A stretch of 64,000 nt of DNA from Coemansia sp. RSA 487 (lineage: Eukaryota > Kickxellomycota > Kickxellomycetes > Kickxellales > Kickxellaceae). The position numbers and the translations under genes were made by a program. Every line of letters begins with the position of its first letter. Position 1 is the stretch's first letter. The notes under the pieces were generated by a model. The model saw nothing but the letters and a program-made list of their open reading frames with translations. It did not search any database and was not told where the DNA came from. Location: positions 62,001 to 126,000 of the forward strand of contig JANBRJ010000043.1 in the NCBI GenBank assembly GCA_027577595.1, read 5' to 3'. Shown piece by piece: positions 1-64,000 of this stretch.

Positions 1-2
1 TA

Positions 3-707
3 ATGCGGTGCCATTGGGAAATCATTAAGAGATGCGATATCCTTCATCGCGATATCTCAGTAAACAACATGCTCGTGCGCAGAAACAGCAACGGCGAGGC
101 TCGAGGAATGCTCATCGACTTTGACCACTCAATTACCATTAGCAACACAGATGGGCCTGTACACGCCGAACGCACTGGCACGCTTCAGTTTATGAGCATC
201 AGCAACCTCGAAAAGTCCGAATTGAAGCCCACAGTGCTAGACGACTGGGAGTCGATGCTGTACATCCTATGCTGGGTTGGGACATTCGGATGGAACAGCA
301 AAACACGCCCGAATAAGACTGATAATAGTAGTGAGCCTAAAAAGCTCGACAGATGGCACCAGGGGACTCTCAAACAGATAGCCGACGCGAAAAGGGCTGA
401 TCTCGATAGCAGTAATAGCTTCCAGAACATTATCTCAGAGTTTAACCTTGGGTTGGGGAACATCGGCCTACTGGTTAATTTGGTTAAAAAGCTGCGCTAT
501 GTGCTAATCGATAAATGCTCCAGCGATCTCCGTGGCGCACTCAAACAAGAGGATCTTATACCCAACGCTGAAACTGGAACGCTTGAAGTTGTAGTTCTCA
601 GTGACCCATTCGAGGAACGTGCTGCAAAATGGAAAGAATTATCAGAGTCGCTTCTTACGGTGCTGGAATATTCTACACAGCAGGCAAGAGAACGGCTTAG
701 AAAATAA
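3..707 (+). CDS. FunK1 (fungal-type) protein kinase, 3' part, cut by window edge
   Basis: This reading frame is open from the window edge to a TAA at 705-707, so the visible 234 residues are the C-terminal part of a longer protein. A catalytic-loop motif HRDISVNNML appears at about residues 15-24, followed by LIDFDHSI in the place of the DFG segment and GTLQFMSI in the activation segment. HRDIS-x-x-N together with a distant C-lobe (YVL-type helices) is typical of the FunK1 fungal kinase family. The protein probably phosphorylates Ser/Thr, but no substrate is known. The N-lobe with the ATP-binding lysine lies outside the window, so activity cannot be judged. Two relatives occur in the window, one intact near 51-53 kb on the minus strand and one broken near 12.2-13.1 kb. 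Confidence 0.85.
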   Translation: MRCHWEIIKRCDILHRDISVNNMLVRRNSNGEARGMLIDFDHSITISNTDGPVHAERTGTLQFMSISNLEKSELKPTVLDDWESMLYILCWVGTFGWNSKTRPNKTDNSSEPKKLDRWHQGTLKQIADAKRADLDSSNSFQNIISEFNLGLGNIGLLVNLVKKLRYVLIDKCSSDLRGALKQEDLIPNAETGTLEVVVLSDPFEERAAKWKELSESLLTVLEYSTQQARERLRK

Positions 708-2047
708 TTTCGATAGCTTTTAAATGTTTTCTGCACTTCACAACCTTAGAGTTTAATATTATTATGACCATGTATTCAGTGCCATTAGAAACTACGGTAT
801 TATAAACAACTCTTGTTAAAGCTGAGCTCTACACAAGCCGTAACATTGTGTAAACCAAAGATACCTTCGAATTATAACCAGTCAATTGCATGGAAACGGG
901 TCGGCTCAAATGACTAAAATAGCACAATTTCATGTAGATTATATTTATATAAACGATAATGCTGCAATACGCTCTTTGCCGTTGGCTATCACGAAAAACA
1001 AAATGTAATAAAATGAAATATCTCTTTAATTATCGAAAAGTGCCACCGTGCACTTTATTAGAGAGCAGCCACTCGTGGAATGGGCGTTGACTCACAATCA
1101 ACACACTACATGCCAAATCAATGGCGCCCCCATATCGATACTGTTGTACTAGGGTTAAAAGGGTCATTGCGAGCTTTATCATTCTTGCAACTGTAACACT
1201 CAAAGCTTAAACCACAGCAATCAGCGCTTTTACCCGCATACTTTTGCAGTATTTAGTGCCAAGAGCAGTGCTTGCACGAAAAGTTGGACATGGTTGTGTC
1301 TTGAAGAAAATTTACAAGATATAATATTTGATTGAGTAGTGGTGAAGTAAATATGCGTATTTCCCTTTTGTTTGTTGCAAGGATCCAAATGTTTGCTTCT
1401 GGAACTTATTAATATGTGAACAGATGGAGCTTGATGCTATTATAATATTAATGATTGTGCATAATTGTCCATCTTATATCTTTGAACTTCCATTTGTGCT
1501 AATTCTATTTCAGAAACTGTTAATTAGAATTTCAAACGCTTTATCCTTCGAATGTCGCTAAATATATGCTTCATTTACCATACCACATTGCAAATACATC
1601 TTGTAAACGAATTTCAATTTACGAAATTGTTCGCTGCTGCTTGTATCTTGTGTAATCTGAATATTTCCAGTTGAGGAGAAATCATTAGGTTGCTGATATA
1701 TAGAAACCAATTCTTGCTGCGGCAATAGCATTATTCTTGCATTCTGTTATTCTCTTTTCCAAACGGTTATCTGGATACAGCCTTTTACATTATTTTCATT
1801 ATTTTGCAGTTCATCCTTTACCTTGTCTAGACATATACTTTATCTTATATTTAAACACCAACGCTCAGCGTATCATCAAATGTATAAAAGAAAAAACAGG
1901 AAATGCACCATGAAATGTCTGTATTGCATAGTTCATATTCCCTATGTATAGCGTGTTAGTAAAATAGGAATAGAATTGATTAAAGGAAACAGGAAAGAGA
2001 TTTAAAGAAAAGAAATAACATGTAGCTTTTATAGAAAAGAAAACAAA
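708..2047. other. AT-rich spacer without recognisable gene
   Basis: No convincing coding region or RNA gene was found on either strand in these 1.3 kb. A TATA-like TATAAAAG lies at 1883-1890, 158 nt before the ATG of the small ORF at 2048, which matches the TATA-to-ATG distance seen for the two LITAF genes further on. Confidence 0.5.
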
Positions 2048-2401
2048 ATGGATGAGGCACCGGTAGAAACGCTGGTACACTTCCTGGAGTGCACAATAGG
2101 AGACCCAGAACAGCGTACACAGCCGCCGGGCCTGGCAGAGACGGCATGGATGGACGGATTTGTCAGGCAAAGGGCCACTATGGTCGGCATAACACAAAGG
2201 AGCAGAAGGGAGGTTACCGACGCCCTACGGCAGGACTTGCACCAGTTCCAGCAGACGGCACAAGAACCAACGGCCGCCATAGTGAGACCTCTACTACAAC
2301 GGGCGTATAGGCAGCGACTGATATACGTAAGAGAGAGGTGGATAACGAGAAACGAGAGACAAGTTGGCAGAGAAGAGAACTCGAGCATGCGGCCGGGCTG
2401 A
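2048..2401 (+). CDS. Unrecognised small ORF, 117 aa, in a GC-rich island
   Basis: I do not recognise this protein. The ORF is Arg/Gln rich, predicted to be helical, has no signal peptide or membrane segment, and starts at an ATG in a good context (A at -3). It forms a GC-rich island between AT-rich flanks, and a TATAAAAG box lies about 160 nt upstream, which favours a transcribed gene. A coding-like composition continues for about 80 bases beyond the stop, so it could instead be an old gene or mobile-element remnant. No family can be named. Confidence 0.35.
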   Translation: MDEAPVETLVHFLECTIGDPEQRTQPPGLAETAWMDGFVRQRATMVGITQRSRREVTDALRQDLHQFQQTAQEPTAAIVRPLLQRAYRQRLIYVRERWITRNERQVGREENSSMRPG

Positions 2402-2768
2402 CGACGACACCTGATGAAGGAGAAGCAGTTAAGGACACACGGAGACACCGACGGGGTGCCCAGGTGGCAGCGTACAAAGATTGATGATGTATAGTTCAAA
2501 AAACATGCCACATCGGTGCTTCAAATGACAGCGGGTTTACGAGCTTCGTAAAATATTTATCATGATTTAATTCATATAGCTGTGAGGCTAGTGCTGCTAC
2601 CATTTAACTGGTTTTTCTAGTACGGGACTGTCCAAATTTATTTGGGTGTCTCGGATCTTTTAATACTGGGCTGTACCCAAAACCTTTACTGCATCCACGT
2701 GGATAATAAATTCGGTATATTATCATATTTTTATCAAAGTATTTCTATTCACCCCCTTGTATAATAAT

Positions 2769-3401
2769 ATGTCAAAGATAATGTCGAACCAGGTCCAGAG
2801 ACCCCCACCGGCTGCAAACAGCGGCAGAAAAAGCGCCAGAACAGTATTAAAGGGCGAAAACTGGGATGAAGCAACGCTTGAGCAAAGGCGCCACGTGCGT
2901 CTGCAAAGACTTGAAAGAGAGAACTACATAGCGATACCCGAGTTCGACAACCTCACGATAACTGTTGATAGTGCAACGCAGGGGTCAAAACGACAAGGAA
3001 GACCTCGGTCTGTGTTCTCTGCTCCTAAACAAAACTCGTCGGCTATAGTAATCGGAACTGGCGATGAGGGTCTGAAACGCGCAAACCGTAGGGAAACACA
3101 GCTGCTGGCCGCAAGAAAGAAAACGCTTGCTGATATAATCGACGAGGAAACGCAGCAAGCCTCGGCCCTCTGTGCGCGCAATGATTCGGATGAGCCAACA
3201 GAGAAACTCAACGTGTACTATTATATGACCTGTGTTACGACACCGGAGCAAGGACAGTCGCCTAGATCTCCTGTGCGTCATTTTTGTTCCATATGCGGCT
3301 ACAAGGGACTGTACACATGCGTCGATTGCGGTATGAGATACTGCTCGCTTGCCTGCAAATCGACACATGCCGATACAAGGTGTCTCAAACACGTAGTGTA
3401 A
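2769..3401 (+). CDS. VPS71: HIT-type zinc finger protein, SWR1 complex subunit Vps71/Swc6 (ZNHIT1-like)
   Basis: The 210-residue protein ends in a HIT zinc finger (about residues 171-207): CSIC, CVDC, CSLAC, a His and a final Cys near the C-terminus, in the order of the zf-HIT family. The N-terminal part carries the conserved basic helix (LEQRRHVRLQRLERENY) that ZNHIT1 proteins use to bind the Arp6 module. Vps71 belongs to the SWR1 complex that deposits H2A.Z in nucleosomes, and it acts in the nucleus. I chose the ATG at 2769; a second in-frame ATG at 2781 is also possible, and the frame upstream has only a non-ATG start. The protein is shorter than the yeast one (about 280 aa) but similar to animal ZNHIT1. 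Confidence 0.85.
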   Translation: MSKIMSNQVQRPPPAANSGRKSARTVLKGENWDEATLEQRRHVRLQRLERENYIAIPEFDNLTITVDSATQGSKRQGRPRSVFSAPKQNSSAIVIGTGDEGLKRANRRETQLLAARKKTLADIIDEETQQASALCARNDSDEPTEKLNVYYYMTCVTTPEQGQSPRSPVRHFCSICGYKGLYTCVDCGMRYCSLACKSTHADTRCLKHVV

Positions 3402-3465
3402 TATGTAAAACAGGTATGTTTGTCTTTATTGAATATATATATATTCTTAATCTGTAAAAGAACGA

Positions 3466-6400
3466 CTATACGCCAGTCCTCTTATTTAGCATTTGTTGCA
3501 GGACGTCCATTTCGCCGCTCTGCTCGCACATATTATAGAAGTGGCTGTCCTTTTGCTTCAGCAGCTGCTGTGGAGCGTCAAACTCTACAACCTTGCCATT
3601 GTCAAGAACCAGCACGCGATCGTAGTCGATGATGGTGCGCAGCCTGTGGGCGATGCAAAGCAATGTTGATCCGCTGAACTCGGGTCCGCGGATAGCGTTC
3701 TGCATGCTGTGATCGGTTGCAAAGTCCACCGACGCTGTTGCTTCGTCCAATACGATTAGTCTCGACTTTCTGACAAGTGCCCTAGCCAGTGCCACGAGCT
3801 GCCTTTGGCCCAGCGACAGGTTCTGACCATTGCTTACAATCTCGTCATCCAGCGTCACAAACGCCGCAACGCTGGAACCCTGGCTGTCCTGCTGCTGCTG
3901 CTGTTGCTTGAGAAGAAGCGTGCGCCGGAGAGCTGAAATAAGTGTTAGATCGGGGTGGTCGTTGAAAGGATCGAGATTGAAGCGGATTGTGCCATTGAAA
4001 AGCACTGGATCCTGTGGGATTATCGTTATGCTCTGGCGCAGCCTTTCCAGTCCCAGATCCAGTATATCCACACCATCTAGAACGATGTTCCCACTCGTCG
4101 GCTCTACAAGCCTCAGCAATGCCCGCGACAACGTCGATTTACCGGCACCCGTGCGACCAACAATGCCGATCCTCTCGCCATGGCGAGCATCAAACGAGAT
4201 GCTGCGCAACACCGGCTGGTCTATCGTGTATCCGGCTGTCACATTGCCAACAAACAAATTGCCCGAACCTGGCCACTCGACAGGGATCTGTCTATCTTTG
4301 GCTGTTTCCGACGCAGCTTCTTGCTCAATCGCCATGTACTGGTGCACTCTCTCGACGCAGTTCAGCGAAAGCTCCAGATCGTTGTATCGATTGACAAGAG
4401 CCAGTGCGTCAGACCAATAACTAGCCGCATATATGAGGATAAAGCCTGCCAGCCCAGCGCTGATTTTCCCGATTCCAAGGATCACAAACAGGGCAGTAAA
4501 GAACGACACCAACGAGCTCGCAAACCCCAGCCGTACACCCACCCACCGGCGGGTTGAGCGCAGAACAAAATCGGCGCAAATGAGCGATGAAAGCCGCAGT
4601 TGCATCTCGTCCATGTATTCGCGCTGCATATTGAATGCACGGATCACCGAGCATCCTGGAATCATCTCGCTGTAGAGTGACAGAATCGGACCCATTCCAA
4701 CACCTTCGAGCCGCTTGGCTTCTCTTTGCGCATGCATAAACTGCAAGGTAAAGTAGACGTAGGAGGCCATGACAAGGACGCCGACTATGGCAAAGAGCGG
4801 AATGGCTGAAGAAACGACGATGAGCGAAATCACCAGAGACAGCAGATAGCGCATAAACAAAAACAGTATCTCCATGATGTCCTCGTCGATTACTTGCATG
4901 TCCTTTGTGAATCGCGACATGATTCTGCCGATGGGTGTTGTGTCTAGGAAGCGCGGCGTTGCATGGACGATTGCGAGGAAGAGGCGGTTGTGCAAAGTAG
5001 TTGACGCCCTGATTCCGCAGGCATAGAAGCAGAGGAGCGCCAGCGCGCTGATGATCGCAGAAGCAGTTCCGATTCCGAGGTATGTGGCAAGCAAAACAAG
5101 CATGCTCGCCTGCTTGTCGTACAGCGCCAGAGAAGAGCTAGTAGCGGCTGCTCTGTCGATGCCCTCTATTCTTGTTGCAAGGTAGTAGTCCTTGTATACC
5201 GCCAATAGCTGTGCGCCAGCAACGCAGATGAGACTGCCGGCCACGAACCTCCATCCACCGCAAGGATCTAGATACACCTTCCATGTCTGCAGTGTCACCG
5301 CTCCCTTTGCTCGTGTCTCGTCTTCGATGATTCTCCCGTGTCGGTCGTGTTCAGCCATTCCAGACAAACGCTGCGCATTGAGTTCGTCCTGCGACGGCTG
5401 AGTGGTATCGACAGAATCACTGCACTTGCCAGTAACAGCTAGATCGCTGTCATTGAAGTCGCCATTTGATGCGATAAGCTGCTGGGGCGTTCCTTGGAAC
5501 GAAGCGATACCAGCGTCCAGCAGCACGACAAACTCGCTATGAGACAAACACATTGGCATATGGTGTGTGACGAGAATCCGTGTGCGGTTGCACATAATCT
5601 CGTCGCTACTTGCAAGACAATGGTGCAGAATATGTCTCCCGGTTTGTGCGTCTACTGCAGACAGGCAATCGTCGATGAGCAGTATCTGCCTGCTTGAATA
5701 GACAGCACGTGCCAACGACACTCGTTGCTTTTGCCCACCAGACAGCGTAATCCCACGTTCACCGACTTCGGTCATATCGCCAGCCGGAAACATGCAAAGA
5801 TCGGGGCGTAAAGTACACATCCCTAATACCTTTTCATATCTGTCTTGGCAGTAGGGCTCGCCAAATAAGATATTGTCCCGAATCGATGCATTACGCAGCC
5901 ATGGCTCCTGTGAGACATACGCTAGCTGATCCAGCCCGTAGCCAGGAACCGATGTAAACGACGAATCTATCGGCATAGTCGAAATCGGGACGCACACACT
6001 GCCCTCGATAAGATCCATTTCACCAACAAGGGCTGCAAGCAGCGCCGATTTTCCGCTTCCAGTTGGGCCGCCAACCAAAGAAAGCTTTCCGATCGGGAAC
6101 TCGATACTGATGCCTTTCAAGGCAAACGGCATGCGGTCGGCTGACAAAAGCGGATCGGTGTGGCTGGTATTAGCTGTTGCCCATGCCAGCGTGGCGTTGC
6201 GGAACCCAAGGCTGTCGTCTGTGGCGCCTGAACAAACTCTGTCCTCGAGTCGCTGGATGTCTGGCTGGTTCAAGAACTGCTCAATGCGATGTAGGGAGAC
6301 CCTGAAGCTGGTAACGCTGGCCATCATTGAAGGGAACGTATCCACCGAGCGCTGGACAATTTTAAACACCGATATGGCTGTAAACACAGTCTCTGCCTCG

Positions 6401-8190
6401 AGCCCACTGTAGATGCTGAACAGATAAAACGATGCAAAGTTGATAAGAGGCAAGGAGCCAACAGTTACCAGGTTGATGAGCGACCAGATCTTTGCGCGCT
6501 CCCATGTTCCAGACAACTGCTTGGCACGTTTGCTCCCGATAAGCTCGACAAACCGCGTTCCCCAGCCAAACAGCTTGATGGACGAAATCCCCTGGACAAT
6601 ATCCTTTGTCATTGCTAGGCGCTGGTCGTTAAGCACGCCAATATTCACTTCAATCTTTCTGGCCCGGGCAACAAGGCTTTGCGATAAACGCACGACAGCA
6701 ACAAGTATCATTGTGCCTAGCAGCCCAGCAAGCCCAAGCAGCTTGTACATGTAGTATGCGCCAACAAGCAGTTTTACAGGAAGTACAAAGAACAACTCCA
6801 GAAGCGAAAGGAGCTTTGAAATGCGCATCATGTCAGACGTGGCGATGTTGTAGATTCTACCGTCCGAAGATTCCTTTGAATCGTCGCCGTCGTGCGACCC
6901 AGAGCACGATTTTTTGCAAAGCGTTTTCTGGGAGACAAGCTTGTATAGAACGTTGCGAATGTTCATATACATTGCACGCGAAAGCCAGAACTGCTGTTGA
7001 TTGACACACGTCGACAATAGATTCGAAAACAGCATAATAAATGGCAAAAAGTAACCATATCGCATGCCAATCGACGGATCCTGGGTATATCTGTTGATAA
7101 ACCAGAGGAGCTGTTGCAGAAAGAACGGCTGAGTGTACTCGAACAACGCACTGAGCGGATTAAAGAGCGCTTGCAATAGAACATCTCGTTTAAACGACAC
7201 CAAAAGGTTCCATGTCAGGCTGTTTTCCTTGCGTGAATGCTTGCTGAAGCGCATCCACGACTCATCAGGGAGATACTTTGACGGAGGCTCAAATAGGTCA
7301 TCAATGTTTGGTTGGCGCTTCTTTCCCAGCTCCATAAAGTCACCGACCCAGCTGAACAGTGCATTGCTAAGGATAGAGCTTCCAGTCTCAGATGATGGCA
7401 TTCTTGCTTGTCTTTCCTTTGTAAGCCGGCGCAAACATACGGATTCCTCTGGTGGGTGAAATAGTTGACTTTGCTGGTCGGCTTCCAAGTCATCGGGTGG
7501 CAGTGAAATAGGTGACCCAAGCTCTGGAAGATTGCGAACGACTAACAGAAGATACAGTGCTGCTGTCATGACAGTAAACTGGAGTAATAACTCTATGCTC
7601 TCGCGCTTTCGATTAGGGTCAAGGATCGGCACCTTCAACCGCGACTCGATGAAAAAGTTAAAGTACACATCGACAAAATCGGTGCCAAAAGTGAGAATGA
7701 CCAGGGTAAAAATCGGCAGCCGGAATAATCCAAAGTATAGCGTTCTGCCGTGCTGCTTTCTACTCTGCTTGTATTGCTTCCATTGAGCGACGGCTGCTGA
7801 AGTGGCCGTAGCCCAGGCACAGAGCTGAACAGCGGTCAAAAAGACTAAACATGTCGGAAGCCACTGATAGCTTTTAGTTGATATCGCAACAGCCAGCCCA
7901 TATGCTTTTAGCGCCTGAACCGCCGTGTAGATGCCAAAGAGCGCAATAAGGAGAGGACCAAACCATGTGCGGTTGTCGTAGCCGGTTCTAGAAAAGTGAC
8001 CGTGTTCCCTGAATGCAGTGCCATTGCTTTCTTGTCGTGAGCAGCACTTCCAAACAATAGCAGCACCTATTGCTGGCAGCAGTGGACTGAACAGAATCCA
8101 AATACACGTAATGTGCTTCCAGCCCCAATACCAAACGCCTGGCTCCGAAAACTCACAAGAGGACATATCATAGAAAGCAGCTGGGATCAT
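3466..8190 (-). CDS. ABCC/MRP-type full-length ABC transporter
   Basis: The 1574-residue protein has the full MRP/Ycf1 architecture: an N-terminal TMD0 of about five helices, TMD1, NBD1, TMD2 and NBD2. NBD1 has a Walker A GPTGSGKS near residue 707, the signature LSGGQ near 817 and Walker B ending in Asp (LLIDD) rather than Glu, the usual degenerate site of the ABCC class. NBD2 has GRTGAGKS near 1343, LSLGQ near 1457 and LIVLDEA near 1480. A run of seven glutamines (about residue 1428) is inserted between the Q-loop and the signature of NBD2. Family members export or sequester glutathione conjugates and other organic anions across the vacuolar or plasma membrane; the substrate here is unknown. 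The start is the ATG at 8190, giving the N-terminus MIPAAFYDMSS; the longer frame has no ATG. Confidence 0.93.
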   Translation of the reverse strand: MIPAAFYDMSSCEFSEPGVWYWGWKHITCIWILFSPLLPAIGAAIVWKCCSRQESNGTAFREHGHFSRTGYDNRTWFGPLLIALFGIYTAVQALKAYGLAVAISTKSYQWLPTCLVFLTAVQLCAWATATSAAVAQWKQYKQSRKQHGRTLYFGLFRLPIFTLVILTFGTDFVDVYFNFFIESRLKVPILDPNRKRESIELLLQFTVMTAALYLLLVVRNLPELGSPISLPPDDLEADQQSQLFHPPEESVCLRRLTKERQARMPSSETGSSILSNALFSWVGDFMELGKKRQPNIDDLFEPPSKYLPDESWMRFSKHSRKENSLTWNLLVSFKRDVLLQALFNPLSALFEYTQPFFLQQLLWFINRYTQDPSIGMRYGYFLPFIMLFSNLLSTCVNQQQFWLSRAMYMNIRNVLYKLVSQKTLCKKSCSGSHDGDDSKESSDGRIYNIATSDMMRISKLLSLLELFFVLPVKLLVGAYYMYKLLGLAGLLGTMILVAVVRLSQSLVARARKIEVNIGVLNDQRLAMTKDIVQGISSIKLFGWGTRFVELIGSKRAKQLSGTWERAKIWSLINLVTVGSLPLINFASFYLFSIYSGLEAETVFTAISVFKIVQRSVDTFPSMMASVTSFRVSLHRIEQFLNQPDIQRLEDRVCSGATDDSLGFRNATLAWATANTSHTDPLLSADRMPFALKGISIEFPIGKLSLVGGPTGSGKSALLAALVGEMDLIEGSVCVPISTMPIDSSFTSVPGYGLDQLAYVSQEPWLRNASIRDNILFGEPYCQDRYEKVLGMCTLRPDLCMFPAGDMTEVGERGITLSGGQKQRVSLARAVYSSRQILLIDDCLSAVDAQTGRHILHHCLASSDEIMCNRTRILVTHHMPMCLSHSEFVVLLDAGIASFQGTPQQLIASNGDFNDSDLAVTGKCSDSVDTTQPSQDELNAQRLSGMAEHDRHGRIIEDETRAKGAVTLQTWKVYLDPCGGWRFVAGSLICVAGAQLLAVYKDYYLATRIEGIDRAAATSSSLALYDKQASMLVLLATYLGIGTASAIISALALLCFYACGIRASTTLHNRLFLAIVHATPRFLDTTPIGRIMSRFTKDMQVIDEDIMEILFLFMRYLLSLVISLIVVSSAIPLFAIVGVLVMASYVYFTLQFMHAQREAKRLEGVGMGPILSLYSEMIPGCSVIRAFNMQREYMDEMQLRLSSLICADFVLRSTRRWVGVRLGFASSLVSFFTALFVILGIGKISAGLAGFILIYAASYWSDALALVNRYNDLELSLNCVERVHQYMAIEQEAASETAKDRQIPVEWPGSGNLFVGNVTAGYTIDQPVLRSISFDARHGERIGIVGRTGAGKSTLSRALLRLVEPTSGNIVLDGVDILDLGLERLRQSITIIPQDPVLFNGTIRFNLDPFNDHPDLTLISALRRTLLLKQQQQQQDSQGSSVAAFVTLDDEIVSNGQNLSLGQRQLVALARALVRKSRLIVLDEATASVDFATDHSMQNAIRGPEFSGSTLLCIAHRLRTIIDYDRVLVLDNGKVVEFDAPQQLLKQKDSHFYNMCEQSGEMDVLQQMLNKRTGV

Positions 8191-8566
8191 GGTGGAAAAT
8201 AAGGAGCATTCAAAATAAGAGCAATGAAGAGACAAGAAAAGCAAACGCAGAGGAGCTGCTTTATTCTCTTTGCCTGCAAAGGTTGTCAACGGTTCACATT
8301 ATAGAAACCGCAGCAGAAATAAAATCGTGGCAGTTATCATTTAAATAGGTGGATGTATTTCAAACGAAAATACCTGCTGCTGTACATTCGTCGTTGGCTG
8401 TTGATCCATCAAGGCTCTGAGTTTGAACTTCATTGTTTTTTATACTAGGGACAATCTTTTATAATCATGGCCGTGGTTTTTACGTTGAGGGCCAATAGAT
8501 AGTGATTATTTATTAATTTTCTGCAATCAGAGCAGCAAATTGGATTGATTTGGCTGGAAATCTGAT
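8191..8566. other. Upstream region of ABCC gene and 5' flank of tRNA-Asp
   Basis: No gene was found here. The last 60 bases or so (about 8505-8566) are similar to the 5' flanks of the two other tRNA-Asp genes at 50.3-50.8 kb. Confidence 0.5.
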
Positions 8567-8638
8567 TCTCCGATAGTATAGTGGCGAGTACGCCAGTCTG
8601 TCACATTGGCGACCCGGGTTCAATTCCCGGTCGGAGAG
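8567..8638 (+). tRNA. tRNA-Asp (GTC)
   Basis: A 72-nt cloverleaf with a 7-bp acceptor stem (TCTCCGA/TCGGAGA), anticodon arm CCAGT-CTGTCAC-ATTGG giving anticodon GTC, and T-arm with GGTTCAATTCC as B box. Discriminator G is at 8638 and a T-run (Pol III terminator) follows at once. There is no intron. Two copies with the same gene sequence, as far as I can read, lie at 50371 (+) and 50656 (-). Confidence 0.97.
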
Positions 8639-8989
8639 CTTTTTTACATTTTATTTACTAGATTGGTAACACCCAGTTTCTTTTTTTTTTGTGGTTAGCA
8701 TAAATAGATACAGCCTTGCTGTGGAAGGTATTTCCGAGAAATAGTTTGTTCTTTCCTGCACTAAACATTAGCAATTATCTAATGTTGCTTGTAACATGTT
8801 GAGCAAGAATGATTATAGGGATATTAGTGAGGCTAGCTGAATAAAGAGAAAGGTGAAAAATACCGAGGTTACTAGAGGACACTTCCACTCTTTGCTCCAA
8901 AAAAGTAGCTGCTGTACTAAAATTATACTAGATAGTCTACATCTTTTAATTTGATGAAGAAGAGTTGGTGATTAGCTTGCAAATCGCAA

Positions 8990-9062
8990 GGCCGCGTGGC
9001 CCAATGGATAAGGCGCTTGACTACGGATCAAGCGATTCCAGGTTCGAGTCCTGGCGTGGTCG
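8990..9062 (+). tRNA. tRNA-Arg (ACG)
   Basis: A 73-nt cloverleaf with acceptor GGCCGCG paired to CGTGGTC (two G-U pairs), anticodon arm CTTGA-CTACGGA-TCAAG giving anticodon ACG, and the B box GGTTCGAGTCC. There is no intron. A short T-run follows the discriminator G. Confidence 0.97.
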
Positions 9063-9480
9063 CTAATTTTCTTCCATTAACGGAATATATTTTTGTATAT
9101 TCAATATTTTTGGTCATCTGTAGTGAAGTAAAATGAGTGTTGGATTTTTTACCATGATCTGGCCCTTGTAAAAATATTAATGATTATGTAACATCAAGCC
9201 ACATGTTCTTTCTTGGCCCGTTATTTCAGAACTGCCAGCATCACCAACTGCGCAATGGCACACATAAACCGGGGTGAGTGGTAATTTTAATCCTGTCAGT
9301 CTCTATGTCGTATAAATATAAATTTGAGTATATATTCTTGCCTTTACAATTCGTGCATTTGTTTGTCAGGTTTTATTAGCTAGTGTTTTTGTCAGCTTGA
9401 TTGCCTAATACTCGCCGTTCCGTATTTATGCTGCTTTTGTCAATAATTAAATATGTTACAACCGTTTCAATATGGTAAAG

Positions 9481-9740
9481 TTCTATAAATAGCTTTAAAA
9501 GCAATATATGAGATGCGTTTGTCTCCTGTTTGTTTCGTTTTCTGGATTTGTAGATGCGTAAGTAACTATCCTGGCAACCTCGCTAAATCTATTTATATAT
9601 TTATGCGTTAAGCAGGGTGCAGATTCGATGCAGATTCGATGCATATTTGCATATGTTAATTTTGGTAGCATATTTCTACTGATACCAGGAAAATATATGT
9701 ATTTGTTCCTCAATTGTCTGGTTTATTTTATCTATAAAAA
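9481..9740 (+). promoter_or_regulatory. Promoter of the first LITAF gene, duplicated in the second
   Basis: Three blocks occur in the same order and spacing as upstream of the second LITAF gene: TTCTATAAATAG at 9481-9492, TAAGCAGGGTGCAGAT at 9609-9624 followed by an octamer-like ATTTGCAT, and a TATA box at 9733. The TATA box lies 153 nt before the ATG at 9886. The shared layout shows that gene and promoter were duplicated together; which blocks bind factors is inference. Confidence 0.6.
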
Positions 9741-9885
9741 GATGGTGCATTGCTCATATAAAAAGAAATAGATGATTGTTGCGATGAAATTTTTCTATTT
9801 TCTTATATTGTTTTGTTCTATACTGAGCTATCATCGTGAGCGATTTTCCGATTATAAAGTATATTCCAATCATTCGAACGCAAAT

Positions 9886-10389
9886 ATGAACAACATAAGC
9901 CACTATCAACAACAAAACATGAGCTTCATCTATACGGATAGCTCGCAAAGCCGCAGTTCAGCATCGATAACTATGTCGAACGGATCGATGAATAACAGCT
10001 TTGTCACTGAGGGTGGACTGCTCGCCAGTCCGCCTCAGGCGTATCTGCCTCCTCAGATCTTCCACGGGCAACAATTCATAAATGACAAACAGAGAATACT
10101 GAGCGCAAGACCACAGCAAACACCTGGGACAAATGCTGTTTATTTAAAAACAGCAAGACTACCAAAGCTATATTGCTCGCGGTGCATGCGCACAGTGACA
10201 GCTTACGTTGAAAAGGAAATTACTGGTTCAACTATCTGTCTAAGTGTGACCCTTTTCTTAGTATTTATGCCGTGCGCACTCGTGCCGTTTTTAAGCGATT
10301 CTTGCAAAGACGATATCTATCGCTGCAGTGCGTGTCGCTCCAAACTAGGAGATACAGCGCAACTAAGATCAAAGTTAGAGCGCGTATAG
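9886..10389 (+). CDS. LITAF-domain membrane-associated protein, copy 1
   Basis: The 167-residue protein has a Gln/Ser/Pro-rich N-terminal half with a PPxAYLPPQ proline motif, then a C-terminal LITAF domain: a CSRC knuckle, a hydrophobic stretch that dips into the membrane (LSVTLFLVFMPCALVPF), DSCKDD and a second knuckle CSAC. LITAF proteins are anchored on the cytosolic face of endosomal or plasma membranes and bind one zinc ion. I chose the ATG at 9886 because it aligns with the start of the neighbouring paralogue; the frame is open upstream to an ATG at 9772, but that lies only 39 nt after the TATA box. The function in fungi is poorly known. Confidence 0.8.
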   Translation: MNNISHYQQQNMSFIYTDSSQSRSSASITMSNGSMNNSFVTEGGLLASPPQAYLPPQIFHGQQFINDKQRILSARPQQTPGTNAVYLKTARLPKLYCSRCMRTVTAYVEKEITGSTICLSVTLFLVFMPCALVPFLSDSCKDDIYRCSACRSKLGDTAQLRSKLERV

Positions 10390-10807
10390 CTGTAACCTTA
10401 TGAGTTGTATATTTTGGACTTGTATAGTTTGTTTCCTTTTTCCTTTTTCAGTTTATCATATTTATCTATATCTTTTAGTTCCATATACTGAACACAAAGC
10501 AACCGGTGGCTAGGCTTAAAGTGTGCTAAAATAAGCATCTGTGATAACTCTAATTTGTGCTGTATAGTTGTGGTTTCGGGGCGGCAATTAGAAAGGGTGT
10601 TCAATTCGTCACCACCGAACAATATATTAGTTAGCTGGGGGAACCCACTTGGCGGGTCGTGTATCTGTTTGATGTGCTCGCTTAACTAGTACTTTTCTAA
10701 CCTGATTTTCTGCTGGTAGCCGTTATGTGTTCATTTTATTTTTCCCTGTAATCAAATAAAGCTACAATATTCACAACATCGCAACTTTAACGATATTCGT
10801 TTTAAAA

Positions 10808-11086
10808 TTCTATAAATAGAAGCAAGAACGCAATACCAAATGCATCCTGTCACTTGCCTGTGTCATTTTCTGCTTTCGTGGAAGCGTTGGTAACCATTCT
10901 GACAATTTTACCAAGTTGAACCCACATCTATTTATAAAGTTGTGTGCTAAGCAGGGTGCAGATACTATGCAGATTTGCATCTATTAATGTTTGACAAGCC
11001 ATATATGTAAATAATGCAAAGAAAATTGACGCATTTGTCAAATGTTCACCAAACTGCGAGTGTTTGGTTTACTTTTCGTATAAAAG
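10808..11086 (+). promoter_or_regulatory. Promoter of the second LITAF gene
   Basis: TTCTATAAATAG at 10808-10819, TAAGCAGGGTGCAGAT at 10948-10963 with ATTTGCAT next to it, and TATAAAAG at 11079-11086 repeat the arrangement before copy 1. The TATA box is 158 nt before the ATG at 11237. Confidence 0.6.
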
Positions 11087-11236
11087 GATGGTCAATTGCC
11101 TACTGAAGGAGGAGAAGAGGGTTCTGTTTGTGGTATTTCCTTATTTTCTATTCAAATTATCCTATACTGGACTACATTTCACTGCGGTTTCATAATCCTA
11201 GCTTTTAAGCATTTTTATTGGAGATAAAGGGGAGCG

Positions 11237-11713
11237 ATGAGTGGCAACGACCAGAACCAACAGCAAAATACGAGATACATTTATACATATGGACCGCAAA
11301 ACTACAGTTCAACGTCGATTCCTATGGTACACGAACCAACGAATAACAGCATTGTTGCTGAGAGTAGGGCAGTGAAAGACCCGCCTCCAGCGTATCTGCC
11401 TCCCCAAGCTGTTCAAGGGCATAATTTTGGAAGCTACCAGCAAGGAAATGGACCACGTACCTTTTACATAGAAACGGCTGGGTCGCCAAAACTACATTGC
11501 TCGCATTGCATGCGCAAGGTGCCTGTCTATGCCGAAAAGCAAATGACAGGACCAACAATCTGTCTGACTGTGACTCTTTGCTTTGTGTTTTGGCCGTGTG
11601 CACTTATACCGCTTTTGAGTGACTCTTGCAAGGATAACTTTTACCATTGCTGCGTGTGTCGCTCCCGGCTGGGAGAAGTAATAGAAATGAACCCTTTGCT
11701 GGAGTACATATAA
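11237..11713 (+). CDS. LITAF-domain membrane-associated protein, copy 2
   Basis: The 158-residue protein is a tandem paralogue of the preceding gene. It has the same Gln-rich start, the PPPAYLPPQ motif and the LITAF domain with CSHC, a hydrophobic segment (LTVTLCFVFWPCALIPLL), DSCKDN and CCVC preceded by a His. The zinc ligands are intact. The N-terminal half has diverged faster than the domain, as expected for a flexible tail; the PPxY-like proline motif could recruit WW-domain ubiquitin ligases, as known for animal LITAF, but this is inference. Confidence 0.85.
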   Translation: MSGNDQNQQQNTRYIYTYGPQNYSSTSIPMVHEPTNNSIVAESRAVKDPPPAYLPPQAVQGHNFGSYQQGNGPRTFYIETAGSPKLHCSHCMRKVPVYAEKQMTGPTICLTVTLCFVFWPCALIPLLSDSCKDNFYHCCVCRSRLGEVIEMNPLLEYI

Positions 11714-12213
11714 CTGTAACCGTGGCAGCTACATATTTCTAGCGTTAGATAGTGCATTTCATTGTTTCATTTTTCAATTCATCATATGTATCCGCATCAT
11801 TAAGGGAAGCTTGTATTATTACCATGATGGTTGTAAATTGAGGAAAAGAATAAAACTAAAGAGGAAACAGTCTGAGCGTCTGGTGGGTAGAATCTTTTAT
11901 ATCTTTTTCTTTGTTTACAATAATTCGCTTCTGAAAATATATGTTTCAACTTTCAGTTCTTTCTTTTCCATTGTTTTGAATTAATCTAGTAGTTTTTGTA
12001 CTTTTATTTTGACAAATACCACGTTATCCTTGGCTATTATTATTGTGCCTTGTTTTTCAAACACTTTCAAATTTTCTGGAAAAGTGCTTTCAAGTTGTTT
12101 ACTGCTCCTATTATTTGACATTTCGTTTTTTACGACACACATACATTACTTTGCTTCTTGAATTTCAAGCTGTATTTTATCTGTTGAAAGAATTTTAATT
12201 CATACACTAAACC
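11714..12213. other. AT-rich spacer
   Basis: I see no gene here, only AT-rich DNA with T-runs between the LITAF pair and the broken kinase. Confidence 0.5.
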
Positions 12214-13120
12214 ATGTCTAATGCAGTGCATCCCACAGAACTATCCAAACCCATGGAACTCATTACGAGCTTCCTTAGTGGTCAGAAGAGGCGTGGCAGA
12301 AGGACAGAAGAGCACGAAGGAAGCGCATATAAGCGCTTCACTGAATTTATAGAGCAACAGGCTGAGCGCGACCCAAAGCTGGATTTTAAAGCGAGATTAT
12401 ACTCATGGACTATATTGGCATGTTGCTGAAAATATATATGGAAATCATGTTTACTGGAGGTGGCGGTTCTTTAGTTAACTTTGTCGATATTATTGCTGAC
12501 TGTGCGGTGACACTCCTTTATGTGGCTTCGGCCAAGAACTCTGTGCTACATCGGAATATTTCGTCGGGAAATCTGATAGTAAACGAGGGGAAGCGGCGGT
12601 TATCGATTGGTGGTTGGTCTTGCTTTGAGCGTCAACGAACGAGCCGGATTCGTCCAACATCCCCGAAGATTGGCACATTAATTTACATGGGATTGTGCGT
12701 GCTGCAAAATACTGAAAGCCGCAGCATCATCGACGAATTTGAGTCTCTGCTCTTCACAGTTTTTCATCATTTCCGCCTTATTTGTGATCCAAGGCAGACC
12801 AAAGCCGACGATATTTGGAACGATGGCTTGGGAACTGACGATTTCTTGAAAGTACGCAAGTAATGGCTTGAGGACGAGGATAGTTTTCTGAAGAGGCTTC
12901 CGAACAAATAGACGTACAGTGCAACAATGAGGATCCTCGTCTTTATACCATCGATTTTGATTTGTGGGCTGTAGGCGTTTTCGACATATACGAGCTCAGC
13001 CATGACGATTCAGAAAACCTAAGCCAGCCATTGGATCTTGTAAATGACAAGTATCCCAAGAAAAGACCTGCTGACGGCGATGTATTTAACGAGACAACAC
13101 CAAAATGTGCCAGGTTCTAG
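12214..13120 (+). pseudogene. Broken FunK1 kinase copy
   Basis: Three consecutive open pieces in different frames (about 12214-12429, 12405-12863 and 12890-13120) together show the order of a FunK1 protein. The middle piece has HRNISSGNLIV, close to the HRDISSGNIAI of the intact gene at 51-53 kb, but the catalytic Asp is replaced by Asn and the DFG-like segment reads SIGGW. The last piece ends in a basic tail (KKRPADGD...) like the tail of the intact copy. The gaps are too short to be introns of the size used here (about 100-270 nt), so a frameshifted host gene is the simplest reading. Activity is not expected. Confidence 0.7.
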
Positions 13121-13427
13121 TTTTTTTATCCACGCTTTATTGCTTAAAGTTTTTCGTGTGGAACAAAATTCGATGGTAAATAGGTTTTCCTTTGTATTAT
13201 TTTGGCTTGATCTTTTTTATTTGCTGGTATTTTGTATCAACTGCTTTCTCTTGCAAACAAAAACAACGAAAAAAAACACGGCTTTCATATGCTGCGATAT
13301 GACGTTGTCCTATACAAACCTCCCTCCTTCTTTGAATAAAAAGCCCAATCCTGTTTTCTTTTCTAGCACCGGTTTTGATCAATATACTAGATTTGAAATA
13401 CTTAATGACCACAAACAAAGGACAAAA

Positions 13428-15203
13428 TTAAATGGTAATATCCTTACGAAGATTCTCTTTGTACTTTTCGATGGAGCCAGTGAATTTCGTGATCTGCCTG
13501 TTCTCGCAAAGCCACAGCTCGGTTGCAACCTGGCTGATGAGACGGAAGTCGTGAGAAACAAGAACCACGCCGCCGTTGAAGGACTTGATAGCCTCTGCAA
13601 GAGCATCAATGGCCTCGGGAGCCAGACCGTTGGTAGGCTCGTCAAAGAGAATAATGCCAGGCGCCTGCTGGGCAATCTCGGCAAAGACAAGACGGCTCTT
13701 CAGGCCATCGGAGAGCGTGGCAATGGTGTTGGTCTGATGGTTCCCCGAAAGACCAAAGCGGCCCAGCTGCTGGCGCCAGAAATCGGTATCCTGGGAAATG
13801 TGGGGGAACTTGTCGCGGATATAGTCGATGGGCGACTTTTCGACATCCAGCTGGTCGTTAGAGTGCTGGCTGTATTTGCCAAGCTTGAGCTGCGTGTGGC
13901 GCTGCACGCGACCATCAGTAGGGTCGAGGTCACCGGACATGAGCTTCAGAAGCGTACTCTTTCCGGTACCGTTGGGGCCGATAAGAGCAATGCGAGAGTC
14001 CATATCGACGGCCGCATCCACCTCGTAGTAAAGCGCATTTTTGAGGTTGCCGTCGTAGCTGAAGGTAACGTCGTCGAAGCTGAGCACGGGTGGCGGCAAC
14101 CGAACAGTCTCTGGGAAGTCGAACTTGAGCTTGCGTGGGGCCTCAACCTTTTCTATCAGACCATCGGCCTCCATCTTGTCGATGATCTTTTGCTTCGACT
14201 TTGCTTGGCGCACAAGATTCGAGTAAGTACCGGCCGAGGCAATGAACTTTTTGATGTGCGCAATTTCCTCCTGCTGCTTGTCGTACGCTTTCATCTGGTT
14301 GACCTCGTTCTCCTGCTTTGTGCGGACAAAGGTGTCGTAGTTACCACCGTAGTACACAAGGCGCCTCTTTGGCGTGATGTGGACAATGTTGGTGCAGACG
14401 GTGTTCAAAAAGTCCTGGGAGTGAGAAACAATAAGCAGAATGCGGTTGTACGTCTTCAGGTACTCCTCCAGATAGACGACGGACTGCAGATCCAGATGGT
14501 TGGTTGGGTCGTCGAGGAGAAGCACAGTAGGGCGTTTGAACAGACACTGGGCAAGAGCCACACGCATGCGCCATCCACCAGAAAGGCTCTTGGTCGGCAG
14601 CTTCATACGGTCCTTGTCAAAGCCAAGACCGTGGAGAAGCTCGGCGGCACGGGATTCAAAGGTGTTGGCGTCCATCTGGTCCATACGCTCGTAGATCCCG
14701 TCAATCAGCGGGTTATCGGCGCCGTCTTCGGCGGTCAGCATCTCCTCGAGCTCCTTCTCCAGGCGCTCAAACTCGTCGCGGGCAGCCTTGACGACGTACT
14801 CAATTGGGTCCATGTCGGTGGGTTCGGCCTCCTCACTCAGCAAGAATGTGTCCATGTGCGGCGGCAGCTCAATGTCGCCCTCGGCAATCGACCGAAGGAA
14901 GGTCGACTTTCCACAGCCGTTGTCTCCAAGCAGGCCGTAGCGGTTGCCAAAGTTGAGCTCGACACGGGCGTTCTCGATAAGCATGCGCCCGTGGAACGAG
15001 AGTGTGTAGGAGTCGATGTGGATATCACGACCCTGGACGTTCGAGGTAAGAACGCCAGTGGCCGAGCGGTCAGTGTCGCGCTTGGCCTTGAGCTTCAGCT
15101 CGGCCATAGAGTCCTCTAGCTTTTTGGAAGAGCCGCTCTTCTTGGCAGTGCCCTTTGCTGCCTTGGCGGCCAGGCGCTTTTGCTTTGATGCAGAGACAAC
15201 CAT
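13428..15203 (-). CDS. ARB1: ABC-F ATPase Arb1 (ABCF2-like), ribosome biogenesis
   Basis: The 591-residue protein has two ABC ATPase cassettes and no membrane segment, the ABC-F layout. The lysine-rich N-terminus (VSASKQKRLAAK) resembles yeast Arb1. Cassette 1 has GDNGCGKS near residue 92 and LSGGW near 206; cassette 2 has GPNGTGKS near 408 and a LSDGLKSR signature near 500, where most relatives have Gln at the fifth position. Walker B Asp-Glu pairs are present (LLLDDPTNHL and ILFDEPTNGL). Arb1 shuttles between nucleus and cytoplasm and supports 40S and 60S ribosome assembly. The start ATG at 15203 fits the family. A very long open frame on the other strand is a shadow of codon bias. Confidence 0.95.
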   Translation of the reverse strand: MVVSASKQKRLAAKAAKGTAKKSGSSKKLEDSMAELKLKAKRDTDRSATGVLTSNVQGRDIHIDSYTLSFHGRMLIENARVELNFGNRYGLLGDNGCGKSTFLRSIAEGDIELPPHMDTFLLSEEAEPTDMDPIEYVVKAARDEFERLEKELEEMLTAEDGADNPLIDGIYERMDQMDANTFESRAAELLHGLGFDKDRMKLPTKSLSGGWRMRVALAQCLFKRPTVLLLDDPTNHLDLQSVVYLEEYLKTYNRILLIVSHSQDFLNTVCTNIVHITPKRRLVYYGGNYDTFVRTKQENEVNQMKAYDKQQEEIAHIKKFIASAGTYSNLVRQAKSKQKIIDKMEADGLIEKVEAPRKLKFDFPETVRLPPPVLSFDDVTFSYDGNLKNALYYEVDAAVDMDSRIALIGPNGTGKSTLLKLMSGDLDPTDGRVQRHTQLKLGKYSQHSNDQLDVEKSPIDYIRDKFPHISQDTDFWRQQLGRFGLSGNHQTNTIATLSDGLKSRLVFAEIAQQAPGIILFDEPTNGLAPEAIDALAEAIKSFNGGVVLVSHDFRLISQVATELWLCENRQITKFTGSIEKYKENLRKDITI

Positions 15204-15871
15204 TTTTGAAGCGACTATGACTATTGTACCTTACTTGTTTTCTAAAATGCGACAAGTATGAAAGGTAAGAGCAAGAAAATGGACATGAAATTTAGTATAC
15301 GAAGAGAAATAAAAGAAAAAGATTTATTTTAAACCCGACACCAAAGCTTTATTTGTTAGTGAAAATTTTTTTCTCGTTGGATGAAAAAAGTGACTTTTTT
15401 CTCCCCAACGGCTAGGAAATCTCTTTTTGGCCAATGAGAACGTCATTCATAAAGAGCACCTGTCAGAAGTTTGAAAAGTTTGAACTCAAGAGGGAGGGGC
15501 CTGAAAGATAATTTTATTTTCCATCTCTTATCTAATCTCATCGGTGGATCTCGCCTTCAAAGGTTACTACTTCTTTGAAGTTAGTGGGGGGGGGAGAACC
15601 AGGCGCTGCGCAATATCGATTTTCAATTATTTGAATCCCTTAAGGAGACCATTGATTGACAGATACAAGTAAATGTAAAGGAAGTGCACGATCGCATGGC
15701 ACAGCATAAACGGATTTTTGCATTAATCCCAACTGATCTGACTGTTTCTCCAGAGTATTCTGATGTTAATGGCTACGAGTTTTGAGCATCAAAATAATGG
15801 AATATGATCCGGATATTGCCTAATTTTTTTAGTTCAACTCTTTCTATTAGGTTGTAACCGCCGATTTTGAT
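15204..15871. other. Spacer between ARB1 and tRNA-Ser
   Basis: No gene was found. It holds the ARB1 upstream region and a run of about nine G near 15585-15593. Confidence 0.5.
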
Positions 15872-15953
15872 GTCAGTTTGGCCGAGTGGTTAAGGCGACA
15901 GACTAGAAATCTGTTGGGCGTTGCCCGCACAGGTTCAAATCCTGTAGCTGACG
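15872..15953 (+). tRNA. tRNA-Ser (AGA)
   Basis: An 82-nt class II tRNA with acceptor GTCAGTT paired to AGCTGAC, anticodon arm CAGA-CTAGAAA-TCTG giving anticodon AGA, a long variable arm (TGGGCGTTGCCCGCA) and the B box GGTTCAAATCC. Discriminator G is at 15953 and a T-run follows. Confidence 0.97.
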
Positions 15954-16406
15954 ATTTTTTTAAATTTTTTATCGAGATGTGTAATTGAAAAATGTAAAGT
16001 TAGACTGCGTTTTCTGGATATTTAATATTAGACCACACTTTGCTTTCTAATGCGTAGCTTTTCTACATCGAGCCGCAGCTAAAAGTGGGCTGAAGCGCAA
16101 CGGGTTTTTGATACAAAGTAGGCAAAGTGCCTTTATAAGGAAAGAAATCATCGACGTCCAACATCCCACATGATACAAAAAAAAAGAATTCATTTCCCTT
16201 TTCCCTTTGCCGCTTCTTTTTTCCATTTGAACCCTGCTTGCACTCCTAGAGCTTCCACATTTCAAGGATAGAAGGACGCCACTTTTCTTGCTTCGCCTGC
16301 ATTTTGTTACCTGTTTTTTTTATTGTTGTATTTTGCTTGTTTGCGTCTTGAATTATTATTGTCATTATTTCTTAGCCTGTATCCCTACAACCCAGACCAA
16401 GCACAC
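15954..16406. other. TOR upstream region
   Basis: No gene was found. The region becomes pyrimidine-rich towards the TOR start codon at 16407, a common feature of fungal core promoters. Confidence 0.45.
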
Positions 16407-19400
16407 ATGGCCATTTCATTTTTTGGGTCTGCTGCGTACGATCAGCTTTGGTCAAGGTATGCCAACCATACAGACGACAGCGACGGCAGTGATTAGGTTG
16501 CATCACCTATCGCCACATTATTTGAATACTACTAACCATACCATAGCACCGCCACTACTACTTTTGTGTATCTTTGGCCTTCTTTCTTACACTTCATTAG
16601 AAATGCAAATGAGCGTGCCAATGCAGCAGCAATTCTACACAAAAAGGTAAGGCGCTGTCCATACACCAATGCGTGTAACCCCCTTCGAAATATCCACCTT
16701 TTCTTTTACTGAACGAGACCCCAAGGTGTTCCTGTATTCGTATAGATCGTTGACGCAGACGCCAGCGGAAAGACGGGCAGCCAAAACCCAGTGTACACCG
16801 ACACCAGCACCAAAATCAGGAAGCACATAAACTCCGCCAATTCTGTTGATCGTTTGGCATGTACATCGATGATATCAGCGCTTGTGGATATTGACGGGCT
16901 AGAGGACATGCAAAAGACCCGCATTGTCAACCAGCTCAAAAGCCTGTATTCTGGCGGAAGCGATAGTACTGTTTGTGCCGAGGCTGTTGTACTATATGGT
17001 CAGCTGGTTAAAAAGAAATGGCCAGTGATAATGTCTTCCATCAAGCCCGAGCTTGACCGTTGCCTTGAATGGCTGTCTGCAGAGCGCGACTTGGTACGCC
17101 AGATAACAGCACTGCGACTTATCCAGGTTCTTTGCGATGGTGCTTCGACGACAATGTATCTGTATATCCTTAATATCCTCAATGCCTTAAAGGCGCCGCT
17201 TCGTAGCCATTTGCCAGAGATGCGGGAGACTACTGCTAGTACACTTGAAATTGGGCTTGACCTTGTTCTCCTTCATGACAAGTCAGTAAGGAGCATGCTT
17301 CTTGACAACATGTACCAGGAGCTTCTGCACAACCACAGGCTTGGTAGCGTCGAGGGATACCATTCAGCGCTGCTTATATGCCAAGCAATGTTACTGCATG
17401 GCAGCAAATATATGGAAGCGCACTACAACCACGTCAGCGAGATGGTTCTCGAGCTAAAGGAACACAAAAACCCCACTGTTCGCATGGCAGCAATCGGCTT
17501 GTTGCCCATTCTAGCCCGCTTTTCGCCAAAGGTGTTTGCAGAGCTAGAAATTGATGGCAAGACACTGATGTCCAGGGCATGTGGGTATCTAATCGATGTA
17601 GCACAGAGGACCGACAAAGAGAGCCAGGCAGCGTTTTTGGCGCTTGCAAACATTGCAAAGTCCTGTAGCCCCGATTTTCTGCAGTTTCTTGAGCCTACAA
17701 CGCGTTCAATCAGGAACGCACTCACTATGTATGCTAAGCCTCAGCCACCGCAGACAGGCCGCTATAAACAGGTACCTACCGCCATTCTGCAAACGATCGC
17801 AATTCTAGCATCTGCCATGGGCGCAGACCTCACTCGACACATGTACGGGATTCTTGATCTTATGTTTGTCACCGGACTGAGCAACGAGCTGTGTAATTCC
17901 TTGTCTGCTCTTTTACTCAATGTTGGTCAGCTACGGCCAGCAATCCAGAACCGGCTGCTCGATATGATATCGATTATCCTCGTGAAAGTGCCGTTTCGTT
18001 CTGATGAGCCCGCGCTTGATGAAATCAATCAGCGACTGGACCTTGTCTCGCTGCATCACACACTCCCCGCCTTGCGTACCAGCAACAGCAGCGACAGCAG
18101 CAGCGACAGCAGCAACAATAACGTCACCCTAGACGACAGCGAGGCAATATCGATCAAGGATATAGCAAAGGACATTACAGTCACACACGAAACATTGGTA
18201 TTTGCGCTCCAAACTTTGGCGCGCTTCGACTTTAGCGAAGAAAATCTGCCCGAGTTTGTACGCAATGCTGTGTTGCGGTATGTTGGAAATGGCAGCGCCG
18301 ATGTGCGCAAAGCGGCAATGCAGTCGGCATTCCAAATACTGCTTTCCGACTCAATGTACATACAGCCCGAGGGACCCGGCACCGAGGTGGCAAGTGAAGT
18401 AGTCGAGCGTCTCATTGCGGTTGCGGTTACTGACATTGATCCTACCGTACGGTTGGTAGCAGCCCAAACCTTGGCGCAGGGACCGTCCCTTGATTTCCAC
18501 TTGGGCAAGGAACAAAACATTAAAAGCATGCTAATGCTGGTCAACGACGAGATTTTTGAAATGCGCCTAACCGTGATTAGCATCATAGGACGGTTGACGG
18601 CTATCAACCCAGCAAACACGGTCCCATCGATCCGTCGAATATCGTCGCAGCTGCTCATGGAGCTTGAGTTTGCAAACACAAACAGCGAGCACGAGGAATG
18701 CATCCAGCTTTTGATGGAGCTGACGAATGTTGCTGAACGGTGGATGAAGCCGTGCGTCAACGATATTTTCTTTGCCATCTTGCCGCGCATAAACAGCAGC
18801 CCACCGCGGCTCGCAAGCAAGTTTTTGGACATGGTTGCGGCTCTGGCACGTGTGGGCGGAAGTGAGCTTGTGCCGCATTCAAACCAGCTTTTGTCCAGCA
18901 TTGTAAACGTATTTAATAGTCAGGCTAGTGGGTCGGTTTGCTTGTCGGCGCTTCGAGCGCTGGGAAGCTGTGCCAGCTACTGTGGTATGGCCATTGATCC
19001 GTACATAGAGTACCCAAAGCTGTTCAGCATCCTAACAGGCATCCTAAGAAGACAGCCTGATGACGAAATTCGTATCGAGGTCGTGCGGGTGATCGGCGCA
19101 CTTGGTGCAATCGACCCGCACAAATACAAGGGCATTGCGGACACATATACTGGCGCTCAACGCGGAGGCGACGGCAGCGATATCAATGGCACAGGCGCTC
19201 ACATCCACACCCACACCAACATCAATGCCGGCGAGGGAACCTCCAATGGTGGTACTAGCGTCAGTGCTGTTGCTGGAGCCAGGAGTAACGTGCCATTCAG
19301 CTTTGCAAACGGTGTGCAGCTAAACTCTCGACAGGAAAGAAGAAAAGGCAAAGCTAAGCGTGCTAGAAGGAAAAGACTACAGGTTCAGCAAGGGCCACCT

Positions 19401-22400
19401 CCCAACGTAGTAACATTGCTTAATGACGACGATTCGCCCGAGATATTGTCTGGCGATATACCTACTAACCTGAATGGCAGGCAGTTTACATGCGAGAAGC
19501 ACTACTATACAGAAGTTGCAATAAAGGTGCTGATTCGCATCCTTGACAACACATCAGATACCAGCTCCGACCAATACGCTGTGCAGGCGCTACTGCACAT
19601 GTGTGCTCCTTTGAAAGCCAGCTGCTCACCCTACCTACCGCTCATTATACCTGCAATCCTCCGCACTATGAAAGCCTCGCCGCTGCAAATGCCCACGTTC
19701 TTTATACAGCAGCTTACAAAGCTTGTAAACATTGCAGGCGAGTTTATTCGGCCATGCGTGGATCCGTTATTTGAGTTGTTTGACAAGGATTCAGCGATCA
19801 ACGACCAGCACAAACTCTCGCTAATTGGCCTGGTCGAAGCTCTGGCCAGTGCGCTATATGGCGAGTTTGGAATGCACATGACAAGTGTGGTGCAGTTTCT
19901 AGTGTCTGCTATGGAGGAAGACACGTCGGAATCATTACTGGTCACACAGAACGTACTGGGGGTGCTGGTGATCCTTAGCCCCGGCCTCGAGAGCTATCTG
20001 CAGCTGATAATACCGCGTCTTGTTTACATGCTGAATCCAAAAAGGGCATCAGTCGCCATTATAAGCATGTGTTTGGATTGCATATCGCTGATAGTGTCGG
20101 TCGTTGAATGTAGCAGCTTTGCGTCATGTATTATACTGCCGCTCGTGCGCCTTCTCCAGAGCAAACAGTCACAACAGTCCCTGCACGAGCCTATAATGCA
20201 CACGCTATGTACGCTGATGGAGCAGCTGCAGTCCGATTTTGCCATGTATATGCCAACAATCGACGTGATACTAAAAAGACACAGCATTCCGCCACACGAG
20301 CGGTACAAAGAATATTCCTCGCTGCTTTTCTCTGGCCAGTTGGTTCCAGTAACGCCTTCTGTGCGTGTTCGGTCATCGTCAATGGGGAATCTGCCCGAGC
20401 AAAGCGATGACATATCCAGTCTCCATGTCGACGTAACAATTCTGCAGCGGGCATGGGCCACACGAAACCAAATGACAGGAGATGACTGCATCAGATGGCT
20501 GAACAACCTGTTTTCTGAGCTCTTGCAGCAGTCTCCGTCGTCTTCGTTGCGCGCATGCTACAACCTGGCTCTCAAAAATCCAAAGCTTATCAGCGAGCTA
20601 TTTAACGTGGCATTTGTTTCTTGCTGGGCGGATATTCCCATCCAGAACCAGCTGGAGCTGGTAAAATCGCTAGAGGGAGTAGCCTCCAACCCGGATGTAC
20701 CGTTGGAGTTTCTTCAGACGATCCTGGACATCGCCAGCTTTATGGAACGCGACGAAAAGAAGCTCCCTATCGACGTAAAGATTATAAGCAGTTATGCGGG
20801 ACGCTGCCATGCCTTGGCAAAGGAGATCCGCTACAGGGAGACCGAGTGGACGCTAGAGCGCAACGATGAGGCAGTTGAAAGGCTTATCGAACTGAACCAA
20901 GATCTGGATCTGGATGACGAAGCCATTGGGCTGTTGAATTATGTACGCAAGGATAAGCCGACCACAAAGGATAACGTCAAGTGGTGCTTGCGGCTGCAGC
21001 GTTGGGATGATGCCCTAGCAATATATCAACGACAGGAGCTCCTCAACGGGCCGTCAAACAGCAACCTGATTGGGCAGATCCGCTGCCTGTTTGAAATATC
21101 TGACTGGAATGCACTAATTCCTATATATGACCGCATTTGGCGTGGCAAGGACCGTGTGTTGCAAACACAATCCGCAGAAATCGGCGTAAAGCTTGCTTGG
21201 AATGTCGGCGACATTGAGCGTATGGAGTTTTATCTGTCCAACCTGGGGAGCACAGACATAGCTACATCGCTTGATAATGCACTTCTTTGCGTTCACCAAA
21301 ACAGATTCGACGATGCCGCAAACTATATAAATGAATGTCGAGAGAAACTGGGCCATGCGCTTGATGCGCATCGCACCGAGTTTTACAAACAAGGGTATTC
21401 GCAGATTTTCTACTGCCAGATGCTGTCAGAGCTCGAGGAAGTCATTGCGTTCAAGCTGTCTCCTTACGATGTAGAGCGTCAGACAGCACTTGTCAGTACA
21501 TGGAGGCAGCGTCTTGGAGGCATCCAGCAAGATTCTGGCATGTGGCAAAAGCTTTTGAGCATCCACAGCATGGTGCTGCGGCCTGTCATGGACCTGGATA
21601 CATGGATAAGTTATGTCAACCTCTGCCGCCGGTCCGGAAAGCTAAACATGGCGCGCAATGCTATCTGCCAGATACTGGACGACGAGGCTAGCTATATGGA
21701 AGAAGTGTTTCGCGGTAAAGCCTCCAGTGATCAGCCTGTCGACATAAAGACTCAGGCTCAAGAGTACATGAGTCTAAAGGAGCGGTATGTTGTCAACCGA
21801 AGCGACATGTCCCTTAATACTGCAATCCGCATGTCTCAGCAGCCAACGCTCGTGTACTCATACTTGAAATACAAATGGGCTGCAAACGAGCGCCACGAGG
21901 CATTCCAGCTTCTCGAGTCGTTTATCAGGGAGTATTCCAGCAAAACTGGCTTTGATCCGCGCAACTTTGAAAACTTTGCAGACCACACGGATGCGCGGAG
22001 GTTCATAGCTACCGGTAATGACAAAACTGCTTATTTCCTCGCACGCTTTTACTTTAAACACGCCCAATGGTTGAGTATTGTGCAACAAAACTCATCCTTG
22101 GCACAAGCAACGCGCGGGAGCCACTTGGGTTTGGATAAAGGCGATGGTCTACATACGTGGAGATCAAATGTTTCCGACTCGTCTGGTACCCCAAATAACG
22201 GACCAGCAAGCGGATTTGGGACAACGATCAACAGAACAGACTCTGACACAGGAAGAACAAATAGATCAGATCGACTGACTGACGATACAGACATCTTGTT
22301 TAGAGTACGAGGCGAGCAGATCAATGAGCTGATACTGGACTCTTATCGTGCGGCTACGGTGCTTGATCATAAATGGTACAAGGCATGGCATTCGCTTGCC

Positions 22401-24386
22401 TTACGGCACTATCTCGAGACGCAGAGAGAGGATTCTGAAAATGCAAATGTTTCAAACAAAACCATCGACAGCCATGTAGTTCCGGCGGTGTACGGGTTTT
22501 TGCGATCAATTCAGCTTTCAAGAGGCGATACCGCAATGCAGGATGCACTTCGACTCCTGACAGCGTGGTTCAACTATTCACAGCATGGGAGCGTCGTCCA
22601 GGTGGTTCAAGAAGGACTTGATTTGGTGCCAATGAAAACGTGGCTGCAGGTCATTCCGCAGATTCTGGCCTGTATCCATATAAAGCACGAAGGCACGAAC
22701 AGGCTGGTTCGACAGTTGCTTACGAAAATCGGCAGAGCCCATCCGCAGTCAATTTTGTTTTCGCTATACGTGACAGCCAGATCAAGCCACCAGGAAAGAA
22801 ACCATGCTGCAAAGGATGTACTGGCAAAAATCCATATCATTTATCCCGAGCTTGTGGAGGAGGCCGAGGTAGTTAGTCGCGAGCTTGTTCGGGCTGCGTG
22901 TCTTTTGCCAGATATGTGGCTAGAAGCGCTAACAAACGCCAGCAGGTATTATAATAGCTATGGCGATAAATTGCGCGCATTAAGCCTTTTGAAGCCACTG
23001 CACGATCGCATGAAGGCACTTTACACACCAAATGAGCGCAGATTTGCACAAGAGGTTGGCAGCGAGGTTTTGGCAGCAGAGCAGTTTATCAGCCGCTATT
23101 TTACGGCAGCTCCTCATAGCCGGGACATTGAATGGATACACAAGGCGTGGGGGCAGTACGCAAAGCTGCAGGGCAAGCTGATGTATATGGCACGCCAGGT
23201 ACGTAAGCTGTATACGTGGGATGTTGCGCCAATCCTTTTGCAATGTCGCAACATGCATCTTGCGGTTCCTGGGTCATACCATCCAGATCACGAGGTCGTG
23301 CAAATCGAATCCTTCTGCAAAGAAATGTCGGTCTATCCAACCAAGCAGAGGCCACGGCTGATACACATATGCGGATCGAACGGCAAAAAGTACAAATTTT
23401 TGCTAAAGGGAAACGAAGAGCTGCGCCAGGATGAACGGGCAATGCAGCTGTTTGGGCTGATAAACTCACTGCTCATGTATGACGAAGTGACATCGCATCG
23501 TTCGCTGGCCATAGAGCGGTTCCCGGTGATTCCTTTGTCGTCAGATGCAGGGCTGATTGGGTTCTACCCGAACTGCGACGACATGTTTAACGTTGTTAAA
23601 AAGTTCCGGGAAGCGCACAAAAAATCAGTGAGAGCAGAGCAGGATATGCTGCTGCAGTTTGCGCCAAACTACCAGACACTTACAGCGACACAGCAGGTCG
23701 AGGCCTTTGAGTACGTACTTTCCAATTCTTGCTGCGATGATCTGCAGTGGGCAATGTGGTATAGGTCGCCTAGCGCGGAGGTGTGGATGCAGGAGCGGAC
23801 AAACTACACAAGATCGATGGCGGTGATGTCGATGGCTGGATACGTACTGGGTCTGGGCGACAGGCACCTTTCGAACATCATGATACACAGCAAGAGCGGA
23901 AAGGTTGTGCATATTGACTTTGGCGACTGTTTTGAGGTGGCGGCGCATCGCCCGTCTACTCCAGAAAAGGTGCCATTCAGGCTGACGCGGATGACGATTT
24001 CGCCAATGGGAGTCAACAGGACCGAGGGCTCATTCAAACTAACAGCAAACCATATGATGCGTGTGCTCAGAGCCAACCGGGACTCGCTTATGGCAGTGCT
24101 AGAAGCATTCGTGTTTGATCCGCTGGCTGTGTGGTCGTTTATCCAGGATTCAGGCGACATTGAAGATATCCAAACGCAGCTACAGAAGCCACAAGAGGAC
24201 GGTTTGCAGACAAGCGACTTGAAAGCGCGAGCTGTGATCAAACGTATCCAGGACAAGCTGATGGGAAGAGATTTCAACCGGAATGTGTCGCTTTCTGTGG
24301 AGGAGCAGGTGGACAGACTGGTACAGCAGGCGGTGCTTTCCGAAAACTTGGCGCCAATGTATTTGGGATGGTATCCATTTTGGTAA
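16407..24386 (+). CDS. TOR: TOR-type phosphatidylinositol-3-kinase-related kinase, three exons
   Basis: Spliced model: exon 1 16407-16456, exon 2 16601-16646, exon 3 16746-24386, giving about 2578 residues, the usual TOR length. The two introns (144 and 99 nt) start with GTATGC and GTAAGG and end with TAG. The joined start ...YDQLWSRNANERANAAAILHK matches the first HEAT unit of TOR proteins, which supports the splice sites. HEAT repeats fill the N-terminal half, then FAT, an FRB domain (about 2078-2170), the kinase domain (about 2240-2500) with LLKG, LRQDER, GLGDRHLSN and HIDFGD, and a FATC end finishing in GWYPFW. TOR controls growth in response to nutrients within TORC1 or TORC2 on the vacuole or plasma membrane. 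Several rapamycin-contact residues of FRB differ from the consensus, and the DRHPSN proline is Leu. The frame before exon 3 has no ATG, so a single-exon model would lack the true N-terminus. Confidence 0.92.
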
Positions 24387-26054
24387 GCGCATCCTTTTGA
24401 AGCTCGGTTGCATAAATAACAATTTTATCAGCTCAATGAAATGAATAGCGCACACTATTTTAGTTATATTATCTTTTCATGTGCTGGTGTCTAAAATGGC
24501 AATTGAGGCAAGTGGCAGTTAAACTGCCTGCCAAACTCGAGACAGATGCGGCACCAATGGAGCAAACATTCTAATTTTATGCGAGATAGCCTAAAAAAAG
24601 TGTGAGTGAAATAAAAAAATTACTATACAGCTCGGAAATGCATGAACGCCAAAAGCATGGAGATTCTCACCACGATGAGCGGACATTTTTATTTTTTCTC
24701 ACCTGGCAAAATGTCACTTTTATGTTTACTTTCAGGTGACAGGTACTGGTAAGCCCTTGCGTGCAAAGTTGGTGTAGTGTCTACCAACGTGACTCTTTTT
24801 TTTTTAATGCGCAGCAGCATATACAGAGCATAGCAAACATATTGAGTTCAGCGGGGGTGGAGCAAGGGAAGGTAAAAATTGCTAATGCTGTGCGCGTATG
24901 TTTATTTTTTGTTCTTGGGGCAAGCAGCAGCTGCAAAAGGATTCAAAATAAAGTGCCTTTGTCATTCAAGCCAGTGAATTATTCTACAAACAGCGGTAAA
25001 TAAATTACAGGCAACCGCTTTGTAGACAAGCAGCGTGTGGAGAGCAAAGGGGGATGGAGAACAGTAAAAACAAAGGGAAAATGGCCTGTACAATAGAGCG
25101 CTTAAGAGGAGATATGCCAAGGACAATGTGTATTTACAATATCTGCTCACTTCCAGTCCTTTGTACGTGTGGGGATTGTTCGCCCATCGCACGCGTGGGC
25201 GCTTATAAAGAGACGGTACAAAGACGTTTTGCGCCGGTTGCAGAAACACTGGTGTTGGAACCAAAAAGAAAAAGAGGGTTATGATTCGGCTGTTGATATA
25301 GTGTGCTGAGATAGGGTTTTTTATTGTTTATTTTTAGCATTGAAAGAGCTGCAATTTGAAAGAGAAGCGAGTGCTTTGTAGGATTGCTTGAGTGATGATG
25401 CAAGGATTGACCGCCCATCTCTTTGTTAGAAAGGCACTGGTGCGGAGCCTCATGGCTGCGGGAACAAGAAAGGCGCGCTTTCGTTTCTGTAAACATCGGC
25501 AGGATCAACAACATCCCCCACTCATTTTGCCCACCCTCATTTCTTCCCCCCCTGCACTGCATGCCTGCCTTTCCTGCACTGTCAGGCGCGGGCAGGAGGA
25601 AGAGTGCGTTTTTTCTGCCCAGCTTTTTTGTATTCCCTGCCAAATAAGGGAATCCTGGACATCTCCGTCCTTAACTGGGCACTGCCACCTGCTCTGTTTT
25701 GATATGCGTTTTCTGCTGCACCTCATTTAAAACACAGCGCCCCTGCCTCGTTCCTCCATTTCCTTTTTTTCCCGGCTTCTTCTGTTCACATTTTTCTCTT
25801 TCAAAACCCACCCTCTCACATATACATCTCTGAATCCAATTCCATTTCATCCGGGCAACCTCCCTAACTATACCTTTGCCAGCTCTCGGTTTCTTTTGGA
25901 TTCTTCGCATCTTCATCCATACTATTATTATTTCTATTCCTCAACTGTGCCTTTAATTGCAAACTCATTAGTAAATACACGCGCAACGCATACCTACCCC
26001 TCTTTCAATCACATTTTCCCCTCGCATATCATTATCGCCTAAAAATAAATAGCC
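24387..26054. other. Long gene-free stretch and promoter of the C2-PH gene
   Basis: These 1.7 kb hold no convincing coding region. Several ORFs of 60-150 codons overlap on both strands but have no recognisable domain. From about 25740 to 26050 the + strand is strongly C/T-rich, which looks like a fungal pyrimidine-rich core promoter and 5' leader for the gene at 26055. A short inverted repeat (CGCCCA ... TGGGCG, about 25180-25200) is followed by TTATAAAG near 25203. Confidence 0.5.
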
Positions 26055-27482
26055 ATGGCCACTGCACAAGTCGAAGATAGCTGGGTTGTCGTTGACAAGA
26101 CCACCTCCGGCACGCTGCGCGCAAAAGCCAGCCAAGAGTCGCTTTACCTCAGCGACGACGAAACCGATGCGGTGCGCCCACGCGTCCACGTCCACGCCAG
26201 CAAGCTGGCCCACCAGGCCATCTCTGATGACCTTTCGGCAGAAGCCAGCGGCAGCGGTGCACTGGCGCCCGAGCTGCTTGATTGGATAAACAATGCGGCA
26301 AACGAGTCGTCCAGCGCGCTACCGCTGGCAAACCGCAACACCTCTGTGTCAAAGTGCTCGTACCGCACAAACAGCAGCTCGGCAGGCAGCCGCCAGCGCC
26401 GCACGCACCGGCGCTCCAGCGTACATGCGACATCGGAAGTTTCGTCGCTTCTGGGCGGCCAACAACAGGCGGACGCACAACCGGTGCTGGAAGGTGTTGA
26501 TATGTTCAACGAGGGAATGTTTGTTGTCAAGGTCGTCGAAGTCAAGCAGATTGGCGCGACAAAGCGTAAGTGCTCATAGTCCCATTGTTTTGACCCACCC
26601 ATTTTCCTCCAAATGGGGGTTTCCTGTTTCTTTGTTTGGATTGTTGTCGGGCTTGTTTATTCCTCCCCAAATGCAGATTACAAGTGTGTTTTCTGATTCT
26701 AGATTCCCTCAATTGTTCGCTAATCCAAACTGGCAAATATCTTTGTTTGTTTTTTTTTTTCATGCCCCGACATTTTCTTTTCTTGTAGCGATGAACATCC
26801 AGTGTGTTGCTCAGGTAGGCGACGAGCGGTTTGTGATCCCGCCCGTCGCAACAAGACCAAAGAGCTACAATACGTGGTCGGCAAAGATGAATGACACCTT
26901 TGTGTTTGACGTCTCGCGCCAGTTTACCTTCAACCTGGGTGTCTACGGAACCCATCCCAACCCCACGCGCCCAAAGCCCTCGAACCCCCTCACCAGCCGT
27001 GTATCGCTTGTTTCCCGCCGCCATAACAGCATTGCAAGGAACAGCATTGCGCTGTCGAACGACTCCAACCCCTCGCTGCTCTCCAACAGCTCTACACGCA
27101 CCACGACCAAGATCAAGCGCGGTCTGCGCAAGATCTTCCGCAACAAGAACGGTATCGACTCGCCTGCAGAGGATCCCGCATATACCGGGTACAGCGTCCC
27201 TGCCACGCCGATAGCAACGGAATCGTCAACCAGCTTCAACCGCAACAGCACGCTGATGCCAGTCGGGGAGGCATCGTCCCTCGTGTTTGACAACGACCAG
27301 GTCCAAACCGAACAGGCAACCGACGAGACTGGCCGCTCCATCGAGGTGCAACGGCACTCGGTTGCCATGAACAATAACAGCAACTCCGACTTTGAAGGGC
27401 CTGCTAGCTTCATCGGTGGCGCCCAGCAAATGCCCTCGTCGGCCATCTTTGGCGGCTACAGTATGCAGCCAGATCAGCAACA

Positions 27483-27513
<31 letters not shown>

Positions 27514-29397
27514 GGGCTGCCTCAGAACCTCTTCCACCAGCACCCGGCGTTCTCGCGGCTCTCAAGCTACCTACCCCGTAGCCGCACAAACACCACGACG
27601 TCGGCACATGAAATCAACTACAACGGGCCACGCCTGCGTGCCTTCTCCAACGCATCCACTATCAGCTCCACGCCACAGCCCGTAGGCGAACTGTTTCTTG
27701 ACTACAAGGTGGACCGGCGCGAAAAGAGACGCGCGACATTCACGCTCCCCGTAGTCAACCAAGAGCAAGTAGTGATGCGTGGCGGGTCGCATGTGGAGAT
27801 GGCCGTTGTGCTCGAATACGGCATCATTGTGAACGAGACGTTCCAAGAGCGCGCGGTGCGGCTGCAGCGTGAGCGCGAGCGCGAGCATGTTGACCAACAG
27901 CACGAAAGGCGCCAGCGATTGGAACGGCAGTGGGCTGAGATAGACGACCAAGACAAGATGCCCCGGCTGCGCAGCAATGTCAGCGTGTTTACTCGTAGCG
28001 GCCGCGTATCGACATGGAAGAGATACTGGGCTGTTCTGAGCTGCTCGCGCATCCTGTTCTATGACTCTGAGGACGACGAGGAAAAGGGCGTGCAGCCGGT
28101 TGCGAAGATCTCGTTGTTCCACTTGCATGATGCAGGCATCCCAAAGTCCGACCTTGTCAACATTGGACCCACGGGGCTTGAATTGCACTTGTCGCCCCTG
28201 GCAATGACCGACCGCCATCGCCGCAAGAGCGCGTTCCCGCGCGAGTCCTCTGTCAACGGAGGCGCCCAGGCGCTGGCTGCAGCTGCAGCACGGGATATTT
28301 TCACTCACCCGCTGCCTGGCATGGAGGGTCTGAGCATCAGTCCCGATGCTGGCAACAAGAAGGACGACCCAAGCACATTGCCTTCTGACGAGGACGATGC
28401 AACACTGTTCAAGTACAGTCAGTGGCAGTGCCGTGTCTATGTTCTGCTGGATACTCTTGCGGACCGCGATCTGTGGCTACAGGAGCTGACACTGACCACG
28501 GTGCCCAGCGCCGAGTTTGCGCGTTTCCGTGCCAGACAGCGCAAGGCATGGCGCACTGAGGAGTTCGAGTCGGCCACGGAGTCGCTTAGACTTTCTGGAA
28601 AGAAGCTGCAGGTCGTTGCAGCCCAGGCGCTGGAGATGATGTCGTCGGAGCACAAGGCACAGGCAAAGAAGGTGTTTGTGGACTCTGTTGGTGGTGGCGG
28701 CGGAAACCGTGTGCTCTCCATGTCTGCTATTGGCGTGTCAAACGACAATGGCGGCTTCGGAAGCATTGCAGCAGCTGCTGCTGCTGACGAGGACGAAGAC
28801 GAGGAGCTTGAGGGAGCCACGCTGACTAGCACAAAGGCGTCTGCATTCGATGCGCATTTCAAAAAGAACAGCAAGCTCGTTCTGGTCACCGACAGCCCTT
28901 CTTCCTTCTCAAACCGCAACGGTGGTATGAAGAAGGGAGGCGGCTTTGGTAAGCCTAGCAAGGTCGAGATCAGAGCCGTTGTCGATAATAACAAGCCCAA
29001 CGGTAGGACCAACGAGAACCGCAAGCCTGCAGCAATGGCGTTTGGAAAGCCAGCGACATTCAACCTGCTTGTCAAGCCATCCCTGAACTCATCCGACCCA
29101 CATGCCACGCTGGTGTCTTCGCCGATATCGGCGCCAGCAAAGAAGCGTCTGCGCGCGCGGCGCCGCTCCAGCTCAGTTGCTGATCTGCGTCGCAGTATGG
29201 ATACCAGCAATGTCGCATCGTCATCCTCCGACGAATCGCGTGGCAGTCCCCTTGTCAACGTCGTTGCGCCGCCGCATCATTCCCGTCGTGACTCGGGCGA
29301 CAGCACTGTTATCGAGGTTGTGGGCACCGCAAAGGAACGCCGCCCTGGCACTGTGAGTCGCCGCTTCCTCTTTGTATGGAATATCAATGATATCTAA
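26055..29397 (+). CDS. C2-like and PH domain protein, two exons
   Basis: Exon 1 is 26055-26565 and exon 2 26789-29397, joined across a 223-nt intron with GTAAGT and TTGTAG ends; the product is about 1039 residues. The splice joins FVVKVVEVKQIGATK to MNIQCVAQVGDERF, restoring a continuous beta-strand pattern of a C2-like domain (about 155-235). A long Ser/Asn-rich linker with a run of about 13 Gln follows, then a strand-rich segment and a charged helix, and a PH domain near 640-815 (VSVFTRSGRVSTWKRYWAVLSCSRILFY ... DRDLWLQELT), interrupted by a Ser/Gly-rich insert. The C-terminus is low in complexity. C2 plus PH suggests a membrane-binding scaffold in polarity, cytokinesis or trafficking; no orthologue could be named. 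A GTGAGT near 29351 could be the donor of a further intron, so the last 15 residues are uncertain. Confidence 0.75.
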
Positions 29398-29687
29398 AAA
29401 AGTTACATCCTCTCTTCTCCCCCCCCCCCATCCATTGCGTTCATATTTCATTTCTATTTTTTTCTTTTCATTTTGAAGAGCAAACCTCATTGGCATTTTT
29501 GCATCAATTGCTGGTGCTTTGGCCGATGCTAAGGCGCTTTTGTACTAAATACATATTTGTTTTACATCAATTACATTCTATTAATTGTTTTGCTTCTATT
29601 GTCCTCCTTGCTCTTGGAACTCTAAACTATCAGATACATTGTTCAGAACAATTATTTGAAAAATGTTGCACTTTACACAATCTGGCT

Positions 29688-32600
29688 CTACCGTTTCTCT
29701 GGCAGAAAAGCCAGCTGCTGAGTCTTGGTTTCGCGGCACGCCTCAATATACGCATTGCGGACGCCCTTGACCATGCTCCAGGACTTTACTTTCTGTGCCT
29801 TGAAGAACATTTCATCCAGGGCCTTGTTGACACCAAGCTTGCACACCTGCGCCGAAGTAACCCATTTCCACGACCTAGAACCAACGGGGTTTGTGGGATT
29901 GGAGCTGTAGAACCACACAAGCGTGTTGCAGTCGTCGGACTGCTTGTCCTCGTGCACTCCCTCTGGAATATCGGGCATTTGCGGGTCGCAGATCGCGGCA
30001 GGAAACCATGGAAACGATGTCATTTTTGCCCACACTGGCGTCCCAATCGCGTACTGCGACGAATCTTCGCCTAAAAATGCAGCTGTGGGCAACGCAATGC
30101 CATTGCTGTACCGCCGCTGCGAAGCACTCGTGTCCGGGGTAGCTACTTTCTTTAGTTTCTTCTGTGGTGTGTTTTTCTCGCTGCGAGCAGCAGCAGAAGA
30201 CCGCTTTGTGGGAGTCACAGGAATTGTTGTTAGCGGAACCGTAGCCATGCTGGTACGACGCAGCCGGGACTTGATCACATTGACATCGTCAGGGATGTCG
30301 TCGTCGGGCAGCGGCGTGTTCGGGTGCAAGAAGGCATACCGTCCACGCAGTTGCTGGCGCACATCGGGCGGGGGTATAGACATTTGCTCGAATAGCGTGA
30401 GCTGTCTGCTGCTGCTGCTGCTGCTGCTGGGGCCTTGTGTTTTGCGTCGATTTGCCACCGCCTTCTTTTGGCCCTCGGGTGCTCTAAGCCTGGGCTTCCG
30501 TGGCTCGCTGGCTGGTGGCTCCCGGTTGGCTGGTACGGGCTTCTTCTTGGGAGTAGTGCTGGTTTTGTCATTCTTGCTTCGTTTGAGCTTCTCTGCTGCT
30601 GTCCCTGTTTTCTTGCCTTCTGCGCTGCGAGTTTTGGCGCTTTCGCTGACTGCCTCTGTGGGCCCCTTGGCTGCCTTGCTGTCTTTGGGTGTGCCTTTTC
30701 CTTTTGCCTGCTTACTCGCATCGATATCGGCATCAGCATCGGTCACTACACCCGCTGAGGGCTGGTTGTGCCGAGAGGAGCGGGTCATGGGTGCCGTCGC
30801 TGGTGTGCTGCTAGGAGCAGCAGGCTTCGCAGGGGTTAGCCCTGTCTCAGGAGTCTTCTCCGCAACCTCCGTACCATCGCCACTGGCATTCTTCGCTTCG
30901 CTGTTAACGGAAGATGGGATTCCGCCGTCCAGCTCAAAGATACCCATGTCAACATCGACCAGAAGCCGACCGGATTCGGGATCAATTGGCATAGCGCTTA
31001 TCCTTTCCTTGGCTTCGGCCACCAGCCGCTCAACATGTCGTTTGATACGCGTGGCCAGCTGGTAGTAGTACGTCGTGGGCTTATTGTATATCATGCAGTT
31101 GGCAATGACCAAGTTGAGGTGGCGCTCGACTTCGTCCACGGACCTGTACTTGTGCTCGCGTATGTTTTGTCGAATGGTTCTAAAGTCCATAGGCTCCTTG
31201 ATGACGTCAAAATAGTCGGGTGCATCATCCAGCGTCACCGGGTAGCTGAGGACACCGCGAGGGTCGCGTCGTTCGATAAGCTCATCGACCATATCCAACA
31301 ACACAGGGTTCAAGGGATCAAAGACTTTGCGCAAGTACTCGACCAGAAGCCGTGCGCTTTTGAGCTTCTCGCGCTCCCTCCTGCGCACGCTCTCGACCAA
31401 CAGGCGCACGCGCTCGAGATCTGTCCGGATCCGACGCAAAGCCATTTGTCTCTGCTCCTCAGCCATCTCTATTTCTCTCTGCTGTGTGACCGAGGCCGTC
31501 CAGGGCTCCAAATGTAAGCGCTTGAGAAGCGGAACACCGTACCGCGTGAACCGTTTGAGCGCCCAGTACCGCGCGATTTGGCTAACCAGGTGGATTCGCT
31601 GGTTGGCACCAATGCGGTTTGCCGGCACAGCCGTTTCTACAACCTTGGCAAACACGTACTCATTCAGAACGGGACGGCCTGGATTGAATATGCGCATCGT
31701 CAGCTGCAGCGACGCATCCTCGCTGGCCTTGTACTTTCCAGATCCCAATGGGTCCCCGCCTGCTGCAGCTTCCATAGTGGCTGCAGTCGCTTGGTCGAAC
31801 AGCGCGGCCACTTCTTCTGTTGGGTGTGCCAGCAAATCCACCGATGTCGCCGGCCACCACTGACCACCACTGCCATTGGCAGCCTGCCCGCTGCTGGCGC
31901 CATCGCCAGCCCCATGGAGTATCGACACAAGGTCGGACGAGAGCAGCGATAGTGCGGCGGCAGCTGTAGGAGTGGACGATGATCCTCCAACAGGAGGGTT
32001 CTTGCGCCGGGTGTTGCCCAGGAACTTGAGCGGAGCCGACAGATCGATCTTCTGCGTATGCGTGGGCAGCGAATGGCGCTCACAGAATGGGCGGCGCACG
32101 GGTTCTCCTGTGCGCCTATCTAGCTTCTCAACCATCGAGAAATGCGCTTTGCGTGCGCACGTTACGTGGAATGCGGTACAGCACTGGCGGTGTGAACACT
32201 GGATGCACGCGCCGACCTTGCGGCGACATAGGTGGCAGCAGAGCTTCCAGCGCGACCTGGGGATCTGGTCGACGCTGTCGATGGGCTCCATATACGTAGT
32301 GTTGGAGATCCCGACCTCGGGGATCCACAGCGCGCACAGAAGATGCACCCACTTATTGGTGGTTGTTTTCTTGAATGCCCCACCGCGCTGAGGACATAGG
32401 ATGCATGCAACCTCCTTGTCTGGAGACAGCATGCAGCTGCGACACAGCCACTGGCCCTCCGGGATGTACGGCACGCCGTAGCAATCCTGATGCACAGCCA
32501 GATTGCATCCGTCGCAATACACAATGACGTTGGCGTTGTCGCACTCCTCTTCGTTGCAGATCGCACACGCAGACTCATCGGTTGGCAGCTGCTTTTGGTG

Positions 32601-34460
32601 GATTGCAGAGATCGCGCGCTGTGCTTCCTTGACAAGCTCAAACCACTCCTTCTCCATGTGGTCGATGATACGCTCCAGCATATTGGCCGAGATCTCCACC
32701 GACCCTTGCGCCGCGCGGCTCTCGTTGAGTCGCTGCAGCCAGAGGCGGTCGGCGTCCTCCAGGTCGTACTCGATGCGCTCGGCCAGATCCTTCTCGGTCA
32801 GCTCGATGTTACGGATGTAATGGCCTTCCGGTCGCTTGAACTCGGCAGGTCTGTATCCGAGATTCGCCGCATTGCCCTCGATCTGCCTGAACCGGGTCTC
32901 TTTCAGCGAGAGCACCGGGTTCTTTGGCGCAAGAACCACTACTGACGATTGCGGCGTGCCGGCGTATGATGCCGTTGATTTGCCCGGCCCAGGCGACCTC
33001 AGCACCAAAGATGATGGACCCTGGAACGGGTCTATCCCTAGGTACGCGGGAAGTGATGCGGTATGGTGCCGGTTGTTGATTGCTGCTGCCTCGGGGTCGT
33101 TGAACACAAGCTTGATCGACAGGCCGCTCGAGCTGCGCGATGGCTGCGGCAGCCGGTCGCCCAATCCGTTGCTTTCGTTGTTGTTTGCGGCCTTTGTGTC
33201 GCCATTAGATGCGCTGCTAAGATCCTGCAGCGGGGTTTCTGAAGCCGCAGATAACGGTGGTATCGACGACAATGACGTCAAGGGCGCCGAGGATGCGGCA
33301 GACAGAGACTGGTTTATGGTGTCTTCAGCCGACGATGCTGTAAGCGGAAGCTGCTGCTGTGTTTGTTGTGTGCCAGGCGACAATGTGGTTGATGATGGCG
33401 AGTCGACTGTGGTTCCATGGAACCTTATTTCCATAGGCGTAAAGACATTGAAGTCAGGGAAGAACTCCTTGTAGCTGCGCTCCTCGCGCGGCTTATCGAT
33501 GATCGGCGGGGGAGAGATGGGCGTTTCTTGCGGCAGAAAGAGCTGTTTCCTGGATTGCGAGCGTGGCGGCGCCGGCGAAGAAAGGGCTTCTCCCGCTGGC
33601 ACCAGTCCACCACCAGAGATAGATGCAATAAGCGATGGCGCAACCCTTTTGCGTCCTGATGAGCCAGCTTCGGCTCTGTGTGCCAGCCTCACGGCACTTC
33701 TTGAGGGCGTATCAATCTTCATAGACAAGTAGTCGTCGCTGTTGTTGGCGTTGAGGTCTGGCGAGTCTGGGGGCATCTGGTTCCGCAGCGACGAGTGTCT
33801 GTGCACGTTATCCGCACGTCCTTTCCGCAACCGCCGCGAAACAGATGTTGTTGGACTCGACGCGTACCCCTTCTGGTCGACAGCTGCACCGTCAAACAAG
33901 CTGCCGATATCGCGCAGCCCATGCGTTACGCGTCGCCGACGCGTCGTGCGCTCGGGTGTTATTTTGGGCGACCCATTCTCACCGCTGCTGTTTGATGGTT
34001 CGTGCTGGTCGCGCAGCCGCAAGCTTTGCCGCAGCCTCTGATGCAGCGGATAGCGCGAGGGCGTGTCTGGCTCGTTGTCCCTGCTGCTACTTAGTCGCAT
34101 AGACGTGCGGCGGCGCGTATGGCGTGGGGCTGGGCTATTTGATTCGCTTGAAAATTCCAACTGCCTTTCTTCCTCCTCTTCTTCTAGATCGCTTCCCGAT
34201 GATGTTTGCACAAACTCTTCGTCACCTTCGTCGGCAGTGTCAACCACTATTTCTTGGCCGCCCATCTCGGCATCGCTGCTCCGTGTCTCGTTGTCGGCTG
34301 TCGATTGCAGCAAATGGTGTGATGCTGCTTCTATCGCAGCCCTGTGCCCCTCGTTTGTTCTCTGTTTGCTCTGTTTGCGACGGCTTCTCCTCTCTGTGTT
34401 GTCGTAATCGCTGGAACTCGATAATGTCCGTGCGATGCCTCGTGCTGGCGTATGTCCCAT
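29688..34460 (-). CDS. NTO1: BRPF/Nto1-type chromatin reader: EPL1, PHD, extended PHD, bromodomain, PWWP
   Basis: The 1590-residue protein shows, in order, an acidic Ser/Arg-rich N-terminal region, an enhancer-of-polycomb-like segment (about 540-610), a PHD finger (starting CAICNEEECDN near 628) with the following Cys/His-rich extended PHD (to about 790), a bromodomain (about 1050-1155, with the YN pair of the acetyl-lysine pocket in MIYNKP), a low-complexity Ala/Lys/Ser linker and a C-terminal PWWP domain (about 1465-1560, core PWFP). This is the full order of animal BRPF1-3, which scaffold MYST acetyltransferases (NuA3 in yeast; histone H3 acetylation). Yeast Nto1 lacks the PWWP domain, which is supplied there by Pdp3. 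The start ATG at 34460 lies shortly after a purine-rich leader. It acts in the nucleus. Confidence 0.92.
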   Translation of the reverse strand: MGHTPARGIARTLSSSSDYDNTERRSRRKQSKQRTNEGHRAAIEAASHHLLQSTADNETRSSDAEMGGQEIVVDTADEGDEEFVQTSSGSDLEEEEEERQLEFSSESNSPAPRHTRRRTSMRLSSSRDNEPDTPSRYPLHQRLRQSLRLRDQHEPSNSSGENGSPKITPERTTRRRRVTHGLRDIGSLFDGAAVDQKGYASSPTTSVSRRLRKGRADNVHRHSSLRNQMPPDSPDLNANNSDDYLSMKIDTPSRSAVRLAHRAEAGSSGRKRVAPSLIASISGGGLVPAGEALSSPAPPRSQSRKQLFLPQETPISPPPIIDKPREERSYKEFFPDFNVFTPMEIRFHGTTVDSPSSTTLSPGTQQTQQQLPLTASSAEDTINQSLSAASSAPLTSLSSIPPLSAASETPLQDLSSASNGDTKAANNNESNGLGDRLPQPSRSSSGLSIKLVFNDPEAAAINNRHHTASLPAYLGIDPFQGPSSLVLRSPGPGKSTASYAGTPQSSVVVLAPKNPVLSLKETRFRQIEGNAANLGYRPAEFKRPEGHYIRNIELTEKDLAERIEYDLEDADRLWLQRLNESRAAQGSVEISANMLERIIDHMEKEWFELVKEAQRAISAIHQKQLPTDESACAICNEEECDNANVIVYCDGCNLAVHQDCYGVPYIPEGQWLCRSCMLSPDKEVACILCPQRGGAFKKTTTNKWVHLLCALWIPEVGISNTTYMEPIDSVDQIPRSRWKLCCHLCRRKVGACIQCSHRQCCTAFHVTCARKAHFSMVEKLDRRTGEPVRRPFCERHSLPTHTQKIDLSAPLKFLGNTRRKNPPVGGSSSTPTAAAALSLLSSDLVSILHGAGDGASSGQAANGSGGQWWPATSVDLLAHPTEEVAALFDQATAATMEAAAGGDPLGSGKYKASEDASLQLTMRIFNPGRPVLNEYVFAKVVETAVPANRIGANQRIHLVSQIARYWALKRFTRYGVPLLKRLHLEPWTASVTQQREIEMAEEQRQMALRRIRTDLERVRLLVESVRRREREKLKSARLLVEYLRKVFDPLNPVLLDMVDELIERRDPRGVLSYPVTLDDAPDYFDVIKEPMDFRTIRQNIREHKYRSVDEVERHLNLVIANCMIYNKPTTYYYQLATRIKRHVERLVAEAKERISAMPIDPESGRLLVDVDMGIFELDGGIPSSVNSEAKNASGDGTEVAEKTPETGLTPAKPAAPSSTPATAPMTRSSRHNQPSAGVVTDADADIDASKQAKGKGTPKDSKAAKGPTEAVSESAKTRSAEGKKTGTAAEKLKRSKNDKTSTTPKKKPVPANREPPASEPRKPRLRAPEGQKKAVANRRKTQGPSSSSSSSRQLTLFEQMSIPPPDVRQQLRGRYAFLHPNTPLPDDDIPDDVNVIKSRLRRTSMATVPLTTIPVTPTKRSSAAARSEKNTPQKKLKKVATPDTSASQRRYSNGIALPTAAFLGEDSSQYAIGTPVWAKMTSFPWFPAAICDPQMPDIPEGVHEDKQSDDCNTLVWFYSSNPTNPVGSRSWKWVTSAQVCKLGVNKALDEMFFKAQKVKSWSMVKGVRNAYIEACRETKTQQLAFLPEKR

Positions 34461-34964
34461 CCTTGGCTGGCTATAAAGGACTATTGCCTTGTCTGCTATG
34501 TTTTTCTTTTTCTTTCTCTTTTTCTGCGTGTGTGCGTGTGACTTGATGTGCCTATTCTATGACTTTATTGAAGAATCGGATTGCGATCAACTTTGCTGTT
34601 AGCAACATACGCGGTTAATTAAACGGGAAAGTTAATGCACGAAAGGCTGATTTCTAATAAAAGTAAAGTACCTTTTTTTTTCTACAAAATCGTTTTTAAT
34701 GAAGAAAACTAAAGAGCAAGGTGACCAAAAACTTTATCCGCTACGTTCACAAGCAAATGCGAATGGCCAAGCAAAAAGAAAAAAAAAGCTGTATAAATTA
34801 TAAACATAAAAGGTGTTTTAATTGATTTCGAAGCGGCAAAAAAAAAAAAGACGATGCTACTGGCACGGATTGAGCCCAACAGTCCCAGCGTCATATACGC
34901 AAGCCAAACATGGCATGGTTTGGGGTAACGTCATGTGACAAGTACAGGAATATGCAAACACCCG
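34461..34964. other. Spacer: NTO1 upstream region and 3' flank of YEA4
   Basis: No gene was found. The region is AT-rich with A/T runs, and both flanking genes are on the minus strand. Confidence 0.5.
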
Positions 34965-36170
34965 CTATTTTGTGAGAACACGCCGTTTAGTTAATGTGGA
35001 TGCAGATGTTTCTGCGAGTTTATCGGAATTTGATGAAGAGGCCCTGGTCACTGTTTGCAGCGATGGACCTACAGTGCCTTGCTCAGCTGTGGAAGCAGCT
35101 GCTGGCTTCTGGGCGCTCTGTGAATATGCAAAGGTGCCGACAAAGACAAGCGCACAGCCGCACATCATTCCCGGAGTGACTGGATTACTGAATATGACAA
35201 CCGATAGAACGAGGCTGACGAGTTTGCGAAAGTTCAAAACGACATTCAGCGTGAGCGATGTCGACATGGTCGTAAGTTTATGTACACCTGAAGCACAGAC
35301 CAGCTGCGAAAGAACGTTGACTGCCAGCGCCAGCCACAGGTACGGGACATTGAATACATCCAGAGGCTGCGACTGCGAAATGGCCACAAGCTGCCTGTAA
35401 ATGTCGTTGCGGAAAAAGAAGAACATGGGCAGTGCCAGCAAGTGGTTGTAGAAGAGGCCCTCTTGCCAATGCTTGCCGTACTTTACGTACGTCGTCTCCT
35501 GGTACAGGCCGAGGAGCGCAGCCAGCACAACGCTGAGCGATAAAAATACAATTCCAATGGCCGAGTCGCTTATCTGGAGCCCATGATTGGTGTGGGTAGC
35601 GGTGGCGCCAGGCGTCCCGCTGTCGTCTTTGGAGCCAACGCTGGCCATCGTGGCAACTACAACGCCAATGCTGACCATCACCACAGCCACGACTTGCTTT
35701 GCAGGGTACCGTTTCTTCATGACGAGGAACCCGCAAGCCATGTTTGCTAAGAGTCCACTGGAACGAAACACGATATGCAGCGGGATCGATACCTTGAAGC
35801 CAAAGGCCATGTTATTTAGCGCAGAGACACCGAAATACAGCCCCACCATGACTAGCCACCTTTTGAGCGGTACCTTTGTGGGTCGCAGTCGCGGAAGCCA
35901 CGAACCATGCGGTATGTGTGTATGTCTGGGAAGTCCCGCCAGCGTAATGAAGAGAAACTGCCCAAACGTTATGAGATTACCGCACTTTGGCACCTCGCGC
36001 ACCAGACTCTCTAGCGCATAAACGTTGGAGCAGCAGCCGCCGAATATCGACGCAAACACTAGTATCCAGTCGAGTGCCAGCACTGACGATGCTATTGCAG
36101 CAGCCCTTTCCTTGGCGTCTGCTCTAACTGGTGCTGACGGCCGTCGTGGTTTTTCGGCGGCGTCCTGCAT
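34965..36170 (-). CDS. YEA4: UDP-N-acetylglucosamine transporter, Yea4/SLC35B4 type
   Basis: The 401-residue protein has about ten hydrophobic helices with cytosolic ends, the nucleotide-sugar transporter fold. Family motifs of Yea4/SLC35B4 are visible: FGGCCSNVYALE in the first helix, NNMAFGFKVSIPLHIVFRSSGL in the third and fourth, the helix after KKRYPAKQ, and QETTYVKYGKHWQEGLFYNH before the loop that faces the lumen. The carrier exchanges UDP-GlcNAc (and in some species UDP-xylose) for UMP in the ER or Golgi and supports chitin and glycoprotein synthesis. A Ser/Thr-rich C-terminal tail follows the last helix. I chose the ATG at 36170; the frame extends upstream only with GTG. Confidence 0.9.
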   Translation of the reverse strand: MQDAAEKPRRPSAPVRADAKERAAAIASSVLALDWILVFASIFGGCCSNVYALESLVREVPKCGNLITFGQFLFITLAGLPRHTHIPHGSWLPRLRPTKVPLKRWLVMVGLYFGVSALNNMAFGFKVSIPLHIVFRSSGLLANMACGFLVMKKRYPAKQVVAVVMVSIGVVVATMASVGSKDDSGTPGATATHTNHGLQISDSAIGIVFLSLSVVLAALLGLYQETTYVKYGKHWQEGLFYNHLLALPMFFFFRNDIYRQLVAISQSQPLDVFNVPYLWLALAVNVLSQLVCASGVHKLTTMSTSLTLNVVLNFRKLVSLVLSVVIFSNPVTPGMMCGCALVFVGTFAYSQSAQKPAAASTAEQGTVGPSLQTVTRASSSNSDKLAETSASTLTKRRVLTK

Positions 36171-37077
36171 CTCGACCACGTAAATTGAATAAGCTGATTT
36201 GACGGTCTATAGGGAAATGGATATAAAAATAAAAGTAAAAATAACAAAAAGGGATACAAAAAGGAGGGAGGGTGCTAAATGGAGAAAAAAGCGGCTTTGG
36301 TTGCCACTTTTTGAGTGCAAACGAGCAACAGGAAGGATCGGTAAATCAGATGCAAATCAGATACTCAAGCTGTGGCCAAGTTTGATCGAGTTTGTTTTTT
36401 AATTTTAGAAATGTTAGGGGTAGGTATGGTTTTGCATTTTGCATTGTTTCAAAGAGAGAACGAACGAGGGTTCTGAAACGAGAATAGGCATGTGCACAAA
36501 AACTTGGCAATGTAGGAAAGAAAATCCCTTGCCTCGGAGAAACATAATTAATATAAGCAAAGAAAAACGAGTATTTTTCTTAATTATTCATTGCTGAGCA
36601 AACGACGGACAATGAAAGGAATGAGATGTGGAATAAAAACGAGTTGCAGAGCATGAACACGAGATAAGCAACAACAAGCAAAAGATAAAAAACATGTCCA
36701 ATGACACATGCTACAGCATTACATCATCTCATTTAACCCCTTTCTTTCTGTTGATTAAGCATTTATTTGCACGCACATACGCATTTATTCGACTTTGGGG
36801 AGACGTTTGCTTCATTTATGCTTGTTTCGAAAGGTCTTTCCTCAGTCAAGTCTATTGCGAGTTCTTTGTTCAATTGCAGCCAAACTTTCCGACTTTTATC
36901 TATACCGCAAAGACCTATTTATTTTTCTTTTGACTGTTTTTCTTTTTTAAAAACCGACTTTTTCCTGAAACACCTTATATAGCCCACAAAGAAGTTTTGG
37001 CAGCCTTCTTGTTTCTTTCTTTATTCCGCATCACCAACATCTTCTAATTTTTCCATCATTGATAAGTATAGGGGCTA
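36171..37077. other. Divergent promoter region
   Basis: This spacer separates two genes transcribed away from each other. It has no convincing ORF. The part from about 36860 to 37060 is pyrimidine-rich on the + strand, probably the core promoter and leader of the gene at 37078. Confidence 0.5.
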
Positions 37078-38676
37078 ATGGAGCAGATAAATAGAGCGAA
37101 GAACACTAATAACAACGGCAACCTGGACCCAACAGCGCCTAGTATGGATTCCTTACATTCAGAGGCTACTATCGCGCCAAAGAAGCCTCCCAACGCCGTT
37201 AGCAATGGGTCGGTTTATCCAGTATACAATTATCAAACACCGCAAGAAACAACAACGCTTGGACATCACCAGCAGTACATGATGAGCCAGTATCCACAGC
37301 CGCGGCAGTACCAGCAAGAAGAACAGGGGCAAGCGCCGCAGCAGCCGCCGCAGCCGCCGCATCAAATCCAATCTCAGCCACAGCCACAGCCACAGCCACA
37401 GCAGCAGCACCAGCAGCAGCACCAGCAGCAGCACCAGCAAAACCAAGAACCGAATCACTGGAAACCAGGACAGCCGCAGCAGAACAACAACGCGGGAGGC
37501 GGTTGGTTGGGCGCAAGCACAGAGTACGCTGTTCCACCAACAGCACCTCAACAATCACAGCACGGCCAACACCAACACCACTTCTTTCCAAACCTTCATG
37601 CATATGCACACGGGCTTCACAATGCATATTCGCAGCCAAATCTCCACACACAGTATGCTCCTCCTCATGGTGGCGGCACTGCTATGGTGGGAGGGCCTCC
37701 TCAACCACCGCCGCCAACAATTCCAGAAAATACAGAGCCTCGTCTGCAAGATGGGAAAGGCAGTGGCCGTCCACACACTCTGATGAGCTGCCTTCGCGAC
37801 GGGCTGCGCAACATCACAATAATCGAGCTTGCGCCGCTATCGACACTGGCAACAGCTGCGTTCCTCCACCACTACAGACACCGCCATTCGAACGACTTTA
37901 TACCGTACAAGCCGCCCAAGTGGGTAAAGTACATCAAGAACTCTCTCTATGCGTACAGCACGTACCGCTTCTTGCTCAACAACGGCATAATCAAGAAGGA
38001 TGCTATAAAACAGTTTATCCCTACCGGAGGAGGAGGAGGCACACGAGACATCCAGGGAGGCGGCGAATATCCGCCGGAAAAGTACGAGCGCAGTAGGTCG
38101 TTGGATGTAGACGACGCCGCTGGCTCTTCTTTCGCAACCATGGGTGGCGGCGTTCAGGCGCCAAGCGTGTTTGTGTTTGACCCTCGCCATGCAATACCAA
38201 AGGCGTATGCCAAAGACTACTATCGATACGTGTATGACGATGCAGCCGACCTTCGCCAGACGCCCGCATATGTGCTGGGCGGGGCAGCTGCGATACGTGC
38301 GCTGCGCAACGAGGCACATGTACTCAGTATGCTGGCATCGGAGCCCCAGATGACGTCTGATCTGGACGTTGAGCAGATGGCGATGGGGATGGCTATCGCG
38401 GAGGCTGAGGAGTGTATTGCGCGTAAGCGGCAGCAGGTGCGGAGGCTTGCAAATGACGACACGATCGAGTATGTTGGGCGGATTTCTCTGGCCACAATGG
38501 GCAAGATCAGGGAAGACAAGCGGTTGTCCATGTCTAGCAAGGGCGCCGCACAGTACTTATCATACAACAGCAAGGCGCAGGAGCAGCAGCAGTACCCATA
38601 CAGCAGCAAGGCACAGGGGCAGCAACAGCAGTGGCCTGCACATGGCTATAGATCTGACAGCACATCGTTTTACTAA
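37078..38676 (+). CDS. Low-complexity Gln/Pro/His-rich protein with two conserved cores, paralogue A
   Basis: I do not recognise this 532-residue protein. The first 230 residues are Gln/Pro/His-rich with a long run of QP and HQQ units. Core 1 (about 235-305) is a helix pair: LRDGLRNITIIELAPLSTLATAAFLHHY, then PPKWVKYIKNSLYAYSTYRFL. Core 2 (about 378-480) contains YYRYVYDDAADLR, LGGAAAIRALRNEA, MAMGMAIAEAEE and TIEYVGRISLATMGKI. The same two cores in the same order occur in the next gene, so these are a tandem duplicate pair. There is no signal peptide; core 1 has one hydrophobic helix that could touch a membrane. The Gln-rich ends resemble prion-like segments. The function is unknown. Confidence 0.8.
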   Translation: MEQINRAKNTNNNGNLDPTAPSMDSLHSEATIAPKKPPNAVSNGSVYPVYNYQTPQETTTLGHHQQYMMSQYPQPRQYQQEEQGQAPQQPPQPPHQIQSQPQPQPQPQQQHQQQHQQQHQQNQEPNHWKPGQPQQNNNAGGGWLGASTEYAVPPTAPQQSQHGQHQHHFFPNLHAYAHGLHNAYSQPNLHTQYAPPHGGGTAMVGGPPQPPPPTIPENTEPRLQDGKGSGRPHTLMSCLRDGLRNITIIELAPLSTLATAAFLHHYRHRHSNDFIPYKPPKWVKYIKNSLYAYSTYRFLLNNGIIKKDAIKQFIPTGGGGGTRDIQGGGEYPPEKYERSRSLDVDDAAGSSFATMGGGVQAPSVFVFDPRHAIPKAYAKDYYRYVYDDAADLRQTPAYVLGGAAAIRALRNEAHVLSMLASEPQMTSDLDVEQMAMGMAIAEAEECIARKRQQVRRLANDDTIEYVGRISLATMGKIREDKRLSMSSKGAAQYLSYNSKAQEQQQYPYSSKAQGQQQQWPAHGYRSDSTSFY

Positions 38677-39200
38677 TGTTGAATTTTTATTTTTTGTGAC
38701 CTGTGTATTAATTAGAATTTTTTTCCCCTTTCGATAGATTAATTGTTTAGGAAATGCGAGGACATTGGGAAGGAGGGATGGGGAGATGATGCATATGTCA
38801 GGTGGCATTCCGGATGCGCAGCATGAGCTCAAGGCACATCTCTGCAGTCAACTGACATGTCATATTTTGACAGCTTTGCTACAGATTAGACGTTTGTGCT
38901 TGAGTATGTTGGTTGAAGCATTTCGAATGTTCCTCTCAGTGTGAGCTTTTTTTCTTGCGCTTTTTTTGGGGAAGCGTTGTTGGGACTTGCTTGTCCCGAG
39001 TCTACATTCTTTTTCCTTCTTTTCAGTTCACAGATATTCCTCCTTCCTTTCTTTACGCTTTGCTTTTTTTTTGTACAAGGCGGACTTTTAACATCTCTTT
39101 TTCTTATTTCCAGACTTCTTTATGTGATTTTTCTTTCCTTCTCTTGTCCTTTTTATATATTTCTCCCTACCTTTTCTATTAGCCATTTGTTTGCTAACAT
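38677..39200. other. Promoter region between the two low-complexity paralogues
   Basis: No gene was found. The sequence is strongly T/C-rich on the + strand from about 38945 to the ATG at 39201, as upstream of the first paralogue. Confidence 0.5.
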
Positions 39201-41180
39201 ATGGAGTATTCGCAGAATTATAGCTACCAAGGAATGAACAACGTTGCCAACATGGCAGAAGGCGGTCCCGTCAGCATGGGAACCGCAGGTGGTGTCCCTC
39301 CACATCATCCAGGAAACAACAACGATACCGCCAGCATGATATCAGGTATAACGGAGTCGACTGTGCAGCCAGGGATGGCGCATGGCGCAACGGCAAGGAA
39401 CGGCAGCCCCTTTCCACCGCAGCAGCAGCAACAGGGCGGAGGATACGGGCCGTACGGAGGACAGCAAGGAATGGCCCCGTATAACCAGCAGCAGCAGCAA
39501 CAGCAGCCTCCTATGTACTCGTCGTCCGCATGGAACCCCGGCCAGCAGCAATATGGCCATGCTGGGCCCGTTACCACAGCACCAGGGACCGAGGCTGGCG
39601 ACTACGAGTCCCTTGTGTCCGGCGCACCGCCTTATGGCAACCGCCCGCCACCACCAAGCCAGCTACAGCGCCCCCCGTTCAACGGGAATAACCGCCCGGG
39701 AATGCCTCCCAACGGCAGTCGTCCTCCGCCATCGCACACGAATGGATATGACAGCGACAGCTCGGATGGATACACAGCTACTACAGTAACAAGAAAGGAC
39801 GCGTCCAAGTTCAGCTTTCTCGATAGCCTGAAGGACAGTCTCAAGCACATTGAGATTATGGACATCTTGCCCATTGCCGGCATGCTGGGTGCGGGCATCT
39901 ACCATTACTTCAATAACAGGAGCAGCAAAAAGCCAAGCTCATATAAGGAGCCCTCGTGGATGCAGTACATGGCCACGGCAGCACCGCTGGCGCAGATTGC
40001 CTTCGAGCAAATGGGCAAGCAGGGCAAGAAGGGCAAGTATGGCAAGCATGGCCGCCCTGGTGCTGGTGGTTTCGGCAGCAGTGCGTTTGGCGGCGGCGGT
40101 GGCCGCCACAATAGCGGTGGCGGCCTGACCAGCGCTATCCCGTGGACTGCACTCATCAGCACGCTTGCAGGCACGATGATGCACTCGGGCAACTCGGGGC
40201 GGCCTCACGGAAACCGTCCGCACAGCGGCGGATTCGGTCATTCGGGCTATGGCACCAGCGGCGGGTTTAGCGGCAGACCGTCGATGCAGCAAAGCGGCGC
40301 ATACTCGTCATACGGCGGCGGGCGTCCAAGCATTGGCGGCTATCAGCCCAGCCAGTTTGGAGGCACCAGCGGCGGCGGCGGCGATCCGATTTCCAAAATG
40401 ATGGGCAAGATCATGGGCGGGCTGTTCAAGGGCAAGAAGCCGCCAGGCTCCGGCGGGGGCTACAGCACGCGCGACCTGGAGTCGTCTGACAACAACATCC
40501 TCAAGCAGTTCGACGACAGCTGGGCCGTGCAAAAGTTCGTGGCAGAGCACTACTACCGCCATGTTTACCGCAAGAATATGGATTTGCGCAACGCGTCGGC
40601 CAAGACGCTGGGCGGCGCAGCTGCTATCCGTGCGCTGCGCGAGGAGGCGCGCATGAGCGTGATGCTGACTCCCGACGACCCATCGGTGCCAAAGGACCTT
40701 CCCTACGACCAAATCGTCATGGGCATGGCGCTCTCCGAAGTCAACGACCTGCTGGACCGCAAAGCAGAGGCTGGTCCGCTGCATCCAGAGGAGACACTCG
40801 AGTTTGTTGGCAAGATTGCACTGGCCACTATCATCAAGATCAAGATGGATGAAGAGCAAGGCGCTTCGCTCCAGCCTCGCAAGTCACACTCTGAGCACCG
40901 CATCCACTCCTCCTCGTCGGAGCATCGCAGCAGCCGTGACCACACCAGCTCGGATCCGGCTCGCAAGCACAAGAGCTCCTCCTCCCGCCATGCGTCGTCA
41001 TCCAACGACCACCACCGCCACCACCACGGCCACGGATCGTCAGAACCCGGACATCGCCACCACCGTAGCAGCGGCCACAGAAGCAGCCGCCACGACCACG
41101 AGAGATCTTCCAGAAGCAAAGATCCGTCCGATGCAAGCAACAAGTACCATTCACGTCCTGTCGATCCATATGCCCATTAA
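39201..41180 (+). CDS. Low-complexity Gly/Gln/Ser/His-rich protein with two conserved cores, paralogue B
   Basis: The 659-residue protein is the tandem paralogue of the preceding gene. A Gln/Gly/Pro-rich N-terminal part precedes core 1 (about 205-265: FLDSLKDSLKHIEIMDILPIAG, then EPSWMQYMATAAPLAQIAF). A Gly/Ser/His-rich middle (about 270-425) contains a basic amphipathic stretch, ISKMMGKIMGGLFKGKKP. Core 2 (about 446-553) includes YYRHVYRKNMDLRNAS, LGGAAAIRALREEA, IVMGMALSEVNDLLDRK and TLEFVGKIALATIIKI. The tail is a long Ser/His/Arg-rich track with SR-like and HH repeats. Conservation of cores in otherwise fluid low-complexity proteins suggests that the cores carry the function; no known family could be assigned. 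Confidence 0.8.
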   Translation: MEYSQNYSYQGMNNVANMAEGGPVSMGTAGGVPPHHPGNNNDTASMISGITESTVQPGMAHGATARNGSPFPPQQQQQGGGYGPYGGQQGMAPYNQQQQQQQPPMYSSSAWNPGQQQYGHAGPVTTAPGTEAGDYESLVSGAPPYGNRPPPPSQLQRPPFNGNNRPGMPPNGSRPPPSHTNGYDSDSSDGYTATTVTRKDASKFSFLDSLKDSLKHIEIMDILPIAGMLGAGIYHYFNNRSSKKPSSYKEPSWMQYMATAAPLAQIAFEQMGKQGKKGKYGKHGRPGAGGFGSSAFGGGGGRHNSGGGLTSAIPWTALISTLAGTMMHSGNSGRPHGNRPHSGGFGHSGYGTSGGFSGRPSMQQSGAYSSYGGGRPSIGGYQPSQFGGTSGGGGDPISKMMGKIMGGLFKGKKPPGSGGGYSTRDLESSDNNILKQFDDSWAVQKFVAEHYYRHVYRKNMDLRNASAKTLGGAAAIRALREEARMSVMLTPDDPSVPKDLPYDQIVMGMALSEVNDLLDRKAEAGPLHPEETLEFVGKIALATIIKIKMDEEQGASLQPRKSHSEHRIHSSSSEHRSSRDHTSSDPARKHKSSSSRHASSSNDHHRHHHGHGSSEPGHRHHRSSGHRSSRHDHERSSRSKDPSDASNKYHSRPVDPYAH

Positions 41181-41282
41181 TGGAAAGGAAAAAAGTATAT
41201 ATATTTTCTTAACCCCCCTTTAAATGTTTTTATATTATTAACCCCTCTGTCATTTTCTTTATCTATGTGTTTAATTTAAACT

Positions 41283-41603
41283 TTAGTTATAAAATGGATA
41301 AAGTAGTCTACGACAAGTAGGACATGTGGCTGCGCTTCCGGTCAGCCAAGGGTCTATACACCCTGTATGAAATGAGTGCCCACACGACAGCACCCGAACG
41401 CCTTTTCCTAACGACTCAAAGCAAACCAAGCACGATTCTGCTTTGCTTGTCGCCACAATGTGTGCTGGAAACGTCTGCTCTATCTCGTCCACCGATAATG
41501 TGTGTATCCTGTGCTTTTTCGCTGTCTCGTCAATATCTGTTACTCTTGTCTGATGCTGCCTGAGCACCTGCCACCATTTGTGGATACGCAAACGCAAGTC
41601 CAT
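41283..41603 (-). CDS. Small RING-H2 protein, probable E3 ubiquitin ligase
   Basis: The 106-residue protein ends in a complete RING-H2 domain: CLVC, then C-G-H-S-F-H-T-G-C, then CPTC, with the ligand spacing C-x2-C ... C-x-H-x2-H-x2-C ... C-x2-C and the Trp after the third knuckle (DPWL) that contacts E2 enzymes. The N-terminal part is a charged helix (MDLRLRIHKWWQVL). The layout resembles the cytosolic end of PA-TM-RING or ATL-type ligases, but no membrane segment was found in the 560 bases upstream. I chose the ATG at 41603; the frame continues upstream only through a CAAA repeat. An AG at 41608-41609 after the repeat could be a splice acceptor from an unseen exon. Confidence 0.7.
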   Translation of the reverse strand: MDLRLRIHKWWQVLRQHQTRVTDIDETAKKHRIHTLSVDEIEQTFPAHIVATSKAESCLVCFESLGKGVRVLSCGHSFHTGCIDPWLTGSAATCPTCRRLLYPFYN

Positions 41604-41621
41604 TATCTTTAATCTACTCTT

Positions 41622-41669
41622 ACAAACAAACAAACAAACAAACAAACAAACAAACATACATACATACAA
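41622..41669 (+). repeat. (CAAA)n/(CATA)n microsatellite
   Basis: About eight CAAA units are followed by three CATA units. The repeat lies directly upstream of the RING-H2 gene and reads as GTTT units on its coding strand. Confidence 0.9.
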
Positions 41670-42232
41670 ACGTAAAAGTATAAACCTATATATTTAGTAG
41701 CGAAGATAAGAAGAGCAGCAACATATTTTATTTAGTGGAGCTTTCTTTTTCAGCATGGGTGTCACGAGCGTATATCTCAAAAATTCTCATGAAAATCACC
41801 ATTATTGTTAGCCAAAGATTGTTTCTCTTTTCTAGCGCCTTTTGTACGTTTTTGGAATTTTAGCATGCACCAATGTCAGCTGGTCAAGGTTTGTCTGATT
41901 GAAACAACTGATGGTAGCTCGCTTCTCCAGCTGAAAAATTCCTGTTCACAGTGGCAAGAATGACGCAAGCTGTAAGAAATAATGGCTGAATATTTTAAAT
42001 GCATCCCACTCGATTACACAAGACTTGGCGCACCTTGCCAATGCGGAATTATACTTTAATTAACCAGAAGCATGATTTGATGTTGGAAACGAGGATCCAA
42101 AAAGTTCATAATTAAGAATATCAGTTCCATTTTTCAAGCCAGCAATTAGCATAAGGTCCTCGTAATGGTTCCGATTTAAAGAATAGCAGTGGCTACCAGA
42201 ACCACCAAATACAACTAATCTGAACAAATGCA
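41670..42232. other. AT-rich spacer
   Basis: I found no convincing gene. One minus-strand frame is open for about 55 codons just after the stop of the gene at 42233, but this length is expected by chance. Confidence 0.45.
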
Positions 42233-42610
42233 CTAACCCGTGATATCAAAAATGCAGCCTATTCTTTTGGCTGCGTTAAAAATGTCGATACCACACAAAC
42301 TCAACAGACAGAACATCTCAAATGATATTCCTTTCCTGAACGTGGAGACTCGCAACGGCTGATCTGTAGAAGTCTCGGTAGTCAAAATCTCTCCTGTCTC
42401 GGATACTACAACGGTTCGCTCCAGTTTGTTGGCGTACTCCATAAACAGACCTAGATTGCTTATCATGAAAAAAACGTTGCTATCGTATTCTTCCAAAAAG
42501 CTAAACCTCTTGAAATCGTATGGCATAATAGTAACCCATTCGCCTTTATCGTATTCGTTTACGATTCTGCCGAGCACTACAGAACCCATGTTATTGTCTA
42601 CAAAAAACAT
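42233..42610 (-). CDS. Small lineage-specific protein, paralogue 1 of 3
   Basis: I do not recognise this 125-residue protein. It has no signal peptide and no clear membrane helix; alternating hydrophobic residues suggest a compact alpha/beta fold. It shares with the two following genes the start (MFxVxNN ... VxLxRxxNEYDKGEW), a central segment and the C-terminal pattern (T-F-R-K-x-I-S-x-E ... D-I-x-N-A-A-x-x-x-G-C-x-F). A TATA box (GTATATAA on the coding strand, at 42698-42705) lies about 90 nt before the ATG, and a GTTGATT element lies 105 nt before it, both at the same distance in paralogue 3. Confidence 0.65.
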   Translation of the reverse strand: MFFVDNNMGSVVLGRIVNEYDKGEWVTIMPYDFKRFSFLEEYDSNVFFMISNLGLFMEYANKLERTVVVSETGEILTTETSTDQPLRVSTFRKGISFEMFCLLSLCGIDIFNAAKRIGCIFDITG

Positions 42611-42998
42611 GATATAAAATAAATATGGTTATTGCTTTTACAATCGTTTACACGGCGGTCCTGATGAGTTTGTGCTTTGTAGATGACAAATGCCACTTTA
42701 TATACGCTGATGTGGTTGATTATTGAAACAATTTTCATGTTCTTGAATATTTATAAATAAAATAAAAGTCTATTAACATATAATTTGTGAATTGGGTTAT
42801 TCTATATTGACCTTTTGTCCAGAAAGTGGTGCTGTACTTGTTTTCACTTTGTTACGATATTGATGCCAACTGGAATACCACTGCCAAAATCTAAATCGTT
42901 CAGTAATCCAGCACTACGATATAACGATTAAATCCACTTCTTGCTTACTTTGAAGCCGCTGTTTGAATGGAAAAGCTAAATGGAAAAAAGAAGAAACA

Positions 42999-43235
42999 TT
43001 AATGTTCCGTAAACTTCATAACGCAGCCCGCCCTTGCAGGTGCGCTTAGCATATCAGTGTCGAGAAGCCCCAGAATTCCGAGTCCGACATAAAATATATG
43101 CCTGTTAAATGTGGCGACACGCATGGCCATTTCGGTCAAAGCTTTGGAAATCAGAATGGACTGCGTGTCAGTAACCACAACATCCCACTCCAATCTGCCG
43201 ATAACCGCTGCGTGTCCTCCCAGACCACCCATCAT
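42999..43235 (-). CDS. Small lineage-specific protein, paralogue 2 of 3, shortened
   Basis: The 78-residue ORF aligns with the first 16 or so and the last 60 or so residues of paralogue 1 (LExxVVVxxT, RVxTF, AxRxGCxxxF near the end) but lacks about 45 residues in between. The GTTGATT upstream element lies only 51 nt before the ATG instead of 105, so about 54 bp of promoter that hold the TATA box in the other copies are also absent. This copy is probably decaying, although the frame is intact. Confidence 0.45.
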   Translation of the reverse strand: MMGGLGGHAAVIGRLEWDVVVTDTQSILISKALTEMAMRVATFNRHIFYVGLGILGLLDTDMLSAPARAGCVMKFTEH

Positions 43236-43553
43236 GGCAAATATGTTGTAATTGCAATCATTTAGAAAGGATGGTATTGTTTTGGTTGATTTTTGAATGA
43301 TGAGTGCTTGTTCATGAATTAATATAAATAAAAGAGAATTATATAATACTCCTTTTTCGTGAATTGTTGAAGTTCAGGATTGATGATTGGTTTTTCAATT
43401 GTTATATTATCACTATCATTCAATAATATATCACTGTTTAAATTTTGTTGAGGAATTTCTTCTCAATATTGTAGGTTATTGTTTTGTGTGTTTCATTTTA
43501 ATTAGCTTCTTAAGCCATCCTTATGAAATAATAGAAACTAAAAGCAACCGATA

Positions 43554-43934
43554 TTACTCTTCAAGCTCAAATTCGCAGCCCACTGTCGCGGCAGCGTTTA
43601 CGATGTCGATTGTGCATAGATCCAGCAAATCAATAACTTCGCCAGATATAGTTTTTCTGAACTGAACGCGATAATTATCTGGTCCTGTCCCATCTACAGG
43701 GATAATAATGTCGTTTTTCTGGGTAATCTTAATACTCTCCAACCCCATTCCATTAGCAGGCTCTGCGTGCATGCCCAAATGGTTTACCAGGAAAAGCATG
43801 CTGAACGTGTGACTTTGCGAAAAGAAAAGTATTTCCTGATGCCTTGCTTCGATACGAATCCATTTGCCTTTATCGTTGTCGGTTGCAAGTCTCGCAAGGA
43901 TGGCATAATTAGAGTTATTTTCGACAAGAAACAT
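43554..43934 (-). CDS. Small lineage-specific protein, paralogue 3 of 3
   Basis: The 126-residue protein (start at the ATG 43934, which aligns with paralogue 1) has the same order of segments as paralogue 1: MFLVENNSNYAILARLATDNDKGKW, a hydrophobic centre (MLFLVNHLGMHAEPAN) and an end with FRKTISGEVIDLL and DIVNAAATVGCEFELEE. A TATATA lies at 44023-44028, about 90 nt upstream, and GTTGATT at 44039-44045. No known family is recognised; pairwise identity is low, which suggests fast evolution. Confidence 0.65.
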   Translation of the reverse strand: MFLVENNSNYAILARLATDNDKGKWIRIEARHQEILFFSQSHTFSMLFLVNHLGMHAEPANGMGLESIKITQKNDIIIPVDGTGPDNYRVQFRKTISGEVIDLLDLCTIDIVNAAATVGCEFELEE

Positions 43935-44981
43935 GGTGGAAAAAAGCAAGGAATATTGATATTGCAACGGTTTGCTTGTTGGTCAAGATGGTTTTGTGCA
44001 CTTTGACCAAATGTTTTCGCTCTATATATGCCAATGGTGTTGATTGCTGAGAGCTCTATTTTTCTTGTTCCTGAATCGATGGACATAAATGGTAGCTATT
44101 GCATAGATCCAATGAATGAATGGTTTTATTCTTGATTGACCATCCGTTTAGCAGTGACATTTGGTTACAACCATTCCTAAACCAAGGGGTGAACTGATGG
44201 GTTGATATTATCTAACAGAAATAAACCTTGAACCTTTACGGACGTTGTGGTTCACGTGGCAGTAAGAAAAAGCAGATCAAGAAAATAGGACTAACTAGCA
44301 CATTTGTCACTAGCAGTCCTGTAGTTGAGCCAGTTAGCCACAGTTTCACGTTTTGAATATTGCAGCTTTTTAGGCACTGTCGAGGAAATGCTGGTTTATA
44401 ATTACCTGTGATAAATGTCTTGACAATGCATGACTATAATTGCCAGCTACTTTGTGTAGAAATCAAACATTTTGCTATTGCTAGACAAAATACAAGACAA
44501 GCACCAGTGAGCCTGACTTTATATGTATCCAAAATTTCTTTTGACATTTATTTTTAGGGTTGAGCTTTGCTGTGCAATATATGAAATACAGCCAGAAACG
44601 CCTGGGGGCTTTTTGGTATTCTAGCAACGTAAAAACTGGATATTGCTCATGCCAATACCCAGAGCCAAATATAATTAGTATACTTTATATAATTGGCCAA
44701 TAACACATAGATACTGGATTTTTTTTCTTGCTTTGGAAATATGCGATCGCAATGTCTGATATATTGGAACATGTTATAGAAAAGCAGGTTGCTTGATCAC
44801 GGAAATCAAATCATCCCCGCTTTACAAAAAAAGCAGTGCTCATCTCTTTGCCCATGTGTTTATCGTAAATTTTCAATTTACCTCCTTTTTTTCTCCTTTT
44901 CAAAAGTTTTTGTAAATCTTTCCTCCTTTTTTTTACCAACTTGTTGAATTTGACTAGACATAATCCGAAAAACAAATCCAA
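43935..44981. other. AT-rich spacer with the promoter of paralogue 3
   Basis: Apart from the TATA and GTTGATT elements near 44020-44045 I see no gene. The last 100 bases are pyrimidine-rich and lead into TIM8. Confidence 0.5.
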
Positions 44982-45227
44982 ATGACTTCGGAAATTGATG
45001 AGAGTACGAAGAAGGACTTGATGAAGTTTGTGGAGCAGGAGACGGAAAAGGCAAAGGTGCAGTCGCTGGTACATGAATTCACAAGCCGGTGCTGGGAGAC
45101 ATGCATCAAAAACTCAAATTCCAATAGCCTCGACAGGAATGAGACGGCGTGTCTGCAGAACTGTGTAGAACGTTTTCTGGATACCACTACGCATGTTATT
45201 AAGCGGCTGCAAAACAGTCAGCTGTAA
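44982..45227 (+). CDS. TIM8: Mitochondrial intermembrane-space chaperone Tim8
   Basis: The 81-residue protein has the twin CX3C motif of small Tim proteins: CWETC and CLQNC, 17 residues apart. The flanking segments (FVEQETEKAKVQSLVHEFTSRCW and NCVERFLDTT) match Tim8/DDP1 rather than Tim9, Tim10 or Tim13. Tim8 forms a hexamer with Tim13 in the intermembrane space and escorts hydrophobic precursors such as Tim23 to the inner membrane. It is imported and oxidised by Mia40-Erv1, so it has no cleaved presequence, as seen here. Confidence 0.93.
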   Translation: MTSEIDESTKKDLMKFVEQETEKAKVQSLVHEFTSRCWETCIKNSNSNSLDRNETACLQNCVERFLDTTTHVIKRLQNSQL

Positions 45228-45334
45228 GCGAAACTGTTTATTAGAAATAGAAGTGGATCGGCTATTTCTTCATTTTTTTTTTACAAAAACTCGAATAGAG
45301 CGAATAAATAAAGTGCTTACTACATGGAAAGGGC

Positions 45335-47518
45335 CTATGGTGGATTAGCTGAGCATTTGTCTATTGGGGCAGCAGCAGCACCCCAGCTCATGATGCCAAT
45401 GTATGTTACGTAGATGAGAATAATGGTTCCAATGATCCCAAGAACGACGTCCTTAATTCGAGTCCAGCGATGACCAGCGCTGATCTGGTAGTGCAGCGCG
45501 GTTGGGAAGATGAAGCTCAGCGGGGTGCACGAGAAGGCACCAATGATGGCGATAAAGTTGTCCAGCTGCTCAGCACCAAAGATGGCTATGGATGCAACCA
45601 CAAAGGTCAGCAATGTGCGGAAGACGTTCTTCCGCCACTTGATTCGAGGGTTGCCTTTGCCCGAGTGCGGGAAGATGCCAGACTCGAGGATGCGCACGGC
45701 CGGGAACAGCTGTAGCGGCACCGACATCATAATGGCCAGCGAGTAGAACAGCTGCACGAGGATCGTTGGCGGGCCTTTGGGAAGGTTGATCAGGATCACC
45801 GTCTCGACCGATTCACCGAATGCCATATACGACAGGGCGCCAATGCCGACGAAAACGACGATGCATATGGCCAACGCTACAGTCAACACCTTGGCAAACT
45901 GGTCCTGGTGCTTCATGCTGTCGATGACCGGAATCACCAGCGTCACGCCTTCGTATGCAAACACAGCCGTCCCAACGAACAAGGGAAAGCGCGCAGGGTT
46001 GTACTGCACAATTTCGGCCATCCCGTGGCTGCTGATGTTAAAGATATCATATGCAAGTACATATCCGAGTCCCAGCATGATAAAGATGTTGGCGGCCAGT
46101 GCAAACGGTGCAAACTGCTTGATGCGGCGCACCCACGAGAGTGGAATGTACGCAACGAGCTGCGCGAGCACCCAGAAGGTCGGCGAGAAGTTAAAGCGGC
46201 ATCCGGTAACTGCGTTCCACAGGTCGCGCATATTCGTTGCGACAAAGATGGTATACGCAGAACAGAACCCGATCTGCGCAAACAGGATGGAGACAGTGAC
46301 TGTGCGGCTGGCCCACCGCCCAAACAGCTTCTCAGCCAAGTCGCTGTAGCTGCCGCCGACCCTCAGATACACTTCGCCCAGAATCACCATGCAGTGCCAC
46401 GCGTACCACGCCACGAAGAACATCATCGCCGACGATGCCACTAGCCCACCGTTGGAGAACGCCTTGGGCAGCACCAGCACGCCTGTGCCGACAAACGCCT
46501 TGAGCAGCAGGAAAAACGCCTTTTTGTTTGACGCTGTTGCGTGGATGCTCCGCCGAGATGTGCCCGTCGCTTGTCTGTGCAGCAGCGGCGTGCATGCATC
46601 GACAGCTCTACTGTCTTCCTCATCGTCTTCGTCCTCGTCACTTGGGTAGTCACCGCCTGCAAAGTGCCCGTACAGCCCGATGAAGTCGATGAAGTTCTCA
46701 GTAAGCATGTTAGCTGCTGGGTCGCGGCCCTGCCTGACCGCCCTGTCGTGGACAAACTGGCGCCGGAAGCCGCCGGGTATGCCCATCTGCTGCTGCGAGT
46801 ACGGGACGCCCCAGTCAGAGTCTGAGGCCATGCCCGAGAACGAGCCCCTTCGCTGATGCCTGCGCGCCGAGGGCACCTCGCTGCCCGACTGGTCGTTTTC
46901 CCGATGCCACCGGTAGATGCCGTACGTTATGTCGCCCGACAGAAGCTTCAGCGGATCCGCCACCACCGCTTCGCTAGGCTTGCTGGCTCCTCCACTGTCT
47001 CTATCGTCATCCTCTTCATCGTTGACGTCTCCAGCGTACCCATCCTCGACGTCGCCAAAAGCCTGCTGCTGTTCACGCGCCAACGAATGAAACTCACCAG
47101 CCGCAGTACTTCCTTCTTCCGCCACCAGTGGTACTGTCGCTACTGCTGTGTTTTGGCCGGTGCGTGTCACCAGGTGCCGCTTCAACCGACGCACAGCCGC
47201 AGCCTTGTCAAGTGACTTGCCAGCCCGTTGCTGGAAAGACCCAACGTCGCTTCCATTGTCCTCGTCACCTGCACTACTGCTGTTTGCCGCCACTTCGTCC
47301 ATGTACAGGCTGCGTGGAACTGACGACGGCGGCGATGCAAGGCGGTCGGTTGCTCGTGCAAGTGATGCTGGATTTTCTCGGCTTCTAGGGATGCTTTGCG
47401 CTACAGCTGACGTTGCTGGCCCATTCGTATCTGTCCCATTGCTGTCGTTCGTAGTTTCTCGCCGCTGCGCATTGCTTGGCAGCCTATTATCACTGTCAGA
47501 TGGGCTATCAGACGTCAT
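45335..47518 (-). CDS. Vacuolar amino acid transporter, AAAP family (Avt3/Avt4 type)
   Basis: The 727-residue protein has a hydrophilic, acidic and Ser-rich N-terminal region of about 325 residues followed by 11 predicted membrane helices. The first helix carries FFLLLKAFVGTGVLVLPKAF, the hallmark of the SLC36/Avt3-4 branch, where small residues in the GTG bend bind the substrate. The helix with GTAVFAYEGVTLVIPV is also typical. Yeast Avt3 and Avt4 export neutral amino acids from the vacuole, and Avt4-type proteins have a long N-terminal tail like this one. The gene converges with TIM8 with about 105 nt between stops. Confidence 0.9.
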   Translation of the reverse strand: MTSDSPSDSDNRLPSNAQRRETTNDSNGTDTNGPATSAVAQSIPRSRENPASLARATDRLASPPSSVPRSLYMDEVAANSSSAGDEDNGSDVGSFQQRAGKSLDKAAAVRRLKRHLVTRTGQNTAVATVPLVAEEGSTAAGEFHSLAREQQQAFGDVEDGYAGDVNDEEDDDRDSGGASKPSEAVVADPLKLLSGDITYGIYRWHRENDQSGSEVPSARRHQRRGSFSGMASDSDWGVPYSQQQMGIPGGFRRQFVHDRAVRQGRDPAANMLTENFIDFIGLYGHFAGGDYPSDEDEDDEEDSRAVDACTPLLHRQATGTSRRSIHATASNKKAFFLLLKAFVGTGVLVLPKAFSNGGLVASSAMMFFVAWYAWHCMVILGEVYLRVGGSYSDLAEKLFGRWASRTVTVSILFAQIGFCSAYTIFVATNMRDLWNAVTGCRFNFSPTFWVLAQLVAYIPLSWVRRIKQFAPFALAANIFIMLGLGYVLAYDIFNISSHGMAEIVQYNPARFPLFVGTAVFAYEGVTLVIPVIDSMKHQDQFAKVLTVALAICIVVFVGIGALSYMAFGESVETVILINLPKGPPTILVQLFYSLAIMMSVPLQLFPAVRILESGIFPHSGKGNPRIKWRKNVFRTLLTFVVASIAIFGAEQLDNFIAIIGAFSCTPLSFIFPTALHYQISAGHRWTRIKDVVLGIIGTIILIYVTYIGIMSWGAAAAPIDKCSANPP

Positions 47519-47863
47519 CAGCCTTTAAGCCTATTTTTGTGGTTTTCTGGTTCTGAGAAACCCCTGATAGGTGGAATAATCGAAAAGAAAGAGAAAATTG
47601 TAAATTTATTCTATGTGAATCAAAAATGTACTTAATTTGAAGAGCAAAAAGAAAGAGGGAGGAGGAAGGAGGAGAGTACACAGGACCAAGACATGGTCGC
47701 AAATACCCCCCTACCAGTCTCCTCCATATTTAGCTTTGCGGCTTTTTACTATTGCATTCCACATTGGCACATGACCTTGAAAGCTAGTTTTATTCCATGT
47801 GTCTCCTGGACATCCATAATTTGACCACAGCAAAAAGCTATTTTAAGGACCCAACTTCGAGCT
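47519..47863. other. Spacer between two minus-strand genes
   Basis: It holds the upstream region of the amino acid transporter and the 3' flank of the TBC gene. No further feature was seen. Confidence 0.5.
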
Positions 47864-49999
47864 TTACTGCTTCAGGTTGCTTAGTTCGACATACACTCGG
47901 TCTAGGTCACGCAGAACGACACGAAGATCTGCCTCTGACATTTTCCGCGACCGGATTCCCTGTGCACCTGGCGACGACATATCGCCACTTGGGTTGCGTA
48001 ATATTCTCAGTCCCTGTTGCTGTGACACTAACGATGTGGACGATGATCTCACCACCTCGTCCTGCCAAACCTGCGACACCATGTGCAACGCAGCACCGAG
48101 CACATCCAGATGCGCCTTGCTTGCAGTGCCTTCCTGTATCCGTATAAGATCAACACACTGTGCGGCCATTGTGGATACCTGCGCAGTGACCGATCCAAGC
48201 GCACGCACGGCCTCCGCTGGTGTCCGTCCGTCATTGCTCTCAGTCGGTGATACAACATCCATGGGTATCTGGTTTGGCGACTCTGGCTGCGATTGCAGAT
48301 CATTGCCTCTTGGTTCGCTTATAGCAGCCATTCGAGCTGCTATAAGCGGACTCGACGGACTACTGCTTTTGGGGCTTCTGGGCGAAGTGCCTCCATACCC
48401 ATTTGCACGCCGGTGCTGAAGCGTATTACTTGTGTACATCTTTCTTCCCTGCCATGTGACGGCTATAGGGGCAGATGCCACCGAGTGGCCACCACCCACA
48501 ACAGCACTGCTACTTATATTCTGCTGTTTAGCGCCAGAAGTCTCGGGTTTGTGTGTGCCAACAGCCAGTCTACGTGCACCATCAACTATGCCCTGTTTCA
48601 AAGCTTCGGTTTCCTCTATAACATCCCATGCCTCCTCCTCCCAGACCTCGTACTGGCTGGTAATGAGCGTTGCTGTTTCTGGCGACGGGCGGCTACGCAG
48701 ATAGGCTGCCTGGAGAGCCAGCCGCTGAATCGGCATCATACCATGCTGTGTCATGGCAGCGTACGGGATCTTTGGCATCGGCACAGGCATATCCGAGGCT
48801 CCAGGCGACGCAGCAAGGTATTGATTGGGAGACAAAGGCGAGTTCGACAAAGGGGGCGTCTGCTCAAGAGCATATTGTGTCGGGCTGGGCAGCGGAGGCA
48901 AATGCAGCAAAGTGTTGAGGTTATCGGCATAGTCGCCTAGCAAGAGTGGCCGGCGGTTCGCCAAAAGAAGAACTACGCCTATCCAATCGACCAGTCGCAA
49001 GGGGCCACCGTGGTTATCGGCGAAAAGCATGCCCCACAGAACGAGAACGTCCTCCAGATGTGTGAACTCGCGGCTGAATAGCAGCCGGTACCACCGGATC
49101 CCGAAAAGCTGCGGCTCAATGTCTAGCGTCTGTAAATGCAATGCCAGCCGTGGGTCCACTGTCTCCAGCTTCTCCATCATCATATAACATTGCGCGATAA
49201 TCGGCGTGTGCGCTTTCATTGCGTCGATGGCCGCTTGCTTGTCCTCTTTGCTTGTCCCCTGCTTCCGTCTAGCTGGTCGTAGTGGCGGAGACGTAAAGCT
49301 GGGCGACTGGTACCACGGTAAGCACAACCGCATCAGCCTGTCAAACATCGCAAATGTGTCGTGCTCGATAAAGCGATTACTCAGAATATTGTCAAGAAAA
49401 AACCTCTGCTTTACGTTGTCAGTGCACTGCTCTTCGCCAACGGCATCTCTATCAACGACCATCAACAGAGGACCCAAGAGCTCGTGCATCCCTTGCCTGT
49501 ACTGCAGACTGCTGTGTACCTTGGCGTACACGAAGAGAATGTCACACATTGTCTTTTGCACATGCGGCTGTCTAAAGTACTCTTCCTCAGGAAACGTCCT
49601 AGCCACATCCTGCATAATCGTTGTTCGCAGCTCCTGATCTTTATGATACTGGAACCACGGGCTGTCCTCATCAAGCGATAGTGGGTTCATTCGCTTCCAG
49701 TCCATATCCTGCTCGGGTTTGGCAACTGTACTTGGGTCTATCACGTATTGGCTTCTAAGCCCATCGTAATTTTTACGCTCCTTTTCGGCAATAGCGCTCC
49801 ATACACGTTGACATTCGTCGTCCTCTTCGCCGAAATTCTCAATGGGAAGTACGTCTAGGTAGAGCCGCCACCGCAACGACTGTAGTGGCAGCCCGTTCAC
49901 GCCCGCTGCATGTGGCGAAAACGCAAGTGCTCGTAGATGCGCTGGCGAAATTGACGCTAAGCGCTTCAATGTGTTCCAATCGTCACGCAAATTGCTCAT
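47864..49999 (-). CDS. TBC-domain RabGAP, TBC1D5-like
   Basis: The 711-residue protein has a TBC domain over about residues 25-360. The start of the domain (RALAFSPHAAGVNGLPLQSLRWRLYLDVLP) and the long insertion before the catalytic part match TBC1D5. Both catalytic fingers are present: the Arg in IMQDVARTFP (near 128) and the Gln in YRQGM (near 166). TBC1D5 proteins inactivate Rab7 and act with retromer on endosomes and in autophagy. The C-terminal 300 residues are Ser/Pro-rich with no domain. The ATG at 49999 gives a short N-terminus as in relatives. Confidence 0.87.
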   Translation of the reverse strand: MSNLRDDWNTLKRLASISPAHLRALAFSPHAAGVNGLPLQSLRWRLYLDVLPIENFGEEDDECQRVWSAIAEKERKNYDGLRSQYVIDPSTVAKPEQDMDWKRMNPLSLDEDSPWFQYHKDQELRTTIMQDVARTFPEEEYFRQPHVQKTMCDILFVYAKVHSSLQYRQGMHELLGPLLMVVDRDAVGEEQCTDNVKQRFFLDNILSNRFIEHDTFAMFDRLMRLCLPWYQSPSFTSPPLRPARRKQGTSKEDKQAAIDAMKAHTPIIAQCYMMMEKLETVDPRLALHLQTLDIEPQLFGIRWYRLLFSREFTHLEDVLVLWGMLFADNHGGPLRLVDWIGVVLLLANRRPLLLGDYADNLNTLLHLPPLPSPTQYALEQTPPLSNSPLSPNQYLAASPGASDMPVPMPKIPYAAMTQHGMMPIQRLALQAAYLRSRPSPETATLITSQYEVWEEEAWDVIEETEALKQGIVDGARRLAVGTHKPETSGAKQQNISSSAVVGGGHSVASAPIAVTWQGRKMYTSNTLQHRRANGYGGTSPRSPKSSSPSSPLIAARMAAISEPRGNDLQSQPESPNQIPMDVVSPTESNDGRTPAEAVRALGSVTAQVSTMAAQCVDLIRIQEGTASKAHLDVLGAALHMVSQVWQDEVVRSSSTSLVSQQQGLRILRNPSGDMSSPGAQGIRSRKMSEADLRVVLRDLDRVYVELSNLKQ

Positions 50000-50340
50000 G
50001 TCTAAAAATTACAAGCCTTGCTTCTAAAAGTACAAAAAAAAAGTCTACGATTCCAACACGTGGAAAGGAAAATAAAGTGTAACAAGCAAAAAAAGATTGT
50101 TATCAAAAAAGGATGACTTTGGCTCTGTTCGTTTGTCAGCTCTTTTTCACAAAGGAAAAAACCTGGTATATGAAGTCTGACCAAACCCTGACCTTTACAT
50201 GTTGGTAGCGTCATGCCAATTCTGTTCTAGAATGCAGATTTCTTACAATACCCACACGTAAAGTCCAAAAGTTGTTCTTTAGTAATATTAGAAGCTGTGC
50301 AGAGAGTGATTGTTTGTTAATTTCCTAAAATCAACGCAGT
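50000..50340. other. Spacer upstream of the TBC gene
   Basis: No gene was found here. Confidence 0.45.
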
Positions 50341-50370
50341 AAATTGGGTTGATTTAGCTGCAGATCTGAT

Positions 50371-50442
50371 TCTCCGATAGTATAGTGGCGAGTACGCCAG
50401 TCTGTCACATTGGCGACCCGGGTTCAATTCCCGGTCGGAGAG
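50371..50442 (+). tRNA. tRNA-Asp (GTC), copy 2
   Basis: A 72-nt cloverleaf with the same sequence as the gene at 8567, anticodon GTC, discriminator G and a following run of six T. Confidence 0.97.
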
Positions 50443-50655
50443 CTTTTTTCTTTTATTTGGTGATTTTTTAGCTTTCAGCAATTGCTATGCAGACAGGAGG
50501 CACGGGCGATTACTGATTAATTTTCAATGGAGGCGGAATTGCCAACCATTGAACAATCTGTTCATTTTTAGCTTCATCCATGTGAAAAGATAAGATTCAG
50601 TGTTTTTTTTATCAGAAATTACAATTTATTGTCAAGATTTATAATAATAAAAAAG

Positions 50656-50727
50656 CTCTCCGACCGGGAATTGAACCCGGGTCGCCAATGTGACAGACTG
50701 GCGTACTCGCCACTATACTATCGGAGA
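50656..50727 (-). tRNA. tRNA-Asp (GTC), copy 3
   Basis: This is the reverse-strand copy of the same 72-nt tRNA-Asp, with the 5' end at 50727 and a run of T on its own strand after 50656. Its 5' flank (GAGCAGCAAATTGG) matches both the left copy and the distant copy at 8567. Confidence 0.97.
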
Positions 50728-51004
50728 ATCAGATCTGCAGCTAAATCAACCCAATTTGCTGCTCCGTTTTCCAGATGATTAATAATAGATAACCATCCAA
50801 AGTGTAAATATGGACATTATGCTAATATTTTTTTAATGTGCCAGCAACAAATCGTTAAGGAAATAAAAAACGAAATAAAAGTGGGTGGAAGGGATCTTAC
50901 ACTCATATTTATCAAAATATGTTATGTCATTCTCATGAGCCTTCGTAACTAGAAATTAAAAGAGAAAATTTATTTTTCTAGAAAAAAAGTACAACTATAG
51001 AAAG

Positions 51005-53313
51005 TTAGACACATAGGCGCTTGTTTTGTAGATTTTCCTTGTCCACATTATCTTTATCTGATTGCTTGCGTTTAGGCAAAGACGATTTTCTCCCAGCTTC
51101 TGTCACAGTAGTGGTATCATCGTTGCTTTCAGGAAGCATCAGCTGCAACGCAACTTGATCCACGAACCTTTTTGCATACTCCCTGCACAGTTCACGCCTA
51201 AAGTTCTTCTTGTACAGTAGCTTGCCTCCAATGTATCGGCCGTCCTTTGTGAATAGGAAACAGTACATCGCATCTAGCACTCTGCGCAACGCTTTGTTAA
51301 CGCCACCAATTTCAACACCAAACGAGTCATAAAAATGGCCTCGTTCTGAAAGATATCCAACGCGAGCCCACGCAAAGTCATGACTATCGAAACACTTGAA
51401 CCCTCTAGGCTCCTCTTCAGTACGGTTGGATAGTACATGCAGAATGACATAGAACAGTGATTCTAAATCGTGAATAAGCCCACGCTCTTTGTCGCTGACA
51501 AGCATTTGTATGCTTATGTACTGCGGTGTACCCGTCAACATATCGTAGTTTGCTTCCATTTGAATGATCAATTCTGGGTCCAAGTGCCACTTTCGCAGAG
51601 CTGCCTCGTTTCTCTTCATGACTCCAGCATTGTCTGGCTTTACGACTTTCGCGTAACCCCAATCAATCACAGATGCGTTGCCCTGAGAGCTGATTGCGAT
51701 GTTCCCTGATGAAATGTCACGATGGAATACTCCAGCAGCCTGCGCATGGATCAAACACGAAGATACTTGGGCAATGTGTTTTGACACAAGCCCAGACGCC
51801 TTTGAGGCCTGCCCGTTCTCGTAACGCGCCTGACCGAAATTCATTATTGTATCCCCGCAATCCTCCATGATAATGTATTCGAATCGGTATCCAAAGACAT
51901 CCTTCTTCAGTATACCGCTGTCAAGCACTTTCGGTGTGTTCGGGACATTCGCTTTGGTCAATATCTCGTAAACCGCTCCTTCTGTTAGTCTACCAATCGG
52001 AGTCCACGTCAGTTTTATGATAGCAGCTGTTTTGCCTTTACCATACATTGTTTTAACAATGAAAGCGAGGCGTCCGACAATGCGCGCCCTCGTACATACC
52101 GGCGTCTTGGTAAAAGGTATTTCTCCTGAATCGTTTAAAGTTGCGCTAGCAACAAGAACGATGTCATCAGTTTCCTTTTTGAATTCGATGAACCGCACAT
52201 ACTTGGGGATTTCGCAGCACTGTCCGAATCTATTCGACGGCAGAGTCAGAAGAAACCAGAGATCTTGCAATGTCATGCATATACTTTCCATTGCAACATC
52301 ATCAACTGCATTGTCGGCCAGGATATATGTGTCATAGCATATCATCCCAACTTCTACACGAATAACTCCTTTGCGTGTAAACACGAATAGTGAGATGTTG
52401 CAGCCGTGCAAAAAGAATATCGGGACAAATGTACGCATGGGCTGCTTTTCCCAAATAGGCAAGGCATAGTCCGCGATTTGGCCAAGTACAGACTCGGGCA
52501 ACTCGGCTTCCGGATACTCGTCGGTTTTAGCTTCCAGAACTGTATGAACAAACTCGAATCCATCACGTTTGTTGTGATAATAGAACATAATTTCTGATTT
52601 CTGCCGTGTACCGGGAATATGCTTGGTTTGATGACCAACTACCATACAATTGGGGGTTCGAAGGCTTGGTGGCCTTTCGGTTCCAGTCTGCAACAACCAC
52701 GCTTTTACAACAGTGACCATCTCTTTCCACAGCCTGCGGAAATAGTCTGTCAGCGCGATTTCGCCAATTTGCCTAGGACCGACAAGACTCTTGCCATCAG
52801 GTCGAGCAGTAATCCTTTTGTCTACGAGTGACGGCGCACGTCTTGCTATATCCCCAAATATACCGTCTACTGACTTGCAAAAAGCCGTATGTTCCTTCAA
52901 GATGCCTAAGGATGAAAGTAAATTGGCGAAGTTCATCTTCACAGCGCGACCCTTTAGTTGCTTAGCAAGGTCAGAGTGCCTTTCAGCCAGTTTTTGGTTC
53001 ATCTCATTAGTTACTGAAATCCCAGTGCCATATTTTCGCACTATCGGAGTTGACCTCATGCTGCTGCTCATTGCGGGCTATATAGGAGTTAAAATATATT
53101 TAAAATAAAAGCTAGTTTATATATTGGTAACAATTTCATCACCTTACAAATGCAATATGTAGTTGGGTTTTAATTTACCTCTTGGTTGGCGTGTACTACA
53201 GACTGCTGTCCAACGCCTCCTCTGGATACGCCCAAAACAAGGTCAACCGGAGAGACCAGGCCTTTCGCCGCTTTAGATCTTCTGGTGGGAGTTATTGCAC
53301 TATTTGAGGTCAT
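51005..53313 (-). CDS. FunK1 (fungal-type) protein kinase, two exons
   Basis: Exon 1 is 53179-53313 and exon 2 51005-53077, joined in phase 0 across a 101-nt intron (GTAAAT ... ATATAG); the product is about 735 residues. Exon 1 encodes 45 residues beginning MTSNSAITPTRRSKAAKGL. The N-terminal half contains the FunK1-specific region, and the kinase core has HRDISSGNIAI near residue 497, VIDWGYA in place of DFG, and GTPQYISIQML. The C-terminus is basic (LPKRKQSDKDN ... NKRLCV), which could be a nuclear localisation signal. The catalytic Asp and Asn of the HRD loop are present, so activity is likely; the substrate is unknown. If the intron is not real, translation would start at the ATG at 53071. 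Confidence 0.82.
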
Positions 53314-54332
53314 TATGTCTGAAAATGCTAGTAAATCGACAAAAAAGTGTTTGCTGGAAACAAGAAAATGGTGTGCAAAAGGGCAAAAAAGCGAAATAAA
53401 GAGAAATTAATGCGCAGCATATATATTTAAAAAAAACATTGTTTACGTTTAACAAGCATTTTCATTATTATTTGAGATCCAAATTTGAGTAAAGTCTGAA
53501 CAATTAGACCAAAAGCTAAATAAACGAACAATTAGATTAAAATAAAATAAATGAAACTCCAAACCTACCAGTGGATCAAGCATACAGTGGCTTTGAAAGG
53601 GGTTGCTTGATTCTGTATCTATAAAGTTAATTTCGATGAAGCTGAACATAGCAGTGGCAGCATGTATGTCCACTGGAATGCACTTCTGGTAGCTAAGAAT
53701 TCCAATTACCATGTCTCTTCTCCAGTAATTGATTGTGGAAGCCTGGCCAATTGTTTCAGTTCAATCCAGGGTATTAATATGTTCTTCCTCCCATGATATT
53801 TACTACTGTCTATAGTGCTTACAATTAGGCTCGTCAGGTTGGCGAGCCGCCATCATAATGTGATTGATTCACAAAGAGTAGTAGCAATTTGTAGTGTTTT
53901 CAAGAACACATGAGTCTAGCCAAACGAGGCTGAAGTTCTTTTTCATTTACTGCAATAAAACTGTTTTTATACCGGAAGTTTTCTATTGTTAATGCCACTT
54001 GTCCTTCCTGCTTTGAGGGCATGGTTTGATCAGAATTAGTCGAAACGGCAATACCGCGTTTTTGGATTCTCGTCTTGCTATATCTACCTGTTTATGTTAA
54101 GCAAGCAGCAAAATAAGAACAATGCTATTATCCATTTCTGTATAAGATCATATGAGGTGGCCTGTCTTCATACACGCTATCCCCACAATCGGGTAGTTTG
54201 AAATACATAATATAAGAAAAATTTCGCAATTTTTCTGCTTTGGAAAATGAGAGAAAAATCCATTTAATTTTCGATTGCACTTTCCAAACCACACCTGCTA
54301 GTATTGATAAGCGTTACAAAAACAAAAAACAA
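53314..54332. other. Spacer with one weak open frame
   Basis: A minus-strand frame is open from about 53760 to 53449, with an ATG at 53712 and a possible donor GTAGGT near 53566. Its first part (MVIGILSYQKCIPVDIHAAT) looks protein-like, but no domain or partner exon was found. Otherwise the region is AT-rich and featureless. Confidence 0.4.
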
Positions 54333-55103
54333 ATGTACAAGACACTATCTTCAAGTGTCAACTGGGCGCAAGGACTTCCAGAGGGCGGAACAACGACACT
54401 GGTGTGTGGGGACATCGAGGCAGATGGAGGTGTTTTGGTACCGCATTTCGTGCAAAGCGGGTTGCAGGAAGCGAGCGAGAACAACGTTGTACTGGTTAGT
54501 CTAACACAAACAATGAGCCACTACATGCATATAATGCGTAAAATGGGCGTCAACCTGGCCAAGCAAAGGGGGTTCCAGTTTGTGAATGCGCTGACGCTAA
54601 AGAATGTGGATTACAGCGACTTGCCAGCAGCCACACGGCCGCATTTCACAGTCACCGAGTGGAGCGGGTTCTTCCGCTGGCTGTGTGATTCACAGCCGCC
54701 CGGATGCACGCTGATCATCGACGGGCTCTGCTCGCTGCTCGACCAAGGGTTCGGGTGTGACTTTGTTTCGGGCATCGTGGACACGTGTCAGCGGATCATT
54801 GAGGACAAAGCAATCAAGAGCAATGGCGCTGCGAGGCTGGTGATCATGCTGTTTCTGGACGACTTTACGGAGCCGCTGGTCCGGTCGCTGATCCGCAGGT
54901 CGCACTATTTTTTCAATTTCGAGGGTCTGTCGTCAGGGTCCTCGACAGAAGTGGCTGGGCAGCTGACGGTGGTTCCTGGGCACCTGTACTGCCACATCCA
55001 GGCGCAGTCATCAGGGAAATTCAAGCCAGTGCTTTTGCACTACAGAGTATCAGACACGACAGTCGAGTTCTTTTCTCCGGGCCAATCTCGGATGGTGCTT
55101 TGA
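54333..55103 (+). CDS. ELP6: Elongator complex subunit Elp6
   Basis: The 256-residue protein has the RecA-like fold of Elp4-6 without a Walker A lysine: TTTLVCGDIEADGGVLVPHF at the first strand, VVLVSLTQTMSHYMHIMRKMGVNL, the central strand CTLIIDGLCSLLDQG, and LVIMLFLDDF. This combination and the length fit Elp6. With Elp4 and Elp5 it forms the hexameric ring that binds tRNA and regulates Elongator, which makes the 5-carbamoylmethyl modification of wobble uridine in the cytoplasm. The frame is open further upstream only from a TTG, so I chose the ATG at 54333. Confidence 0.82.
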   Translation: MYKTLSSSVNWAQGLPEGGTTTLVCGDIEADGGVLVPHFVQSGLQEASENNVVLVSLTQTMSHYMHIMRKMGVNLAKQRGFQFVNALTLKNVDYSDLPAATRPHFTVTEWSGFFRWLCDSQPPGCTLIIDGLCSLLDQGFGCDFVSGIVDTCQRIIEDKAIKSNGAARLVIMLFLDDFTEPLVRSLIRRSHYFFNFEGLSSGSSTEVAGQLTVVPGHLYCHIQAQSSGKFKPVLLHYRVSDTTVEFFSPGQSRMVL

Positions 55104-55225
55104 AATCAAAAGATGGAATGTCGTTTTTTTGTCCTTATATACAGAAAGAGAGTGAAAAGCAAGACTAGTGAGAGCAAAAAGGAAAGGAAAAGGAATAATA
55201 GCAAGTAAAGAACAATGAAAAAAAT

Positions 55226-57111
55226 TCAGCATTGAACCGAAGCGCATGGCGGGCCAGCTGACGAGGTCTGGGGCTGTGTTAACGACAGCTCCAGAGCAAT
55301 CTGTGGAAGCAAGAGCTCGGCGATGACGCTTGCCGCTCCAAGAATCGCTGGGGCAAGCCTCATAACCGTCGGGTCAAGATCAACAAACATATCGGTGGTG
55401 TTGGATTGCTGTTGCTTCTGATGGCAGTCATCGTCTTCTGGGACACTGTCGTCGATGTCAAGCAGCGCATCTACAGCCTGCTTGCGACGGGTCTCCATGG
55501 TGATCTCGTCAAACTTTGTGCTGAATGACACAGGGAGCATAGTGGTGTTGACAGTGATGTATCCGGAGCTGTTGTTCTTTGGCGCCCAGCTGCCATTTGT
55601 GGTGGTGGAACCAGTAGCAGCGCTCTTCTTTGCGGCTGACTGACCAATGTCTTTGTGCGGGTTGAAGCGCACCATCGGAGCAGCTGGGGGCATGGTAGGC
55701 GGCACCACTGAAGTCGCTGCAGGCGATACGGAAACAGCCTTGGCGACGGGCTTTGTTGCTTGCTGCTGCTGCTGCTGGGGTGACTTTTGCGCGACCGAAG
55801 AAACACCAGCAGATGTGCGCAGCGCAGGAGAAGCTAGGGTCTGCGAATGAGATGTTGCGCTGAACCTTTGCCTCAGCTTCTGGAGCTCGTCGCGCAGCTG
55901 CTGGTTCTCCTTCTTCGATGTGATAAGGTCCTTTCTCAGACCATCGGCCTCTTCCTTGTGCATGCGCACCTCAGCCTCGAGATTCGATATGTACTCTACA
56001 AATTTGGTTAAGCAGGCGTCAGCAGAAATCATACAAACAGAAAGGAGGGGGTGGATCAGTAATGGAAAACAAGCGGAGAAAAAAGCGGACACCAAAAAAA
56101 ACCGAGCAAACACCGCCGCCGCCAATAGTGGGGGGGAGGGGGACGGTCATGCAAGAAGGGGGCATATAGAAAGAAAATAAAGCACCTCGTGCCAAGCTGC
56201 AACAGCGATTACGCAAGCGCGGGGTGAATTAGTAATGTAAGGAATTATCAATCAGCCTTACCTTTGCGGCGCACTCGGAAGTTGCGTGCAGAGATCTTAT
56301 TGCGAATTTGCCGACGCTCCTTTGATGACATCGATTTTAGATCGACCCCTTCAAGCCCGTCCGATTCTGCTGCCATTTCAAGGAAAGCAGACTCATCGTT
56401 TGGGCTTTCCGCCCTGCCATTGCTGCTTTTGAAAGAAGTAGTCTTGCGTGCAGGGGATCTAGGGGTGGTGGGTATGTTCTTGGGAGCAGAGGCAGTAGTT
56501 GGAGGCCCACCAGCAGTAGAAGACGCACGCTTGCTAGTAGCAGCGCTGAGCGCCTGCTGCTGAATGGTCTTCTTCTGTGGGTTGCTCGCGCTGCTGGTGT
56601 TTTTGCTGCTGGGCTTTGGCTTTTGTGCCTTTGGTTTGTCTTGCAGAGCCGCAGTGTTTGTGTCCTGGCTAGCAGGCTCTGATGTAGCTGTCTCTGCGGA
56701 GTCAACCGCCATGAGCTCATCATTCTCGTGGACACCCGCCGCAGCAGACGCCATCAGGTTTGCAGGAGCAGCAGACGACTCAGCGGGGTACGAGAGCGGG
56801 CCCAGGGCTGAGAGAAAGGCTTCGGTAAGAAGGGAGTTGGTATCAACGACACCAGAAGAAGCACCATCGTCAGGCGTGGGGTTATAAAGTTGTCCAGTGC
56901 TGTTAATCTGGAAGCTGTTCAGCGAGCTCGGGTCAACGGTTGCTGCGCCCGGGCCGTTGACACTGTTGAGCAGGAGCTGCAGCAAAATATCGTTCCCCAG
57001 CATGTTTGCCTTATCGACGTCCATGTCTGTGTTGTTGTCTGCCGAATTGGCGTCAGCCGACGAAGGGTCGATGAGGAACTGGTTAATGTAGGTGTTGAAT
57101 GAATCGTCCAT
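55226..57111 (-). CDS. bZIP transcription factor, two exons, intron inside the bZIP domain
   Basis: Exon 1 is 56262-57111 and exon 2 55226-55995, with a 266-nt intron (GTAAGG ... TTGTAG); the product is about 539 residues. The splice joins KERRQIRNKISARNFRVRRK to EYISNLEAEVRMHKEEAD, giving an uninterrupted basic region (N-x-x-S-A-R-x-F-R-x-R-R) and a leucine zipper with Leu/Ile/Val at heptad positions through LRDELQKLRQRF. The N-terminal 250 residues are acidic and Ser/Thr/Ala-rich, typical for an activation region. The C-terminal part has a Gln-rich stretch, a conserved-looking DALLDIDDSVPEDD segment and no further domain. The protein should bind DNA as a dimer in the nucleus; the target genes cannot be read from the sequence. 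Neither exon alone contains a full bZIP. Confidence 0.88.
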
Positions 57112-58011
57112 GTTTTAAATAAAAAATAATAGCTATTAGTTTGGTAGAAAGAGAAAGGAGAAAAAATAGTCAAAGGCACAGATAGGTTGCCAAGAGCTTG
57201 ATATACAGGGTTAAGAATGTCAAGGAAGGCAATGGAAGGCTGATATTGTTGAACAAGGTGGGAAATAATAAAACTGGGTATGAAAAAGAAAGAGAAAAAT
57301 GCACTCTGTCGCAGCAGTCCGCAAGAAAGCAACAAAAGTGATGGCCAGGCGGTGGGGTGTCTTGGCGGCTTTTATACAATCTGTCGCATTCCCCGGTTCT
57401 GCCGCCCAAAGTCTGTAACTGGTTTTAAAAGAGGCGCAAGTTCGGGTTCGCTTTTTTTGGTCAGCTTTCTGGCCTGCGCGCTTTGCATGCTCTCCCCCTC
57501 GTCCGCTCCCTTAAAAGCACTGTTAATCAGCTCATCCATACAAACTGTACAAAGCGTCTCTCCCACAAAGAAAGGGGCACACTCCAGCTCAGATTTTAGA
57601 ATATATCTGCCGCAGCTCCACCCTTTGCACTTTAGCTTGTGCGCGCACTATTGCTCTATTGTTACCGCATAAACGTAAACACTGGTAGATCCTGCTGTTT
57701 GTCTGCACTTTACAGCTCTTTCCTGCTGATTATGAAAAGCCACATACACGCTAATCCTGATCCAATCAGCATGATCCGGTATTAGTTGCATGTTCACTGT
57801 TTGCTGCCGTTTTTTTTCGAGTGATGGTGGAACACGCGTAGGAAGGAGGGGGCAAAAAAAAGCAATTTTGCTTGAATTTGTCGTGTTTCGTTCGACTTCT
57901 TTTTATGTCTCTTTGCTTCTCGTGTAATCGCAATCGGCTTTTTTCATTTGTATACTTTTTTATTTTTATTTAAACAGAGCCGTTTTCTAATCCACCAAGC
58001 AAGCAGAAGCA
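57112..58011. other. Divergent promoter region of the bZIP and CTR9 genes
   Basis: No gene was found in this spacer between two genes read in opposite directions. Pyrimidine-rich DNA lies just upstream of CTR9. Confidence 0.5.
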
Positions 58012-61000
58012 ATGGTCGCCCTCGAGCCACGCGTCATTGAGGTTCCCATCGACAACTCAAACGATGTGCTGGAAATAGACTGCTCGCAGCTTCCCGAGCA
58101 CGCAACAGAGATTTGCGATATCCTCGAAAACGAGGGCAGCGCACTGCGGTTCTACCATCTCTTTGCACTCGAGTACTACAAGCAAGGCAACACCGAAGAA
58201 GCCACGGTTGCGTTGAAGCGCGGGATTGCAAACGCCAAGGCAAATGACCAGACGGCCAAAGTGCCCTTGCTTGCGCTCCTTGCCAGCATCTATGTCCAAA
58301 AGGCAAAGACCACGGCATCCAGCGCAACCAGCGGCGGCCGCGACATGATCTTGCAGATGGCGGCGACTTTACTCAGCGAGGCCGAGAGGATCAACCGCAG
58401 CGAGCCAAACATCTTCCTGGTCAAAGGGATGCTGGCCATGGCGCAGCGGCTGCCGGACTCTGCGCTGGCACAGTTCAACACTGCGCTCCAGTACGATGCA
58501 ACCAATCTGTCGTGTCTCCTGGGCAAGGCACGGGTGCTGTACGGGAAACGGCACTTCCAGCAGGCGCTGGCGATCTACCAGCAAATTCTGACCATTAAGC
58601 CCACGGGGAAACCGGACGCCCGCATCGGTATCGGAATGTGCCTGTGCAAGCTTGGATATGCCGAGGATGCGCGCAGGGCTCTTGCGCGCGCCATCGAGGT
58701 CGACTCGATGGCTGCTGCGCCGCATATCCTGCTTGCCACAATGGACCTGAACGAAGTCAAGCGCTCCGTGGACCCACGCATCTCCAATGGCGCAACAGCC
58801 GACCAGCTGGAAAAGACTTTCGCGAAAACCGAGGATCTGCTGCACAGAGTAATGGACAGCTTGCACAAGGCGTACAAGCTGCAGCCAGAAAACCCAGCGG
58901 CGCTGATCTTCCTTGCGGACCGACTGTTCTTCCAAAGCGACTACGACGGTGCGCGCAAACTGGGCGAGCATGCCTTGAAGGCGGCAGACACGATGGCGAT
59001 CCAAGCAGAGGCGCACTACCAGATAGCACGCGCGTACCATGCAGCCAAGCGCTTTGACATGGCGTACGACGCGTACCAAAAGTGCTTGGCGATCAACGAA
59101 AGGCACAGCTTAGCGCGGTACGGGCTGGGCCAGATGCAGCTGCAGCGCACAGACATGTCGAGCGCCGAGGCAACATTCCAGCGCGTCCTTGACCGCCATC
59201 CAAGGTGCGTTGAGGTGCTTCGTGCTCTCGGATACTTGCACGCGCGGCTGCCCAACACAAAAGCAAAGGCGCTCGAGTACTACGAAAGAGAAATGCAGGT
59301 GGTTGCTGAGGAAGCGGCTGAGCGCGTTGGCTCCTCAGATGACGCATCGACCTGGTTTGATGATGCCAATTTGTTCCTGGAGGCTGGGCTTTTGTATGAG
59401 GCGTCGAGCGCGAAGAGAGCGCGCAAGTCGTACCTAATGGCTGCCAACATCTTGGTGCGCACGGCGGGCGGACCGAGCGGAGTGCTTCCAGAGCTGTGGA
59501 ACAACCTTGGTGCGCTGGGCCAGCTGACAGCCGATAGCAGCGATCTAGTTCTTGCAGAGTACAGCGCAGCGGCCTCTGGATGCACCGAAGCACTGGCAGC
59601 GGCACACGCGCGGATATCCGAAAAGAAGGCAGCGTCTGGCGGCGCGGCCCCTTCCAAGCTGGCTAGCGAGGTACAGAGGCTCGAGAACACGCTGGTGACA
59701 ATCAGCTACAACGTGGCGCGGTTCTACGAACACAGTGGACTGTGGGCAAAGGCGGAGGCGCTGTACCATAAGCTTCTGAACGACGTGCCAACCTACGCCG
59801 ACGCACGGCTGCGGCTCGCGTACATCGCCTTCTACTGCCGCGGCGACGGAGAAGCAGCGCTCGCCCACGTTGCGCAGGCTGTGAAGCTGGACCCCAAGCG
59901 CACGTCGGCATGGCTGATACGTGGAAACATCGAGCTGCAGCGTAATAACGTCCAAGACGCGCGCCGCGCTTTCGAGCACGTGCTCAAGGAGATCGCCAAA
60001 CACGACGTCTATGCACTGTGCTCGCTGGGAAACTACTACTTGGCCGCAGGCAAGTCCGAAAGCGCACGCGCCTCGACTACCAGCAGCACAGTATCGTCTT
60101 CGGTTGCAAAGAAGGCAAAGGATCTAGCGGCACAGAACTACAAGCGCGCATTGGAGTTCTTTGACAAGTGCCTGGTGCTCGATCCCAAATGTGCGCTCGC
60201 GGCACACGGTGCTGCAATTGCGATGGCCGAGAATGACTTTGCCACCGAGGCTAGGCGCGTGTTCCAGAGCGTCAGGGACGCCGCCACAACCGGGCTTGGA
60301 CCCGCGTCTCTGTGCAACCCAGCTGCCACTGAGCTTGTTTTCAAGACCGCGGGCTGCAAGCACGCCCTGGTTTCGTCGGACGCAAGGACGCCCCATACTG
60401 CATCTGTTGGTGAACTGCCGCTTGTTGGATGCGATGTCATGCTGTGGTCTGCTGTCAATGCTGCGCATGCGTATGTCGAGGTCGGGAATTACCGCCAGGC
60501 TGTGCTGGCATACGAGGCGTGCTCCCGTCGTCTTGAGGACACAACTGCCGGACTCGAGGCCGCAGATTTGCAGTCAAAGGGAGGCTCACATGCAACCGGT
60601 GCAATGATTGTGTCTGCACTGGAGCCTGTTGTGGAACCAGCCTCTGCTGCCGACTCAACGGACGACAAAGCAGCCACGCTACAGATGATGACCAAATCCG
60701 AAAGAACCGACCGTGCCAAGGCCAAGCGTGACATACAGTTATACCACGCACGTGCGCTGTATATCCAAGCCAAAGCTGACAAGGACATAGAAGTGATGCG
60801 GTTGTCGCTGGAGCTGATCCGCCAGACTTGCGACAAGTTCGATGTCAAGCTGCCCGAATCAGCATTGTCGAAATCTGATAGCAACGGCACTGATGCTAAG
60901 GACGAAACCACAGCCGTAACAGCCACTGATGCCGATGGCGATGTCAGTATGAAATCCGCCGAGGACGATGACAAGCAGCATCGACACGTCCAGGTGCGGC

Positions 61001-62073
61001 TGCAGCCTGAGGACTGCCTGCTTCTCTTTGATCTTGCGCTTGTCGAGCAAGCGGTTGCGCAGCTGGCCAGCGAGATGCCTGAATCGCAGCGGACCTTGCA
61101 GATACTTGACGCAGCCACTAGTGATCTGGAGCACAGTACCACAACGTTTACGTTCCTGGCAAGCTGGGGCAAGGCCGCGCTGAAGAAGCGCCAGAAGCTG
61201 TTGTACAATCCCAAGCTTTCCTCCGAAAGGGCTGCGTTTAGCAAATCGCTTATTGCAAAGCTTCAGCGCAAGAGACAGGAGCAAGAACAGCTTGAGCGTC
61301 AGCGCCAGGAGAACGTCGAGCTGTGGCGCAAGCAGCGGGAGGAGGAAGTGACAAGAAAGAAGGAGGAAGCCGAGAAGGCCGAAAACGAGCGTCGTGAAGT
61401 CGAGGACAGACTGCTGCGTGAGACGGAGGAACGCAATGCCATTTTACGTGAGCAAATGGCCGCTGATGCTGCCAAGCAGATTGCAGAGGCTTCTGCGTTG
61501 GCCAGCGCGCCGGCTTCAAAGTCGTCTAAAAGAAAGACCCGCGCAAAAGAAACTGAGGATGCGTTTATTTCCGACCATGAAGATCTCGATGGATACTATA
61601 GCTCTGGTGGCGACACCGGGGCTGATAGCAACGATGAAAACGATGGAGCTGCTGATACCATAAGTGTGCAAGCGTCAGACGCAAATGGTAGCCGGCGGAG
61701 GCCTCCGCAGCGCCCGTCTACGCGGCGGATTTCACACACTGGAACGAAGAAGCGCAAGCAGGTGTTGTCTAGGCTCAGAAAGGACAAACAATCCATTAGC
61801 GCTGTGCAGTCTGACGATGATCAGGCTGATTCTGCCGATACTGCTGGCGCGGCGGGAGCCAACGAGGAAGAAGTCTATGACTCGTCTACACCCAATAAGC
61901 GGCGGAATGTGGAAGAGTTGGGAGCTCGGGATGGCATACCAAGCAAAGGCGACAATAACGACGACAACGAGATAGGAGCCACGCCACCTCCGCAAGGAAA
62001 GGCCGAAGCATTCATTGGGGGAAGATACAAAACTAAGGCTATTGTTGCCGACTCTGATAGCGATTCCGAGTAG
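58012..62073 (+). CDS. CTR9: Paf1 complex TPR subunit Ctr9
   Basis: The 1353-residue protein starts with the Ctr9 signature (IEVPIDNSNDVLEIDCSQLPE) and continues with many tetratricopeptide repeats over about residues 40-920 (for example LLGKARVLYGKRHFQQALAIYQQ and ALYHKLLNDVPTYADARLRLAY). A charged coiled coil rich in Glu, Arg and Lys follows (about 1080-1165), and the tail is acidic and Ser-rich, ending in DSDSDSE, as in yeast and human Ctr9. Ctr9 scaffolds the Paf1 complex on RNA polymerase II and supports elongation and H2B ubiquitination. The two Ala/Ser-rich inserts between repeats are lineage-specific. The ATG at 58012 follows a clean purine-rich leader. Confidence 0.95.
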   Translation: MVALEPRVIEVPIDNSNDVLEIDCSQLPEHATEICDILENEGSALRFYHLFALEYYKQGNTEEATVALKRGIANAKANDQTAKVPLLALLASIYVQKAKTTASSATSGGRDMILQMAATLLSEAERINRSEPNIFLVKGMLAMAQRLPDSALAQFNTALQYDATNLSCLLGKARVLYGKRHFQQALAIYQQILTIKPTGKPDARIGIGMCLCKLGYAEDARRALARAIEVDSMAAAPHILLATMDLNEVKRSVDPRISNGATADQLEKTFAKTEDLLHRVMDSLHKAYKLQPENPAALIFLADRLFFQSDYDGARKLGEHALKAADTMAIQAEAHYQIARAYHAAKRFDMAYDAYQKCLAINERHSLARYGLGQMQLQRTDMSSAEATFQRVLDRHPRCVEVLRALGYLHARLPNTKAKALEYYEREMQVVAEEAAERVGSSDDASTWFDDANLFLEAGLLYEASSAKRARKSYLMAANILVRTAGGPSGVLPELWNNLGALGQLTADSSDLVLAEYSAAASGCTEALAAAHARISEKKAASGGAAPSKLASEVQRLENTLVTISYNVARFYEHSGLWAKAEALYHKLLNDVPTYADARLRLAYIAFYCRGDGEAALAHVAQAVKLDPKRTSAWLIRGNIELQRNNVQDARRAFEHVLKEIAKHDVYALCSLGNYYLAAGKSESARASTTSSTVSSSVAKKAKDLAAQNYKRALEFFDKCLVLDPKCALAAHGAAIAMAENDFATEARRVFQSVRDAATTGLGPASLCNPAATELVFKTAGCKHALVSSDARTPHTASVGELPLVGCDVMLWSAVNAAHAYVEVGNYRQAVLAYEACSRRLEDTTAGLEAADLQSKGGSHATGAMIVSALEPVVEPASAADSTDDKAATLQMMTKSERTDRAKAKRDIQLYHARALYIQAKADKDIEVMRLSLELIRQTCDKFDVKLPESALSKSDSNGTDAKDETTAVTATDADGDVSMKSAEDDDKQHRHVQVRLQPEDCLLLFDLALVEQAVAQLASEMPESQRTLQILDAATSDLEHSTTTFTFLASWGKAALKKRQKLLYNPKLSSERAAFSKSLIAKLQRKRQEQEQLERQRQENVELWRKQREEEVTRKKEEAEKAENERREVEDRLLRETEERNAILREQMAADAAKQIAEASALASAPASKSSKRKTRAKETEDAFISDHEDLDGYYSSGGDTGADSNDENDGAADTISVQASDANGSRRRPPQRPSTRRISHTGTKKRKQVLSRLRKDKQSISAVQSDDDQADSADTAGAAGANEEEVYDSSTPNKRRNVEELGARDGIPSKGDNNDDNEIGATPPPQGKAEAFIGGRYKTKAIVADSDSDSE

Positions 62074-62214
62074 TGTTTGCAACATTTTCTTGTGCTTTTT
62101 ATTTCAATATGTTTGCTCTTACTGTCCAATGCTTGTAAAAAAATAAATAAATACGGCATGTGCAAAATTTATTTCGTTGAAAAATAAAAATAAGACAAAT
62201 CAAAAAGGAAATCT

Positions 62215-64000
62215 TTACTCTCCAAAATCGTTTGCCTTTGCCAACTCACTAAAATAGCCACCATTCTGCAAGAGCTCATCTGGAGGACCAACCTCTACAA
62301 TCTCCCCCTTGTCCATGACGATAATCCTATCGCTGTTCATAATTGTCTCTAGTCGATGAGCAATGGTTAAAACTGTTGATTCCTTGAATTCAGAGCGGAT
62401 GAGCTTTTGCATGTCCTGGTCTGTGTCCAAATCAACACTTGCAGTAGCCTCATCCAGGACAATTACCTTGTGCTGGCGTATAAGCAGGCGACAAAGACTG
62501 AAGAGCTGCTTTTGCCCACCACTAAAGTCATAATCCATGTCTGCATATCTATCAAGGCCATGTGGCATTGTTCCATGAACCAATACTTCCGTTCTTAGCT
62601 TTGATTTTGTAATAAACAAAAGCATAAATAGCTTGTGTGTCCAACTCGAAGCCTTAAAATCTTGATTCCATTCGTCAATTTTTTTTTGAGTATCTTTATT
62701 GAGATAATCAAGCCATGTTTGGTCATCAGCATCAGCATCGGCATCCCTTGCTATCTTTTGTGGTTGTATCAGCTCAGCAATCCCGCATTTTATTATACCA
62801 GCCCACATATCCTCAATTGTGTGCTCTTCAAGTGGGTCAAGATTTTTCTTAAATGTGCTGCTAAATAATGTTGGTTCTTGTGGTATAATGCCAATCTTTG
62901 GACGCAAGTAACCAAGATTCATTTTGCTGATATCACAGCCATCAATAAGAATAGATCCACTGCAGAGCCTGCTATTTACCAAGCAGAAAATTACACGTGC
63001 AAGAGATGATTTTCCAGCACCAGTGCGACCAACAATCCCAATCTTTTCCCCTGGATGGATGGTAAGGTTTATATTCTTTAGCGAATACTCTAAATCGCTC
63101 CTGTATTTCATGCTAAAGTCTTTAAACTCGATTTCCCCTGTAGCTGGCCAAACACCTTCTGGCTGCAATGCACCATCAACAAACATCTTTTCCAGTTCCA
63201 CATCAGTATATTCCCTCAACAGGTCAACGTTTGTGGATACTTTTTGGATATCTTTAGAAATATCTGCAAGTATCACAATATTAGAAATAAGTGTACCAGT
63301 GAGTTGGTTGTATGTAATAAAATCACCAGAGGTCAATCTCTGTCCGCTGTAGTTGCTAATTACCAATAGACAAAATTTGGACAACATTGATAAAATCTCA
63401 TTTGCAAAACAATAAAGAAGCAGCTGGAAATCATCCAGATTTGATTTTGGTAATTCAATACTTTGGCGCTCATCAACATTAGCAATGTATTTGCCTATAA
63501 AGTGCCTACCAACTCCAAAAATTCGAATCAGATGCTTACCATCTGCAATGGTATCACTGATTTTTTCTTTTTCTACATTTGATTCAGTCTCAATCTCATT
63601 AAGAAATGTTTCCAATGGTTCAATGAGAATATTTTTCATCACCTGGATTACGGTCAGGAATGGAATCACTAATAGTATATGTGGCTTGTTAAAACAAATC
63701 TTATACAGCGCCAGTATTGCAGATAAAGTTGTATTTACATTTTCTGAGATGTAATAATCTATACCCATATGTAGTTGCTGAATATTATCCTTATCTGTTG
63801 ATATCCGCTGTCTAATCCTGCTATCATAAAACGACAGTGGTGCATGAATCAAGCTGCTTCCAAATTCATATATGAGCTTATTTTCCAGCCTGACTCTACT
63901 GGGATCTTTCACCGTGTTCATGGTTTTCCACCTAATATTATCAGCGAATCTCCTGGCCATTTCAATATAGATGTATCTCAATGCTGGATTTCTGCCTGCT
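62215..64000 (-). CDS. ABCC-type ABC transporter, C-terminal half, cut by window edge
   Basis: The frame is open to the end of the window, so only about 595 residues are visible. They cover most of TMD2 and all of NBD2: GRTGAGKSSLARVI (Walker A, near 62999-63035), a Q-loop in GIIPQEP, the signature FSGGQKQ, VIVLDEATAS (Walker B) and the switch His in IAHRL. A block of about 60 residues rich in Asp, Lys and Trp is inserted between the Q-loop and the signature. The codons are much more AT-rich than those of CTR9 next door. It resembles the MRP class, but the Arg after the signature is Lys. The substrate is unknown. Confidence 0.85.
   Translation of the reverse strand, partial: AGRNPALRYIYIEMARRFADNIRWKTMNTVKDPSRVRLENKLIYEFGSSLIHAPLSFYDSRIRQRISTDKDNIQQLHMGIDYYISENVNTTLSAILALYKICFNKPHILLVIPFLTVIQVMKNILIEPLETFLNEIETESNVEKEKISDTIADGKHLIRIFGVGRHFIGKYIANVDERQSIELPKSNLDDFQLLLYCFANEILSMLSKFCLLVISNYSGQRLTSGDFITYNQLTGTLISNIVILADISKDIQKVSTNVDLLREYTDVELEKMFVDGALQPEGVWPATGEIEFKDFSMKYRSDLEYSLKNINLTIHPGEKIGIVGRTGAGKSSLARVIFCLVNSRLCSGSILIDGCDISKMNLGYLRPKIGIIPQEPTLFSSTFKKNLDPLEEHTIEDMWAGIIKCGIAELIQPQKIARDADADADDQTWLDYLNKDTQKKIDEWNQDFKASSWTHKLFMLLFITKSKLRTEVLVHGTMPHGLDRYADMDYDFSGGQKQLFSLCRLLIRQHKVIVLDEATASVDLDTDQDMQKLIRSEFKESTVLTIAHRLETIMNSDRIIVMDKGEIVEVGPPDELLQNGGYFSELAKANDFGE

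Follow-up and report, generated by a model that had tools for sequence, protein, structure and literature searches.

Two TOR kinases in Coemansia sp. RSA 487, one of them with a widely diverged FRB domain

The window analyzed here, a stretch of 64,000 nucleotides from a contig of the fungus Coemansia sp. RSA 487, carries a TOR kinase gene whose FRB domain departs from that of human mTOR at positions contacted by FKBP12-rapamycin. Two questions follow from this locus: is the kinase insensitive to rapamycin, and is it the only TOR of the fungus? The initial annotation, made from the sequence alone, described a rebuilt rapamycin-binding face and proposed a naturally insensitive TOR, either as the only TOR or as one of several paralogues.

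The TOR genes of the assembly

The gene, hereafter TOR-B, occupies positions 16603-24386 of the forward strand and is intact. Its spliced model encodes 2554 aa without internal stops, and most of its length is spanned by a single open frame (16746-24386, 2546 codons). The encoded protein has the TOR/PIKK order of HEAT, FAT, FRB, kinase and FATC, and every domain scores above its Pfam cut-off, including a HEAT_2 match of 29.5 bits and the FRB, for which the cut-off is 24.7 bits (Table 1). Because mTOR_dom, FAT, FRB, PI3/PI4 kinase and FATC all exceed their cut-offs, we regard TOR-B as a full-length TOR, and a 2546-codon open frame with TOR domains argues against a chance origin of the FRB observation.

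TOR-B is not the sole TOR. A profile search of all contigs (17.8 Mb in 184 contigs) finds two FRB domains in the assembly: the FRB of TOR-B at 63.1 bits, and that of a second gene, TOR-A, at 99.2 bits on another contig (C42). The first alternative of the initial annotation is therefore rejected, and the second stands with a count of two genes. TOR-A shares the domain order of TOR-B and is 53.7% identical to it over 2528 aligned residues. The exon 1 peptides of the two genes are alike (MQMSVPMQQQFYTK and MQRSVSVEQYIYAT), and exon 1 measures 44 nt and ends in the same phase in each. We also sought relatives of TOR-B by pattern in viral and genome contig collections, neither of them fungal, where none of the 4, 57 and 73 pattern matches was confirmed. 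A search of the assembly for 5.8S rRNA gave no match, so rDNA may be absent from it.

Table 1. Features of TOR-B in the window, and the gene model of TOR-A
Feature	Position	Strand	Remarks
TOR-B exon 1	16603..16646	+	44 nt, inferred; ATG...AG/GTAAGG
TOR-B intron 1	16647..16765	+	119 nt, inferred, GT...AG; position and phase as in the TOR-A intron (L013:388-628)
TOR-B exon 2	16766..24386	+	one open frame; stop codon within coordinates
mTOR_dom (PF11865), best stretch	19485..19733	+	Pfam, 127 bits for the whole protein
FAT domain (PF02259), best stretch	21177..22091	+	Pfam, 230.3 bits
FRB domain (PF08771), diverged	22881..23171	+	Pfam FRB_dom, ORF residues 2046-2142, 57.7 bits
FRB helix 1 contact codons	22929..22955	+	L 22929 (L2031 kept), S 22941 (S2035 kept), N 22953 (F2039 changed)
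FRB helix 4 contact codons	23139..23171	+	H 23139 (T2098), W 23148 (W2101 kept), G 23151 (D2102), A 23160 (Y2105), Q 23169 (F2108)
PI3_PI4_kinase domain (PF00454)	23391..24137	+	Pfam, 220.7 bits
Phe-Tyr at the mTOR W2239-V2240 hinge	23562..23567	+	identical in TOR-A
Catalytic loop GDRHLSN (mTOR GDRHPSN)	23856..23876	+	P2341 to Leu in TOR-B only
FATC domain (PF02260), without the Cys of mTOR	24291..24383	+	Pfam, 47.1 bits
TOR-A gene model	L013:344-387 + 629-8669		contig C42; 2694 aa

Rapamycin contacts and the expected drug response

We aligned the FRB domains of TOR-B, TOR-A, human mTOR, S. cerevisiae TOR2 and the K. marxianus TOR with MAFFT and compared the eight residues that we take to be the rapamycin contacts: mTOR L2031, S2035, F2039, T2098, W2101, D2102, Y2105 and F2108. 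These positions read L S F T W D Y F in human mTOR and L S F N W D Y F in both yeasts. TOR-A (L S Y Q W E Y F) is identical to mTOR at five of the eight and has Y, Q and E in place of F2039, T2098 and D2102, while TOR-B (L S N H W G A Q) is identical at three and lacks the full contact set of a rapamycin-sensitive TOR. The residue assignments of the initial annotation, obtained by hand, are borne out by this alignment: L2031, S2035 and W2101 are kept, and all five replacements (F2039N, T2098H, D2102G, Y2105A and F2108Q) are present, which leaves N, A and Q where mTOR has the aromatics F2039, Y2105 and F2108. Its location of the domain likewise agrees with the Pfam match at 22881-23171; its residue numbers were 24 too high, the Ser being 2074 and the Trp 2143 once the inferred exon 1 is included. 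One end-truncated pairwise alignment placed a 7-residue gap after the Trp, which disappeared with other sequence ends. TOR-B and TOR-A have equally many residues between the Trp and the conserved motif that follows it (AP.LLQCRNM), so the register beyond the FRB Trp requires no gap.

Substitution at these sites has consequences in known TORs. Mutation F2108L of mTOR leads to rapamycin resistance, according to the excerpt of PMC9499525, and the yeast resistance sites given in the excerpt of PMC2997006 are S1975, W2041 and F2048. The mTOR case is a single mutation in cultured cells at a position also changed in TOR-B, whereas in TOR-B five of the eight contacts are replaced and the change extends across the whole domain. 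Resistance is known to arise at F2108 and at the corresponding yeast residue, so it is reasonable to expect that TOR-B is directly insensitive, and the disappearance of the aromatics at F2108, Y2105 and F2039 makes this likely: judged by these residues, FKBP12-rapamycin very probably does not bind TOR-B. Residual binding is possible, since L2031, S2035 and W2101 are kept.

Four FKBP_C matches are present in the assembly. One of them (L018) is FKBP12-like over 108 residues and keeps the HYTG, KKFDSS, IRGW, YG and VFDVE segments, presumably those of the FKBP12 drug pocket. Because such a protein is present and TOR-A keeps most of the contact site, insensitivity of the whole species does not follow from the state of TOR-B. 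We infer from its contact residues that TOR-A is still able to bind FKBP12-rapamycin; with most of the site kept in TOR-A, TORC1 would be expected to be sensitive through it, and the species may well stay rapamycin-sensitive by the same route.

Divergence of the FRB and the state of the kinase

The two paralogues are only 32% identical in the FRB (103 aligned positions), compared with 70% in the kinase domain, 45-57% in the HEAT and FAT segments and 40% in mTOR_dom. In sliding windows of 99 positions, 23 of 810 are at or below the FRB identity, and each of the lowest 25 windows listed overlaps either the FRB itself or a gapped linker at 791-947. With the K. marxianus TOR as outgroup, unique changes in TOR-B are about twice as many as in TOR-A in five of seven segments and 4.2 times as many in the FRB; mTOR_dom shows no TOR-B excess (8 changes vs 11 in TOR-A). 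Taken as a whole, TOR-B has evolved at about double the pace of TOR-A. Over the same seven segments, which together with the tests were of our own choosing and cover part of the protein, and with uncorrected p values throughout, the FRB of TOR-B has the highest rate of loss of sites shared by K. marxianus and TOR-A: 21 of 42 are lost, whereas the remaining six segments, pooled, lose 178 of 659 (Fisher p = 0.0024). Taken singly, the rate exceeds that of the kinase (31/175, p = 3.6e-5), the middle HEAT (30/114, p = 0.007), FAT1 (50/177, p = 0.010) and FAT2 (16/63, p = 0.013), and is not distinguishable from that of the N-terminal HEAT (43/105, p = 0.36) or mTOR_dom (8/25, p = 0.20). The FRB of TOR-A displays no such excess (5/26 lost vs 91/572 elsewhere, p = 0.59). 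At sites invariant in human, S. cerevisiae, K. marxianus and TOR-A, TOR-B differs in 17 of 37 cases within the FRB and in 26 of 172 after it (p = 1.7e-4).

This loosening is not centered on the drug site. Within the FRB, the paralogues differ at five of eight contact positions and at 62 of 91 other positions (one-sided p = 0.77), and so the divergence is domain-wide: by sequence comparison the entire FRB is diverged, and the drug face has diverged along with it. A specifically rebuilt rapamycin-binding face, as the initial annotation had it, finds no support in these counts.

The fold of the domain is predicted to persist. An AlphaFold2 model of the TOR-B FRB, built with TOR-A as the sole other alignment row, has a mean pLDDT of 82.3; a longer model of 513 residues is poor beyond the FRB (mean pLDDT 39.6) and was relied on for the FRB only, roughly residues 20-116, its kinase part being left unused. 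A Foldseek search superposes the FRB part of this longer model on the human FRB (1fap_B) at 1.3 A, with a TM score of 0.87 by target length and E = 1.3e-3. For the shorter model the corresponding values are 2.2 A, 0.80 and E = 2.2e-2; none of its matches reaches E <= 0.001, although mTOR or the mTOR FRB fills every one of its 24 best rows. Both models are consistent with a retained four-helix FRB fold.

A kept fold together with the highest loss rate of the seven segments might also be expected if TOR-B were a TORC1-type kinase whose FRB has been re-tuned by selection, for other substrates or for resistance to FKBP12-macrolides of soil actinomycetes; the replacement of contact-face aromatics by polar or small residues would fit as well. 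We find this explanation unlikely: contacts are not changed above the rest of the FRB, which general loosening fits better, and a second, apparently sensitive TOR would keep the cell drug-sensitive. Drift in a single species and selected change as such both fit, and cannot be told apart in a comparison limited to human, two yeasts and TOR-A.

The kinase itself appears to be maintained. We take mTOR K2187, E2190, D2338, H2340, N2343 and D2357 to be the catalytic residues, and TOR-B keeps the first five and the D2357-F-G triplet. This bears on another unlikely reading, in which constraint on a redundant duplicate has been relaxed and TOR-B is decaying toward loss or toward a non-kinase scaffold. 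The roughly twofold excess of unique changes over TOR-A in five of seven segments, the catalytic-loop change P2341L and further losses specific to TOR-B would be expected under decay, and the second TOR of Allomyces is perhaps being lost, as the excerpt of PMC2997006 suggests. However, the reading frame of 2546 codons has remained free of stops despite divergence to 54% identity, the catalytic Lys, Asp and Asn and the DFG motif are kept, no segment is better conserved than the kinase, and codon GC3 of TOR-B (0.57) falls inside the range of neighboring genes (0.48-0.71, from nine further genes or ORF segments in the window). The reading that we prefer, with a probability of about 0.7, is that TOR-B is an intact, active-looking duplicate in which the FRB fold is kept and the drug and substrate surface is lost, next to an ancestral-looking TOR-A.

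Two further departures are found in both kinases. Disulfide formation within FATC is known from other TORs; the FATC tails of TOR-B (24291-24383) and TOR-A (the C-terminus of L013) lack the Cys residues present in mTOR and yeast TOR, so this disulfide cannot form in either. At the hinge, Phe-Tyr stands in place of mTOR W2239-V2240. Torin1 contacts W2239, a residue that the excerpt of PMC3953821 describes as absent from other kinases, and since Phe-Tyr replaces it, the response of TOR-A and TOR-B to ATP-site TOR inhibitors may differ from the usual one.

Origin of the pair and possible division of roles

Several features common to TOR-A and TOR-B, judged as derived against human and the two yeasts, point to their origin: Phe-Tyr at the hinge, indels in the FRB and the loss of the FATC Cys. 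Intron 1 also lies at the same codon and in the same phase. Because of the common intron position and the derived residues and indels, the pair looks like the result of a duplication of DNA within this fungal lineage. A segmental or whole-genome duplication block has no support: tblastn with ORFs of at least 80 aa from 19 kb of sequence flanking TOR-A (L014, L015) found nothing in the 64-kb window or in the 9.5 kb preceding it (L017), which indicates no shared block at this scale. The lack of synteny in the fetched flanks and the difference in GC3 (0.57 vs 0.72 in TOR-A) could be read as an assembly artefact in which one copy stems from a contaminating fungus, but this is very improbable given the single Raptor_N, RICTOR_N and CRIM matches and the residues, indels and intron position that both TORs have in common.

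In the scenario that we propose, a TOR gene would have duplicated in this lineage to give TOR-A and TOR-B, of which TOR-A would have retained an ancestral-looking FRB and TOR-B evolved faster, most of all in the FRB. There it would have lost the aromatic and acidic surface that binds FKBP12-rapamycin, phosphatidic acid and the helices of TORC1 substrates. Within TORC1, rapamycin binds to the FRB, which also offers substrate helices a secondary place to dock (excerpts of PMC6325617 and PMC7464330), whereas in TORC2 it is covered by the C-terminus of Avo3/Rictor (excerpts of PMC5700991 and PMC7464330). Tentatively, and at somewhat less than even odds, TOR-B may work mainly in TORC2, where Rictor/Avo3 over the FRB would make the docking surface dispensable, and TOR-A may serve rapamycin-sensitive TORC1; dedication to TORC2 would free the docking surface and so explain the loosened FRB. 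The binding surface itself lends this assignment no direct support, as Raptor and Rictor bind the same one on TOR (excerpt of PMC5700991). The assembly has one match each to Raptor_N, RICTOR_N and CRIM/SIN1; the Raptor and Rictor open frames (1955 and 1690 aa), both being long, do not discriminate TORC1 from TORC2.

Repeated duplication of TOR in fungi is known. S. cerevisiae (TOR1/TOR2) and S. pombe (tor1/tor2) likewise possess two full-length TOR kinases, which share out TORC1 and TORC2 between them, but their TORs keep the residues for rapamycin and phosphatidic acid (excerpt of PMC2997006), most of which are gone in TOR-B. According to the same excerpt, TOR has also duplicated independently in Batrachochytrium dendrobatidis and Pleurotus ostreatus, and the B. 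dendrobatidis copies lack surrounding synteny, as here. Unlike in TOR-B, the rapamycin and phosphatidic-acid residues are reported there as conserved in the species surveyed, these duplicates included, and since the FRB alignment of eight species, S. pombe among them, keeps them, duplication alone does not cause contact loss. The 2010 survey knew of no zygomycete with two TORs, as far as its excerpt states. Precedents for a TOR paralogue with an abnormal or missing FRB are the second TOR of Allomyces macrogynus, a paralogue with an odd FRB (excerpt of PMC2997006), and trypanosomatid TOR4, a natural paralogue without an FRB (excerpt of PMC3160303); in contrast to these, the FRB of TOR-B is complete and predicted to fold normally, with changed sequence and surface. 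A search of the open-access literature on TOR paralogues that have lost FRB sites and on the TOR of early-diverging fungi, covering titles and the opening lines of abstracts among the matches listed, with subscription journals outside its scope, showed no case of this type.

If the preferred reading of TOR-B is correct, one cell contains both types of FRB face, and could serve as a test of what the FRB does beyond drug binding: TORC1 docking, lipid binding and contact with Rictor. The rapamycin response need not reflect all TOR activity in such fungi. A stronger version, in which the lineage has split TOR into one rapamycin-bindable kinase and one permanently rapamycin-blind kinase with an FRB re-tuned for other partners, and in which the altered Torin1 hinge of both would let TOR-B escape both drug classes, seems doubtful to us.

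The downstream flank of TOR-A (L015) contains at least four closely related tandem ORFs and a more distant one, with the motif ITGIYENGDT or a close variant; by eye, they are apparently secreted and chitosanase-like. Within the window, LITAF-like zinc-ribbon genes at 9772-10389 and 11228-11713 are neighbors, by eye an apparent tandem duplication, and three matches to the FunK1 fungal protein kinase family (PF17667) are found at 3-707, 12390-12863 and 51005-53077, the second being a fragment below the family cut-off.
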